DNA of 64,000 nucleotides from Prostheceraeus crozeri (lineage: Eukaryota > Platyhelminthes > Polycladida > Euryleptidae), in the NCBI GenBank assembly GCA_907163375.1, contig CAJQUW010005339.1, positions 124,001 to 188,000 on the forward strand, read 5' to 3'. The notes beneath the pieces are model-generated. The model searched no databases. It saw only the letters and a program-made list of their open reading frames with translations, and was not told where the DNA came from. Both the position numbers and the translations under genes were made by a program. This document shows, piece after piece, positions 1 to 64,000 of the stretch (position 1 is the stretch's first letter; the number at the start of each line of letters is the position of its first letter).

Positions 1-1
1 T

Positions 2-115
2 AGTAAATATCAGTGTACGGATTGTTTAAAAGCAAAAGTAATGTGTAGAGGTTGTCAAAAAATTATATTGAAGAAAAAATTTCCGCGACATGTAGCACTT
101 TCTCCTAATCTATAA
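2..115 (+). CDS. Partial zinc-ribbon-like protein, C-terminal end only (E1)
   Basis: An open frame enters from outside the window and stops with TAA at 113-115. The visible 37 residues carry two CxxC pairs (YQCTDC and MCRGC) followed by a lysine-rich tail, as in a small zinc ribbon. The start lies upstream, so length and identity are unknown. It sits head to tail with the next two small + strand ORFs and the polymerase, so it is probably another E1 gene. I do not recognise the family. Confidence 0.4.
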   Translation, partial: SKYQCTDCLKAKVMCRGCQKIILKKKFPRHVALSPNL

Positions 116-123
116 TTTAGCAA

Positions 124-258
124 ATGCAAGTATATGATAAATATTTGAATATATTAATAGATACTGAACGTGAACTATATAATAACTCTCAAGACTTTGA
201 TATTAGAATGTCTATATCTAAAATTAAAACACAAATTTTTTCTTTAAAAAACAAATGA
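124..258 (+). CDS. Small ORF of 44 aa, unknown (E1)
   Basis: ATG at 124 opens a 44-codon frame beginning MQVYDKYLNIL. Its TGA overlaps the ATG of the next ORF (ATGATG at 255-260). The lysine/isoleucine-rich protein has no recognisable domain and looks helical. Support is only the tight overlap with its neighbour and a frame kept open in AT-rich DNA. It may be a real small gene or chance. Confidence 0.3.
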   Translation: MQVYDKYLNILIDTERELYNNSQDFDIRMSISKIKTQIFSLKNK

Positions 259-488
259 TGGAAAATACCAAGTTTTATTGTGTCTTATGTAAAAGACAGT
301 TACAAACAAAAAGAAGTTATCAATCTCATTTAAAAAGTAAAATGCATTTACAAAATGTAGATCGATCTGATGAAGGAAATATATTAAGATTAAATAATTA
401 CAAAAACTATCTAGAAACATTACCTACTGACATAAAAGTTAAAAAAATATTTGATGATTATTCACATTCGGAATATAAAATTTTTTAA
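255..488 (+). CDS. C2H2 zinc-finger protein, 77 aa (E1)
   Basis: The N-terminal third has one C2H2 finger of the U1/matrin style: FYCVLCKRQL, then two histidines five residues apart (HLKSKMH). The rest is charged. The ORF ends just before the region that leads into the polymerase and may be a separate small DNA- or RNA-binding protein, or the N-terminal part of the polymerase gene separated by a frameshift, because the E2 polymerase also begins with C2H2 fingers. I favour a separate gene only weakly. Confidence 0.45.
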   Translation: MMENTKFYCVLCKRQLQTKRSYQSHLKSKMHLQNVDRSDEGNILRLNNYKNYLETLPTDIKVKKIFDDYSHSEYKIF

Positions 489-3400
489 TAGTGAAGATTT
501 TTTTGGGGAAATCGAAGGTTCTAGTACTTCGCCCGAAACAGATAAAAGATATTTATTCAATGAAACCGACGTAACCGACGAAGCTGTAACAGATATAAAA
601 TATTTATTTTATGAGTCTGTTGAACATAATGAAACCGATGAAACTTTTTATGATGTATTAACAAACTTCTATAATATATTTAAGAAATCTTTCAAATGTT
701 TATGAATGTAGAAGTACTTTATACAAAAACTGGATCCGATGGAATGACTGAAGAAATAATACAAGGACATTTTACACAGACACAAGAAATTTACAATGTA
801 AATGATATACAACCCATATTTGAAACAATGATAAATAAATTAAAAGGTGCTATAACTGAAGCTCAGTTGCGTAAATCTGGTTGAAGATTTATTGCAATAC
901 TATCTAAGAAAATAGTAATTGACAAATATAAAAATAATACTGGTGGTAGTTACATACCCCTTCCTTTCAGTTCTCCACAAATAATCAACATACAGAATGA
1001 AGATGAATATTGTTTTCTGTGGAGTGTTATAGCACATTTACATCCTGCAAAATATCACAAAGAAAGACTAAGTCATTATAATAAAGAAGAATATATAAAT
1101 GAACTTGATCTCTCTGATGACTTAGATGAAGGTCCATATGATTATAATAAATTAATGAAGTTTCATAAAAAGAATAAAAATTTAATAGAAGCAAATGTTT
1201 TTGAATTAAATGTGAAGTATGTTTCTATTGGTGATGTTACTCCCTTATATCCCGGAGATATTGAAGTTAATAACATTGTTCATAACAACTTATAAGAATT
1301 TTATTTGAATAACAAAAATTTATGCCAAACAGAAATAGTATACAATGAAAGAGGAAATTACATGCATCATAATATTATTTACAAAGGAAATGTAATATGT
1401 ACTGAAAAATATGAAATTATAAAAACATTATCACCAATAATGATTAATCATAATAATTATAAAGGATGTGGATTTCCCTATGAGTACGAAACCGAGCGTT
1501 CGTCTCTATTGTCAGAATATATACAGAAGTTAGAGATGTTACCGCAACTATATAAAAAACAATATCAACAAGAATATCAACAAGAGTTACAAATGTTACA
1601 TAATCAATATCAACAAGAATGTCAACAAGAAGAAACTATATTATTTCACAAATATATTGAAAAGAATTGAATCTTGAAGATGAAGAATATTTAAAATTAT
1701 CATACATAGTCTACCAACAATGTAATTCTCAATTTAATGAACTAGAATGTCATCCAAAAAATCTACAACAATATAAAGAATATTGTAAACAAAAAAGTCT
1801 ACAAGAATATCATATGGGTACAAATATGCTACGCAAAGAATATCATGAACAATATGAAGAACAATGTCGAAAGCAATATGAAAAACAATTTCAAAAACTA
1901 GAACACTGTCAAGAACAGTTAGAAATATTACAGCAGGAATATCAACAAAAGTTAAAAATGTTAAAGCAGCAGTTAATGCAACCAGCACAAGCGAATATAG
2001 TATATTATCAAGGTCATTACATATTGTGTAAAGATATTTCTATATTTACAAAAACGTCAGATAGTGCTAATTTTCCCTGTCTGCAATGTATGACGAGCTT
2101 TAGAACTAAAGAAGAAATGAATAGACATTTGGAGAATTGTCAACAAAATGAAGCAGTTAATAATACTTTTACTAAAGAAGATTATTTGGTATATAATAAA
2201 TGGTATTACAAAAATAAAGTACCCTTTATTATATATTGTGATTTTGAAGCATATAATGTTAACATGACACAAAGTTCTGGTAAGCATTTGCTTGAACAAA
2301 AACCATTATGTTGGGGAATGTACATTCATTCAAATTATCCTGAATTATTTAAATCAGAATATTATCAATACTATGGTGAAGATAGTTCAGAAATGTTTAC
2401 AAAGAAAATAGAAGAATTACAAAAATTTTTTTCACAGTTGCTTAAAACAAATGAACCAATGCTTCCATTAACGTATGACCAATTAGTACAATTTGATAAT
2501 GAAAAAAATTTTTATTACTGTGGAAAAGAATTTACAACTTATAAAGTAAAAGATCATGATCATCTAAATGGATTATATACAGGTGCAGCACATAATTCTT
2601 GTAATCTTAATGCTAATAAATTTAGATATAACTTTGTACCTTTATATTTCTACAATGGTTCTAAATATGATTTCCATTTAATAATGAAAGATCTATTCTC
2701 ATCTGAAAAATTACAACAACTAAGAACAAACGTACTATGTAAAACAGAAGAAGAATATTTTTCAATGCAATTTGGTTGCATTAAAATATTAGATGCATTT
2801 AGATTTTTTAGTCCTTATTCATTAGAGGTCATGGGAAAACTTTGAAGCCTGGACAATGCAAAATATTAAATAAATATAATTTAAAACCTTTAAAAGGTAT
2901 TTTTCCCTACGAATATTTAACTGGAGATATAGATAGAATAAATGAAATAATGCAAGAACATCAACTTTCTTAACGTGATAAATTTAAATCAACATTAAAA
3001 CAATCACAACTACCTGAAGAAGATTATGCAGAAGCTGAAAAGAATTGGAGAGAGTTAAATTGTAGAACAATGTATGATTATACAATGAAATATCTTCAGA
3101 TAGATGTGTTAATCCTTGCTGATCTTTTTGAAAACTTTCGTGATATGTGTATAGAATATTATGGAATAGATCCATGTTATACATATAGTACACCAGGTTT
3201 AACATGGTTGGCAGGATTGAAACATACAAATGTTAAACTTGAATATTATAAAGAAAGTTCTTATGATAAATTATTATTTTTGGAATCTGGAATTAGAGGT
3301 GGTGTTTCATCTGTTCTAGGTAATAGATATGTTAAATGTTATAATAAGAAAGTAAATCCTGATGATTATGGTTATTTAAAAATTTTAAATCCAGAAGAAA

Positions 3401-4712
3401 AAGATCAATTTATAAAATTGTTTAATCAAAATATAGAAGGACTTATATCAAATGAAGAGAGTCAAGCAGCAGTTGATGAATTCATGTGAGAAAACTATTT
3501 GTTATATTATGATTTTAATAGCTTATATTCTTCTTGCATGATACAAGAATTACCAACAGGTGAAATGGAATGGAGCACCATTCTTGAATACGAACCTCCA
3601 TTAGATGGTGAAAATAATTATGGTTATATATATGAAATGGATTTAGCATACCCTGATTATATAAAAGGCGCAACAAAATATTATCCTTTCTGTCCCGAAA
3701 ACAAAATTCCCAATATAGAAGATTTTTCAGATTATCAAAAATCTTTAATTCCTAAGAAATACAGGCCAACAAAAAACTTATGTTAACACAAAGTAATAAA
3801 GGAAAGTATGTTGTTGAAGGAAGAATGCTAGATTGGTATTTAGATCATGGAATGATTCTTTTTAAAATTCACCGGAAACTGGTGTATAGAAAATCTAGTT
3901 GGTTAAAAGATTATATAGAGTTCAATATTGAAAAACGTAAAATAGATAAAAGAAATAAAGATGATTTTGGAAACGTGTTCTTTAAATTAATGAATAATGC
4001 ATTTTATGGTAAGACTTTAGAAAATGTGCGTAATAGACAAAATATTGAAATAGTTTATGATAGAGATAGGTTTCAAAATCTAACAAGGAAACCTACATAC
4101 AAAAGAACTACTAGATTTAGTGATGAACTATGTGCAGTGCATCTAAGACGAAACATTATAAAACATGATAAGTTTAATTTTATAGGATTCACTATATTCG
4201 AATTAGCTAAACTATTTATGTATAGATTTATATATGATTATTTAGCACCTGTTTATGGTGAAAACTATAAATTACACTTTACAGATACGGATTCCGTTTT
4301 CTTAGAATTAACAATACCGTATAATTCTTCACTTGATGAAGAAATTAATAAAGTAAAAGATATCATTCATCCTTCTGATTTATGCAAAGTAAAAGATGAA
4401 CTAGAAGGAAATGAAGAGTACATAACAGAAGCTGTATTTTTAAAATCTAAATGTTATTGCTATAACACAAATTCTAACACAAATTCAAAGACATCTAAAA
4501 CATTAAAAGGAATTTCAAAGGCATCAGTGGCTAACCAAATAACATTTCAAGATTATAAGAATGCATTATTTAATAATGAAATAAAAACAGCATGTAATTA
4601 TAGACTTAATTCAAAGAAAGATAAAATGTATTTAAAAGAGGAACATAAATTAGCATTAGATCCATTTGATGATAAAAAATTTTTTGAAGAAAAATTTTAC
4701 CTGATGGAATAA
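451..4712 (+). pseudogene. Protein-primed family B DNA polymerase of Polinton E1, broken
   Basis: All hallmark parts are visible in order but in different frames. These are the Polinton N-terminal block (CFLWSVIAHLHP, near 1010), a Gln/Glu-rich insertion (1540-1980), a C2H2 finger (FPCLQC, near 2072), exonuclease motif I (YCDFEAYN, near 2237), an HNH/endonuclease VII-like block (KVKDHDHLNG, near 2550), Exo II (near 2655), Exo III (YLQIDVLILAD), motif A (YYDFNSLYSS, near 3504), motif B (NNAFYGKTLENV) and motif C (FTDTDSVFLE, near 4280). Lesions: stops at 882-884, 2971-2973 and 3487-3489, and frameshifts near 1295, 1665, 2840 and 3770. The in-frame stops mean this copy is dead even if some A/T-run indels are assembly errors. 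The role in an intact element would be DNA replication primed by a terminal protein. The start at 451 is uncertain. Confidence 0.9.
1540..1980 (+). repeat. Gln/Glu/Tyr-rich low-complexity insertion within the E1 polymerase region
   Basis: Repeated words such as QYQQEYQQE and EQYEEQCRKQY are encoded by tandem CAA/GAA/TAT-rich units (for example caacaagaatat). The stretch separates the Polinton N-terminal block from the zinc finger and exonuclease domain. It would form a long coiled coil or flexible linker. The E2 polymerase has nothing like it at the matching place. Confidence 0.7.
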
Positions 4713-4824
4713 CTACTTTACCTTTTAAATTTTCTAATTTTTAAATTTCTAGAGATTAAGAAAAAAATAAGTTATTCGATCACTCCGCGAAAAATTTTCT
4801 ATCGACTTTCAGTCGGGGCGAAGC
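4713..4824. other. Convergent intergenic gap with a GC-rich hairpin (E1)
   Basis: This short AT-rich gap lies between the polymerase and the ATPase, which point at each other. It contains a GC-rich island (gactttcagtcggggcgaagc) that stands out from its surroundings and resembles the GC hairpins scattered in E3. It may serve as a bidirectional 3' end. Confidence 0.35.
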
Positions 4825-5588
4825 TTAGTCAGAGAACAATTGTTCGATGACTCTATCATGTATTTTTTTATCAATATTAATTGTAATGAAGCCATAATCT
4901 TTTGACCAAGCATTATTACACGAATGTTTAAATTCATCTTTATCTCTTATACATAAATCCCTTAACAAATCACATAAATTTCTTGCATTTATTTCAAATA
5001 GTATAAATATATTTGCATTCTTTCTAATAACACTTCCATCTAATGAATACATACTTTGTGTTAAATAAAAAACACTACAGTTGTTATGTCTTCCTCTTGT
5101 GAAATAATTTCTCTGAACTGACTGATTTCTATCATTAACACAATCATCAAAAATTACACAATGTTTCATTCTTTTATCTAATTTACAAGGATCTTGCATA
5201 TTACCACTATCATCTATTAATTGTATCTTTATGTGCTTATTTTTATTGGATTCTACTAATTGATTATTTTTCGCTGCTTCTTCACACCACGAAGTTATTT
5301 CCTCTTCATATTCAGATTTTTCATATTCTTCAAATAAGGAAGCAATTGCTGTTTTTTAAGATTATTTTCAAATCCATATTTTAAAAATTGATAAACAGGG
5401 TGTTCTGCTGTTGTTGTATAAACTATAAGATTTTCATCATCTAAAAAGTTTGGAGTAGTTAGAATTTTAAATAATAGATATGTTTTACCACATCCTGATC
5501 TTTCGCAAATAACTGATAAAACTTTATTAGATAGATTACGGTGATGATTGAATTTAAGTTTTTTATTTAGTGGGGGCACTTCACTCAT
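4825..5588 (-). pseudogene. FtsK/HerA-type DNA packaging ATPase (A32-like), one frameshift (E1)
   Basis: The N-terminal half carries a Walker A loop (RSGCGKTYLLF) and the C-terminal half a Walker B (CVIFDDCV), followed by FTRGRHNNCSVFYLTQS, the signature of Polinton packaging ATPases that pump DNA into the capsid. The two halves are in different frames. The switch lies in a six-A run near 5355, where losing or gaining one A rejoins them without internal stops. It is head to tail with the other - strand structural genes. Total length of about 254 codons fits the family. Confidence 0.85.
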
Positions 5589-5630
5589 TTTTAATAAAAT
5601 AATTTCTATTTTTTAAGAAGAAGAAGGAAA

Positions 5631-6418
5631 TCAAACTTCTCTAACCAAAAGATCTATCATAATCTCTTCACCTCCAAAATTTATTTCTTGTCCTTTCTCA
5701 TCTGTTATTCTAATGGTAATTGAATTAATTGTTTTTCTTGTAATAGGGAAATATATTAATGTTTGTCGAAATACATTTAATCTATAACCAATAGGTACAG
5801 TAAAAGCTGGAAAACTGAATATTAAATTGACAGTTTACCATTTATATATCCTCCTTCAATAATGTCACAATGTACAACAATTGAATTTATTTCAGTTATT
5901 TTAGGAATCTTCTCACCTAAATGATAACCTTGACTATAGGTTTGTTTATTAAATCCCAATAGTTTTGATAATGATCTATCATGATTAAAATCAACTTGAT
6001 GATTTTCGTCTAAAGTAAGAGAAAATTTATTAACTGCTGGTTCAACTGCGAAATGTAATTGTTTCTTATCTTTAAATGGTATACCTAAATGTCTCTTAAT
6101 TTCATTTGATATTGATTCAACTTCGTAGGAACCAGGAAGAAAAGTTAGTACTTTCCACGTTTTGCCTTTATCAGTAGAATATCTAAATTGATCATTCACA
6201 TCTTTGATAACGTTTTGAATAGTGTTAAATGTAGAGAAACTAGTTAATGCAATTTGATAATTTTTATTTTGTTCTAAATGTAGAATGGGTTCTAAATTAC
6301 AAGTGTGTGATGAAGTAGTTGTTATAATTTTTAACCTCGTACTAAATTTTGATGAACCCAAAATCTCTGTTAAATTTTCTAAATGATTATTAATTTTTTC
6401 TAAATCTGCTGAACACAA
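5631..6418 (-). pseudogene. Minor-capsid/penton-like Polinton protein, frameshifted (E1)
   Basis: The 198-residue ORF shows the pattern I associate with a conserved Polinton protein tentatively linked to the penton: a short N-terminal helix, then beta-rich segments (YQIALTSFSTFNTIQNV, FLPGSYEVESI, SLSKLLGFN, VHCDIIEGGYING). Its C-terminal beta region (VPIGYRL to near DEKGQEINFGG) continues in another frame down to a stop at 5631-5633, so a single indel near 5825 truncates it. The link to the penton is from family memory and is moderate. Confidence 0.55.
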
Positions 6419-6512
6419 TTTTTAAATAAAAATTTTAAATAAGTATTTTGTATTAGATATTTTTTTATAAAAATTAAAACAGCATATTTCAGCTATACTT
6501 TTATAATCCTCT

Positions 6513-7285
6513 TCATTTATAATCTTCTTTTCTAATTTTTTTTAATATAGCATGAATTTCATTGAAACTAGAATTATGTCCTTCTTTTATTGCAGATATT
6601 AAAATATTTAATCTATTTAATAATTCTTGTGGATCATCTGGTAAAAATATAGTTGTTTCTGTTTTAAAACCTTTTCCTACCTTAACTCCCGTTGATAATA
6701 AATTTTCTAATTGTTTATAACGTCTAAGAGATTTTACTGCACCAACGCTACCAAAGATAGCTTTATATTTTATAAGATCTTCTACAGCATAATTTTTTAA
6801 ATCTGCTCCTCTTAAAAGATCAACAAAATTTCTATCTAAACTAATAGGTGATTTATCTGGTGAAAAAATTGAACCCCGTAAAGGTTGTGGAAATATTTCT
6901 TTTCCGCCAAGATAAAATCTTGCAAATAATTTTTTATCTAAAAAGAAAGTAGAATGTTCAGATAACATATATTTTGGTAATTTTTTTTCTGTATTTGCTT
7001 TTAACAATCCATAATATCTAATAATGTTTTAAGTACTGGATCTGTTATATTTACTCGATTATCCTTATTTGTAAGTTCTTTTTCAAGAGTTTTAAATGGT
7101 TCAATAGTTTTTTCAAAATCAGTTTTTACTTGTTCGGTTTGCTGCACTTTTTCAAACATATCAGATTGAATACCAGCTTTTGTCATTCTATGCTGAGTAT
7201 GATTTTCTTTCATAATATTTTTTTGTCTTATTAACTCATCTAATTGTTGAATTCTTTTTTGATTATCAGCTTTAATTTTATCCAT
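6513..7285 (-). pseudogene. Conserved Polinton protein, coiled coil plus conserved C-terminus, frameshifted (E1)
   Basis: Two ORFs (7001-7285 and 6513-7007) overlap by a few bases in different frames and look like one gene split near 7010. The first is a basic coiled coil. The second carries the block DLLRGADLKNYAVEDLIKYK and a C-terminal part around PDDPQELLNRLNIL that I associate with a widespread Polinton protein of unknown function. Its position between the penton-like and membrane-protein genes suggests a structural or assembly role. Confidence 0.6.
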
Positions 7286-7353
7286 TTTTTAAAATATAAT
7301 ATTTGAATTTTGTGGTAACATTGGAATACAACAAAAACATTTTACTGAACAAA

Positions 7354-8060
7354 TTATTTTTTTATTGCTTTGTCGTCTGACATCTTTTCGTCTAAAGTTT
7401 TGTTTAATAAAGTTTTTAGTTCTTCTAAAAAATTTTATCATTTTCTTCATTAGAAATTTTACTATCACTAGAAATTTTACCAGCCTGTTTATTCTTGTCA
7501 TTAACTTGTGTCTGTAATTGAATTGATATTTTATTAGCTTCATTAGCTATTTGATCAAATTTTTCAATCTCATCTAACGTAATAACATTATCATCACATA
7601 CTCTTCGAAAGTGGTGATGTAATTTGTCATAAACTTCTTTAACGTGAGAATGTTTATTTTTTAATGATTTTCGTTTCTTAGTAATTAAAGATTTATCTAA
7701 CATTGTAACAAGTGAAGTTGTAAAAACACCCGTACCTGTTAAAGCAGTAGCAACTACTGGAATTACTAAAACACCTGAAGATATAACAATTGTTAAAGCA
7801 CCTAAACTTACTGTTATAAAGATTCCAATTCCTTGTGTTACATTCTTAACTTTAGACCATCTCTTTCTTAATTTATCATAATGCTCTAATCTTAATAATA
7901 ATTGAGATTGCTTATCTTTCATATAATGTACTCTATCTTTGTGTTTTTCTTTATCCATTTCACTTGTTTTTAATTGTGATAACGAAGGATATATTCTCGT
8001 CGTCGTCCCCGTCGAAGTTTCTTCCATTTTCCTCGTTTCTTCCATTTTTGAGGTTTCCAT
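7354..8060 (-). pseudogene. Membrane protein with coiled-coil flanks, conserved in Polintons, frameshifted at its end (E1)
   Basis: Start ATG at 8060. The N-terminus is charged and followed by a helical segment. A long hydrophobic block comes next (GIFITVSLGALTIVISSG plus a second half ending near TTSLVTML), long enough for one or two membrane passes, and then a second charged helical domain. The frame stops at 7425 in a T-run, but another frame continues with a matching acidic/basic helix to TAA at 7354-7356, so a one-base indel is likely. Function unknown; it could be a virion membrane or entry-related component. Confidence 0.55.
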
Positions 8061-8089
8061 TTTTTAATAAATATTTTGATATTTTTTGG

Positions 8090-8565
8090 TCTATGTGAAA
8101 AGACTACGTAAATTTTTGGACTACGTGAAATTTTGAGACAACTTCAATTTTCGACCACGTGATATTTTTCGACTGCCTAAATTTTCGACTACGTGAAATT
8201 TTTGAAACCTCTTTTCAGTATATGAAAAAATCCCAACGAGCTTAAAACTGTTTTTTTTGATTTTATCCTTTAAATTATTTTTATTTATAAAACTCTTTTT
8301 CAGTGCATGAAATATTTCCTATACTCATTTTGGAGGTATCTTATTTTTTTTAGTTGTCCTGAATCGGTCATATATTCATTTTTTGGCATTTTTGGGGTAC
8401 CTTTTTTTTATTTTTTTGGTTGTCCTGGAACGATCATATATACATTTTTTTCTCGTTAGTTGTCCTGAATCGGTCATATATTCATTTTTTTGCATTTTTG
8501 GGGTTGCCTTATTCTTTTTATTTTTTGCTTGTCCTAGAACGGTCATATATACATTACTAATCATT
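8090..8565. repeat. Terminal repeat region of E1
   Basis: Two kinds of short repeat follow the last E1 gene. At 8100-8215 a unit like gactacgtgaaattt recurs about four times with changes. At 8350-8560 a unit of about 105 bp (gttgtcctgaatcggtcatatattcat and a paired gtcctagaacggtcatatatac half) occurs twice in tandem. This is what the inside of a Polinton terminal inverted repeat can look like. The opposite end lies outside the window, so the TIR itself cannot be proven. Confidence 0.45.
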
Positions 8566-9209
8566 TATACAAAAGTAAATTCACAACAATAAGTATAATG
8601 AAATAGAAAAACCGTTTGTTGAAGCAAAAATCTCAGAAAAAATAGAGGAAAAACACTATTTACAAGCTTGTTTCACTGTTCGCCAGCATGCATGACCATA
8701 TGAAGAAAGAGTTTTGTCGGCGTGATGTCAAACACGTTGGTTACTACGTTTTGCGTCTGCTCAATGTATGTATATATTTGTTTCTAATGTGCACTTTATT
8801 AAATTCTCGTTCCGGACCTCGTTTATAATTAGGATGAAGCATTAAGGCGTGAAGCATGTTTTGGGATGCCATTGATAAATTTTTGATGCTAGGCCAATTA
8901 CATTAATAAACATTCAAGATCTTCAATTGCGTTTATACAATTTCTGACTTGTGCTTTGATTGAATTCATGCAAATACCACTTCATATTGAAATTCAAATG
9001 TCCTCTCCTTCCAGTGCCTCAATTTTTATTTCTTTACATTTCATACATTTTTTCTTTCATCTCACGTGTATACATTTCATCGCTTTATGTAAATGTAGAA
9101 TATCATCTTTACCATCATTTAGCATTTGTAAAAGTCATGTATCATCTCATGCTCGTGTTCTCTCTTCTGAGAAATAAACGATTTGATATTTTGTTATTTT
9201 GATTCTATT
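8566..9209. other. Non-coding DNA, no supported gene
   Basis: AT-rich sequence without a recognisable gene. Short open frames near 8956-9202 are overlapping, hydrophobic and lack any family signature. Confidence 0.4.
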
Positions 9210-9425
9210 GCAGCTTCGGAACGATTGGAAACCTTGTTCGTAAGTGCCTTTAATCAATTCGCATTGGCAGGTTTACGTTTAGCGGCATCATCGAATTCTG
9301 GCGTTTGGCTATCTGCACTGCCAATTTCCCATTTAGGTACAGGATTGGACAGTGAGACATTCAGAATTGGCAACTGTTTGAGAAATGGTGCCTCCCTAAT
9401 GCGACCTTGTAAGTGCAAGTATAGT
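9210..9425 (+). pseudogene. C-terminal scrap of a retroelement polyprotein
   Basis: After a possible splice acceptor (ttgcag at about 9207-9212) the frame reads FALAGLRLAASSNSGVW, then LSALPISHLGTGLDSETFRI and a short Cys-containing end (PCKCKY). I associate the pattern 'R-AS----WL-ALP----G--L----FRI---LRLGA--' followed by Cys-x-Cys with the region downstream of reverse transcriptase in marine-invertebrate retroelements. No reverse transcriptase motif is visible nearby, so this is a fragment at best. Confidence 0.4.
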
Positions 9426-9500
9426 ACAATTGCGACGACAATGGCTATCTCTCTCTCTGTCCTGCAGACTCACTTCTGGAAGGATTACACGTCACAATGA

Positions 9501-10473
9501 AGTGAGCCAATATCATGAAAAGAGTTGTAATAAAACTTTTGCAGGGTATCCTGCCCTTTTAGAGATGGGCAGTGTGATTTGAAGGGATAGAATCAATCAG
9601 AGGAGTTGCTGCGTGGATAAATATGTTGGTGATATAATATATTGATGCAACTTGCATGTACATCTGAATGACAATTTGATACCTCAGTACAAAAGGATTA
9701 GTGAAATATGAGAACTGTGTGTGTACATCATGGTTTCACCTCAAGCTAACTTACAAATATGTAGTTAATATTTTCTTCAAATGGAAGGCGATTTGCCGGT
9801 ACATTGATGTCGGTGACGGGATATAAATATAAATATCCAATATAATGCATGCTATTGTGTAGCTTTTATGTCTACAGGTTAATAATTCCAGGGATGTCTA
9901 TGAATAATATGACATAGAACTCGGGATACACAACTCCCAAAGAGTGGAGAATTGACTGTGGGCTCACATATTTCTATGACAGTGGAACTTTCTATGTTTG
10001 ATTTGAAATTATATGCATTGCTGCAATGTTATTTTAGTCTGATCTTATAAATGCCTCCCAAATGTAAAGTGTTGTCAACCGTTGAGAAAATATGGATTAT
10101 CTGTGTAGAATATTAGAAAGTGGCTTGTATTGTTGCCAAACTTTGTCGTTCGAAAATTTTGCTACTCAAGTCTGGGATCTTTTCCACTCATTTCAATAAG
10201 TTGGCGTAAGTTTTGCGACAAACATGTATCTTCTGAAACATGGTTTAATCATGGTTACAGAATAAACATAGAGTTTCTGGACCTTCGATAAGACGTCGAC
10301 AAGTTGAATTGACTGGTTTAATGACTGAAAATTCATTTCATTTTCTTAACGAGGAACTTGAGTGCAAAGTTCGTCAATATTCTTGTCGATTAACTCAACG
10401 AAGCTGTCAGTTAATTAAAAACATTTCTTTGATTTTCACGGAACATTTCAATGCTAGCCAGTCATATACATTT
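9501..10473. other. Non-coding DNA, nothing recognised
   Basis: No coding or structural signal that I can support; ordinary intergenic-looking sequence. Confidence 0.4.
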
Positions 10474-10640
10474 ATGCAGAGTTGGAAGTGGGTCAACGAA
10501 ACTTGACCCATGACCCACTTGACCCACCGACTTTTCACGAAAACATGACTCACGACCCACCTGACCCACAGGGTACCCTGACCCAGGACCCACCAGATCT
10601 TTGGCCCACTTTACCCACCTGACCCACATGCTGGAAGGGT
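10474..10640. repeat. GACCCA-rich short repeat, left copy
   Basis: The phrase gttggaagtgggtcaa is followed by many copies of (t)gaccca(c/t) in both orientations. A related segment in inverted order lies at 14,955-15,033, ending accaacttccaactctgcat. The two flank the mariner insertions. They may be remnants of one dispersed repeat family. No coding potential is credible here. Confidence 0.55.
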
Positions 10641-11803
10641 GAATGATGCGAGTGCAATTTACTTTTCTGGTATCATCTTTAGTCTCATTTTCATTTAAGA
10701 TTCTAGGTCTATCTAGGTAGAGGCCTCTCAAAATTGTTGTTAAGATTAGTTATGAAGAGGCAAGTGTATCACGTCACTTGTCACATGATAAATAGATATG
10801 TAACCTCATCAAAATTATCTTACAATCAAAGTTCATGCACCACAAATGCCGAAGGTTCTAAAAAAATTTAAGCGATTCTGTTTCTTGTTTTAATTCTTGA
10901 CTATCCTTTTTAGTGCTACCTATTTAACTTGTAGAGAGATGATTATTTAAGTTGAGGGCCCTACAGACTAAATTTCAAATTTTACATTTCTTAATCAAAT
11001 GAAGTCAAAAAATACGATTGCAGTAGGCCTAAATCATCTATTCATGCATTTGTTATGTGAGATACTACATGTGTGAAAACTATCCCAGAAAAATTGTCAA
11101 ACTAATATTTTGTTGCTTCTGATGGCAATCGATTCAAATTTCATTAACTTCCGCTAATGTCAGATTTAAGTAGAAAGTTGTATATTTGATGTAAAAGTGA
11201 CATTTATTGAAAAGTAAATGGAGTAATTATGCATAACGCGTGAATAGAAAATTGCACGAGGACAAGATTATAATTCATGAATTAGCTTACCAAGTACATA
11301 CAGATGAACTGATTTATTTGAGTGGCGCTACATGTACGAGTGCGTTGTGAAACAATCATTGACATCGTGTGAATATTCCTATTTTTATTGATAACAAATC
11401 AAATATCAAAGGGAAATTATTATTGATACGAAGTGTCAAAAAATATCTCCTCACAGAGCTCTGCCGCAATAAGCTTGTGTGAAAGGGATAAGTCTATATC
11501 AACGACCGTCGCATGCATTATCGTATTTCAGATTATCATGTATCGAATGAGCAATGAGATGCATGGAGCATGTATGATGCGAAAGTGGATTGAACGGTTA
11601 AATATTTTGGATATGAAGCATGTAGTGCCCATATGTAACTTTACACTTAATATCGCCAAAGTGCAAAATTGATAACTTACATTCAATTGTTGCGATTACG
11701 TCGATAATTGCATTGTATATAATTCCAGCATAATACAGAACTTTGTTCACTCGGTTCGCTATCCACATGCGAACTTGACTGTGCATCATTTAATCTCAGT
11801 TGA
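10641..11803. other. Non-coding DNA, nothing recognised
   Basis: No gene or repeat that I can support, apart from scattered short open frames. Confidence 0.4.
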
Positions 11804-12782
11804 GTGTTGACTACCCTAATGACATATCACAATTCTATTGAGGAAAGAATTTTTATTTTGGAAAAGAGTTTTCAAGGAGATGCTCCATCTGTACAGACAG
11901 CATTCGGTGAAAGATTTCCCGGTATGCTACCGCCATCAAGACAGACTATTCATGCATTAAAGAAGAAATTTCGAGAAACAGGCGGTGTTCATGATGATAA
12001 GAAAAGCGGTCGACCTGTGTCAGTTGGAAGTCCGCAGAATAGAGAAACAGTGGCACAATTTTACCATACAAACCCAAGAACATCTCAAGTTCAAGCCAGC
12101 CGTCAAATACAGATCTCCCGAACATCATTACAAAGAATTATGAAAGATCTAAGGCTGAGGCTGTGGAGACCGCGATTGGTTCACATGCTCAATGAAGATG
12201 ACTTCGATCGCAGATCACAATTCTGCGAGTGGTATGTGAATGTTACAGAAGAAGACGCAAGTGTGGAAGACCGACCTATGGTCTGATGAAGCAACATTTC
12301 ATTTAAACGGGCAAGTTAATCGGCACAACTCCGTTTATTATGCTGAAGGTAATCCTCATCTTCCGATGGAAAGTAAAAGAGTTCAATCTCCTGGAGTCTG
12401 TGTTTGGGCAGCTATTCGAAGTTCCGGTGTACTGGGACCCTATTTCTTTGAAGATACGGTTACCGGTGAGACGTTCCTTACGATGTTACGTGAATTTCTA
12501 CTACCTCAGCTGCAGAATGAAGACCTTAGTCAGATTATTTTTATGCAGGATGGTGCACCACCACATTTCGCGATTATTGTTCGCACTTTCCTAGACGAAA
12601 CTTTTACAAATTGGATAGGTCGCAGAGGGGCAATTGATTGGCCAGCACGTTCTCCTGACTTAACACCCTGTGATTTCGCCTTATGGGGTATTGTAAAAGA
12701 AGCTGTGTTTTCCAGAAATCCTGGCTCATTGCAGACACTGCGACAGTACGTACATCAGAGAAGAAATTCAAAAAATCGATAG
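11804..12782 (+). pseudogene. Tc1/mariner-superfamily transposase, one frameshift
   Basis: The first ORF has a helix-turn-helix pair (TIHALKKKFRETGGVHDDKK, then a GRPVSV hook and a second HTH around SRTSLQRIMKDL). The second ORF starts the catalytic domain at WSDEATFHLNG (first Asp), then FMQDGAPPHF (second Asp) and WPARSPDLTPCDFALW (third Asp). This is the DDD-type domain common in arthropod and other invertebrate mariner-like elements. The two parts are in frames one base apart, switching between 12,240 and 12,286. The C-terminus runs out at 12,782. I did not find its TIRs. Confidence 0.8.
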
Positions 12783-12890
12783 GAACAAGCAACTTTGTCA
12801 GAAAATTTGTCACGTGATAAAAGACGTGCTTGCAATGTATCAGTGAAGAAGGTAAACACTTTGAACATTTAATGTAATACAGTGATTATA

Positions 12891-14282
12891 CAGTGTGATC
12901 ATAAAGTCACTGTGGGATTACAATTCACTATACATGAAAAGTGAATGAGTTTAAACGATAACTACTTATGAAAATGAAAAGAGCATGACTTAAAGTTTTG
13001 TTTTATGATATGAAAAGGCCGGCTGAATTCAATTTGAGGTTTGCGAGTTTTCAGGATGAAAAAGGCATTAGAAACCTATTATATGATCATCGTTATCAAG
13101 CACGAAATGCATGAATTTCATGCGCTCACATTGTGCACACAAGTAACGCAGCTACGTCTTGTTTGTTGTTCTTGTTGAATTCTGGTGCATGACACTGCGA
13201 CCAATCAGGATTCTCCTGTTCCCCCTAAAGAATCTTTAATTCGACAGACTTTTTAAGGTGACTAAAATCAGTTCCAAAATGGATTTTCAGCGCATGTTGT
13301 TTTTTTATGGCAAAATTTGAATCCGTAAACCGTATATGAAGAGAATTAAGAAATCGGAAATAGAATAATGTTCCTTATGAGAATTCCATTAGAAACCTTT
13401 TCAAGAGATTTTGTGATACTGGAGGCGTTAAAGATGCAGAAAGAGGTGGTCGACCATCATTCAATGATGAGAAAGCAAATAATTTCCGAATTTATTCGTA
13501 AAACAACCCTCAACATCAATTCGCCAAGCAGCTTCAGCTACAAGCTGTTCTTACGGCTACGTTCACAATGTAGTGAGACATGATCTAGGGCTCTTTCCTA
13601 ACGAATTGCAAGTAACACAAGAGCTACACGAAGAAGATTGCGAGTCAGCATGTGTGAGAGTTTACTGCAAAAATCCTAAGAAGATGAAGACTTCTTCGAT
13701 AAAATCATTTTTTTCGGACGAATGCTATGGGTCGCTAGGTCTCCTGATCTTTCCCCTTTGAACTTTTTTGTTTGGGGATTCTTGAAAAATAAAGTGCTTG
13801 CCTCACTACCGAGAAGTCTACAACAGCATTTCATCATCAAGTTCAGAAATCACCTCTAAAATGTGCCGCAATGCCATCAGGTCGTTCCGAAAACGACTCC
13901 AACCGTGCATTGACAATCGTGGTAAGACCGTCGAACAACGACTTTATTTTGAAATTTCTTTCTTTTGGATTGAAAAAATTTAGGATCTAGATACATTGAA
14001 GCTTGAGAAAAGTGGAGTTTTACCGAAAGTTTTCATTTAGACTTGAAATGATCCATGGACAGGAGGTAATTATGTGAAATGTATGTATTTTTATCGGTTA
14101 AAATATTTAATTGAATTTAATTTGAATTTGGCAAAATAAATAAGTTGATAATACAATTTTGTGTTTTATTCATTAAATTTATGATACTGGTTAATACTTA
14201 ATTCTTATATACACCCTCTAGGAGGTATTGAACTCTATTATATTTGGCAATTAAACCCTACAGCGACTTTATGATCACCCTG
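12891..14282. mobile_element. Mariner-like element with 27-bp imperfect TIRs and TA target duplications
   Basis: The left end CAGTGTGATCATAAAGTC is matched on the other strand by the right end (gactttatgatcaccctg). Both are flanked by TA (12,889-12,890 and 14,283-14,284). The 1.39-kb span has the size of a complete mariner. It contains a decayed transposase on the + strand. Confidence 0.8.
13368..13900 (+). pseudogene. Decayed mariner transposase inside the 12,891-14,282 element
   Basis: A helix-turn-helix scrap is split between frames near 13,380-13,530. Near 13,730 a different frame reads MLWVARSPDLSPLNFFVWGF, the end of a mariner catalytic domain with its last Asp. The middle with the other catalytic residues is lost or unreadable. 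The element could move only with help from an outside transposase. Confidence 0.65.
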
Positions 14283-14284
14283 TA

Positions 14285-14954
14285 TTTGACTGTGACTATA
14301 GTTCAACTGTTCAAATGGATTAAAAATTGTGTATAAATGAATTCATCTTTGTAATAAGTGTAAAGGTACTTATGGGCACCCCTGTATATTATCAAGATAT
14401 TTTGATCAATTACATATTTCGAAAATATTTAGGCTCTGATCAATCTTTACCGGAGATTTACCAATCTAATCTCCACCAGAGGATATTTTATACGAAAGAC
14501 CAACAAAATCAAACGAAACAAGCAAAACGAAGGTCAGCTGGCATTGCAAGAAAATTTTCAAGATGAAGAAAACCTCTAAATACCTGACTTCTTCAGTAGC
14601 TGTGAAGTCTCTGAAATCAAGGTCACACATCATTGGGCATCGTCAGACATAATGACAGAGAATCGAGCATGCAAATTTTACTCAAACAAATTCTTACTCA
14701 ATTTTACAAAAAAAAATTCTTAGACAAATTTTACTGAAGTCATTCAGCAGCAATTGCTTTCGAGCCTTTAATTTGTGTGAATTCCTCCCCCTTTCGAAAC
14801 TATGAGGCATGTGAAAGTCAATAATGTTGCATATTTTGACTGTGTGCATCCATAACCCCCTTTTAGTGACACTGACTCAATCATTTTTTCATGTATGATG
14901 AGAATACGGATAACTGAAGTTTACTGCATTTGAGATTGTCACATCTATCATGGG
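14285..14954. other. Non-coding DNA, nothing recognised
   Basis: An ORF of 79 aa at 14,327 has no family signature. I see no other signal. Confidence 0.4.
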
Positions 14955-15033
14955 TCAAACTGGTTGGAAGTGGGTCAATGAAGTGTGACCCCCGACCCAC
15001 CTGACCCATGACCAACTTCCAACTCTGCATATA
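14955..15033. repeat. GACCCA-rich short repeat, right copy
   Basis: It contains ggttggaagtgggtcaatga and, 45 bases later, gaccaacttccaactctgca, so it is a small hairpin with GACCCA units in the loop. It is related to the copy at 10,474-10,640. Confidence 0.55.
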
Positions 15034-15185
15034 TGCGTGTAAAATATTCAGAAAATCATAATGAGCATTTCAAGTGATTCAGATAGAATATGACGACGAC
15101 AACAACTTCAACTGAATTTTGAACCCAATGGACGAAGAATGTTTGTAGCCCACTATCTAAATCTAATTTTCGCATATAGCAACCC

Positions 15186-15480
15186 GAGTAAAATTACCGT
15201 TGTCAGTTTAACAAATACTTACCAAATACTTGGCATTAAAGTCCTAAACATTTAAGAAATATTTACGAAATATTTATCAAACCTAGTACATTTCCTAAAC
15301 TTTTACTAAATATTTAGCAAACTTTCCAAACTTCCACAAAATATTTGGCAAATTTTCTGAACTTTTACGAAATGTTTAGTAAATATTTTGTAAATTTTCC
15401 AAACTTTTACAAAACATTTAGCAAATTATATCTAGCTTTTATAATATGTTTAGTAAATAGTAAGCAAATTTTATCCTACT
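15186..15480. repeat. Degenerate tandem repeat of a 30-40 bp TTTAGTAAATATTT-type unit
   Basis: Words such as acgaaatatttagtaaat, aaactttccaaacttttac and aaaatatttggcaaatt recur about eight times with drift. A related but more decayed block occurs at 19,790-20,010 (nggcaaatgtt/taccaaatatttggtaaag). It is probably an old satellite or MITE array. Confidence 0.55.
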
Positions 15481-17920
15481 TCATAGGCGATTACGAAACA
15501 TTTGCAAGTTTGAATTCATGAAAAATATCTTCTTGTATGAAATGTTATATATTTATCAAATAGAAAACCAAAACAATCATAATTCGGCAAAAAGATAGCT
15601 AGTAAAACGCTCTGCTCGAATTATGCTCAAAATCGTTCAAAATCCGTACGGCATATAAAACTGCATGACTAGAATAAAATGACTGATCTTACTAAAATTA
15701 TGCTTTGTACGATAACATTCATAGAGATTACAAAAACTGAGCCCTGCTCCCCAAAGTAAACAGCAGAAGGAATGGATATCCTTCAAAAATACAATTTTTC
15801 ATACGTATTTGGAAAATGAACAGAGTTTTATATAGTAGCACACATCGAACGATCCGATACAAATAATTTTTATGAATATCACTTTTATCAACATAAAGGA
15901 AATTTCTCTATCTGGATTTGATCATTCTTCATTTGAAAATCCTTCCAACCAGAAAGCATGCCCACAGCCCGAATACGCATTTCACTTCATCTGAAACACT
16001 GTCATTTCGAGTCAAACACCGTCGCGCCGCTATCAGTTACATTTTTAAGAATAGAGGTGATATCACGAAAAATTTACAGTTCAACGGAGAAACAGTCACT
16101 ACCAAATGAAGTTTGAAGCGATGATACGAGGTCACTGAAAAAAACATCTTCGCGGTTGGACCACAACACGGTTGTCCGAATCTGATGATCGCTGGGACGT
16201 TGCGAGCATGAGAGATTTATGGATAAAGAATAATTTCAGTAGTTTTCGGGGTTAATTAGCTCACAGGACAAGACGGAAAAGCAGCCGAATGTAGGTCAGG
16301 TATTGAGTCATCGATGGACAGATACACAGCCTCAGCAATCAACACCTGTAAAAAAGAAGACAAATCTTGTGCTGATGTGCAGAGCAGAATTATCAAACTT
16401 AACGGATCTTAATTAACATTCTATGGGTAGGCCTACTCCAAGTTCAGAAGATAAATAATTTATAGTAATTTTAGGTGTTACAGTAAAGACTATTAAGAAA
16501 ACTGCTTTTGGATTATTTCATCTCTGACAATGTGGGAAGCGATATTCTTAGGAATTTTGATAGCAAATGAAGATATTCAAGAGTGGTTGAATTGTGATCA
16601 TTAACAATTTATCAATTATTTTTTTAATCAATACTCTTAGTATTTATCAATAATTTTATCTTGATATTCAAGTACCGGTTTTTACAAAAAATGCAATCTG
16701 CAAATTAAAACAGAGCCTTACCGAGATGTAGCCTATTACCGACTGCTTGTCAACCGTTCATGCGATGAAGATATTCAGGAATGCTTGAATTTTTATTATA
16801 GTATTTAATACCGCACATGTAATTATATTTTGATATTTTATTTTATTTTAAACAATCTGTTTAAAATCACAATCTGCAAACACATACACACGTAATGTCA
16901 TCTTGTCTACCGCTTATATGACAGCATCTCTGCAGGTAATTCATGGTGGGCCTACAACTAACATGTGAACATAATAGCTAGGCCTACGATGATATTGAAA
17001 AGTGCGAAGCATAATTTGTAATAAGTAAACACAAATTGAATAAAAGAGTAGCAATGAGTTTGTACTTTGATCGTTTTATATTTATCGTAAAGCATGAAAA
17101 ATTATTGATTTTGCAAAACTAAACCTATTGTTGGACTGCAACGCATGACTGATCTTTATTACAGTGTGCATGTAGCCTACAACGTGCAGTCCGTCGTGTA
17201 GCATCTATGCCTTTTGTGTGCTTGATCATTTTTCTTATACTACTCGAAATGTCAAATTGATACCATTTTCTAAAATGTGGCAATTCTGAAAAAATTAATT
17301 GAATATCATAGGCGGTAGCTACAGGTTTTCAATTCAACATATATAAAATGGAAATAGTGACCTATTTAAACAAGCTTCCTTGATGGATCCACCTTTCAGA
17401 AAATAGATTAAATTGCATAACTTAAGCAGATATCGAATAGCTCAATAGTTTGTCCGCATTGATAAAAACATTCTCCATCTAAAATTTTTGCAGTCCTGAA
17501 ATAGATCTTTATGACTTATAGCATGTTTGACTGTTTCAAAAATTTTTTCAATTATTTATCATCCAAATATTGATGCTATTGCACAAGTATACTACATATC
17601 TAAATATTGAAGTGCTAAATTAAAATGGTTTTAATGCGCTAATTAAGTTCTTTCGTGCTCATAGTTTCTAAGGTTTTTAGCATGCAACTATTTTGTCTCA
17701 ACATAACCAGATGTTTGTGCTATTTTCAATGTAAGCAATCAGAAATTACGAATTTGAAAACAATATATTACCATTTCAACATATTCCAATTTGATTATGA
17801 TTCTTTTGACGACACAATCAACTTTTGATCGATTTTTCAACGAGAAACGTCGTCGTGAAAACTGATATACATGCACATTCTCATATTAAATTCAAAGTGA
17901 ATAAGCCTGGGCATGTGACA
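15481..17920. other. Non-coding DNA, nothing recognised
   Basis: No ORF with a family signature, no tRNA-like cloverleaf and no strong repeat that I can support. A few TAGGCCTAC-type words occur, typical of marine deuterostome DNA. Confidence 0.4.
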
Positions 17921-18048
17921 TCATTTGTGTGATGGAAACCCTAAGTAAAACGATGTGTTTCTTGATAGCTATAATATTTATATATAAATAAATATTATAG
18001 CTATCAAGAAACACATCGCTTTACTTGGGTTTTCGATTACACAAATGA
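17921..18048. repeat. Long imperfect palindrome (hairpin MITE candidate)
   Basis: Arms of about 60 bp pair around an AT-rich centre near 17,985. For example cgatgtgtttcttgatagct on the left matches agctatcaagaaacacatcg on the right, and the outer parts catttgtgt/acacaaatg also pair. Such foldback units are typical of non-autonomous transposons. No target duplication was confirmed. Confidence 0.7.
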
Positions 18049-19195
18049 ATTCAAAGTTTTGGTAGGACTCCTAAAATGTGATATGTCTGCTATGAGGAAC
18101 TAAGAGGAATTGAGATATTTTGTTATCAGTAAATTAAGTATGACGCTAGTAGCTCTTTAGTATTTGTAAAATTAAGAGCAGATATAGCAGTAGTCAATAA
18201 TAGAAATGTCTCTACGTGTTCATGGTCAATAAACCCAAATCCATGACCAAATCTCTCCTTTGATTTTGTTTTCGGGATTTCCAAATACATGTACCTAGAC
18301 TTCCAGGAAATGCTGAAACTTAGTTGACAAAATAAATTCAGAAACATTTAGAAGCTTACCATTTTTCTGTAGTTTGATCCAAGAGGTGCATTTTTAATTC
18401 TGATGCAAAAATCAAAGGAACTTGATGGCTTCATTGACTGGAAGAACTCACTGACTACATGCGAGTGTTCATTTTCGAGTTGTGCTCCATTTTGTGCATG
18501 ATACCTAAGCAAGATGATGAAAAAACGTAGACGATCACAAACCGACGATGAATAAATAAAGGTGTGTAAGTAGAAATATCCTCTTGATGCGCAGACTTTT
18601 GTAATATTAAGCAGTTAGCGTAAACACGCGTTCGATAGACCACGAGAGCGAAGAGTGCACAAGCTACTGTGCCTTGCGCAGCTTTCTGTTCCACGTGATG
18701 GGCGGATAATAATTATTAAGCAGGGACGCTGAGTCACAGCGCAGCTAGAGAATATTATCGACCGCTCATGGCTCCCGAATGCGGCCACGACCAGGCTGCC
18801 AACAATGTGAACGAACTTCCTCAGCTGCGTGCGCGTGGCGAATTTCCTTAATATAGTGACGGAAAGTTATAGAAGCGAGATATGATTACGCAGACTGAGC
18901 GAGATGCTTATGTAATTGTTTGGTTCAGTTGCATACTGATTTAATATCATAAGTTTTGCAAATTACTAGCTAAGTAATTTAGCGAACACACGAGCAAACT
19001 GATCAAAGTCGACTTGCTGATGGGCACGGTATGGAACTTAGAAACTTCAATAAATGCTTTAATTTGAGAAGCAAAATGTGTGCCGATAGAACTGCTTAGG
19101 CTACCTTAATAATGAAAATATATGACTGATGTTGTTGCTATTGTAGCTACAGTGTACATGTAGTGAATGTGAAAGATAATGAAAAATGAGTAGAA
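18049..19195. other. Non-coding DNA, nothing recognised
   Basis: Two short - strand open frames near 18,126-18,694 carry no recognisable motif and I do not call them. Confidence 0.4.
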
Positions 19196-19248
19196 GAAGA
19201 AGAAAAGGGGAACGAGTGAGTGAGTGAGAAAGAGAGAGAGAGGGTAGT
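19196..19248 (+). repeat. Simple purine repeat (GAGT/GA)n
   Basis: gaagaagaaaag, then (gagt)n and (ga)n make a polypurine microsatellite. It is a simple-sequence tract only. Confidence 0.8.
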
Positions 19249-19789
19249 GGTGAAGTCACCTGAATATTTATTTTATACACACCATTTCATCAAATATAAA
19301 TAGGCATATATAAAATAATCGAAATAATAGTAGACATGCACATTTCAGGCCCACATGTTTCATATGTCGATATCCATGGAAATGACATAATGCACTCTCT
19401 TTAAGATTTGAAAGAAATTGTTGGTGCCATCATAGAAAAATATCAACAGTTTCCTGACAATTATTCCATTATTCAATCATTTAATTAAGTTTGATGGCAA
19501 AAAAATCAGCCAGTTATCAACAACGCAAAACTGTGATATAGTACAGACTTTATTATTGGGTATTTCCTGTGACGTTGCATTTCTATTTTATTGAGAGATG
19601 ATTGTAATCAGAGTTTATGAGAGCTGATGATCGTCCTTGTGATATGTATGAGTTCAAAAAATTGTACGGGTGAAGTTACCGCACATTGAAATCACCATGC
19701 AATTAAAACTGCCTTTTACGACAGTTACTCATAAGCGGATCCTGCCTATTGCAAGATTTTTCTTTCATCAAACTTAGTAAATGCAAAAA

Positions 19790-20010
19790 AATCATTTGTT
19801 TGGATAACCAAGCAAATATTACCTAGGCATTTGATAAACGTTTTCTAAATTTCGCAAAATTCGTTAATATCGACTTACATACAAAATGTAGCAAATATTT
19901 GTTAGGCAATTGTTACACATTTCCTAAATTTGTTAAATTTCCAAAACGTTTGTTAAACTATTCAAATCTTATAAATTTTCCAAGTAAATACCAAATATTT
20001 GGTAAAGTTG
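19790..20010. repeat. Degenerate repeat related to 15,186-15,480
   Basis: Drifted copies of an AAATATTTGGTAAAG/TTAGGCAATTG type unit. It belongs to the same low-complexity family as the 15.2-kb block, in a less regular state. Confidence 0.4.
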
Positions 20011-20164
20011 ATAAGTTTTTTTTTCTCGGGAAGTCATATTATAGTGATCGTAAAAACATGCTAGCCTGTTGCACCACTATGCAGAGCGCAGACTGGTTTG
20101 ATTTATGATGTGATTTTTGCACCAGTGACATCCAGATATGTTTTGAAGTGCTGCGGACATACAT

Positions 20165-20534
20165 ATATTGCGAGCTTTGATTTTTCTGTTATCGCGACTT
20201 CATTATTTGTTTTGATTTCGACAAGCAGACTGCCTACATGAACGCTACATGTATAAAGGGCTACATGTAGTTCATCGTAATATGAGAGCGATTATGAAGG
20301 GAAAGCATGTGCAGAAATCGTCCTTGTTCTAGCCTACGGCAAAATTTGATAATACACTGACTACAATCATCACAAAAGTCCATAAAGGTATTAATAAGGA
20401 AACACAATTATAGCGATGGTCTCAATCAATGAGAAACCAGAATTAGAAGATTTAGAAGAAATTAGAAACCAGAATTTCAGTTTCGATGTTGGGGAGATAG
20501 CAACTAGCGAGGACTTTTATAAATTCAGATATTT
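20165..20534 (+). repeat. 370-bp interspersed repeat, copy A (inverted partner at 26,455-26,825)
   Basis: Nearly every base matches the reverse complement of 26,455-26,825, from atattgcgagctttgattt to ataaattcagatatt. The family is unknown. The copy carries an uninterrupted ATATA site at its edge, where the partner copy is joined to a Tc1 element. Confidence 0.8.
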
Positions 20535-20713
20535 TTAATATTTGGGGTTTAAAAAAATTGTATAGCTATGCTCTATCCGTTATAAAGTATGTCAGATTAT
20601 TAGGACCATAGATATCCGCGATAGAATCCCTCTCTACCAACATTTTCCCTGGGAACAAATTTTGTCAAACATAGAAGGGATTCTGAAATACCATTCTACA
20701 ACTATGTAATATT

Positions 20714-20826
20714 AGACTATTGTATCGATATGACACCAGTAATGCTGCCATATAGACGAGTGCGCGTTAGCGCACTCGACGATATCAATGGCAGCATTAC
20801 TGGTGTCACATCGATACAATAGTCAT
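20714..20826. repeat. Palindrome with nested hairpin
   Basis: Outer arms of about 38 bp (actattgtatcgatatgaca with tgtcacatcgatacaatagt, then ccagtaatgctgcca with tggcagcattactgg) enclose an inner hairpin, cgagtgcgcgttagcgcactcg. A further copy of attactggtgtca appears near 21,955. It is a MITE-like foldback. Confidence 0.7.
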
Positions 20827-21997
20827 ATTATTTATGAGATGTCTATTTCCGTCATTATTGGTGTCTAGAATCACTGATTCACAGACAGGTTTTCCTAAGA
20901 TATCAATGTCCCATTCAATATCAAAGAAAAAACTCAGGCCCTAGTTCAAGATCATTTCATAACCAGCCGTCTTAGTTCACTGACGCATTCAGAGCAATAG
21001 ATTCTTTGAACAATTTATCAACAAATCCAAGCACATGTTCACAATATGGAAATCAATATGTAGGCAATTGATCAGATGATGTGTTAATAATTCATTGAAA
21101 TGTGCAAGATAACTGCATTACTGCATTTATCTTCTCAGCAATGCAAATTTACCATCGCACGAAAGACTGAGCGCAGATGCTTTGAAATGGTCCACTATTT
21201 TCCCTCCAATCATGACATAACGAGAATCCATTTCCAATATTTCATAGACTCTCTCACTTGAAAAAGAGCCTGTCAACGAACTTTTCTATCATTTCAAACC
21301 CTAAATTGTGCACTCTTTATAGAACTATTAATTCGAGCAATGAGCAAATACATTCAGTGGTTTTGTCGTCAATACATCTTGGACACGCTCTTCCGATGTA
21401 TATTCTGTTCCTATCTATTGACAACAACTCTCTTTTTAATTTGATGTTATCAGCGACTTGAGACTTTGTACCAAATCAAATTCTACATTTCAAATGCCAA
21501 CTTTTCGTGTACAGAGGAAATGCACTATGAAAGGCATACCTAAAAATTTGTGCACGGTGATGCATGATTCTTGAAACTAGCCAATATTTTGATCAGGAAG
21601 AAACGTCATCCAATTTATAGATTGAAGGAAAATATACGAGTATAAAAAAGCCATCCCCTATCGATCTCAAATGGTTCATCAAAGACACTTCAACATTTCA
21701 TTTGCATGTATAACACAATGATGAAACGAAAACAGGTAGAAGAAATACAGTGTATTAGTGGAAAAGCATAATATTCTCACATGTGGTATAGGAAATCGAT
21801 GATTGCTTTGTATTCTTTGATAATTTTACATTATGTTTAGATATCTATTCATAGCTAGCAGATGAAGTTATCTTTGATGTCTTTTGTATGACTTTGTATG
21901 ATTTTGCATTGAATGCATAGGAGGAAACTTTGAGTTATCTATAGCAAAACGACATTACTGGTGTCAAATCTCATAAATAATAATCTGGTATACTTTA
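20827..21997. other. Non-coding DNA, nothing recognised
   Basis: No supported gene; a 67-codon frame at 21,258 has no signature. Confidence 0.4.
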
Positions 21998-21999
21998 TA

Positions 22000-23229
22000 T
22001 ACTCATTGACATAATTAATGAAACAAACTATCATTGGCTTGAATTGAAGTTTGTTTCATTTTTTCTCAGGTATGATGCAATATCACGCTTTCTATGTATT
22101 ACCATTCAACACAGTAGTGAATGGAGAAAGATCTATGGTGGTCAAATTTCAAATTTTGATATCGATACAACTGTCACAATTGCTTTTACAAATTGAACAT
22201 AAACGAGAACTGAAATCCAGCTTTTGTAAAATAAAATGGCACACGATCAGTTTACCAGAGGTATGACTATTGGAATGATTCGTTGTGGTAGAAGTTGTGC
22301 GAGTGTTGCCGAAGAGCTGCAACTATCGAGAGTCGTTGTTTGGAGGTGGTGGTGTCGATGGAAAGCAGAAGGAGATGTTAAAAGGAAGAATGGATCTGGT
22401 CGACCAAGAAAGTCTGCAGGAAGGACAGACGCACGTCTAGTTTTAGCTACAAAGAGGAATAGATTTGTGTCAGTCCCAAAGCTAGTCGTACACTGGAAGA
22501 GTGCCTCAAATATAGACTGTAGCGTTCGAACGGCTTACCGAAGATTGCGAGAAGCTGGAATTCAATCGCGACGACCAGCTGTCCTAATTCCATTGAGTTT
22601 TGAGCATCTCAGAAGACGAGTTGCCTGGTGTGATGCCCATCGCTCATGGAATGACCATCACGGGCAGAAAGTCTTGTGGACCGATGAATCGAGATTCACT
22701 CTGGATTTCAATGACGGTCGTGTCAGAGTGCATCGTCTTCCAGGTGAAAGCTTTGCCCCATGCTGTATTAAAGAACACGACAGATATGGTGGTGGAAGTG
22801 TTGTGCTGTGGGGTGGCATTTGGCATGGCGGACGAACGACAGCAGTCATCATCAAAGGCACGTTGACTGGAGAGAGGTATCTCAATGAAATTGTGCTTCC
22901 TGTTGTTGCCCCAGTGGTCAGGGTGGAGGATCTCGTCTTCCAAGACGACAACGCAAGACCACATCGCTCCTCGGCTGTCATTGTCACTGTTAGGAGATTG
23001 AACATTCAAACCTTTGACTGGCCTGCACTGTCACCTGACTGTATTGGAGCTAGAAGGGGGGCACACGCGCTATTAAAGTTGACTCTGCTACATGAGTTGT
23101 TTTTCAGTGCTAGCGACTTGGTGGGGATTGTGACTAAATTATCAAGGGATCATGCATACATGTATATAAACCAGTGAAAAATGAAAGAAGTTAAAGAAGT
23201 AAATGTTTCAAAAATTTTGTCAATGAGTA
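22000..23229 (+). mobile_element. Tc1-like element, copy 1
   Basis: Ends TACTCATTGAC and GTCAATGAGTA form terminal inverted repeats flanked by TA on both sides (21,998-21,999 and 23,230-23,231). The 1.23-kb body holds one transposase ORF. It is about 95 percent or more identical by eye to the element at 26,826-28,116, which is in the opposite orientation, so transposition was fairly recent. Confidence 0.85.
22236..23177 (+). pseudogene. Tc1 transposase with internal deletion removing the catalytic Glu
   Basis: ATG at 22,236. A paired HTH region (CASVAEELQLSRVVVWRWWC), a GRPRK hook and a DDE_3 domain are present: LWTDESRF (first Asp) and VFQDDNARPH (second Asp). Right after WPALSPD the frame jumps to CIGARRGAHAL. 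Comparison with copy 2 shows that about 58 residues, including the catalytic Glu of SPIEQVWD, are missing although the frame is kept. The protein should bind DNA but cannot cut. Confidence 0.85.
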
Positions 23230-23347
23230 TATAATAGATAATGGATGATTTTGAGGTGATTATAGAACTTATTAACCGAAGGCCTATCGGCCTTCGGTTA
23301 ATAAGTTCTATATGACCGAAAGAAATCATTCATCATCTGTTATAATG
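23228..23347. repeat. Palindrome with perfect 24-bp arms
   Basis: Positions 23,261-23,284 (tatagaacttattaaccgaa and four more bases) pair perfectly with 23,289-23,312 around a 4-base loop. Flanking sequence pairs imperfectly to about 60 bp per arm. It abuts the right end of Tc1 copy 1. Confidence 0.75.
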
Positions 23348-26300
23348 CATGCTATAGATATACTTCAGAAGAGGTTAATAATTCCCATAATTACCTCTGT
23401 ACACGAATATCGCTCATAATTACCTCTAAACACGGATATCTTGAAGTCTGTATCTTGATATTTCGCAGATTTTTTCGATGATGACATTTTTCGATGATGA
23501 AACATGACAGTTCAACATACTATGGTACATTTAACATGGTTATTGAGCAGTGGCGGCTCTATGGATTTCTGTTAGGTCATGCTCATCAATTTTTTCGCAT
23601 CATGAGGAAAAAAGTATGTGTGACAGCTATCATACGAGGATTTTTAACCATGCAACTGATGTAGCATAATGTAGCTTAATATCATGCAACTTAAGAAACA
23701 GTTACGAATTCGATGAACAAAATTTTAATCTCATTCCATTTGCATTTGCCCTTTCCTAATTATAATTCAAACATGCAAGCCGCCTACTTTTCACATCAGG
23801 TAATCCAGTGAATATGGTGTAGGGCTAGGCATAATTCTAATGATCTACATACTGCATCAGCCAAAATACGCTTAAAATAAAATTCCAGGCGTAGGCTACA
23901 TGCTTTGTATGTTTGAGTACATCCGATGATAATCTGATGCATGCATAGCCTATTATACTATTTGCTCCTAGACATATCTACATATGCAAGCATGTAGAAG
24001 ACCACGGCTAAATTTAATCACCAGATAATGTATATTAAATAATATTCAAGTTCTAGTTATTTGAAGCATGCATTTAAGATAGTAAAAACACCGTCAATCG
24101 CACAAAATCACAAGCTGTATTAACATTGGAAGATATTGAATTACTTATAAAGGACGTCAATTCGATGGGGTTTCAATCGTGCAACTGAGACTCGAGACAT
24201 CTCATGATCTCACTACACCGATAAAATCAGCAGATTGCCGTCCAATCAGCTACCGTTAGTTGGTTGAAACGAGCTATACGTATCATTTGTGCTTCCCGTC
24301 CACGGCATGAGATGGAGTATGAAAATCGTCATCCGCAGATTTTGCTATTGTTCTCCCGTCAGATGATCCGGCCAATAACAAATGAGGTATGCTCGAATTG
24401 ACTTGCGTTCCCCTGAATTTTTTAGAACAAGTTAGCTACTTGATAAATCTTAATTGAGTATGACCTTAATGTCACAGCAACATGATCTGACATAGTAATC
24501 AAATGTTGTCAAATGTAATCAAATGATGTTGGAAGTTTTTTTGTTGATTCAAAACTTTCCCTTTCTTGTGGTTGACATCGTTGATTTGTGTGGAGGAAAA
24601 TTAGACAAAATACTTCGTCATGCTGAGCATGAAGGGCATGATCGCTAAAGCCGCCACTGTTATTGAGACTCAAATTTCTATAGATAGAAAGCATTAAATT
24701 TTTAGTATCACCTTGATGAAGATGTGTCAGCTTGGAAGCTGCATAATAGCAATAGTTGGTCCGTAAAAAATGGAAGATCTCATTTATCTAATGGAAGATG
24801 AACAAAAGCAAATGGTAGCCAATTGAATGCGCATGTATCTGAATGGTCTCTTTATTTTGCAAGCCTCTTCCTACATCGTATTATATTATGCGCTATATCA
24901 GAATAAAGTGATATGCAAATATTATATTCTGGCATCTCGCATTTAAAGTGGAAGGTCAATACATCGACAAGATGGCTATTATGAGTTTTGATGCCCTTTT
25001 AAATGGCATGATTTTTGGGGTTTGATACATTTTGGAATTGTGAATGGTTATCAACGTAACGAACGATCTGTCAAAATTTTCACAAAATTCTGATCAACAT
25101 TGCAGAAAGTTAATTAATGTATTTAAACACAACCAAACATTGATGTTTGGTTGATAGAATATGCAAAAAATGAACAGGTTGCAGTCGAAAAAACAGGCAG
25201 GATGCCTAGCGAAAGGAATGCTATGTATTTGGTTGATCACACTCTACGTAATAATGACGAAAGCAACAAGGGAAAAGGTTCTGTTTATCATCAGAAGAAA
25301 CGCTCTAGCTCCACACCGATTGATGGTGACTTGACCGTGGCATATTGTTGATTTACCTCACTACAAAATAACTGCATATGCTGTGCAGTCACGCTATGCA
25401 GTCAAAAAGTTCTTTCTACATGCGTCATCCATGGTAGAACTATAGCTGCACCTAGTGCTTACAAAGAATTGCAATGATCGAAGTTGGCATCGTTCGACAA
25501 AATGTTTCCCCTTTATGAGCGCTTTAACTGACATCCATTACCGCATCAAAGCAAAGTGATCGATTGCAAGTTCATTAGAAAACTTTTTAAACATGAAAGC
25601 AGAAATCCAGAACTGATTCCTCTAATTCTATTACGCTTAGTCACAGTGCGGCATCACCTATATCGTTACAAAGTAATAATAGGGTCAAAAACTACAAGGT
25701 AAATAATCTTGGAAATATGTCTAGGTAATTATGGAGCTATATAGCGACCTGATTGTGGGAATGATTAGGGATGTCTAAGAATAAAATGATAGAATAGTAT
25801 AAATTAATATAAAATTAGTAATATTAGTATAAATCCAGCTGATTCTAGAGTGATTTTTATGTCGATTTTCTGTCATTGTTTAATGTTTTTGGACAAGCAT
25901 GCCATTAAATTTCTAAAGAAAGTCTGTGAAATACGAATATGGTGTATTTTTTATTCGCTCCCTGATTATAGATGGTGCAGATCAGAAGCTCATGTCTATG
26001 TCGCACGTGCTTTAGGCATCAGCCACACTGAAAGCAAAGCAAAAAAGCGTCCCACGCAAACGCGAGCAAACGTATGTCCGCAAGCTATCAATCGCTCCGA
26101 TTTGCTTTGCTCGCAGTGCGGCAGTCACAACTGCCGCAATGATGACTTTATATTTGCTGCAAAACGCTTTGCTCGGAAACGCTTGGAAAAGCTCGCAGTG
26201 TGGCTGAGGCCTTATGCTCACAATATCAAATAGTTATATGATTGTGTATGTCATTTCACTCGTCCTGTAACTGTGACAGGCATTGCACAGCATTTGTATA

Positions 26301-26454
26301 TCCAAGGTGCCGCAATCGTTGAACGCAAAAAAGTATTATTTCTATGAGTTTAGAAGCGTGTTTATGTATGTAAATGATTGCGCTCACATTTGCTTTTTGA
26401 TATGAATTGTTATGCCATCCTTTTCGTCATTGCCAACCAATGGAAGTACAAATG
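23348..26454. other. Non-coding DNA with small hairpins, no supported gene
   Basis: No gene could be supported. A perfect 11-bp hairpin (caaccaaacattgatgtttggttg split around its centre) lies near 25,130-25,155. Open frames at 24,509, 25,151 and 25,850 lack family signatures. Confidence 0.4.
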
Positions 26455-26825
26455 AATATCTGAATTTATAAAATTCCTCGCTAGTTGCTATCTCCCCAAC
26501 ATCGAAACTGAAATTCTGGTTTCTAATTTCTTCTAAATCTTCTAATTCTGGTTTCTCATTGATTGAGACCATCGCTATAATTGTGCTTCCTTATTAATAC
26601 CTTTATGGACTTTTATGATGATTGTAGTCAGTGTATTATCAAATTTTGCCGTAGGCTAGAACAAGGACGATTTCTGCACATGCTTTCCCTTCATAATCGC
26701 TCTCATATTACGATGAACTACATGTAGACCTTTTATACATGTAGCTTTCATGTAGGCAGTCTGCTTGTCGAAATCAAAACAAATAATGAAGTCGCGATAA
26801 CAGAAAAATCAAAGCTCGCAATATA
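26455..26825 (-). repeat. 370-bp interspersed repeat, copy B (joined to Tc1 copy 2)
   Basis: It is the reverse complement of 20,165-20,534 with a few differences. Tc1 copy 2 begins directly at its edge after TA, so the two copies show an occupied and an empty site. Confidence 0.8.
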
Positions 26826-27993
26826 TACTCATTGACAAAATTTTTGAAACATTTACTTCTTTAACTTCTTTCATTTTTGACTGGTATATATACATGTATG
26901 TATGATACCTTGATAATTTAGTCACAATCTCCACCAAGTCGCTAGCACAGAAAAATAACGCATGTAGCAGAGTCAACTTTAATAGCGCGTGTGCCCCTCT
27001 TCTAGCTCCAATACATTCAGTAATCCGAGATGGCATGGATTCACAAAGTTTCTGAATGAAGGATGTTTCAAGGAGAAGCCACTGCTCTGTCAGTCTTTCA
27101 GAGAGAATCTTCAGGGACACTGGTGGAAGTGAATAGCGGTATCTCACTCGCCGCCCAAGCTTGTCCCATACTTGTTCAATGGGTGACAAGTTGGGTGAGC
27201 GTGCAGGCCAGTCAAAGGTTTGAATGTTCAATCTCCTAACAGTGACAATGACAGCCGAGGAGCGATGTGGTCTTGCGTTGTCGTCTTGGAAGACGAGATC
27301 CTCCACCCTGACCACTGGGGCAACAACAGGAAGCACAATTTCATTGAGATACCTCTCTCCAGTCAACGTGCCTTTGATGATGACTGCTGTCGTTTGTCCG
27401 CTATGCCAAATGCCACCCCACAGCACAACACTTCCACCACCATATCTGTCGTGTTCTTTAACACAGCATGGGGCAAAGCGTTCACCTGGAAGACGATGCA
27501 CTCTGACACGACCGTCATTGAAATCCAGAGTGAATCTCGATTCATCGGTCCACAAGACTTTCTGCCCGTGATGGTCATTCCATGAGCGATGGGCATCACA
27601 CCAGGCAACTCGTCTTCTGAGATGCTCAAAACTCAATGGAATTAGGACAGCTGGTCGTCGCGATTGAATTCCAGCTTCTCGCAATCTTCGGTAAGCCATT
27701 CGAACGCTACAGTCTATATTTGAGGCACTCTTCCAGTGTACGACTAGCTTTGGGACTGACACAAATCTATTCCTCTTTGTAGCTAAAACTAGACGTGCGT
27801 CTGTCCTTCCTGCAGACTTTCTTGGTCGACCAGATCCATTCTTCCTTTTAACATCTCCTTCTGCTTTCCATCGACACCACCACCTCCAAACAACGACTCT
27901 CGATAGTTGCAGCTCTTCGGCAACACTCGCACAACTTCTACCACAACGAATCATTCCAATAGTCATACCTCTGGTAAACTGATCGTGTGCCAT
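26809..27993 (-). CDS. Tc1 transposase, full catalytic triad, lost stop codon
   Basis: 394 codons. HTH and hook as in copy 1, catalytic Asp in LWTDESRF, Asp in VFQDDNARPH and Glu in SPIEQVWDKLG all present, so the DDE triad looks complete. Copy 1 stops after MYINQ. Here the matching TGA has become TCA and the frame runs on through the TIR into flanking DNA to 26,809, adding about 24 foreign residues. The role is cut-and-paste transposition at TA. The protein may be active, but the element has only one recognisable TIR. Confidence 0.85.
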   Translation of the reverse strand: MAHDQFTRGMTIGMIRCGRSCASVAEELQLSRVVVWRWWCRWKAEGDVKRKNGSGRPRKSAGRTDARLVLATKRNRFVSVPKLVVHWKSASNIDCSVRMAYRRLREAGIQSRRPAVLIPLSFEHLRRRVAWCDAHRSWNDHHGQKVLWTDESRFTLDFNDGRVRVHRLPGERFAPCCVKEHDRYGGGSVVLWGGIWHSGQTTAVIIKGTLTGERYLNEIVLPVVAPVVRVEDLVFQDDNARPHRSSAVIVTVRRLNIQTFDWPARSPNLSPIEQVWDKLGRRVRYRYSLPPVSLKILSERLTEQWLLLETSFIQKLCESMPSRITECIGARRGAHALLKLTLLHALFFCASDLVEIVTKLSRYHTYMYIYQSKMKEVKEVNVSKILSMSIYCEL

Positions 27994-28116
27994 TTTATTT
28001 TACAAAAGCTGGATTTCAGTTCTCGTTTATGTTCAATTTGTAAAAGCAATTGTGACAGTTGTATCGATATCAAAATTTGAAATTTGACCACCATAGATCT
28101 TTCTCCATTCTCTAAA
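26826..28116 (-). mobile_element. Tc1-like element, copy 2, truncated at its 5' end
   Basis: The 3' TIR (TACTCATTGACAAAATTT) is intact at 26,826. The 5' end stops abruptly at about 28,116, inside sequence that in copy 1 lies some 130 bp from the TIR. At that point PIF/Harbinger sequence begins, so the end was probably lost when that element arrived or by a later rearrangement. Confidence 0.8.
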
Positions 28117-28846
28117 GGCCGGTTTACATCCGTCTGTATTTACAATACAAACGATATATTTTCGATATTTTCGTATGGTTCCGTTGCGATTCGATCATCT
28201 TTTGTCACTTCTTCGTGTCCATTTACAAAAGAACTCTTTCAGAGAGCCAGTGTCCCCTGAAGAGCGATTAACTATATTTTTGGTGTATTTATCTACTGGA
28301 TGTTCGCAAAAATGGATCTATCTTTTCGATTCCGCCGCGGTCGATCGACGATCAGCTGCATTCTACGAGAGACGGGGCAAATAATATGGAATGTTATGTC
28401 CAGTAAATATGTTAAATGTCCATCTACTCAGGAAGAATGGTCTGAAATCGCGGATGGATTCTGGCAACATTGGAACTTCCCCCATTGTATAGGGGCCATA
28501 GACGGCAAACATTTCCACGTTCAGAGCCCGAAATCTTCAGGATCTGAATTTTTTGATGATATACACAGATTCAGCGCACTCGTATTAGCAATGTGCGATT
28601 CACGGTATGTGTTTACGTATTTAAATGTTGGCAGTGCTGGGCGTGAAGGTGATGCTGGAGTTTTTAGAAACTCTGACCTTCTCCGCTTTTTGGAAGATAA
28701 CACCATCAACGTCCCACCACCTGAACGAGTGTAAGTGTATAAGTGTCGAGAAAAGTGTATAACTATCGTCTGTCAAGGGCACGGCGTTTGATTGAAAACA
28801 GTTTTGGGGTGTTAGTTACGCGATGGAGGTTGTTTAGTCGCCCGAT
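28117..28846 (+). mobile_element. PIF/Harbinger element, interrupted by E2
   Basis: It begins at aggccggtttacatccgt, a plausible terminal sequence after TAA. It carries an HTH region and a DDE_4-type nuclease and ends where the E2 terminal repeat starts. The remainder of the element was not found on the far side of E2. Confidence 0.6.
28175..28846 (+). pseudogene. PIF/Harbinger transposase (HARBI1-like nuclease), frameshifted and truncated
   Basis: The N-terminal part reads REPVSPEERLTIFLVYLSTG, as in Harbinger nucleases, then shifts frame near 28,310. The main part contains RGRSTISCILRET, CIGAIDGKHF (first catalytic Asp), GREGDAGVFRNS (second Asp) and, after an in-frame stop at about 28,732, [11 protein letters not shown] (Glu). 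The protein would normally continue about 60-80 residues past RWRLFSRPI, but E2 begins there. Confidence 0.85.
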
Positions 28847-29595
28847 AGTAGTAAGCAAAACTCCACTTCTGGACCGCGCAAGATGGCGGCCATCGCTGCG
28901 TCCCCCCCCCCTCTGGCACGGCAGAGTGTCGTGGTCGGCCGCCGTGGTGCTTCGTGTCTGAGTCCCCCCCCCCTCTGGAACGACAGAGGTTGTGGTCTGT
29001 CGTGGTGTGCCGGCCAGGTGGGTCCACGTTCACAACATGTTCGCTGACGTCCCCCCCCCTCTGCAACGACAGAGTGTGAGACTCGGGTGAGTTGGTCCGA
29101 CCGCCTGGTTGACGTGGGCGACCGTCTAGGTTGACGTGGGCGACCGCCAGGATTAGTCTTGAGGCTATAGTGTGTGATGTTTTTGGTGTGTAGCGTCCAA
29201 ACGAAGCATCGGATGAGAAAACGGAGGTCAGATTCGGATTCAGCGTGAAATTCTGCATCGGTAGGGTGAGTTTCAAGGCAATCGGTGAGAAAAAATTTTC
29301 AACATTTTTCGAAAAACGACAGAGTTAGAATTTGGGACGTTTTGGTGTGTAGCGCCCAAACGAAGCATCGGATGAGAAAACGGAGGCCAGATTCGGAATC
29401 TACGTGAAATTTTGGGTTAGGAAGGATGTTTCCAGCGAAATCGCAGAGAAAAAATTTTCGGCTGACTCCCCCCCCTTCCTGGACGGCTTGCTTCCAGTGG
29501 ATGGATTTTGTCGTGCGATAGCTTGTTTGAAAGCTAAGAGTGAGACAAACTCAGTGAAAGAATCGGCTTGTTCGTATCTGTCTTCGTTCAAAAGT
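28847..29595 (+). repeat. Left terminal inverted repeat of E2
   Basis: It matches the complement of about 51,905-52,616, at first almost base for base. Three poly-C tracts of 8-11 bases are each followed by CTCTG and a C-rich hairpin. The left copy has an extra block of about 150 bp near 29,190-29,340, made by an internal duplication of a segment (gtgtagcgyccaaacgaag). The sequence is GC-rich compared with its surroundings. Confidence 0.88.
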
Positions 29596-30925
29596 TAGAG
29601 CGGTTACAAGATTTTAGGTCGGAGCTCGCTCACCTGAAAAATCCTAAGTGTCAGAGTGACTTTGTATGGGTAAAATTTTGAAAATTTTCCAAAGTGTGGA
29701 ATTTCGACCTGGGACCGTCACCAAAACATTTTTCATCAAATTTCACTGACCCCCCCCCCCGACAACAATCTTCTAACTTTGGTTCTAGTGGACGGATTTT
29801 GTCTTACAGCTACTCGTTTGAAAGAAGAGAAAAAACTGCTCGACAACATTTTTTGTTGCGAGTCAATCGGACCAGCCGTTCACAAGTTAGAGCGGTTACA
29901 AGATTTTAGGTCGGAGCTCGCTCACCTGAAAAAATCCTAAGTGTCAGAGTGGCTTTGTATGGGTAAAATTTTGAAAATTTTCCAAAGTGTGGAATTTCGA
30001 CCTGGGACCGCCACCAAAACATTTTTCATCAAATTTCACCGACCCCCCCCCCCCGACAGCAATCTTCTAACTTTGGTTCTAGTGGACGGATTTTGTCTTA
30101 CAGCTACTCGTTTGAAAGAGGAGAAAAAACTGCTCCACAACATTTTTTGTTGCGAGTCAATCGGACCAGCCGTTCACAAGTTAGAGCGGTTACAAGATTT
30201 TAGGTCGGAGCTCGCTCACCTGAAAAAATCCTAAGTGTCAGAGTGGCTTTGTATGGGTAAAATTTTGAAAATTTTCCAAAGTGTGGAATTTCGACCTGGG
30301 TCCGCCACCAAAACATTTTTCATCAAATTTCACTGACCTCCCCCCCCCTGGACAGCTAGCTTCTATCTTGGCTTCTAGTGGACGGATTTTGTCGTGCAAT
30401 AGCTCGTTTGAAAGCTAAGAGTGAGACAAATTCAGTGAAAGAATCGGCTTGTTCCTATCTGTCTTCGTTCACAAGTTAGAGCGGTTACAAGATTTTAGGT
30501 CGGAGCTCGCTCACCTGAAAAAATCCTAAGTGTCAGAGTGGCTTTGTATGGGTAAAATTTTGAAAATTTTCCAAAGTGTGGAATTTCGACCTGGGACCGC
30601 CACCAAAACATTTTTCATCAAATTTCACTGACCTCCCCCCCCCTGGACAGCTAGCTTCTATCTTGGCTTCTAGTGGACGGATTTTGTCGTGCAATAGCTC
30701 GTTTGAAAGCTAAGAGTGAGACAAATTCAGTGAAAGAATCGGCTTGTTCCTATCTGTCTTCGTTCAAAAGTTAGAGCGGTTACAAGATTTTAGGTCGGAG
30801 CTCGCTCACCTGAAAAAATCCTAAGTGTCAGAGTGACTTTGTATGGGTAAAATTTTGAAAATTTTCCAAAGTGTGGAATTTCGACCTGGGACCGTCACCA
30901 AAACATTTTTCATCAAATTTCTCTG
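29594..30925 (+). repeat. 294-bp tandem array next to the left TIR
   Basis: The word gttagagcggttacaaga starts at 29,594, 29,886, 30,180, 30,475 and 30,770, giving four units of 292-295 bp and a partial fifth. Each unit contains a C8-C11 tract and the phrase ggtcggagctcgctcacctg. Units 1, 4 and 5 share one version of the stretch after the C tract and units 2 and 3 another. The right end of E2 lacks the array. Confidence 0.9.
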
Positions 30926-31060
30926 AACGAGGGGGGGGAGGTCAGTGAAATTTGATGAAAAATGTTTTGGTTAAGGTCCCAGGTTGAAATTCGGAAGTTT
31001 TAAATTTTTCAAAATTTTCACCACACTGGAGCTCTCACACTTAGGAATTTTTTCACTTGC
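30926..31060 (-). repeat. Inverted partial copy of the 294-bp unit
   Basis: gaggtcagtgaaatttgatg and the following bases are the reverse complement of the array's last unit, with a G8 tract opposite the C tracts. The junction near 30,925-30,935 therefore forms a large foldback. Confidence 0.85.
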
Positions 31061-31227
31061 GACATGTTACATGGACATGTGCTGACGCACCAACTTCCCG
31101 TGGTCATATGAGAATGGTTCGGGTGTCATATGATAGAGAATGATGAGACGAATCGTTTGCAACAAACCGCATGTCGCTACGATGAATACTTTCGGAGATA
31201 GAGCCATTTTAAGTTTTCTTCCGAGCA

Positions 31228-31235
31228 TATATAAA
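31228..31235 (+). promoter_or_regulatory. TATA box (TATATAAA) of the coiled-coil gene
   Basis: TATATAAA lies about 25 bp before atcacttcatcg, a likely start region. A strong splice donor (gaggtaagc) at 31,277 and an acceptor (ttatcttacag, ending 31,806) imply a 5'-UTR intron of about 530 bp before the ATG at 31,825. A hairpin (tttgaagtagg/ctacttcaaa) lies at about 31,334-31,367 inside it. Confidence 0.65.
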
Positions 31236-31824
31236 CCCCCGACAACGTAAGTCTGATCACTTCATCGAAAGACGAGGTAAGCGACGGTCGTCGCTCTGAG
31301 CTCCCGATATCGGGTGCAAAGGACTCTATCTTTTGAAGTAGGCAAGCTATCTTGCTACTTCAAAGTTTGTATGATAGAGTTTGATAGTGTCTTTACTACT
31401 GATAAAATTTTTTAAAAGTAGTATGAGTAGTAAAATGCGGAATTTTTTAAAAATTCTTAATTTTCACTTTTTTCAAAGTTTTAACATATAGACTAAGGTT
31501 TTCAAGTATCCTGAGTTCAAATATGCTATCAGATTTGAAATTTAACTAAGTCTAAGGCAGCTTTGAGGGGTTAGATCCCAGCTACTGATCACTACCTTTG
31601 ACTCGGCGTTCCTGTTACCACTTCGGGGCAGTGACAATGATGTCTTCAGCTGTAAAGAGCGGGTATCGGGGAAGATCTCTCACTTCCCTAGTGATCGGTA
31701 CAAGGCCTTCGGGCTGTCGACGGGATCGAGTGCCACTCACTACACTCTTTAGGAATATGACTGTACTACATGATTCCAAACTTATACAAATTTCATTATC
31801 TTACAGTTCACAATAAAATCTAAC

Positions 31825-33015
31825 ATGGCCAATGACAAAAATCGCAAATATCACATCAAAATGTGCTCTTGTGGGCGAGTTAATCGCAGTGCGGACGCCA
31901 AAGCTCATGTGAAGAAGGCGGGCACCGGCCACATGATTGTCTTGAATAGGGTTGCTTGCGTAAAGTGTAGAGTGCTGAAGGGTGATGAGGATGAGGTGCG
32001 TTTTTACAGAGTGCATGCTGACTGTAGTGGTGGTTTAGTGACTGATTTGAGATTTACGCAGTTGATTGTGGAAGAGAGGGAGCGAATGTTGGCGAATGTT
32101 GCGAATGTTGTTGAGAATGTTGTTGAGAATGTTGTTGAGAATGTTGTTGAGAATGATGAGTTGGCGAGAGCGGTTGCGTCGTTGGAGGGTGAGATTGAGC
32201 AGCGGAAGAGAGTGCTTGAGAGTGATGATGAGGATGATGTGGATTTAGATAGGGAGCGTGTGAGGAAGCGTGTGAGGAAGTTGAGCTCTTCGTCATCGGA
32301 GGTGTCCAACATCGTCATCACCGACCCCCCGAAGAGCTCATCTTCCCCAAAAGTGAAGAGTGGTGGGATTCGTATGCAGTCGGCGAGGTGGTTGAAGGAT
32401 GAAGAGAAGAGACATGTTTCGCAGCAGATGGCGCATGAGTTGTTAGTGAATAAGTTTGAGAGTTTGAAGAAAGTGAAGGATGAAGTTGTGAAGGAGTTGG
32501 ATGAGTTGAAAAAGAAGGATTTGAAGTCGAAGGAGGTGGCGGATGAAAACATTAGAATGAGGCGTTGTGTGACTGATTTGAAGAGTAAGACGCGAGAGTT
32601 GGAAGAGAAGAATGATGCGTGTGAGAAGAGGGCGAGTGCTGCGGAGAGAAGAATGAGAGATGCAGAGGCGAAGTTTGAGGAGATGATGAAGGAGATGAGT
32701 GTGTTGAGAGCGAGGAATGTTGAGTTGGAGAGGACTGTGGCTCGGCGGGGTGATGAGAGGCAGGCGTGTGAGAAGTTGGAGCGCATGAGGGATGAGTGGG
32801 AACGTGTGAATGAGGATCGTTTGTTTGAATTTCACATCCCTATTCGGGACAATCATTTGGCCGGCGAAGTACTCGTAAACCAGAATTTAGACGAATCCAT
32901 CCTATGCTACAACGGTCATCCCACGAAAAAATGCCTCCACGCCAGCTTACGAATGCGCGGTCACTTGCATAAATTTTCGATTCGGAAACGCGCGAGACTA
33001 CCTAAGGATGACTAA
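31825..33015 (+). CDS. Zinc-binding coiled-coil protein, 396 aa (E2, early)
   Basis: Residues 14-48 hold CSC, two histidines (28, 36) and CVKC, a likely zinc site. Residues 88-108 repeat the word ENVV (a 12-bp DNA repeat at about 32,109-32,155). Residues 110-340 are a long charged coiled coil with a serine/proline-rich break near 152-180 and arginine-rich patches. The last 65 residues look globular (FHIPIRDNHLAGEVL). The family is unknown. A small intron with GTAAGT and TTGCAG (33,020-33,079) sits just after the stop, and the first histone-type stem-loop follows at 33,132. It may be a scaffold or DNA-organising protein. Confidence 0.75.
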   Translation: MANDKNRKYHIKMCSCGRVNRSADAKAHVKKAGTGHMIVLNRVACVKCRVLKGDEDEVRFYRVHADCSGGLVTDLRFTQLIVEERERMLANVANVVENVVENVVENVVENDELARAVASLEGEIEQRKRVLESDDEDDVDLDRERVRKRVRKLSSSSSEVSNIVITDPPKSSSSPKVKSGGIRMQSARWLKDEEKRHVSQQMAHELLVNKFESLKKVKDEVVKELDELKKKDLKSKEVADENIRMRRCVTDLKSKTRELEEKNDACEKRASAAERRMRDAEAKFEEMMKEMSVLRARNVELERTVARRGDERQACEKLERMRDEWERVNEDRLFEFHIPIRDNHLAGEVLVNQNLDESILCYNGHPTKKCLHASLRMRGHLHKFSIRKRARLPKDD

Positions 33016-33111
33016 CTTGGTAAGTGAAAAGCAAATAAGATAGTATATCCTATTCTAATACATATCATTTTCATTGCAGATCTTTGCCCGCCTTCACCAC
33101 CCCATCAATTT

Positions 33112-33257
33112 ACTCCCGAGAACGAACCATCGGCTCTCTTAAGGGCCACCTAGGGGCAAGACATGATAGAACCTCCACGCGGTTTGCCCTGGGCAGTCTT
33201 CGGACTGGCGAATACTATCATTAAGTTGAATCTGCTATCAGTCAACTTGAACGTTGC
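33112..33257 (+). repeat. 3'-end cassette, copy 1
   Basis: About 143 bp, nearly identical to 33,586-33,726 and 34,105-34,250. It contains the stem-loop at its start and then ctgggcagtcttcggactgg and cagtcaacttgaac. It lies between the stop of one gene and the TATA box of the next. Confidence 0.9.
33132..33147 (+). terminator. Histone-type 3' stem-loop, copy 1
   Basis: GGCTCTCTTAAGGGCC fits the histone mRNA hairpin pattern GGYYYTHHTHARRRCC at every position: a 6-bp stem (one G-U pair) with a 4-base loop, followed by ACC. A purine-rich GGGGCAAGACATGATAGA lies 5 bases later, resembling the histone downstream element (CAAGAAAGA type) read by U7 snRNA. It is 117 bp after the stop of the coiled-coil gene. 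Confidence 0.75.
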
Positions 33258-33272
33258 GTCGCGTTAGAGGGG

Positions 33273-33280
33273 TATATAAA
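33273..33280 (+). promoter_or_regulatory. TATA box (TATATAAA) of the 88-aa gene
   Basis: It lies 39 bp before the ATG at 33,312. The run tcatttcatttcatttcaat from 33,291 is the probable start region, giving a very short leader. Confidence 0.7.
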
Positions 33281-33311
33281 CCACTGCCTCTCATTTCATT
33301 TCATTTCAATC

Positions 33312-33578
33312 ATGCAGACGCCGAACAGTCAAGTTAGCTCTCCTCGCGGACCGCAGATAAGGCCGCGAAATTTATTTGAGGAGTTTGTCAGGCTAGAGGA
33401 GCAAGACAGAGTCCACAACAATCTTGCTCGGATTGGCAATCCGATGACAGCAACTGCTGTCAATCCAACGGAATGGTGCTACATTCCACTCTATACTCAC
33501 ATGCCAGTTAGTGTGGAAGTCGACAGTGCTACCAAAGAGAGAGTCTTTGACTCTCTCAGCAGAATTGGTAGGCTGTAG
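33312..33578 (+). CDS. Small protein of 88 aa, unknown (E2, early)
   Basis: ATG at 33,312 follows a TATA box and start region at normal spacing, and a histone-type stem-loop follows 28 bp after the stop, so the transcription unit is complete within about 350 bp. The protein is acidic to neutral, with a helical N-terminal half (NLFEEFVRLEEQDRVH) and no known motif, signal peptide or membrane segment. Confidence 0.7.
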   Translation: MQTPNSQVSSPRGPQIRPRNLFEEFVRLEEQDRVHNNLARIGNPMTATAVNPTEWCYIPLYTHMPVSVEVDSATKERVFDSLSRIGRL

Positions 33579-33585
33579 GATGACG

Positions 33586-33726
33586 ACTCCCGAGAACGAA
33601 CCATCGGCTCTCTTAAGGGCCACCATGGGGCAAGACATGATAGAACCTCCTCGCGGTTTGCCCTGGGCAGTCTTCGGACTGGCGAATACTATCATTAAGT
33701 TGAATCTGCTATCAGTCAACTTGAAC
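33586..33726 (+). repeat. 3'-end cassette, copy 2
   Basis: It repeats the 143-bp unit of 33,112-33,257 with a handful of differences. It differs from copy 1 at ccaccatgg versus ccacctagg directly after the hairpin. Confidence 0.9.
33606..33621 (+). terminator. Histone-type 3' stem-loop, copy 2
   Basis: The 16-base hairpin is identical to copy 1, followed by ACCATGGGGCAAGACATGAT. It starts 28 bp after the stop codon of the 88-aa gene, the normal distance for metazoan histone genes. Confidence 0.78.
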
Positions 33727-33795
33727 ATTATGCAGTCGATTGCTATCCCTGAAGCATTCTGATTCGCTGTTGAGCAATTCATTGTTGAAAACCCT

Positions 33796-33803
33796 ATATA
33801 AGC
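33796..33803 (+). promoter_or_regulatory. TATA box (TATATAAG) of the 83-aa gene
   Basis: Start-like tctcattcaattt lies at 33,822, with the ATG at 33,843. Confidence 0.7.
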
Positions 33804-33842
33804 CAGAAGATTGTAGCGCTTCTCATTCAATTTGAAGTCACG

Positions 33843-34094
33843 ATGGAAGCGACATCTGCCGACAATATTCCCGTCTTCACTGATGAAGACAACGGCATTC
33901 CCGAGTTCGTCATCCTCGACGAGTGGGATGAGGATGAGAAGAAGGGGAAGATCAAGAGGATCGTTTGGACGGATGAGGTGTGGACTCCAAATACCACCCG
34001 CATCCGAAAGGTGCCAGATGCACCACCACGGCTTAGGCGGTATAGGGTATACGAGAACCTAACCGTCATACCTATTGACTATTCAAGCCAATAG
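33843..34094 (+). CDS. Small acidic protein of 83 aa, unknown (E2, early)
   Basis: The N-terminal half is strongly acidic (FTDEDNGIPEFVILDEWDED). The rest is mixed and slightly basic (RIRKVPDAPPRLRRYRVYEN). No family is recognised. The TATA box, short leader and a stem-loop 31 bp after the stop frame it like its neighbour, so it is likely a small early gene. Confidence 0.7.
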   Translation: MEATSADNIPVFTDEDNGIPEFVILDEWDEDEKKGKIKRIVWTDEVWTPNTTRIRKVPDAPPRLRRYRVYENLTVIPIDYSSQ

Positions 34095-34104
34095 TCATCT
34101 TGTT

Positions 34105-34250
34105 ACTCCCGAGAACGAACCATCGGCTCTCTTAAGGGCCACCATGGGGCAAGACATGATAGAACCTCCTCGCGGTTTGCCCTGGGCAGTCTTCGGACTG
34201 GCGAATACTATCATTAAGTTGAATCTGCTATCAGTCAACTTGAACGTTGC
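34105..34250 (+). repeat. 3'-end cassette, copy 3
   Basis: It is a third near-identical copy. It is followed not by a TATA box but by about 340 bp without a supported gene (34,251-34,590). Confidence 0.9.
34125..34140 (+). terminator. Histone-type 3' stem-loop, copy 3
   Basis: Hairpin identical to the first two copies, with the same purine-rich downstream element. It lies 31 bp after the stop of the 83-aa gene. Confidence 0.78.
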
Positions 34251-34590
34251 AAATGCAGTTCGGTGTAATACTTCCTTTCGACGGGCGTTCCTGTAAAGGG
34301 CGGCGGTGAAACCCGTAGCTATGTATACCGCAAGGGACATTCGGCAATGGTCAATCTTGTTAAACCTCTCTGCGTCATGTTTGCAAGTGATTGCCTCTGT
34401 CTCAACGTAGTATGCATTCGCGCCAGGGCGACATTTAGCCAACTGTCGAAGGTTGCCTAAAACTTTCCATTGCATACGTTATGAGAACCATGAGTTCTAC
34501 CTGTCTCTATCAATGAGACGAATTGATGAATGGAATGAAATGGGAGGACACTCACGCGCCACACGCAACATAACACACTTCTCTCTTCCG

Positions 34591-35000
34591 TAGTCTAACA
34601 AGCTCTTTACACATGGATCGCAGTCGATTGCTATCCCTGTATCAGAAGTGTAAGCTATCTTAATTTATTTGACACTATTTTATCTACCATCATCGTCCAT
34701 ATGAAATGTTTTTAGATTTACAAGTTAGACTAAGCGTGCTACTATTTCCAAATGAAAAAGTATACATGGTTAAATCATCCACTTAAGCCCATCCATAGTC
34801 TAACAAGCTCTTTACACATGGATCGCAGTCGATTGCTATCCCTGTATCAGAAGTGTAAGCTATCTTAATTTATTTGACACTATTTTATCTACCATCATCG
34901 TCCATATGAAATGTTTTTAGATTTACAAGTTAGACTAAGCGTGCTACTATTTCCAAATGAAAAAGTATACATGGTTAAATTATTCACTAAAACCCCATTC
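34591..35000 (+). repeat. 205-bp tandem duplication
   Basis: tagtctaacaagctctttac starts at 34,591 and again at 34,796, and the two 205-bp units are almost identical up to catggttaaat. Both contain gcagtcgattgctatccctg, which also occurs at 33,731 upstream of the 83-aa gene, so this is probably a duplicated promoter-proximal segment. No ORF lies within. Confidence 0.85.
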
Positions 35001-35045
35001 AAGTAAGTCAGTATGAAAGCAAAGATAATACGAAATAAACATTTA

Positions 35046-35483
35046 TTATGGCATGTATTTCAAAAGGTCTTCATCGTCAATATCGTCCCAGAGTCTGGCT
35101 TCACATAGATTACAAAAACAGTTGAGCTGCTTTAAACGTTCTTCTGCAGCGTCCCTCACTTTCTCAATGTACGCCCACTCCGCCACGGTTCGCGGTTGGG
35201 AGTTAGGGGTGTACCACTCCCATATTTGATGCAAGTGCGACTTGCTGGTCATCTCCATCACCCCTTCGGCATCATATTGTAAATATTTCCACCGTATGCC
35301 TGTTAGGTCGGGCAACTCCTCTTCATCCTCCTCCGATAATGATAACTTTCGTATATTGTCGAGATTGTATGTCTTCTCCACCTTCGCCTTTCTTGGTGCA
35401 TTTGGTGTAACGAGCACCTTTGCTGATGTATATGGAGAGGAGAACTCCAATGCGGTATTTGGTGTTGTTGGAGGACTTGTCAT
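35046..35483 (-). CDS. Acidic protein of 145 aa, unknown (E2, early)
   Basis: ATG at 35,483. Ser/Thr/Pro-rich N-terminus, a basic patch (NAPRKAKVEKTYN), an acidic stretch (SLSEEDEEELPDL), then a globular part with Trp/Tyr and a CFCNLC pair near the C-terminus. The stop overlaps an AATAAA signal on the - strand (35,031-35,045 region). It diverges from the PolB gene, sharing a 257-bp promoter gap. The family is not recognised; an early regulator is possible. Confidence 0.65.
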   Translation of the reverse strand: MTSPPTTPNTALEFSSPYTSAKVLVTPNAPRKAKVEKTYNLDNIRKLSLSEEDEEELPDLTGIRWKYLQYDAEGVMEMTSKSHLHQIWEWYTPNSQPRTVAEWAYIEKVRDAAEERLKQLNCFCNLCEARLWDDIDDEDLLKYMP

Positions 35484-35596
35484 GTTGTCTTTGAAATGCT
35501 GACTTTGAATAATGATAACTTTAACATTTTTCTAATTCTTAAGTATACACAAGCAGCCAATCAGAATGAACATCCAATGAATGAAGAGGATGAAAG

Positions 35597-35604
35597 TATA
35601 TAAG
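35597..35604 (+). promoter_or_regulatory. TATA box (TATATAAG) of the PolB gene
   Basis: tcatttcattt follows at 35,621-35,631, the expected start position, with the ATG exon end at 35,742. Confidence 0.75.
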
Positions 35605-35739
35605 CAAAGTGACATTCAGGTCATTTCATTTAATCTGTGAATCATACAAGTGACGAACGCACGATCTCTCTCTTTGACTATTATTTGAGTGAAGTCTCTA
35701 TCTTGTAGAAGTATCAACCTTAAACTTGATTTCGTTGAA

Positions 35740-38700
35740 ATGGTAAGTTGAAAATTTCCTCTCATCTCCCTCAAACGTGTGACTAATAGCATCTTCCTCA
35801 ATTTCAGGCATCAACTTCATCACCAACGCCCTCTCTTCTCGAGGAAAGTTTAGAGTTATTGAGTCAAGGTAGGTTGTAACACTACACTGAGGCTTGAACA
35901 GAGATGAAAGAATGATTTCTCTTTCAGGTGATGTGAGTTCCAGCTCAGGACTCTCGCGGCAAGGCAACGAGTGGGAATGTGCCGACTGCGGACATATGTT
36001 TACAAGGAAGCACAGTCTCCTTCGACACATCAAACAACGTGTGTGTCAACGCAAAGCGGTGTCAATCTCCGGAGGTGAAGTTGATTCTGACGATGACATC
36101 TCCTTTCCTTGCGATTTGTGCCCTCTTTCTTTTGATAGTCACTTTCAGCGATCTTCGCACAGACTTCAACACACGCATGCAAATGATCACTACACCAACG
36201 GTACCTCTACCATCTCCCTCATTAATGTTTCACATAATAATTTAGTACGCGACTACTGCATGGAGTCCAATACTCAAATTGTAGATTTTCCTGAGTGGCT
36301 CCTTCAAAATTCTAACATTATCGAAGCGCTCTTCAATAATTTAGACAATTTTAGAATGAAGGCGCTCATCTACCTTAAACTAAAATATATTAAAATAGAT
36401 TTTCAAACGGGTCAAGTGACGGAGAGAATACAGTTTCATATTCCTTCCTCTTCCGCAACCGAAGTTGTAGACTGCGAGTCTTGGCTAAATTTTCACATTC
36501 AATGTTTAAAATCAAATGTAGATAAATTCAATCAACGCGACAGCGCTCTCATTTTTGATGGTGTGGACTCAGCCATATTCAAAATTTCCCTATTAGAAAG
36601 TCATGCAGCTCGAGGCACATTTAAACTTCCAAAAACGTTGTATAATAAGAAAGCTGTCATCAATGTTGATTGTAAATCACAGTGTTTCAAATATGCAGTC
36701 CTATCCATCCTTCACTATAATGATATCAACGCGCATCGAGATCGCACCTATAGCTATAGACAGTGGGAGGATGAACTAGACTTTGAAGGTTGTGATAGTA
36801 ACAACATGAAAATCAAAGATGTAGAAACGTTCGAAAAACATAATAAGATTAAAATTGTCGTTCACGTGTGGGAGAAGGGGTTGAAGGGTGCCCGCTATAA
36901 TTCACGTTCAACTTGTTATGAACGTGTAGTCAACCTCTTATTAGTAAAACAAGATGATAGCGAGGAATGGCACTACTGTGGTATTCCCAAAATCTCTCGC
37001 TTGTACACTCACTTGGGGCACTCTAAAAGAGGTGAACATTTTGTATGCGACCGCTGCATCCGCTCATTTTGGAGTAAAGATAAATTTGAAACTCACTATG
37101 AATGGTGCAAGCGAGGTAAATTACAAATGGAACGCATGCCCAAAGATAAAATATTTTCACATAGGGATAATGGTGACGAATTAAGTCCCCTGCGTGTCAT
37201 TTACGCAGACATAGAATGCTACATTGATGATATCATCCACAAGCCAGCAGCCATATCCTGCTATGAAGTATGGCATGACCACTTTAGGAATAGACAAAAC
37301 AAAATGCATACTTGGCAAGGTGAAGATTGCATTTCAAAATTTCTAGAATTTCTCGATAAAGCTGCAAAATTTCAACAATCATATGATTCCCAATTGCAGC
37401 GTAAGTCACTACATATGTCAGATGAAGACAAACAAAAATTTGAAAGTTGCACATCCTGTCCTAAATGTCATAAAACGTTTGATGACGATAAAATTAAGAA
37501 AGTGCGTGATCATGATCACATCACTGGTAAATTTAGAAACGCACTCTGCTCCAAATGTAACTTTTCACTTAGGTTGAGACGTCGTGTACTACCCGTCATT
37601 TTTCATAACTTTAAGGGCTATGACAGTCATATGCTCATAAAAGGAGGGTTGAGCCAGATGAAATCGTGGCAGTTTAATGTAATAGCACAAACGAGAGAAA
37701 AATTCATGGCAATGACAGCAAAAGTACCAGTAGATAAAACTAAAGAAAATAAGACAGTCTTCTTCGAAATAAAATTTTTAGATTCATTTCAATTCATGTC
37801 AGCGTCACTAGCTTCTCTCGTTCGTAATCTCAAGTTTCTTCCCCATAGTCAAACTTTGAAGAAACACTATCCAAACTTAACGGATGAAATAATCACTCGC
37901 AAAGGAGTCTTTCCTTATGCGTATTTTAGCTCAATGTCTAAACTAAATGAAACAACCCTTCCTTCCATTGACAAATTCAAAAACGATTTGACGGGTGAAG
38001 ATTGTCCAGTAGAGGACTATGAACATGCTCAAGAGGCATGGTTAAAATTTAATTGTAAAACGTTTGGCGATTATATGATCGCTTACTTAGAATTAGATGT
38101 CATTTTGCTGGCTGATGTCTTTCAGGAGTTTCGACGAGTGGCATTAGAAGAAGACAAATTAGATCCTATCCACTTTGTCAGTCTACCAGCCATGTCCTTT
38201 AAATCAGCCTTTAAAATGACTGGTGAGACCATTCATCTCTTACAAGACCCGGAGATGTATAATATATTTGAGCGCGGAATACGCGGTGGTCTCACATTTG
38301 TAAATAAACATCATATAAAATCTGAAACAGTAGGTGATGATCATATCCACCTAAAGTACTATGACCAAAATAATTTATATGGCAGTTCACTGTCTAAACC
38401 ACTACCTCATTCCGAGTTTAGTTGGTTAAATCAAAATGAGCTTGAGTATTACTCCAACCCTTCAAACATACTGAATATTCCAGATGAAGGTGATTGGGGA
38501 TATTATTTTGAAGTGGATTTGATTTATCCAAATAGTATTAAAAATAAAACTGCTGATTTCCCACTCGCACCTGAATCTGGCGAAGTGACTGAAGATATGT
38601 TTTCACCATTCATGTCACAATTTCATAATAACTTAACAGAGTGTGGACAGCCAAGGTACAAACCATGCCGCAAACTTTTACTCACCCAATATGATAAGAA

Positions 38701-39712
38701 AAATTATCTCGTACACTTCTGCATATTAAAATTCTATTTAGAAATGGGCATGCTTCTAAAGTCAGTTCACCGCATTATCAAATTTAGACAGAAAGCCTTC
38801 CTCAAACCCTACATAGATAGTAACAGTCAAAAACGTGCACTCGCCCAAAATAATTTTGAAAAGGATTTTTATAAATATAAGAATAATAGTCTATTCGGAA
38901 AGACCATGGAGGATGTTAGAAAACGTATGAATTACAAACTAGTCGTTGATGAACAAAAATATCACAAATTGACCTCATCACCTCTTTTCATTGATAGAGA
39001 CATCATCGATGAGGATCTTGTAGGTGTTAAAATGATTAAATCAGAAGTTGAGTTGTGCAAACCCATCTATATTGGGCAAGCCGTTTTAGATTATTCCAAG
39101 CTTGAAATGTATCAACTCTTCTACAAAATATTAAAACCATGCCCTCTCGTAAAAGAGGTTCGCTTGCTGGGTGGTGATACAGATAGTTTCTTTTTAGGAA
39201 TTACCACTCAAAAAGATTTAAATTTTAATGAAGTAGGTAAGTCATTAGAAAAATATTTCGATACATCTAACTACAATCCCACTCATCCACTCTATTCCAT
39301 ACAGAATAAAGCCAAACTTGGTTGTTTTAAGGATGAAACAGCAGGAAAGGAAATAGATGAAATGATTCTCCTCCGTCCTAAAATGTATTCCATGAAACTA
39401 AAAGAATGTGCAGATAGTATTAAGCGTGCTAAAGGTATATCAAAATCCATTGTTCATAAAATGAAACATCGGTCCTATAAGAAGGCCTATAAAAATAAAA
39501 CTATAACGTTTGTCAATATGACAATCTTAAAATCTCAAGTTCATACTGTGAAAACGTACACGTTCAAGAAACGAGCACTTTCAGCATGGGAGGATAAGAG
39601 GTGTTGGATAGGACATAACACATCTCTTCCACATGGACATCCTGACACAAACATACCTCCACCCAAAAGAATAAAACTCACGCTACCACATTCAGGAGAT
39701 GTATTGACATAA
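35740..39712 (+). CDS. Protein-primed family B DNA polymerase, spliced, about 1,282 aa (E2)
   Basis: Replicates the element DNA, primed by a terminal protein as in adenovirus-type pPolB. Exons are inferred as 35,740-35,742 (ATG only), 35,808-35,868 and 35,928-39,712. Both introns are GT-AG with polypyrimidine tracts, and splicing keeps the frame. N-terminal C2H2-type fingers (WECADCGHMF, FPCDLC, later FVCDRC). Polinton block CFKYAVLSILHY. Exo I YADIEC (about residue 449), HNH/endoVII-like block CPKC...VRDHDHITGK (530-568), Exo II HNFKGYDSH, Exo III YLELDVILLAD (about 740), motif A YYDQNNLYGSS (834), motif B NNSLFGKTMEDV (1004), motif C GGDTDSFF (1104). All catalytic acids are present, so it looks functional. 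An unspliced start at 35,894 is possible but less likely. AATAAA follows at 39,871. Confidence 0.93.
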
Positions 39713-39861
39713 TCAACTTTAACTCAGTATTTTGATGTTGCTTTTTGTAGATATACATGGTTGTTTTATGTATCGTATGAGATCGTTTCTTCCTTGTGAA
39801 TATATGCCTACAGTCAGCCCATTCCCCCTATATCTGTGAAAAGACTTTTTCATATACATAT

Positions 39862-39876
39862 TTTTATTTCAATAAA
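39862..39876. terminator. Bidirectional poly(A) signals between PolB and the first - strand gene
   Basis: AATAAA on the + strand (39,871-39,876) and AATAAA on the - strand (39,862-39,868 region) overlap within 15 bp, serving the convergent PolB and minor-capsid-like genes. Confidence 0.6.
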
Positions 39877-39891
39877 CATATCACAATGACT

Positions 39892-41412
39892 TCACTTTGT
39901 TTTCCGAAACACTAAAGTTACGAGGGATTTAGTATCTTTCACATGGATACACTCTTGTAAACCATTGGTAATTTTGATAGCAATAGAGGGTATAGTTTGT
40001 TTGACGACGGGATGATAGAAAATAGATTCAAACATCTTCTCGACTATTCCATATGAAGCGTCTTTATCATGAATGAAATCACGTAAAATGTATTCTTTTT
40101 TCTCGCCAACAGAAATAGGTAAAATCAAATCACTTTGAATGTAAAGGTGTTGTTCATGTTTATCAAGTGTCATTGGTGTTTCTATACCAATCGTATGCGC
40201 AGCAGCAAACACAGTTTGTAGCATTGAAAAGCCAAAGAGTTTTTTCAAATTTTTACTCAATTGACATTGAATGTCATCACCCAGTTTCAGAACAACGCGT
40301 TGTTTTTCAATTGAAAACGAAATGTGGTGTGTCTTTACATCATATTTACTTTTCATCACATGCTTCAACTTCTGTTGTATATAAGGATTTACTACATGAA
40401 TGAAGCTTTCAACTGTATGATATAGACGCGGCATTATATTGATAGCAACTTTAGATTCTTCATAAGACTGGTAAATTTTCTTGATGCGATCGCCATAGAT
40501 GTCCACCCACCATTCATCATTAACTGAATCAGCTTTAGTGTGATATTCATGAGAACCATACACCACACCGCTTCCAATAATAGGCGTATAATGTCTTACA
40601 AAATGACGCAAGGTTGGAGAGAAATAAACTGTAAGTTTGTCATTATATTTCTGAATAACCAACTTATTTTTGTCCGCCATAATTTTCTCTCCATACTTCT
40701 TACCCACAGTCTCATTCCATCGTTTTACTAACTCAATAAGTGATAAAGGTTGAACACCACGCTTTTTCAAAATGATGCGTTCTTCGCATTCTACAACATC
40801 TTCATCAAATATTTTAAATCTATAATGAAATTTGTTGATTCGAGTTGAATAAACTTTTTTAACATTTGCAGTAGCAATTGACGTTAGATGTAGTCCATGA
40901 CCAAAACCAAGATGTGGATAGAATTCACTATCCAACCTCAGCGTAAGACCTTTAGTAAAAGAATGAAAGCGGAGGAACTGTCTCCCACTCCAATGATAGA
41001 TAGTAAACTCATAAGCTTTCTGATTTTTATTCTTCATGATGGAAGTATTGCCACTGTTGAATGCCTTAATAATTTTCTCATTCCCAAATGGCTCATAAGA
41101 ATCTGATTTTATCTGAATCCATTCATAGTTCCACTTTCCATCTGATGTTAAATTGTATGGGAACTGAAATGCATTATTCATCGTTATTCCATCATGGGTG
41201 CGAGGAGTCAATATCATTTCTTCCAAATCATTCACATTCTGAATATTGCTATCATAGCAAATACTAGAAACGCCAACTTCCCATTCACCTTCTAAATGCA
41301 GTGGCCGATTTAATTCTACTCGATAGTCTGATGGTTTATTTTTGGGAAATTTATTCATAGAAGCATTACTGGGCAAGTAGATTAGAAACGAGTCCTTATT
41401 TTCACTTTCCAT
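39892..41412 (-). CDS. Minor-capsid/penton-like protein 1, about 506 aa (E2)
   Basis: The N-terminus FLIYLPSNASMNKFPKNKPS followed by LEGEWEVGVSSICYD is a pattern I associate with a common Polinton virion protein. The body is beta-rich, ending VTLVFRKTK. The next gene upstream has the same beginning and end pattern, so the two are paralogues. I start at the Met at 41,412 because similarity begins there and the octamer motif (41,445-41,452) lies 32 bp before it; a start at 41,442 would add ten residues. Assignment to penton or fibre is inference. Confidence 0.55.
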   Translation of the reverse strand: MESENKDSFLIYLPSNASMNKFPKNKPSDYRVELNRPLHLEGEWEVGVSSICYDSNIQNVNDLEEMILTPRTHDGITMNNAFQFPYNLTSDGKWNYEWIQIKSDSYEPFGNEKIIKAFNSGNTSIMKNKNQKAYEFTIYHWSGRQFLRFHSFTKGLTLRLDSEFYPHLGFGHGLHLTSIATANVKKVYSTRINKFHYRFKIFDEDVVECEERIILKKRGVQPLSLIELVKRWNETVGKKYGEKIMADKNKLVIQKYNDKLTVYFSPTLRHFVRHYTPIIGSGVVYGSHEYHTKADSVNDEWWVDIYGDRIKKIYQSYEESKVAINIMPRLYHTVESFIHVVNPYIQQKLKHVMKSKYDVKTHHISFSIEKQRVVLKLGDDIQCQLSKNLKKLFGFSMLQTVFAAAHTIGIETPMTLDKHEQHLYIQSDLILPISVGEKKEYILRDFIHDKDASYGIVEKMFESIFYHPVVKQTIPSIAIKITNGLQECIHVKDTKSLVTLVFRKTK

Positions 41413-41444
41413 ATTATTCACATTGGAAAAATATATTAGCATAC

Positions 41445-41452
41445 TTTTGCAT
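41445..41452 (-). promoter_or_regulatory. Late-type motif ATGCAAAA before minor-capsid-like gene 1
   Basis: Lies 32 bp before the preferred start at 41,412. Same motif family as at 42,871, 43,229, 46,385, 48,986 and 49,391. Confidence 0.4.
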
Positions 41453-42849
41453 TAACTCTTCATTCGGAAATGGAGTGTAATACTTGTCACAGCATCTTTA
41501 TGAAAAGGAATCAACGCACCAGCATCATCATAAATGGCAATATCAATTTGTGGGATGTAGTTTGATTTCAGCTTTGTATAATGCACTTTCTTGAAAGTAT
41601 GCTCAGATAAAATACTGCAGCTTTTTGGCTGGTATGGTATCATTGCTAGCAATGGAGCTTCAACATCTCCCACACGTACATCTTCACCAATATTGGAATA
41701 TATCTGAAAATAGTTAATACGACGCGATAGCGACATGTCTGCGCTAGCTTTGGTTACAGTACCACTTTTAAAGATATTTTGATCAAAACCCAAAATGTCC
41801 ATTAGAGTTTTATCCATAATTAGTTCAATACCTTTTCCATTTATAGTGAGAGACAAAGTACCTTCTTTTTCAGAAAATGAAATATGTTGCTCATTAATCA
41901 CTTCATTTAAATAATCTACAACCAATTTAACCGAAGTAATAATGCGAGGCATCAACACTCTTGTTTCATGTAAGAAACCACCAAAAGGCTCTACACACTT
42001 TCTGTATAAAGATACGGCCCATTCTGTATCAAATTGATTTGACCTTTCACATGGTAAATGTTGCTTATCAGATTTTCCATGAACAGCTGCAGAACGATGT
42101 CGTAAGAACTGATGAAAATCTTTTGAACAAACTAATACTAGATCATCATCATTTAATTTGCTTATTGCAATATGATTAGATGATTTAATATAAGTCAATG
42201 TTGCCACTTGTTTGTCATCAACTCGAAGGAGATAATTAAATTTCTTCAATAATGTTTCAGGAGTCATGTTTGTCTTTCTTGGCTTAATCACAATCTTCTT
42301 CACCAACGTCTTCTCATTTCTTGGAATAAGATCTACATAATAAGCTTCCTCTCGATATATTAACTGTTTATGACCACTTATGTGGTAATTAACGTTAAAA
42401 TTATCATAGCTTGTTAAGGCGCTAGCGAGGTAGCCTAAATCATTTCTTAAACTTGGACTTAAACCAACAATCCAATCTTTCTCAACTACATGATGTACAT
42501 AATTATAATCATCATTGTGCGGAGTAAATTGGACAATATGTTTACACGCTTTATTCAAGAAATCATATATAAACTTTTTACATGATAAGAGATCTTTCTT
42601 TGGCCACTGTGGAATGTATACTCGGCACCCCTTTTCACATTGATAAGCAGCTGTACGCCTCATATTAATAGTCATCACCTCATGATCAAAAGTATAGACA
42701 CAGTTGCTATAAACAAGTTGAGTGACACCCACTTCCCAATTCCCATTTAGCTGTTGTGCATGATCAATGGGAGTAGAAAAGAGTGCGGCTCGATTGCTAG
42801 TAAATCTCTTTGTAGCCGCATTGCTAAGCAAAATATGATAAAACGACAT
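41452..42849 (-). CDS. Minor-capsid/penton-like protein 2, about 465 aa (E2)
   Basis: ATG at 42,849. N-terminal MSFYHILLSNAATKRF and LNGNWEVGVTQLVYSN parallel the sister gene at 39,892-41,412, as do the internal IIVKLGDD/LTINGKGIELIM-type segments and the C-terminal VTSITLHFRMKS. The lengths match. It is probably a second capsid-vertex or fibre-like protein. The gene ends about 9 bp before the upstream end of the sister gene, and its start is 35 bp from the divergent PC4-like gene. Confidence 0.55.
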   Translation of the reverse strand: MSFYHILLSNAATKRFTSNRAALFSTPIDHAQQLNGNWEVGVTQLVYSNCVYTFDHEVMTINMRRTAAYQCEKGCRVYIPQWPKKDLLSCKKFIYDFLNKACKHIVQFTPHNDDYNYVHHVVEKDWIVGLSPSLRNDLGYLASALTSYDNFNVNYHISGHKQLIYREEAYYVDLIPRNEKTLVKKIVIKPRKTNMTPETLLKKFNYLLRVDDKQVATLTYIKSSNHIAISKLNDDDLVLVCSKDFHQFLRHRSAAVHGKSDKQHLPCERSNQFDTEWAVSLYRKCVEPFGGFLHETRVLMPRIITSVKLVVDYLNEVINEQHISFSEKEGTLSLTINGKGIELIMDKTLMDILGFDQNIFKSGTVTKASADMSLSRRINYFQIYSNIGEDVRVGDVEAPLLAMIPYQPKSCSILSEHTFKKVHYTKLKSNYIPQIDIAIYDDAGALIPFHKDAVTSITLHFRMKS

Positions 42850-42870
42850 TTTTATATTGCTAATCTGCAA

Positions 42871-42878
42871 CTTTGCAT
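42871..42878 (-). promoter_or_regulatory. Late-type motif ATGCAAAG in the divergent gap
   Basis: Sits in the 35-bp gap between the - strand start at 42,849 and the + strand start at 42,885, 21 bp from the former. Confidence 0.45.
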
Positions 42879-42884
42879 AACATC

Positions 42885-43241
42885 ATGAAGACTTGGATTT
42901 TGGACTCTCTACAATATATCAGAGTTGATCGTGATGGAAACGTACATTTCAAAAATTCTCATGGTCATACATCAAGAGGAATTACATTAACATGGCGACA
43001 ATTTGTCAACCTCAATGATATCATGAGGGATTTGGAATATTTTGAAACATTAAGATTCATCTCCTTGGGTGATCAAGTTTGGCTTCAACATTACAGAAAT
43101 GAAATTCAAATCTACCATTCTCATTCCGCAAACTGTTTCTCATTTCGCAAATACAATTGGGAGAAGTATAGAAGATACATACATCGCTCCATCATGACAT
43201 TTATTCGTCGTGAGTTCATCGCCCTACTATGCAAATCTTAA
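42885..43241 (+). CDS. PC4-like single-strand DNA-binding protein 1, 118 aa (E2)
   Basis: Two halves can be read as PC4/p15-type units: residues about 10-45 (GNVHFKNSHGHTSRGITLTW then QFVNLNDIMRDL) match the PC4 pattern of a strand, 'KKGISL' and a helix, and residues about 58-105 (ISLGDQVWLQHYRNEIQIYH then a WEKYRRYIHRSI helix) match its first strands. PC4 binds single-stranded DNA and assists TBP-dependent transcription. The assignment rests on pattern only. A second copy follows directly. ATG at 42,885 is used because the frame upstream lacks ATG. Confidence 0.5.
   Translation: MKTWILDSLQYIRVDRDGNVHFKNSHGHTSRGITLTWRQFVNLNDIMRDLEYFETLRFISLGDQVWLQHYRNEIQIYHSHSANCFSFRKYNWEKYRRYIHRSIMTFIRREFIALLCKS
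43229..43236 (+). promoter_or_regulatory. Late-type octamer ATGCAAAT before the second PC4-like gene
   Basis: A perfect ATGCAAAT 27 bp before the ATG at 43,264, inside the end of the previous ORF. Confidence 0.45.
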
Positions 43242-43263
43242 TCAGATATGATTACCATGCACC

Positions 43264-43914
43264 ATGAGTTGGAAATTAGATTCCCTACAACGTATTGAAA
43301 CGGATCATGATCGAAACGTCTATTTCAAAGATTCAACTGGAAATGTGAGAAGAGAGTTTGTTTTATCTTATCGTCATTTTCAATCTCTACATCATATCAT
43401 GAAGGACTTGAAATACTTCTATATGAAAAGACATTCACGTATTGGAAATCGCATCTGGCTGCGCGTCAACAATCGGCGAATTCAACTCTATCATTCCCAA
43501 CTTCATACTAACTTCACATTTCATCAAGGTAGTTGGGAAAAGTATAAAAGAAAGGTACATCGCTCAATTTACTCATTCTTTCATCATGAAGCGCCATCGC
43601 TACACCATCGTCAACATTCTCCGTCGCTTCAGACTCTACACCAAAATCGATCTCACAACATTACGCCAACAGCTTCCAAACAGCAAGTATTACCCGGGCC
43701 GTCCTCAAATGTTAGTGGTGAAGATGAACAATTCGCGGAATCTTCAACTCTTCCCAAATGGGACTGTACAGATTCTCGGCGCCCTTTCTCATTCATCGGC
43801 GCAGTCAATGCGCTTAGAGCTACAAAGACTACTACGTCGGATATGGAAGAGGGAGAGGTGTGTGATGTCGAATCTGACTGTGGACAATATGGTGATCTCT
43901 ACTCAATTGAGTGA
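43264..43914 (+). CDS. PC4-like single-strand DNA-binding protein 2, up to 216 aa (E2)
   Basis: The first 105 residues are a clear paralogue of the preceding ORF (LDSLQRIETDHDRNVYFKDS, FQSLHHIMKDLKYF, IGNRIWLRVNNRRIQLYHS, WEKYKRKVHRSIYSF). The following 110 residues are His/Ser/Gln-rich with an acidic end and overlap the TBP-like gene in another frame, so this tail may be read only in part or be accidental. Same strand and spacing as the first copy. Confidence 0.5.
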   Translation: MSWKLDSLQRIETDHDRNVYFKDSTGNVRREFVLSYRHFQSLHHIMKDLKYFYMKRHSRIGNRIWLRVNNRRIQLYHSQLHTNFTFHQGSWEKYKRKVHRSIYSFFHHEAPSLHHRQHSPSLQTLHQNRSHNITPTASKQQVLPGPSSNVSGEDEQFAESSTLPKWDCTDSRRPFSFIGAVNALRATKTTTSDMEEGEVCDVESDCGQYGDLYSIE

Positions 43915-44131
43915 CAGTCTATCATTTTTGAAGATTCGTACCAGCAGTTACAGTTTGTGTTATGAACCCGAACTTTTTCCTGCAGCTCTCATTAGTTGTT
44001 GGTTGCCTGTGCATGTGGCAATCTTTCATAATAGTAAAGTGATCATTACTGGACTAAAATCTCATGAACAAGCAAATATGATCCTAGACTATCTCATTGA
44101 GTATGTACGTACCCAGCGGATTGTAAAATAA
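43586..44131 (+). CDS. TATA-binding-protein-like protein, 181 aa (E2)
   Basis: The length equals the conserved TBP core and both pseudo-symmetric repeats are visible. Repeat 1: TIVNILRRFRLYTKIDLTTL, KYYPGRPQMLVVKM, LQLFPNGTVQILGALSHSSA. Repeat 2: NLTVDNMVISTQ, SLCYEPELFPAALIS, HVAIFHNSKVIITGLKS. CYEPELFP (125-132) is the near-invariant TBP motif. Of the four phenylalanines that wedge into DNA, counterparts are seen at F56, F131 and F147; the fourth position holds a different residue (GRP at 38-40). Expected role: binding promoter DNA and recruiting RNA polymerase to E2 or host promoters. Start at 43,586 (MKRHRY) gives exactly the core; the frame extends upstream to 43,442 within the PC4-like gene. 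Stop overlaps AATAAA. Confidence 0.85.
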   Translation: MKRHRYTIVNILRRFRLYTKIDLTTLRQQLPNSKYYPGRPQMLVVKMNNSRNLQLFPNGTVQILGALSHSSAQSMRLELQRLLRRIWKRERCVMSNLTVDNMVISTQLSDSLSFLKIRTSSYSLCYEPELFPAALISCWLPVHVAIFHNSKVIITGLKSHEQANMILDYLIEYVRTQRIVK

Positions 44132-44165
44132 AAAACAATTTTTCCAACATGATGTTTTTATTTCA
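44128..44165. terminator. Overlapping poly(A) signals of the TBP-like and protease genes
   Basis: AATAAA on the + strand overlaps the TBP-like stop codon. On the - strand AATAAA lies about 44,157-44,162, next to the protease stop, so two convergent genes end within 40 bp. Confidence 0.55.
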
Positions 44166-44619
44166 AATCATGATAGAACTTACAAATCATTTTTTCATTA
44201 GAGGATGGATTACATGAAAAGTTTTGAATAACAGATGCAAATCGAGATACATGTAAACGTTTTAAGATGAAGTACAGTACAAAAGCACCACACGTTGATG
44301 AAAGTGGATGTTGTAGTATGCGTTCATTTCGCTGATATTGACGCGTATGTTTTCTCAACCACTGCTGTGTTGGTATATTTGGAGGTTGAGCAAGAGAGTC
44401 AAATAGTTCACCACGTCGGTCTTCTCCAATAAAGATCGCTTTCCAATGCTCACCGCCTAAATTCTGTGAATGAGTGTTTAGCACAATAAAGATGGGATAG
44501 TGATTTACTGCAGGTGGTAAGGTATCGAGTGAATAGACATTATCGAAAGCTTTCAACGTCGCTTCGTCTGCATTACGCTGCACTTTAGTCTTAATATCGT
44601 CAGCAGTCAACCAACTCAT
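44158..44619 (-). CDS. Adenain-like cysteine protease, 153 aa (E2)
   Basis: Processes virion proteins during maturation in adenoviruses and Polintons. Triad visible: His58 (GGEHWKAIFI), acidic residue Asp74 (GELFDSLAQPP) and Cys110 (SSTCGAFVLYF), with Gln103 (RILQHPL) as oxyanion residue. Length is slightly below adenain but complete. Its ATG shares a base with the stop of the capsid gene (TAATG at 44,619), which suggests coupled translation or compact, overlapping transcripts. Confidence 0.85.
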   Translation of the reverse strand: MSWLTADDIKTKVQRNADEATLKAFDNVYSLDTLPPAVNHYPIFIVLNTHSQNLGGEHWKAIFIGEDRRGELFDSLAQPPNIPTQQWLRKHTRQYQRNERILQHPLSSTCGAFVLYFILKRLHVSRFASVIQNFSCNPSSNEKMICKFYHDLK

Positions 44620-45896
44620 TAACGATTATACTGAAGAATCACGTCACGATACTTTGTAATTTCAATATTTGAATCGAAGACTGCATAAATTAATACATTG
44701 ATCGTCTCAGGTAGTGTTCTTTTGAACGTCAAATCCAAACGAATATTATGAGGCACGTTCGCTTGACGATAGGGTGCACTAATATCGCTGTCAGCAGTCA
44801 AATCAAATGCATAAATAGTATATCCACTCTTAAACTCTTTCATAGTCAGTCCGTTGGTATCATCCGTATTGTAAAAGCCAAAGACATCCATAAAATCAAC
44901 ATAACTGCGCATAAATTGATCCGAAGCAAAATCTGGTTTGTAGGGTGGACCAGGATGACTCACACCATTAACACGTAAAGCAATTTCACTTAACTGATTG
45001 TGTTTAAAATTGAAAGGATTCTTCTTTATATTACCATTAAATGCATCATTTTCAACCATTGCCACCATGAGGAGCTTCGGTGCTTCCGATGGAAAGAGGC
45101 CATCTTTCATGAAACTCTTTTGATCTTTCGGAATTGTAAAGGTGAGAAGCTTTGTATGCTGAACGGGGTAAATGGCATTTTGGCGGTTAAGACCTTCAGC
45201 ATGTCCTCTAATGACACTTGGATTCGGTACTACTCGACGAATGTAAAGTGCAATATCTTCCACATGAATTCTAAAATTGTCAACTTTAGCAAATGCATTC
45301 AGCGCAAATTCAGGCTTATTCAATGTCAGCTTGAGTCGCATGCTGGTATTACAGAGTAAAAACTTTGACTGTCTAAAGAAGTCTAAATTCAGCGGACCAT
45401 ATAGCTGACATACTCTACTATCTTTAATCATAGCAGATCGCTTTACAAAGCCACTGTTTGTTTCAACATCAAATTTTCCTGCTTCATCTCTGTACCATCC
45501 CATGGCTTCCATATGACTTTTTTGTGCTGCTGGATGAAACTGCGATACATGAGTGAAATATGATTTATAGGGATAATCGCTTTGACCACCTTCCACCTGC
45601 TGCTCTCCAATCGTTAGAGAAACATCGCGAAGTAATGTAGTCAATGGTAAATTGTTCAGTCCAACTTTATGCGCATCGTCAATAGCAGTTCCATCTGCTT
45701 GCTGAATTCTAAACCTCAAATCAAGCATCGCATAACTCAAATCTATGTAGTCATCACTACCACCAGGAATAACAAATTCAATGGGGCCAGCATTCTCAGC
45801 TGTTCGAGGATGATAATCTACAATACTTGAACTAAGAATATCTGTCTGTATGGCTTGTTGATCGAACAAACAAAAACCGGAAGTTTTACACTCCAT
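44619..45896 (-). CDS. Major capsid protein (double jelly-roll, hexon-like), 425 aa (E2)
   Basis: Forms the capsid shell in Polinton/adintovirus particles. The N-terminal pattern (VDYHPRTAENAGPIEFVIPG, DDYIDLSYAMLDLRFRI, then TTLLRDVSLTIGEQQVEG and SDYPYKSYFTHVSQFHP) is that of the Polinton capsid family known in databases as F54H12.2-like. The C-terminal jelly roll ends in LPETINVLIYAVFDSNIEIT. Length is typical. It lies between a basic protein and the protease in the late block. Confidence 0.9.
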   Translation of the reverse strand: MECKTSGFCLFDQQAIQTDILSSSIVDYHPRTAENAGPIEFVIPGGSDDYIDLSYAMLDLRFRIQQADGTAIDDAHKVGLNNLPLTTLLRDVSLTIGEQQVEGGQSDYPYKSYFTHVSQFHPAAQKSHMEAMGWYRDEAGKFDVETNSGFVKRSAMIKDSRVCQLYGPLNLDFFRQSKFLLCNTSMRLKLTLNKPEFALNAFAKVDNFRIHVEDIALYIRRVVPNPSVIRGHAEGLNRQNAIYPVQHTKLLTFTIPKDQKSFMKDGLFPSEAPKLLMVAMVENDAFNGNIKKNPFNFKHNQLSEIALRVNGVSHPGPPYKPDFASDQFMRSYVDFMDVFGFYNTDDTNGLTMKEFKSGYTIYAFDLTADSDISAPYRQANVPHNIRLDLTFKRTLPETINVLIYAVFDSNIEITKYRDVILQYNR

Positions 45897-45898
45897 GA

Positions 45899-46354
45899 TT
45901 AGAAGTTATAGCAGCGTCGTCGTTTAGCGCCTGATGAATGATTAGAGCCTCTGCGACGTTTGCGTGAATGCCTTTTGACTGAAGATTGCACCTTACCAGC
46001 TCCGCGATGTTTCCTCCTTCCTTTTCTCATTCGTTTAGGTGATTTCTTTCCTTGAGTAACACCAGCAATGGTCTGCTTCAATGTTTTTAAACCGCGTTCC
46101 TTCCCACGATTCAACAAACTGCTCTTGAAACTTCTACCTCTGGAAAGATCACTAGCAACATCACCAGCAAAGCCAACGGCATTACTTAAAACATTTCGTT
46201 TTAAAGATCTACCGACATTGGATATGAGAGGTGCTACAACAGATTTCAGTGCACCAAGTATGCTACCTCCACGTTGGCGGCGAGCACCGATGTAAATTTG
46301 TCCTCCACCACTTACGTAGGAGGGTCGTGAATAAAATGAGGCAGTTGGATTCAT
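45899..46354 (-). CDS. Basic Gly-rich core-like protein, 151 aa (E2)
   Basis: Order: N-terminal YSRPSYVSGGGQIYIGARRQ, a hydrophobic/amphipathic helix (GSILGALKSVVAPLISNVGR), then a long Lys/Arg-rich tail (GRRKHRGAG, RKRRRGS, AKRRRCYNF). This layout is typical of Polinton counterparts of adenovirus core or cement proteins (pX/pVI-like). It probably binds DNA inside the capsid and may carry protease sites next to GG or GA. An ATGCAAAG motif lies 30 bp before the ATG. Confidence 0.65.
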   Translation of the reverse strand: MNPTASFYSRPSYVSGGGQIYIGARRQRGGSILGALKSVVAPLISNVGRSLKRNVLSNAVGFAGDVASDLSRGRSFKSSLLNRGKERGLKTLKQTIAGVTQGKKSPKRMRKGRRKHRGAGKVQSSVKRHSRKRRRGSNHSSGAKRRRCYNF

Positions 46355-46384
46355 AGCTCAAACCCTAAACATTGTTAGTTACAA

Positions 46385-46392
46385 CTTTGCAT
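46385..46392 (-). promoter_or_regulatory. Late-type motif ATGCAAAG before the basic core-like gene
   Basis: 30 bp before the ATG at 46,354; extended match ATGCAAAGTTG is shared with the 42,871 site. Confidence 0.45.
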
Positions 46393-46395
46393 GAA

Positions 46396-47610
46396 TCACT
46401 GTCGATCACTTAGATGAAAGATGTCGGCACGACGCATCCAAGAGTTCATACTTGAAGGATAACCAGTCCATTTAACAAGACACCATTCTTCACCTTGCCG
46501 TTTTTTACATCGAATGATTTTCTCTACCAAATATGTTTCACTTTCAGTGACTACCTCAATCTCATCGCGGTAAAAGCTACCCTCAATTTCTTCATTATCG
46601 TAATCTTTCAACTTGTAGGTGGTCGGAGAGTCTTTTTGATTAATCCTTGATACTGTAAATACCTCCTCTGTCCAATTCGGGAGGTACCCTTTAGCAAAAA
46701 CACTTTTCACTTTTGAGATACGAACTTTATCGCCAATTTTCACATCACTTTTCACATGAGTGCGTTTACGTTGGAATGATTCGCGCACTTTATCTACATT
46801 GTTAGCATTTACATCTACTGGTCTGAGTCCAATAGAACGATGGATAGAGTGATTGTAGGCATGGAGTGTATCTTGTAGAACCTTTGTCCAATTTTGTGTC
46901 AAGTTGGCAGTAAAATGTCGCCACAAACGATTTTTTAATGTGCGATTAAAACGTTCAACGAGTGCAGCTTTATAAGCGCTCTTTACACTAAACAACTCAA
47001 TGTCATGCCTCTCAAATAATCTTGTCACATGCTGATTTTCAAACTCTTTTCCTTGATCACTCTGAATTCTTTTTGGAATGCGACCTTCTCGAAAAATTGT
47101 TTGGAATGCTTTTGCTACTCCTTTCCCTTCTTTAGTTTTTAAAGGTTGAGCCCACGCATAACGCGAGAAAATATCAATGACGGTTAAAATAAAATTATTG
47201 CCCGAGTTATGTTTTGAAATGGAGGCAACATCGCACAAATCTGCTTGCCACTGTTCATCGATGTCATGAACAATATAATGGCGGGTGCGGTACTTCTTTT
47301 TCGCTTGTTTGTGGAGTGTATAGGTAGCCTGACCCTTTAACCATCGTTTCACTTGTGATTGTGGAAGACCACTCGCTTTTGATAATTTCTTGATAGATGC
47401 AAATCCTGCCGGATGTTTTACATCATAATAGATTGACTTCAAACGTTCAGTCGATGACGGCTGACTCTTTTTCCTCCTTCTCATCTTTTTTCTTTCTTGC
47501 CTTTCTACATTTACAACAACTGCAGCATTTAGCGGTTTTGCGATCGTGTTCACATTGCTTAGGGGTTTCATTATGAGAGCTGGCGCAGCAAGTGCAAGTG
47601 ACAACGACAT
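46396..47610 (-). CDS. Retroviral-type integrase with chromodomain, 404 aa (E2)
   Basis: Inserts element DNA into the genome. Order: N-terminal helical domain with IYYDVKHPAGFASIKKL, catalytic rve core with Asp124 (WQADLCDV), Asp185 (IQSDQGKEF) and Glu219 (ALVERFNRTLK), an SH3-like C-terminal domain (VKIGDKVRISKVKSVFAKGY, GSFYRDEIE), then a chromodomain (VEKIIRCKKRQGEEWCLVKW, WMRRADI) that may target histone marks. All catalytic residues are present. The first roughly 40 residues overlap a Cys-rich ORF in another frame, so the true start may be Met43 or later. Confidence 0.92.
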   Translation of the reverse strand: MSLSLALAAPALIMKPLSNVNTIAKPLNAAVVVNVERQERKKMRRRKKSQPSSTERLKSIYYDVKHPAGFASIKKLSKASGLPQSQVKRWLKGQATYTLHKQAKKKYRTRHYIVHDIDEQWQADLCDVASISKHNSGNNFILTVIDIFSRYAWAQPLKTKEGKGVAKAFQTIFREGRIPKRIQSDQGKEFENQHVTRLFERHDIELFSVKSAYKAALVERFNRTLKNRLWRHFTANLTQNWTKVLQDTLHAYNHSIHRSIGLRPVDVNANNVDKVRESFQRKRTHVKSDVKIGDKVRISKVKSVFAKGYLPNWTEEVFTVSRINQKDSPTTYKLKDYDNEEIEGSFYRDEIEVVTESETYLVEKIIRCKKRQGEEWCLVKWTGYPSSMNSWMRRADIFHLSDRQ

Positions 47611-47656
47611 TCACCTCTGGCGGCTCATTACATGGCAAGCAACACATCTGCTTCAT
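47447..47656 (-). CDS. Cys-rich small protein, 69 aa, overlapping the integrase start (E2)
   Basis: Fourteen cysteines in the first 50 residues (MKQMCCLPCN, CTCCASS, KCCSCCKCR), then a Lys/Glu-rich tail. Its ATG begins one base after the stop of the preceding gene. The bases are shared with the integrase N-terminus in a frame one base away. A metal-binding or disulfide-rich small virion protein is possible; so is a chance frame. The cysteine density and spacing to its neighbour favour a real gene. Confidence 0.45.
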   Translation of the reverse strand: MKQMCCLPCNEPPEVNVVVTCTCCASSHNETPKQCEHDRKTAKCCSCCKCRKARKKKDEKEEKESAVID

Positions 47657-47657
47657 A

Positions 47658-48350
47658 TTAATAGTCTGAGAACATGTATTTCCTAGGAGGAGCTGTTTTA
47701 CGTTTTCCTTTTACCAGTTTTAGTGGCGATGTAGATCTACGTCGAGTTCTTCCTCTTGTTTGCTTAGTGAGTGTGGGAGGGGATGTAGCAGGTGACGTCT
47801 TAAACCAATTTGTTGGCATTTTCATCGCCTGAAGCATTGGAGTAGTAGCCACTGTTGAATCAAGTTCTTTCAATGTCTCATTATTTAAAGCAAATTTTGG
47901 CACATTATGCTTTTTCAATAGTTTAAGAAAGTATGACCAACCAGGTGGAACATAGCCCTGACGGCGCTTTCTACGTGTCGCATACTGAATCAAGTCTTCA
48001 TAACGTGAAGCATCAATCACTTTATTTTCATCTGTAATGATTTCTCCTCTATCATTTACATTGAGATGGGGTTCAATACTGTTGAAAAGAGATATGGCAT
48101 GTGCGCGAGATGCTAAAGGTGTAGCAGTCGATACAGAGTCACGCATCTTATTCTTCAAGTTTTTCAATTGCTCAACAGTTTCCGATTGTAATAATACAGC
48201 ACGATGTGGATCTTTGATGTGAACATTTTGCTGATAATCTATTTCTTTCCTATACATTTGATTTGCAAGAGGTTGCTTTACTTGCTGCATGGCAGTCAAT
48301 TGTACATATTCATCCTGAGGAATAACAATCATGCGAGAATAAGAACTCAT
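47658..48350 (-). CDS. Unknown virion-type protein, 230 aa (E2)
   Basis: Mostly helical with a central conserved-looking segment (RRQGYVPPGWSYFLKLLKKH, then NVPKFAL) and a Ser/Thr/Arg/Lys-rich, disordered tail (GRTRRRSTSPLKLVKGKRK). Its ATGA start overlaps the ATPase stop by 4 bases. Position among ATPase, integrase and capsid genes suggests a structural or packaging partner. I do not recognise a domain. Confidence 0.7.
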   Translation of the reverse strand: MSSYSRMIVIPQDEYVQLTAMQQVKQPLANQMYRKEIDYQQNVHIKDPHRAVLLQSETVEQLKNLKNKMRDSVSTATPLASRAHAISLFNSIEPHLNVNDRGEIITDENKVIDASRYEDLIQYATRRKRRQGYVPPGWSYFLKLLKKHNVPKFALNNETLKELDSTVATTPMLQAMKMPTNWFKTSPATSPPTLTKQTRGRTRRRSTSPLKLVKGKRKTAPPRKYMFSDY

Positions 48351-49012
48351 AGTTTGTAGATAATCATGGGAGTTTTCAAAATATCACTTCGAAATCTAAA
48401 TTCTTCCGGACACTCTTGCGTAAAGTCAATGAATAAGTAACCGTATGGTTTTTCAGTAGCTGCTTGAAAAATTTCAATTAAGGCTTTTGATCCTCTGGGT
48501 GCAACTTGTCGCGCTAAAATTTCAAATTGACTTTTATCTCGCGGATTCTTGAAAATAGCATAATAGTGTGTATTCAGGTTTCGTGTACGAGCTTCTTTTC
48601 CATCAGGAAACAAATTTTGTGTAATATAGATGATAAAACACCTTTTATGGTGTGCTGCGCGAGTGAACATATCTGTAACATCTTTTGAATTCTTACTTTC
48701 TTTTAATAAATCATCCAATACAACAACATCATTAGACTGAAGTTTATCCACTGGAATAATTCCTTCATGTCGAATAAAGTTGCGACTTTGCAATTCCTGA
48801 AACAGCGACGGTTGATAAATACCATAACACCAAATCACTCGATTGATAGGTTCCTTAAACAACTCCCTTCTTTTATCCAATAAATTCAGCGTGAAAACAG
48901 TTTTACCTGCATGAGATGGACCTGATACAGTCAGAACTTTATCACATTGAAGTCTGAAATCCATTTTATTACTTTGAGACTCAACATTTGCATAATTAAC
49001 GCTTAGAGCCAA
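48347..49012 (-). CDS. FtsK/A32-type DNA packaging ATPase, 221 aa (E2)
   Basis: Walker A GPSHAGKT (residues 31-38), Walker B VVVLDDLL (97-103) and sensor IIYITQN (127-133) identify the HerA/FtsK packaging ATPase of Polintons, which drives genome packaging. Length is typical. The ORF can start at 49,012 or at Met17 (48,964); the octamer ATGCAAAT at 48,986-48,993 lies 21 bp before the latter, which I slightly favour. The upstream basic gene stops at 48,996. Confidence 0.88.
   Translation of the reverse strand: MALSVNYANVESQSNKMDFRLQCDKVLTVSGPSHAGKTVFTLNLLDKRRELFKEPINRVIWCYGIYQPSLFQELQSRNFIRHEGIIPVDKLQSNDVVVLDDLLKESKNSKDVTDMFTRAAHHKRCFIIYITQNLFPDGKEARTRNLNTHYYAIFKNPRDKSQFEILARQVAPRGSKALIEIFQAATEKPYGYLFIDFTQECPEEFRFRSDILKTPMIIYKL
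48986..48993 (-). promoter_or_regulatory. Late-type octamer ATGCAAAT before the ATPase (second start)
   Basis: Within the first codons of the long ATPase frame, 21 bp before the Met at 48,964. Confidence 0.4.
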
Positions 49013-49352
49013 AGATATTTCCCAATAGGTTGCCCACGGCAGGAGCTATCATTGGAAGTATTGCTGAAAGGAAACCGCCCTTTTGTGTTAGAGTTTTCCT
49101 CTTTCTTTGAAGGGCGACTTTAGGATTGGAGATGAAACGCAATTTCGTAGCATATCGCTTAAGTAACTTTCGTTGTTTTGGCGCTAATTTCTTCGTCCTC
49201 AACTTCCTCACATGAGAAATAATTTCACAAATGAATTTATCGTTAGCATGTCGTATAGCATTGTATCGCTGATTTGCTTTCATTCGTCGGAGAGCTTGAA
49301 TGGCTGAAGAAAACTTTTGACTTTTACGTTTCGTCATTTTACGTTTCGCCAT
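48996..49352 (-). CDS. Basic protein with C-terminal hydrophobic helix, 118 aa (E2)
   Basis: The N-terminal 90 residues are rich in Lys/Arg (MAKRKMTKRKSQKF, VRKLRTKKLAPKQRKLLKRY). The end is QKGGFLSAILPMIAPAVGNL, then LGNIFGSKR, a Gly-Gly followed by an amphipathic membrane-active type helix. This architecture recurs in small Polinton and adenovirus core or membrane-lytic proteins; GG is also a plausible adenain site. Octamer motif 38 bp upstream. Confidence 0.65.
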   Translation of the reverse strand: MAKRKMTKRKSQKFSSAIQALRRMKANQRYNAIRHANDKFICEIISHVRKLRTKKLAPKQRKLLKRYATKLRFISNPKVALQRKRKTLTQKGGFLSAILPMIAPAVGNLLGNIFGSKR

Positions 49353-49390
49353 TTTCCGTGTTAGTCTTTGCTAAAACCTATCTTTACCAC

Positions 49391-49398
49391 ATTTGCAT
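49391..49398 (-). promoter_or_regulatory. Late-type octamer ATGCAAAT before the second basic gene
   Basis: A perfect ATGCAAAT, 38 bp before the ATG at 49,352. Confidence 0.45.
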
Positions 49399-49403
49399 AG
49401 GTA

Positions 49404-49727
49404 CTAACTATTGCGACATAAGTGACACTCGAAATGAGCAATGTCACAGTGGTTACATTGGCAAAGTTGAATGCAATTACGTATGAAACAGCGTTGACAA
49501 AAAGCATGCTTACATCTCTTGAAGATGCGCTTTTCATTTCCATCCTTTCGCTTACATACATCGCAACACATAGTTTCACCGTTACTGATGTCTATAGCAA
49601 GTCTTTTTGAAGATATGAATTTGCTAGCCTTTTCTAAATAATAGACGCATGTACAGAAGGAATATACTTCGAGAGTGAGCAGACATAGCTCGAAAACCAG
49701 TTGTGCTACAATCAAGTACCACTGCAT
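49404..49727 (-). CDS. Membrane-anchored RING-type zinc-finger protein, 107 aa (E2)
   Basis: N-terminal hydrophobic stretch (WYLIVAQLVFELCLLTLEVY) long enough for a membrane pass, then a C3HC4-like ring: MCCDVC, CKHAFCQRC, CQCNHCD, with a further FECHLC pair. Membrane RING proteins usually act as E3 ubiquitin ligases; here it could modulate host factors. ATG at 49,727 is used; the frame runs slightly upstream without ATG. Confidence 0.6.
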   Translation of the reverse strand: MQWYLIVAQLVFELCLLTLEVYSFCTCVYYLEKASKFISSKRLAIDISNGETMCCDVCKRKDGNEKRIFKRCKHAFCQRCFIRNCIQLCQCNHCDIAHFECHLCRNS

Positions 49728-49729
49728 TT

Positions 49730-50139
49730 TCAATTTTTCTTTATGGAAAGTTGAATGTGAATATCTGAAATCGCTTCAATCACTAGACTGCTACCATGAT
49801 GGTTAAATGCGTTAAGACGTTCAGCAATTTTTATCATATGTCTTTTAAAAAATTCTTGGGGTGATCTACCACTTCCATTGAATAAGAAGCAAAATGGAAA
49901 GAGCGACTTTCCACCTCTTCCTTTCCAAAATGACTAAACTTAATTTTCGCAACTAATCGCGCCATGATAATGCTATCAGAGAATGTATTCATTAACTCTA
50001 GAAATAGAGTGCTAGCATCATCGACCACTGCTTCGATGTCGGTCTCATCTTTATGAAATTTTATCACATAATCTTGAACAGCTCCTTTTAAACTTTGCCT
50101 ATGAAAACGTAATGTTCCGCAGTCGTTTGAGAAAGACAT
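49730..50139 (-). CDS. Unknown protein, two overlapping frames joined at UUUUUUA (E2)
   Basis: ATG at 50,139. The first frame gives 101 residues (MSFSNDCGTLRFHRQSLKGA ... SYSMEVVDHPKNFLKDI) and stops at 49,834. Exactly at its end is TTTTTTA (49,846-49,852 on the - strand), a classical -1 slippery heptamer in the right phase. The -1 frame continues open for about 38 more codons (HMIKIAERLNAFNHHGSS ...) to a stop at 49,730-49,732, touching the next gene. Either programmed frameshifting or a one-base loss (for example in the CCCC just upstream) explains this. Function unknown. Confidence 0.6.
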
Positions 50140-50161
50140 GATCGCCCTTTATCTAACCCAT

Positions 50162-50170
50162 CCATTGCAT
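50162..50170 (-). promoter_or_regulatory. Weaker late-type motif ATGCAATGG before the frameshift gene
   Basis: It differs from the octamer at its last bases and lies 22 bp before the ATG at 50,139. Confidence 0.3.
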
Positions 50171-50226
50171 GAAAACAACAACTCTTCTCATAGTAACATT
50201 TATTGAATAATGGTAACAAGCATGCA

Positions 50227-50757
50227 TTATAAATCAATGGTTTGAAAGAGATAAAATAGATACAGCTGGTAACTATCATACAGCGAGCAATGATAACCAT
50301 ACAGGACTTTGGCAGTGTTGAGGTAAGGAGGAAAGAAGCATTGGTTATGAACGTAGCTACTACAACGAACAGACAAAATAGGAACACACAAATCCTTAAA
50401 ACGTTTTGTGACTTCATGATAATGTTGATTCACTCTACTATCCCAAGGTGGGAGCAAAATATCATCAATGATTAGATTGGGAAATACTTTCCTCTCCTTA
50501 CCAGGATTATTACAAAAGATGCGTATAACATTGAAAGCAGCTAACCATCGTTTAAAGTCAATAAGAAGAGCACTCTCACAAGAAAAGCCATAGTCTTGCA
50601 AATATTTCAGATTAAGTCCATGAATGTGTTTTCTCGCCCATTGATCAACATTGGGATCGCAGTTGGCATGTTGATGATAGACACTAACAATCTGATATGT
50701 CCAATTGTTCATAGCAATAGCACTGAGCTCCTGTACAGGTTCACCCTCACAATCCAT
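50227..50757 (-). CDS. DEDDh-type 3'-5' exonuclease-like protein, 176 aa or more (E2)
   Basis: It begins MDCEGEPVQELSAI, the Asp-x-Glu strand of DnaQ-like exonucleases. A middle segment (IRIFCNNPGKE) could be Exo II, and YGYHCSLYDSYQLYLF near the end fits the His-x4-Asp of Exo III. The hydrophobic strand that should precede the Asp is encoded just upstream: an acceptor (ccgttttag) ends at 50,776, and translation from 50,775 gives ASIIIF in frame with the ATG. A spliced ATG exon may therefore supply the true start. Possible roles are proofreading, end processing or RNA degradation. Confidence 0.55.
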   Translation of the reverse strand: MDCEGEPVQELSAIAMNNWTYQIVSVYHQHANCDPNVDQWARKHIHGLNLKYLQDYGFSCESALLIDFKRWLAAFNVIRIFCNNPGKERKVFPNLIIDDILLPPWDSRVNQHYHEVTKRFKDLCVPILSVRCSSYVHNQCFFPPYLNTAKVLYGYHCSLYDSYQLYLFYLFQTIDL

Positions 50758-50809
50758 AAAAATGATGATAGAAGCCTAAAACGGAAATTTACACATCTAA
50801 GGAAACGTT

Positions 50810-50935
50810 CTATAACATATTACAAAATGAAGAATTACATCGATGCTTTTCACGACAAAATACACAAATGATATGATGGCAACGAAGAAGTAAAATGTAT
50901 CTAATAAGACCACGTCTACGACACTCAAAGCACAT
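50810..50935 (-). CDS. Minimal RING-like zinc-finger protein, 41 aa (E2)
   Basis: The whole ORF is a ring: MCFEC, LLRCHHIICVFC, RCNSSFC, i.e. Cys-x2-Cys, Cys-x-His-x2-Cys-x2-Cys, Cys-x4-Cys. The frame extends upstream into the neighbour gene without ATG (to 51,058), so it could also be a spliced 3' exon. The short length lowers confidence, but the metal-site pattern is nearly complete. Confidence 0.45.
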   Translation of the reverse strand: MCFECRRRGLIRYILLLRCHHIICVFCREKHRCNSSFCNML

Positions 50936-50969
50936 AAGCGAATTGTCATAGGGTAGAGTTAGGAAAGGA

Positions 50970-51745
50970 CTAGCAATTCTCCTTCTTTGATTTGCGTTTT
51001 GATGTAGCATTCTTCTCCGACTTGCGCTTCGTACCACTGCTGTTAAGGATTTGATCAATTATGTCGTCCACGTTGGGTGGTTTCGGAATATATAGGATGG
51101 ATTCCATATGCATGGAGAGAGAGGCTATTTTATTATCCTTGTGTCGACCATAATATAGCCCATTCACTTTGAAAAGGATATCCCAAGTACCTTCTCCGAG
51201 CTCATCACATCTGATGGGTATTGAATGATCTCCCTCCTTCTTATAGTAAGTACACCAATGTGATACCGGTAGGCAAATGTGATTACCATCCCAAATCTTT
51301 CTATAGGGAGTATCCTTGTCATCTCTCGCCTTCCACTCTTGAGCAAGAGGAGTAGGAATGTCCATATTTAATGTCACGTACTCCTCAATAATATCAAGTT
51401 GGTGGCGAATGTACGGACTCACGGGGATCAGTATGTAGTCCCCATACTGATTGTGCATTATCTTGACATCCGTGGAAGGGAGCATTCCCGTTTGGAGTAC
51501 TACGCTATGATCATCATAACGCAAGGCTTGTTTAAATTTACGCTGTAGCGGTGTAGGATTATGTACCTTGGATGTTTCTTCCACTGGCCTCAGTTGTAGA
51601 TGATCTGACCGTAGCGAACCTTGTAACGTTTGACCGCCATTTTGTCCTACTAGTGCAGCAGATGGAGTAGATGCCTGAAAATGAAAAAAGATTGTATTAA
51701 GTTTACGTTCAAGGGAGGAGAGGGAGGGAAGTAGCGACTTACCAT
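50970..51745 (-). CDS. Spliced early protein, about 235 aa, unknown (E2)
   Basis: Exon 1 ends with ATG (51,745-51,743) directly followed by GTAAGT; the acceptor TTTTCAG ends at 51,675 and exon 2 (51,674-50,970) continues in frame. The protein starts MASTPSA, has a globular centre (HWCTYYKKEGDHSIPIR, GTWDILFKVNGLYYGRH) and a Lys/Ser-rich nuclear-signal-like tail (RKSEKNATSKRKSKKE). No family is recognised. A TATA box lies about 100 bp upstream, so it is likely the first - strand early gene. Confidence 0.65.
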
Positions 51746-51845
51746 TTTAGTTGGATAATAGAACAGGGAACTAGAGAGAGAGAAAATGTGCGTCCGTCAC
51801 TCGTGTGATTCAACGATGGAATGATTCTCACTGTGGAAGGCTCGC

Positions 51846-51853
51846 TATTTATA
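51846..51853 (-). promoter_or_regulatory. TATA box (TATAAATA) of the right-hand early gene
   Basis: On the - strand, about 30 bp before a CATTCCATC start-like sequence and 101 bp before the ATG exon end at 51,743. Confidence 0.6.
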
Positions 51854-51904
51854 AAGAAATGCTTGATTCTCATTGGATGATGATCCTCATTGGACAATAA
51901 CATC

Positions 51905-52616
51905 AAGTTGATTCCAAATCTGGCATCCGTTTACCAATCCGATAGTTCGTTTTGAAGCTACAGCCCAAAACGTCCCAAATTCTAACTCTGTCGTTTTTCA
52001 CCAATGTCCCAAAATCTTAAATGGCGTCTCACATGTAAACGAAGGCAGATACGAACAAGCCGATTCTTTCACTGAATTTGTCTCACTCTTAGCTTTCAAA
52101 CGAGCTATCGCACGACAAAATCCGTCCACTGGAAGCAAGCTGTCCAGGGGGGGGGACGTCAGCCGAAAATTTTTTCTCTCCGATTTCGCTGGAAACATCC
52201 TTCCTAACCCAAAATTTCACGTAGATTCCGAATCTGGCCTCCGTTTTCTCATCCGATGCTTCGTTTGGACGCTACACACCAAAAACATCACACACTATAG
52301 CCTCAAGACTAATCCTGGCGGTCGCCCACGTCAACCTAGACGGTCGCCCACGTCAACCAGGCGGTCGGACCAACTCACCCGAGTCTCACACTCTGTCGTT
52401 GCAGAGGGGGGGGGACGTCAGCGAACATGTTGTGAACGTGGACCCACCTGGCCGGCACACCACGACAGACCACAACCTCTGTCGTTCCAGAGGGGGGGGG
52501 ACTCAGACACGAAGCACCACGGCGGCCGACCACGACACTCTGCCGTGCCAGAGGGGGGGGGACGCAGCGGTGGCCGCCATCTTGCGCGGTCCAGAAGTGG
52601 AGTTTTGCTTACTACT
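51905..52616 (-). repeat. Right terminal inverted repeat of E2
   Basis: Complement of 28,847-29,595 with three G8-G9 tracts. It lacks the extra 150-bp block and the 294-bp array of the left end. Similarity fades near 51,905-52,010. Ends ...GGAGTTTTGCTTACTACT. Confidence 0.88.
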
Positions 52617-53925
52617 TATACAGAGTAGGGTTCAGCAGTCGGTACGAATATTCAACTCTAACACTCAAAGTGTTATTTCGAGAAGTGATTCTGAATACTC
52701 AAAACAAAATAATTATGTAATAATTTGCACAAATCAAGGAATTTACTAATATATGATATCAAGTCCTCTGCAACTCATTTACTGATTTTCATCAAAAATG
52801 ATAATACTTAGATGCTAAATACCGTAGAGCAACCCATGACAGTATGTACAGGACAAGTCATGCCGACAGAAGAATAGGAAAGATTTCTATTCGCTTTTGT
52901 ATAGATCATGATTGCCTATTTCGTTTCATTGAAGCACTCAGCAATAATCGATAACAATAAAACCACTACAATGAAGTAAGCTCCATGCCATGACAATAAA
53001 GTGGACACACCAAAATAGCACGCATTTTCCTGAGGTACACTTGTCAACGACTGCATCATTGTGTTAGAATCAGTCACAACCGCCAATTCAAGCTCATTGG
53101 TTCTTCATGCACAATTTTGATTCCCCCCCCCGAAGTTCGTACCGTGAGTCACTTTCCATATAGTCAACTTCATATAAAGCAATCTCGTTATATGACTGAA
53201 ATACCACCTATTAGATAAATTTTTCGTTAAATAGACTGTCTTTAAATATGTCAATAAGGTAAAAAAATACAAATCAAACAAAAGACGACAAGATAAGTAG
53301 CAGAGAATATCACTTAGGTGCAGAGACTTCTGTTATGAAAACGCCTGGCAAACTTAATAACAATTAAAAACTTAAGCCGCCTTCTCTCTGCATAAAGTTC
53401 GTATGTATTTGCACACACCGCGCATTCACCAATCACCCCACAATGTTCAGTTCAACAAATAGTAGATATAGGCTGTTAGACAATAACACAGCCCATGAAT
53501 GGTATGATGTTCCATAAACATTCATGCAAGTCGAAATCAGAAAATGGGCATAGTAATTTTATTTTTTTGTTTGAATGAGTTATGAACTTCGAATGAAATT
53601 CATCCACTCAAAAGAAAATGAACATAAGCGCCAATATATTTTCAATATTTATTTTTTGCAGACAATAACACTTGCTGATTCAATGTATTAATTTAGCGTT
53701 AATCCTCCCAAAACAAAATCTATAGCTGACCCAATTAGCAGAAATCATTTATAATGACACAATACAGTCTACAGCATGACACTATAGTCGATTCTTACAG
53801 GATAATATAAATGAGTAAGTCTACAACTACGCAAATTAATGTACATGTATTTAAAAATATGTAATCATGTAGAAAGTTTTTTGTATAGTAACATCCTAGC
53901 TTTACGCAAATAGAGAGTAGTTTAT
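52617..53925. other. Non-coding DNA, nothing recognised
   Basis: No ORF or repeat that I can support. It does not continue the Harbinger sequence found left of E2. Confidence 0.4.
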
Positions 53926-53991
53926 AGTGTGACATCCGGCCGACGCATCGCTCTCGCTTTGCTTCGCTTCGCTTGCGCCGGATGTCACACT
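53926..53991. repeat. Hairpin with perfect 15-bp arms, possible E3 end
   Basis: AGTGTGACATCCGGC (53,926-53,940) pairs with GCCGGATGTCACACT (53,977-53,991) around a loop of ctctcgctttgcttcgcttc-type pyrimidine repeats. It begins with AG like Polinton TIRs and marks the change to AT-rich E3-like sequence. Calling it the E3 terminus is a guess. Confidence 0.5.
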
Positions 53992-55035
53992 TTTTGCGGG
54001 TTTATTTTCAAAAAAATCAAATTTCAAAATCAAAAATTAGGTAGACTTCAAATTACACGTGCCGAAGGGGGGAACAGTTAGGTAGTAGACAAATTTTTCA
54101 AAAAAACAAAAAATCAAAAATATAAGCCGTCACAAAATATCACTAATCTCAAATTTGAGATTACAATTTCTCGACTTAAATCAAAGACCGATCAAGGACA
54201 CACGAAAAATCATAAAATTAAGAATCTCACAATCTAGAATTACAAACGCGAAGCCCTAGAACCTTCGGTTCGATTTTCATTGGCATACATCATGACCGAT
54301 TCAAGGACACCCCAAATATCATAAAAGAAGAGAAAGTCAAATTCATGAATTTGATCCATCTTACAGGTTTTTAAATATATCATGTGACTAATACTATTTC
54401 TTTAAAATGGAAGAAAACAAAAGTGAAAAAGACCCCCCCCCCCCCGCAAGAATATATCCTGTCAATATCATATGACCTAGTTCCAACTAACCCCCTTCCT
54501 ACCCTCTATAATCACAACTTCTAGGGTTCCTCTACTTCTAGGGGACCCTTAAGAAATTTTTTATATAAAATGAACAACATAAATGAGTTATATTAAAATT
54601 AGATGGAACGCAAACTACTAACAATTTCGACCTAAAGAAAATCGCAAATGAATTAGGAAAAAAGAAATATCAAGTTCTAATAGAGACGAATTACAAGTCC
54701 TAAAAAATAAGCCAACAGAACCATCAGTTCCCGAACCATAGTCCATCAAAACCTGTCAATTTCGTAACCAATCTCCAAACTCCAGATGAAAAATTGTACA
54801 TTGGTCAGCAGTAAATGTCTAATAAAAATGAGATAATTACTATTTTGACGTCATAACGGTCTTCCACTACAAACGAAGTAAAAAAATTACTCTAAAATTG
54901 GAACTTATAATACATTTTCAAATTCAAAAACCGGGAACTACTTACTGTGGTCAATTATGTCTTTATGTTTTATATAAATTACAAAACGGATTATCATACC
55001 TTGAATAGTATGTTAGAATTGAATAATAAAATAAT
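53992..55035. other. AT-rich non-coding region with C and GC-hairpin islands
   Basis: No readable gene. A C13 tract lies near 54,432. A hairpin (GAACC ttc GGTTC) at 54,259-54,271 is part of the GC-rich repeat shared with 513 and 61,201, and AGGGTTCC...GGGACCCTT lies near 54,522-54,550. Confidence 0.45.
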
Positions 55036-55039
55036 AATA

Positions 55040-55880
55040 ATACTAATGATAATAAAAAGCTAAGCACAGTTCGTTGTAATTCATTTGATAAAAACTGCCT
55101 CTGATAACCTCATTATCTCAAGTCTTTAATTTCATAAGTAACGGATAAATTTGGATTTATTATACAAATTTCAAATATTTCTTTAGTCCAATAGCAACAA
55201 AGCCATTTCAAAATATTCTTATATTTAAAATATTCTAACACAATCTCCAATTTAAATTTCGGCTTAAGTTATCTGGCAATACGGATTACTCTCCAATTCA
55301 AATTATAATTTCTCGAATATTTTCCTTTCGTATCAAATCATGGTCGTCCAGAAGCATTCTTGATTTCTTCAATACCAGAAATGAACTTTATTATTGTACA
55401 CTTCCACAATTTTCCGTAATAATTTTAACCATTTCTGATTTCCTTGCAGATTAAATTTCTTGAAAATTTTATTTTTACCGACCGAATGAATCTTTCTATT
55501 CAAAACGGCCTTCCCAGCATTTTCAGATTGAATAAAAAAGCCATTTCAAATAGTGACTGAACGTTTCAGTATAAAATTCCGATCCTTTATCAACAAACAA
55601 TTCCTTGGCTTTCTCTACTTTCTTAAAAGATTTCATCAAACGCATATTTAACTGATAGACCACTTTTATTTTAAAGCTTTACCCAAGCATATCGTGTATA
55701 TAAATCTATAACGTCAAGCGTATTGTAGTCCATTTCATTCGGCATATGAATAAGATCACACTCCAAATATCATCTATATTAAATACTTTTACTTATAAAT
55801 ATTTAGGCATTCTATATTCTTTATGAATTTCAGATGCATAAACGCCTGAATTATCGATTTTCATTAAACCCTGTCCGAAA
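55040..55880 (-). pseudogene. Polinton integrase remnant (E3)
   Basis: Across several frames on the - strand the integrase order can be read: NSGVYASEIHKEYRMPKY, then LIHMPNEMDYNTLDVIDLYT with the first catalytic Asp just before it (near 55,760), LFVDKGSEFYTETF with the second Asp (near 55,600), a decayed Glu helix, and a C-terminal SH3-like part (WTKEIFEI, SVTYEIKDL) near 55,090-55,200. Multiple stops and frameshifts. The VDKGSEFY form differs from the SDQGKEF of E2, so the lineages differ. Confidence 0.7.
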
Positions 55881-57459
55881 AAAATTTAGCTTGTAAAGCT
55901 TAACTTAACAAACATTCTTTCAATTATTTTCTCAAAATGTAGGATATTGAATACTATCTATATTTCTTGAATCAGTCTTCCTTATCATCTGCATGTCGAA
56001 GAACTTATATCCATGAATTACGATAAGCTTAATCATGCCTGGTAAGCGGGGGCGGCATCCTACACTAGTTTAATTGGTTCTTCAAACCAGGTTTATTTCG
56101 ATTATTTATTCTCATCCTAGTCTAATATCTAATCGAAGTTCCTGGACCAGAATATGAATGGACCAGGAAGATGTTTTTTTCTTCGAATATTTACTCCAAA
56201 TAAATCCAGGAAAGTTTTCTAATGTTGTTTTTTTGTATATCACCCACCGAAGTGGTATGGAAGCCCCCCCACCCCCCCCAAACTTTGTTCTTGTCACCTC
56301 CAATAAATTCCTGACAATGTGAGTTTTTATTTTTGTTTAATAGAATAATTCAAAAAAATTAAATTAGAATTTTTTAATTTAGTTAACTTTTCGGAATTTC
56401 GAAGAATTCATTTTAAAAAGAAAAAAAAATTTAAAAAAAGATAAAATAAAAATAAATGTATTTTAAAAAAAACCTTATGGGAACCAAAGGATTTCCTGAG
56501 GTTATTACCTTAATCATACTCGGACTTAGATATATTCCAGTAACCATCTTTAGTTTCTTTAATTTCAATTAAATCTATCAACATTGTGGAGAATATTTTT
56601 TAAGAACTCGTTTTTCCATCATCAACTAAATTTTTAATTTTAAACTAATAAAAAGTATCTACTATTCCTTCCACTCCCTAGCAACATTTATCCTAACTTC
56701 TCTGTTTATGGACCGTTTTTGTTTCTTCTTAATAGCTGCCCTTCTTCTGATTATATTTTTATTTAACTGCTTGGACCCAATTACCAGCTGTCCCCACCTG
56801 CTAACAAACTTTCCTGTCGCTGCACAACTATGCCCCACCTATTTATTAGTGGAATTTTAATGGTAAAGAATCCCGCCATTCTTTTTTCTTATTGTAATTT
56901 GCAATTATTCTCTATCATTGGTTTACTTATGTAATACTTTTTTTTATTAATCGTAAATAGTTTTGGGGTATTTTTGTAAACACCTATATACGTAATTTTA
57001 ATGCAACAGTTTTATTATTAATATTTATAACTTTTCGCTTGCGACCTTTTTTAATAAAAAAAATTTTTAAGTTATCAAAAAATTTTAAAATCTATTTCTA
57101 GTTATGGAAAAAATTTCAAGTTAACCAACAAAAAATTTTAATCTATTCTAGTTATTAAAAAAATTTAAGTTACTAAAAAATTTTAAGTTACCAAAAACAT
57201 TTTAAATTCTATTCTAGTTATGGAAAAATTTTTAAAGTTTTAAGAAATTTTTATCCTATTACTAGTTTATGAAAAAAATTTTTAAATTACTTATCGGAGC
57301 GAAGCTCCTCTGGCTTTAGCCTATCGGACCCAAAGGTCTTAAGGTTACTACACGATCCTTACCATCTTTCCCATTAAAGAATTTCAATAGAATATTTTAC
57401 ATCTTATGAGCGAGAATAAAAACCATAAGCAATCAATGAAGTTGTGGAATCGTTCTTTT
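55881..57459. other. AT-rich region without a readable gene
   Basis: Homopolymer-rich sequence with hairpins GGAGC gaa GCTCC (57,296-57,308) and GGACC caaa GGTC just after. A basic Arg/Lys-rich frame on the - strand near 56,690-56,790 may be a scrap of a structural gene. Nothing is firm. Confidence 0.4.
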
Positions 57460-57465
57460 TCAATA

Positions 57466-58757
57466 TTAATTGTTACCATCACAACCATTTTTTAATAATA
57501 TCTTCAAGAATTGTGCACTTAAAATCGAAACAGAAAATTGCGATATAAATGTCTCCAATCTCCAGAAAGTTAAATTGTGGTTGTCAACTCCAAATTCTGT
57601 AACAAAAGATTTCGATAAGAAATCATATCCTTCCAATAAAATTTGATTATTGGTATCATCGAATCTTATTGGGATCAATTGGATATTTCGGGTTTGGAAT
57701 TTAAATGAAACTTGTAAACTTCGAATTGTAGTTTAATATGAAAAAAAATATTTATTTGTTCTTTATTCAAAACTTGGAGAATTATTTCTTTGAAATGTTA
57801 AGTAATAAATATCTTGGAGTATTCGCAGAGTTCTAGTAAAAATGCAGTTAGTTAAAATCTTTTTTGTTCGGAAAAGTTACCTGAACTTAGCAGTACGCTC
57901 TTATAGAAAAATTTACTGGAATTGGGTTTGTTAGTAAATTTAATCCTTTTTTTGCAATAGCTGTTTTCAACCTCTAAACTAGGAGTTAATATGCGTAATC
58001 CACCATTCAAGATCTATCAATTTTTTAAATATGCTTTTTTCCCAGTCTTTACCAAAAAAGATTAATTCATTATTTGCTGTACGATGAATTATTAATTTAA
58101 AATTTTAATTGATAGATATTTTATCCTAATCTAAATATCGAATAATGGAGAAAATGACCAATTAACTGTCTGTTTACTTTTCTTGTTAAATTCACGTCTT
58201 TCTTTATATGCTTCATTATTTGTTTTATTTAAATGTTTTGCAATATTTTCTACATCTTTCGCAATTCCTGCTGCATCTGTTCCAGCGTGAGTTAAATCAT
58301 CAACAATTATACCATCATTAGTATCAGGAAACCAACCTTCGATTTCATACTTTTTATTATTTTCACCAATTGTTACAAATCTAAGCATTGTATCAATTAC
58401 ACCTGGAGAATCACTTATTGTTTCAATATTTTGAGTCTGCAACAAATCTAAACGCATTTTTGTGTGTAAATAATCTTGGAAAAGAAATTATTCTCTAGTG
58501 CAATATTATCGGGTATCTGGTAATGGTGTTGTAAAATTAGCATCACTATATAAAGAATATTCACAGTGTAAAAATGAATCAGGTAAATATAAATAACTCT
58601 GCTGATTATCAACTTCAAAGATTAAATCTCCTCCAGTATTTACTCTACTGGAAGATCCGGGATTCATAGCAATTCTTATATAGTCATTCTTTTTTTGATT
58701 AGAACTGACGAACGGAGGATCGTCTAATCTAAATTTATTTTCGATAAGCGAAGACAT
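57466..58757 (-). pseudogene. Major capsid protein remnant (E3)
   Basis: From ATG at 58,757 the frames give NDYIRIAMNPGSSSRVNTGG, QSYLYLPDSFLHCEYSLY, then in a shifted frame RLDLLQTQNIETISDSPGVI, DTMLRFVT and KQTVNWSFSPLFDI, in the order expected for the N-terminal jelly roll of the second Polinton capsid family. Further down, LEWWITHINPS and the 57,466-57,678 ORF appear to be C-terminal pieces. Frameshifts near 58,480 and 58,130 and several stops inactivate it. Confidence 0.6.
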
Positions 58758-58958
58758 TTTTATAAAAAATAATTTGACTTTTTGTTTTTCTCACAGATAG
58801 AAAAAAAAATTTTACTAAAATATAATTTTAGAATTTTGCTAGACCAGCTCCGCTACAGCTTTGCTGGTTAGACCGAAGGTTGCTGCTCACGCCATTTCCT
58901 CTTATTTCTTCAATTGTTTTTTTTATTATTTTTATTTTTCATTATGTTTACTATTAGA

Positions 58959-58968
58959 CGGAGCTCCG
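58959..58968. repeat. GC-rich hairpin (CGGAGCTCCG) in an AT-rich gap
   Basis: It lies between the capsid remnant and the coiled-coil gene. A second hairpin-like stretch, CCAGC...GCTGG, is at about 58,845-58,866. They belong to the scattered GC hairpins of E3. Confidence 0.5.
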
Positions 58969-59094
58969 CTCCTCAAGGTTTTCCTGCCCCCAACAGCTAT
59001 GTTAGCAATTTTGTTTTTTGTGTCCTCTGAAAGGGGATTTTTTTTTAAATTTTTTAGTTCTTCAGAATCATTTCTAAGTTACGGAATAGCTTTG

Positions 59095-60370
59095 CTAGTT
59101 GTTTAATTCGTTTTGAGACTTGACAGCATTTGATATTGCACTAGCTGTACTACCTATAGCAGTGCTCCTTTTGCAGCAGATGTAATCAAATCTTTATTAT
59201 TTTTAATTAAGTTAACGAATACTTCCAATACCAGAAAAGATGCCAGCCCCTTCTTTTTGACGGCATAATACGTCTTTTCTAGGAACTTTGTGTTCCGACA
59301 GTTTCTACACTATCATAATGGTAACACAGGTTTCTGAGATGGTTCATGAGCAATTTTATTTATTTGATGCAAAATGTTTAAGATTGTGTTTATAAATTAT
59401 AGGCATTTTTTTAGGATTAAATTTGACTTTTGGGAAAAATATCTACGTGTTTTAAAGATTTACGTTTGTGAATGGACAACAACTTCGAGATAACTTTATT
59501 AATTGACTGTTGAACTTTATCTAATTGCGTCAAGCAGCGTGTGATGTACTTTAATTTCTTTTCTATTAACTTGCATTTTCTGCTGATTAATCTTCAATGC
59601 CGTTTTTAAGAGCATTTAAAACTTAATTTTTAAGAACATCTAATTGTCTTTTAACAGAAAAAGCCCTAACTGTTTCTTTATTTTCTTTAGAGTTTTCTTG
59701 TAAATTTTTCTTTAATTCATTTTCTAAATTGATTTCAGATTTTTCATTTTATCAACTTTTTTCATTAAGTGGAGGGGTTTTTTTTTACTTCATTTATTAT
59801 TCTATTCATCTTTTTTCATTTGTTGAGTAATTTTAGAACTCAATTCATCAACACTTTTTTGGAATGTAGTTTTGTAACTGCTTTAAATTTTTTTTTAATT
59901 CTTTAGGTAGTTTTTCTATTTCATTTCTAATTGTTTCTTTTTAATTTTTATCTGTTGTTTATTTTTAATTACAGCAGATTTTAAATTTAAAGAAGTAATA
60001 TTAAAATTTTTGATTGTTCAGAAATCTTTTTAAAAAGTTTTGCTATATCTGCTTCTAGCTCTCTATCCTTTTTATCAAGTTTTAATAATTTTTCGTTTAA
60101 TGATTTGTCATTAATTTAAGCAGCTTTAATTCGTTCATCAGTGGGGAAAAACCAAAAACATCGTTTATATATTTTTCTTTTAAATCATTGATTTGTGTAT
60201 CAACATTATTGTTTTATTTGTTAAACTCTGTATTTTGTTGCGGAAGAATAGAAAGATGCAATGGACCAGATAAAACGTCTACCAGTTTTCATGATATAAT
60301 TTTCTATCTCTATTTCTAATTCACGATTATTCGGGATATATGCACCTCCACCAACATTTGGTAACATCAT
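59095..60370 (-). pseudogene. Large coiled-coil protein with C-terminal hydrophobic helix, decayed (E3)
   Basis: ATG at 60,370 starts MMLPNVGGGAYIPNNRELEI. Then many frames of Lys/Glu/Asn-rich coiled coil follow, and at the end GAGIFSGIGSI, LITSAAKGAL and STASAISNAVKSQ in mixed frames to a TAG at 59,095-59,097. I associate this start and end with one conserved Polinton protein of unknown, probably virion-related role. It is too damaged to be expressed. Confidence 0.5.
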
Positions 60371-60381
60371 TTTTAAAACAA

Positions 60382-60475
60382 TAAAAAAATAAAATTTTTT
60401 CTAATAAAAATAAAAAAATAAAATTTTTTCTAATAAAAATAAAAAAATAAATTTTTTTCTAATAAAAATAAAAAA
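60382..60475. repeat. Short tandem repeat, about 28-bp AT-only unit
   Basis: ataaaattttttctaataaa recurs three to four times between the divergent starts of the coiled-coil gene and the next + strand ORF. Confidence 0.7.
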
Positions 60476-60601
60476 ATGGAAAATCCAAATTTAAAAAAAT
60501 TATATTCGCCCGCATCATCCTGTTCTTCTTATTCGACGAGATCAACGGGATTTGAAAATAAATGTTTTGATTATAATAATAAATCCATGTATAGATGTTA
60601 A
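60476..60601 (+). CDS. Small ORF of 41 aa, unknown (E3)
   Basis: MENPNLKKLYSPASSCSSYS then STRSTGFENK. It is Ser-rich and less AT-biased than its flanks. It may be the N-terminal part of the following gene, separated by a frameshift near 60,600, because no intact start is found for that gene. Confidence 0.35.
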   Translation: MENPNLKKLYSPASSCSSYSTRSTGFENKCFDYNNKSMYRC

Positions 60602-60677
60602 TATTTTATTTCAATTACAAAGCCGAAATATTTAGAGAACAAACTAAAGGTTTTTACCTTTCTATAGAAACTAATTA

Positions 60678-61770
60678 TTGTTTATTTCCGGGGATCCATT
60701 TATTAAATTTATGGAGATTGTTAGTAAATATAATGATGTAGCTTATGTGGAATTAAATAAAGAAAATATGGTTATAATAGGTCTTAATAATGTTTATGGA
60801 TTTATTAGAGCAGTGTTACCAATTAGTAATACTGATTGGATAGAAACTAAAATTATTAATTATATCAATATTAAAGAATTAGTTAAAAAATTAAAATCTT
60901 TTTCGAAAGAAAAAATTAGATTATTTGTTGACGATCAAAATCAATATAACATTCAAATAGAGAGTAAAAAACATAATGAAGAATTATTATGTCAAGTTTA
61001 TTATAGAGACACAATTTATAAACAAGAAACATTAGAAATGCCGCAAAGATATGATGATGATACGTATATAGGATTATATTCAAACTTAAATATTAATTTA
61101 TTAAAATCTTATATAAATGGTTTAGCTCAACAAGAGAAAATTTATATGTGGTCTACACCTTTATACTATTAACAATGACCTAATCATAATCATAATAAAC
61201 GAACCGAAGGTTCTAGGGCTTTGCCCGATCTTAAAGAATTTTAGATAATAATGATGATTCTGTAACATCTGAAAAAGGTGTAAATGGTAAAAAAGATTAT
61301 AAAAATATTAGTAATTATAAAAATTTATCTAAATTTCATTTTTTACAATTGAAAATAATAATGATGGCATAGTTGAAGATACTGTTAGACAACTATGTGT
61401 CGGGTCTACAAAATTTAAATTAGGATTTACATCTAATCAATTTAAAATTTTATCATCTTTAATAAAAACTAAAAGTGATTCAGATTATGGTGGTGTTATT
61501 AAATTTCCCAAAAGAGATCAACGACCAATATTTTTCTCTATTATATTATTATCAGATAAAAAATGTAATTTAGAATTAGATATTCCAATAAGAGAATGGT
61601 ATCCTATCATGGAAGGGCATCCTATACCAAAAAAAAGTGTAATTTATGATGATGAAGAAACAATTTATGATGATGATGAAGAATCAATTTATGATGATGA
61701 TGAAGAATCAATCGTTAGTGAAAAAAAATTTAAATTATCTTTTGATAAAACATTATATGATGAAACTTAA
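60678..61770 (+). pseudogene. Possible sliding-clamp-like protein with acidic repeat tail, broken (E3)
   Basis: The first frame (60,678-61,172) reads FIKFMEIVSKYNDVAYVELN, NMVIIGLNNVYGFIRAVLPI, INIKELVKKLKSFSKEKIRL, a pattern of strands and a helix resembling the first half of PCNA-type clamps. It starts without ATG. After a stop and a GC hairpin, another frame (about 61,357-61,770) continues with TKFKLGFTSNQFKILSSLIK, PIFFSIILLSDKKCNLELDI and three acidic YDDDEES-type repeats. A processivity factor beside a polymerase makes sense, but the clamp idea is only pattern-based. Confidence 0.35.
61201..61229 (+). repeat. GC-rich double hairpin repeat (E1/E3 family)
   Basis: GAACC gaa GGTTC is followed by GGGC ttt GCCC. 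The same 25-bp sequence, with few changes, occurs at 513-537 (E1) and in complement at 54,246-54,275 (E3). Here it interrupts the clamp-like gene. Confidence 0.7.
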
Positions 61771-61938
61771 TATGATAAAACTTAATATGATAAAACTTAA
61801 TAGAAAATACCAAAATATTCGATAAATATATTTTCATATGTAATAAAATTTTTAGATGTAATAAGTTTTTAGATGTTATAAGTTTTTAGATGTAATGAAT
61901 TTTTAGATGTAATAAGTTTTTAGATGTAATAAAAAAAT
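61771..61938 (+). repeat. Short tandem repeats between convergent genes (E3)
   Basis: tatgataaaacttaa repeats about three times, then ttttagatgtaataagtt about six times, up to the polymerase stop. Probably 3' region sequence. Confidence 0.7.
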
Positions 61939-61940
61939 TA

Positions 61941-64000
61941 TTATTCCCACGTGTCATCATCATCACTTAAATTACTCTCACAGATGATTGTTTGAAATAT
62001 TTCAGCTTGAATATCTTCTCCGTTATAAGGTAACATAATTTCATTTTCATCAGGTGCTTGACGTTTAAGAATATTTATTTGACCAGAAAATTTTTTTTCT
62101 TCAGTATTATTATTTTTATCAGGAATACTAATTCCAGTTTCTAAAGATCTTTTCCATGGTTTATTAACTGTAGTCGATAATGTTTTCCCCGAATATAATT
62201 TTTAGAAAATCTTCTACTTTTACTTTATTTTGTGAATAACTTTGAATGTTTTCTTTCACTAAGTCTCCCTTGCTCATCTACAGTAATACAGTATTTTACT
62301 TTAGGTGCAATAAACATTGCAAAAATAATTCCACCATTTCCATAATCAATTTTTTTCCCTTGACACAATTCTCCTCCAACATATCCAGCAGCGTCTAATT
62401 TATTAAAGAGCTCATTGGAAAAATATATTGAATCAGTATCTGTATAATGAATGTATTTTTCTTTGAAACCATTAATTTCTAAAATAAAGTTATTCAAGAT
62501 TCTTCTAGAGTGAGAAAGAATGAAAGAACCTAAGTGTGATGGCATGAATGACGTCTTCCCATCTTTTACAATATTAGTTTTGAGAAATTCATCATCTTAC
62601 ATTTCTACTTTCGCTAAATATTGTTCATCATTTAATTTTTCATAATCTTTTACTTCTTGAGTGAAATTTTTTCTCAATGTATTCTCATTCCATAAATGAT
62701 ATTTAGTGGTTATATCTTTTTGCACAGTTTTGCCATATAGCGAATTCATCAATAATTTAATTAACTCATCACCTACAGTATTTCCTTCTGTTTTATATCT
62801 TTTTCTCAAATTAAAAAGTTTTTCAATATAATTTCGAAATGGTGAAACTTGATAATTTTTTTCATAAATTATACCATCAGTAATATGTAAGATTTTTCCC
62901 CCACATCTAACAATTTCTTGTATGTAAACAGAAGTTAATACATCATAACATATACCATTTCTAAACCTGATTACTTTTACATGAGAATTATTATTTTGAT
63001 TTTTAACTTTATCTTTTATAGGAACTGGTTGGAAAAACATATCATTCGGATATTGAAACACAACAGAGAATATTCAGTTTTAGGTCTAATGTTTTGATTA
63101 TTAAATTTATATACTATTTCCCGCTCATTCTTCTTGACGAAATTTTTCTAGCTGATTCAGCTTTAGGGTATTCTGAATTTTCATCATACATAGCTGATGG
63201 ATATAAAGATGTTGCATCAAAAGCCATTAGAAATTCATGTTTTTGTTCAAGTAGTTGATTTGAAATTTTCTTACAAATTTCAGTTTTATCTCCTAAATCT
63301 CGATACTGTTTCATTAAATCTATTAAATTATCACCAGGGGACAAAGCCCCACCAGGTACGACCAAGGGACAAAGTCCCCAGCGCAGCGTCCAGGTAAATA
63401 CTGTTTTAATATTGGTAACAAGATGCTACAAAATGGCGATATGTATTTTCTTATATTTGCTGAAACTCTTCCACCTTTAACAGATTTTCTAATATAATTT
63501 CTAGCCCATAAATCTATATGTGAATGAATATTTCATATTGTCATTTTGTACGGTCTTTTCATCCAACCGTTAAATGTTAAAGCAGAGGATGTCAAATTAG
63601 TAGTTATATCTTCACCAACTAAATCCTGCATAACATTATTATATTTGTAGATACAAAAAGCTAAAGAAAGAATATGTTCACTAAATATGGTCTCCATTCA
63701 TTTTCTTTTTCTTTATAATTTTCATGTGTTATTGTGTCTCCAATTTCATAATTTAATTTACACACATTCGTAGGAATTTTAAATTCTCACACCACTTAGA
63801 AAGACTTGTTTTTAATGTTGATAACTACATTTCATTATAATAGTTTGAAGTGCTAATTTACCCTGAAAGTGAATCTTTTTTCATATTGTTTTTAAATCTA
63901 AGAGATTTTTGAATGTATCTACTAACACATTCAGTTGTATAAGGATTTTGTAATGAAGCAGTCAATATTACTCTTGAAGTTTTAAGAGGCGGTTTAGATA
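61941..64000 (-). pseudogene. Family B DNA polymerase, C-terminal two thirds in pieces (E3)
   Basis: Motif A is MAFDATSLYPSAMYD (near 63,215), motif B KLLMNSLYGKTVQ (near 62,740), motif C YIHYTDTDSIYFS (near 62,425). The downstream part ends KPWKRSLETGISIP and an acidic tail to TAA at 61,941-61,943. At least three frame changes (near 63,100, 62,580 and 62,220) and upstream decay from 63,400 to the window edge break the gene. The DATSLYPS form differs from the DxNNLYG/DFNSLYS of E2/E1. A GC hairpin pair (63,337-63,378) is inserted in frame just before motif A. Confidence 0.85.
63337..63378. repeat. Pair of GC-rich hairpins inside the E3 polymerase frame
   Basis: GGGG acaaag CCCC (63,337-63,350) and GGGAC aaa GTCCC (63,366-63,378) lie in an otherwise AT-rich coding stretch and are translated as a Pro/Gly-rich insert. 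Confidence 0.65.

Follow-up and report, generated by a model that had tools for sequence, protein, structure and literature searches.

We found that a Polinton in the genome of the polyclad flatworm Prostheceraeus crozeri encodes a complete TATA-binding protein (TBP) frame, which supports the original prediction of a Polinton with its own TBP-like factor; none of the three refuting outcomes named with that prediction was observed. The gene is an integral part of the element in many copies and is under purifying selection between diverged copies. It lies at 43586..44131, on the plus strand of the window (the whole 64,000-nucleotide stretch of DNA analyzed here), within an element that we call E2. 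The 181-codon frame contains both pseudo-repeats, as proposed: a profile search gave a strong match to PF00352 in two stretches (E 7.6e-21; score 74.2 bits, cut-off 22.9), and the two tandem TBP lobes span the 181-aa protein. Likeness to TBP structures was borne out by a sequence match to solved TBPs (best 2z8u, E 2.8e-14) and by a fold match. The motifs picked out earlier were all in place, with YEPELFP at residues 126-132, the KVIITG strand at residues 151-156, and three of the four wedge phenylalanines (F56, F131 and F147), the first being P40. An AATAAA signal (44127..44132, plus strand) overlaps the TBP stop codon, also as predicted. The open frame measures 234 codons in 149 of the 150 copies scored, the 181-aa core being counted from the first ATG. 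The sequence TATAAAAG (43543..43550, plus strand) is located 43 nt upstream of the TBP start codon, within the coding sequence of the upstream gene, and this 8-mer was identical in four of five diverged loci. Our first protein search gave 60 TBP relatives, with 31-78% identity in alignment A1. TBP had no match in PHROGs, queries with the TBP (P0001) and alignment A1 found no relatives in viral_contigs, and alignment A1 found none in genome_contigs.

The bounds of E2 in the window, 28847 and 52616, were set by its inverted repeats, and the TBP ORF lies between them. The left terminal inverted repeat (28847..29300, plus strand) starts with AGTAGTAAGC, and the right one (52165..52616, minus strand) shares 95.6% identity with it. 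The outer 6 bp of this copy are CCCGAT vs. TATACA, and a target duplication was not found at the E2 flanks. The element encodes an integrase (46396..47610, minus strand) with an rve core (E 1.8e-10) and a chromodomain (E 6.6e-7), both over the Pfam cut-off. Matches under the cut-off were obtained for an adenain/Ulp1-like protease (44158..44619, minus strand; Pfam C48, 0.0012) and an A32-type packaging ATPase (48347..48964, minus strand; Pfam, 0.022). The product of 44619..45896 (minus strand) is presumably the major capsid protein; it had no Pfam match, no PDB sequence match and no relatives in viral_contigs. Likewise, we take the frame at 35912..39712 (plus strand) to be a PolB-like gene by its PolB motifs. 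It is similar (up to 2.1e-31) to PolB-type pieces that belong to a second element in the window, Pfam PolB models and PDB polymerases gave no match, and Pfam found in it an endonuclease VII domain (PF02945, E 7.5e-7, residues 493-551) and weak zinc fingers, including a weak N-terminal C2H2 finger. Two paralogues within 39892..42849, pen1 (41452-42849, minus strand) and pen2 (39892-41442, minus strand), share 23% identity over 524 aligned columns; both are presumed capsid-type genes, and their names are guesses. The gene for pX, a basic protein of 151 aa, is followed by the presumed capsid and protease genes with inter-frame gaps of no more than 2 nt. Among the E2 frames scanned no RNA polymerase was recognized, suggesting that the element presumably relies on that of the host.

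Several other features of the window were observed beside these. At 29487-30926 a ~295-bp unit of the left inverted repeat recurs in tandem about five times (pair offset ~295 bp), and the right inverted repeat in the window has no matching run of such units. A 144-aa frame resembling a Harbinger-type transposase (28300-28734) ends ~110 nt short of the left inverted repeat, as though E2 had inserted into or next to it. Two copies of what we take to be a Tc1-like transposase (22115-23035 and 27194-28114) lie in opposite orientation with 99.1% identity over 921 bp, and the second encodes an open frame of 394 aa. Parts of two other decayed PolB-bearing elements are found at 1305-8060 and 58131-63061, the latter presumed to be PolB-bearing by its motifs only; neither part contains a second TBP within the window.

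The first genome search scored the 150 best-matching places, which sets a lower bound on copy number and does not bear on broken copies. In all 150 scored copies the TBP frame was open and the protein identical, although these best-scoring matches favor intact genes, and thus no claim of selection was drawn from that list. Eight of the 150 copies showed 99.2-99.7% DNA identity over 3.5 kb around the TBP gene. We sought the ends of the element in 10 further copies from the list and found both tips in five; the pieces retrieved for the other five contained no tip, a contig end having truncated two of them. The five bounded copies were 22.9-25.9 kb long, all with TBP inside, and four of them had a perfect 6-bp target duplication (GATTTC, GAAGTT, GATACT and CGCCCA), the flanks of the C788 copy being different (TTCATC/TCTATC). 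A genome search with the human TBP core gave 147 further places among the matches listed, whose identity to human TBP was 24-28%. By a count by eye, 14 carry one stop in the match, and some of the 147 may coincide with places on the 150-copy list.

Selection was judged from five diverged loci (L036-L040) with 85.5-87.1% DNA identity to the TBP gene of the window. The gene order pen1, pc4a, pc4b, TBP, protease and capsid-type gene was common to all five, several of the neighbor genes matching in pieces only, and the TBP frame was open in four. In these four loci, those without a stop, dN/dS relative to the window TBP was 0.23-0.33 in a sample that favors intact genes, having surfaced through a well-scoring TBP; these values indicate that the gene has been maintained under selection over this divergence. 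The claim that TBP is cargo of the element and not a flanking host gene therefore holds, given its location inside the inverted repeats and in the bounded copies, and its constant neighbors in all five diverged loci.

We then compared the residues with which TBP contacts DNA across the family. A profile search gave 388 relatives at E <=1e-5, of which the best 120 were taken; the family set comprised 134 different relatives among the matches listed, or 135 aligned rows with the window TBP. Only four rows carried sourced names, each TBP or TFIID and none viral. Contact positions were those of the yeast list in Table 1 of PMC12529657. In the C-lobe, N257 (yeast N159), V259 (V161), P289 (P191) and F305 (F207) were retained in 135/135 rows, and F288 (F190) and T313 (T215) in 134/135; the exceptions across the family were yeast V213 and L205, which are mostly Ile and mostly Ala, respectively. 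In the N-lobe, yeast N69 was retained in all 112 rows with a letter there and F116 in 135/135, so that both groove asparagines and three of the four wedge phenylalanines are kept. The change to Pro in the GRP of repeat 1, noted in the original prediction, is present but is not peculiar to the window copy: yeast F99, the first wedge phenylalanine, is replaced by Pro in 129 of 132 rows with a letter at that position, the window TBP included. Three other N-lobe contact residues are altered family-wide or nearly so, A101 to Met (135/135), V122 to Gln (135/135) and T124 to Leu (118/135), and V71 is Met in most rows. When TBP is bound to DNA, each lobe reads one half of the box, the 3' half falling to the N-lobe and the 5' half to the C-lobe; a change of specificity would thus be expected in the 3' half for the remodeled N-lobe. 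An altered DNA specificity of the element TBP, with the N-lobe as the altered lobe, is plausible from these residues.

The surfaces for general transcription factors were conserved unevenly. Lys occupies the position of human E191 in 111/132 family rows; we take E191 to be a TFIIA contact, so that an altered TFIIA contact is suggested and the fit to the host complex is not assured. In the acidic stirrup, E284 was found in 132/135 rows (Asp in the other three) and E286 in 135/135, and these two glutamates contact TFIIB according to PMC7221094.

Immediately upstream of TBP lie two related genes. The product of pc4a (42885..43241, plus strand, 118 aa) is predicted to have a PUR-alpha/PC4-like fold, as judged with one aligner and one model; a Foldseek search with this model returned nothing at E <=0.001. 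Naming pc4a and pc4b as PC4 by sequence was rejected, as it had no support in Pfam and the fold comparison favors PUR-alpha. pc4b (43264..43914, plus strand) is a paralogue of pc4a over its first ~113 aa (49/112 aa identical) and overlaps the TBP gene in another frame at 43588-43914. Between the window and eight copies, which were chosen for an identical TBP, three codons differ in the overlap; all these changes are synonymous for TBP and non-synonymous for pc4b.

A short sequence, ATGCAAA, is conserved upstream of several genes of E2. It was first spotted by eye, and all 6-, 7- and 8-mers were then scored within 60 nt upstream of the first ATG in each of 18 E2 frames. ATGCAAA was the top 7-mer, found before six of the 18 genes (expected 0.18), which accounts for six of its nine occurrences in the element. 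Of 1000 random sets of 18 stretches, none equaled the score for 7-mers and two did for 6-mers. Five boxes lie on the minus strand: before pen2 (41446..41452; 10 nt upstream of the frame's first ATG and 40 nt upstream of M11), pen1 (42872..42878; 29 nt before the first ATG), pX (46386..46392; 38 nt before the start), the ATPase (48987..48993; 29 nt upstream of the frame's first ATG) and a 118-aa protein (49392..49398; 46 nt before the start). The sixth, before pc4b (43229..43235, plus strand), lies 35 nt before the start in the last codons of pc4a, and the codons at this site could spell the box in only one of four database relatives of pc4a. We infer that pen2 starts at M11 from its likeness to pen1. 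The distances from box to start are then 29, 29, 35, 38, 40 and 46 nt in E2 and 29-52 nt in the diverged loci, a minimum of 29 nt that depends on M11, as the first ATG of pen2 gives 10 nt. The remaining 12 genes, including those for the presumed capsid, protease, integrase and PolB, had no box in the 60 nt before the ATG, and none of the 11 ORF starts checked in the window's two other elements, both decayed, had it within 70 nt upstream.

In the diverged loci the box was retained in 16 of 19 site instances and lost in three. Conserved letters amounted to 129/133 in the box vs. 360/533 in the spacer to the ATG, and a Fisher value on this comparison overstates the evidence because the diverged loci are related to each other. 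The 19 instances exclude L044, which did not match the window, as well as rows whose pieces failed to cover or align with the site in question: L042 and L045 (ATPase and 118-aa protein), L050 (pX) and L046 (pen2). When restored, the rows other than L044 gave 14/24, 24/32, 25/32 and 24/32 letters.

Weighing these data, we lean slightly towards a mechanism in which the element encodes a TBP of its own lineage, produced early from a TATA box, that would drive the capsid-type and packaging genes with host Pol II via TFIIB. The TBP would be made early from the host-type TATA box (TATAAAAG) in the preceding gene, would bind element promoters with its largely normal C-lobe and altered N-lobe, and would then bend the DNA. 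The retained YEPELF stirrup would recruit host TFIIB and RNA polymerase II, and the capsid-type and packaging genes, in units with the conserved ATGCAAA box (TATGCAAA), would be driven by the TBP. The PUR/PC4-like proteins might assist at melted promoters or replicating ends, where they would bind single-stranded DNA. DNA binding by the TBP, the match between box and protein, and the order of early and late expression are what we infer here from sequence. More tentatively, and with less confidence than in the mechanism as a whole, we suggest that the remodeled TBP (a near-normal C-lobe and an N-lobe with Pro, Met, Gln and Leu) and the box TATGCAAA, ~30 nt before the start sites of capsid-type and packaging genes, could form a private two-part core-promoter system. 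If true, this would amount to a minimal switch for late genes, one that relies on host Pol II and is present in more than 100 copies within one genome.

The box could instead be real and independent of the element TBP, serving as a POU-octamer site, an initiator or a translation stop/re-start signal in tightly packed genes. We give this explanation serious weight, marginally more than the two-part system; it concerns the box alone and is compatible with a role of the TBP in transcription. ATGCAAA is not a TATA box and equals the core of the POU octamer, so that a host factor could read it, and four of the six boxes overlap the stop codon of the upstream gene or fall no more than 5 nt after it. 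However, no same-strand gene ends near the pen1 box, the nearest upstream, the protease, ending 1.3 kb away. Moreover, if pen2 starts at M11, the spacing of 29-46 nt in E2 and 29-52 nt in the diverged loci is what would be required of a TATA-like element whose start site lies ~30 nt downstream and leaves a very short leader.

Two other roles for the TBP are, in our judgment, unlikely to a similar degree. It might sabotage or compete with the host, occupying host TATA boxes or TFIIB and damping host transcription without itself selecting promoters. A role of this kind would require no box in the element, and the TFIIB-contact glutamates are retained while the N-lobe, the usual docking site of regulators according to PMC7221094, is remodeled; but such a role leaves the conserved box before the capsid-type and packaging units unexplained, and the C-lobe DNA contacts are mostly retained. 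The TBP might also be an architectural DNA-bender for replication, integration or packaging, acting with the PUR/PC4-like proteins as presumed single-strand binders, and not a transcription factor. The predicted fold of the adjoining pc4a is typical of single-strand nucleic-acid binders and the element encodes an integrase; however, the near-invariance of E284 and E286 is hard to explain without transcription.

The host has its own TBP gene. With the human TBP core (identical to 1nvp_A) as the query, we found it on contig C9306 as a pair of exons separated by ~15 kb, with tblastn identities to human TBP of 86% and 91%. We also observed a host TRF-like gene (L034, G000:C3829:151573-151923), ~42% identical to human TBP, whose stirrup is altered to YEPELHSG. 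When 135 element-type and three cellular proteins were placed in a tree, a very long branch with 100/100 support split the groups; with only three outgroup rows, one of them long and of odd composition, the tree shows distance and not origin. The idea that the element recently captured this ORF from the host, as a copy or pseudogene of the host TBP, has nothing in its favor beyond family membership and practically no probability. It is refuted by the low identity of the element protein to human TBP (40/176 aligned residues vs. 86% and 91% in the host exons), the derived N-lobe common to the 134 listed relatives, and the long branch to the three cellular TBPs.

E2 resembles Polinton/Maverick and adintovirus elements in its inverted repeats, which begin with AG, in its integrase, in its protease and ATPase (weaker matches), and in the 6-bp target duplications of four of the five bounded copies. 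It differs from them in carrying a TBP and a pair of PUR/PC4-like genes; neither is described for Polintons in the open-licence papers found and, to our knowledge, classic Polinton gene lists contain neither. The earlier remark that no TBP is known in Mavericks/Polintons agrees with the open-licence literature searched, in which none was found among the matches listed, and with a word search of a few Polinton/PLV papers, where the terms were missing or, in one, occurred only as TATA within an author's name. An element-encoded general transcription factor with a candidate box would make capsid-gene transcription in Polintons, and whether it follows a virus-like early/late program, directly testable, and would offer a natural experiment in which TBP specificity is altered lobe by lobe. 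Compared with cellular TBP (yeast or human core, e.g. 7o4i_O and 1cdw_A; ~20-23% identity), the element family differs at F99, A101, V122 and T124 and in the Lys for human E191.

RNA polymerases are encoded by many giant viruses, but none was recognized in the scanned frames of E2. TBPs of larger viruses (mimivirus, mirusvirus, nimavirus, poxvirus, ASFV and herpesvirus) are already in the literature, and none in a Polinton appeared among the matches listed from the open-licence literature searched. TBPs are described in mirusviruses (PMC10132985) and nimaviruses, e.g. wsv303 (PMC10871703), and in PMC10675990 TATA-binding proteins are placed in elements of putative mirusvirus origin and not in its PLVs. 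The element TBP shares its fold with these proteins of large DNA viruses: the best Foldseek match in BFVD was unnamed (E 5.8e-11) and the best named one was from Heterosigma akashiwo virus 01 (E 1.5e-10), yet identity to the best seven BFVD matches was only 11-20%. The precedent for the mechanism that we favor is the herpesvirus vTBP (KSHV ORF24 and homologues), which, according to PMC12529657, works with host Pol II on non-canonical late promoters with TATTWAA. On the same source, ORF24 is likewise a virus-type TBP with a polar residue at yeast V122 (Asn, where the element has Gln), whereas it keeps F99 and uses TATTWAA where the element has Pro and the candidate box TATGCAAA, and it has further N-terminal (Rpb1-binding) and C-terminal (DNA-binding) domains and partner proteins, the element TBP being the 181-aa core only. 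Our finding suggests that TBP-based takeover of Pol II may occur in small virus-like elements too, and not in large viruses alone.
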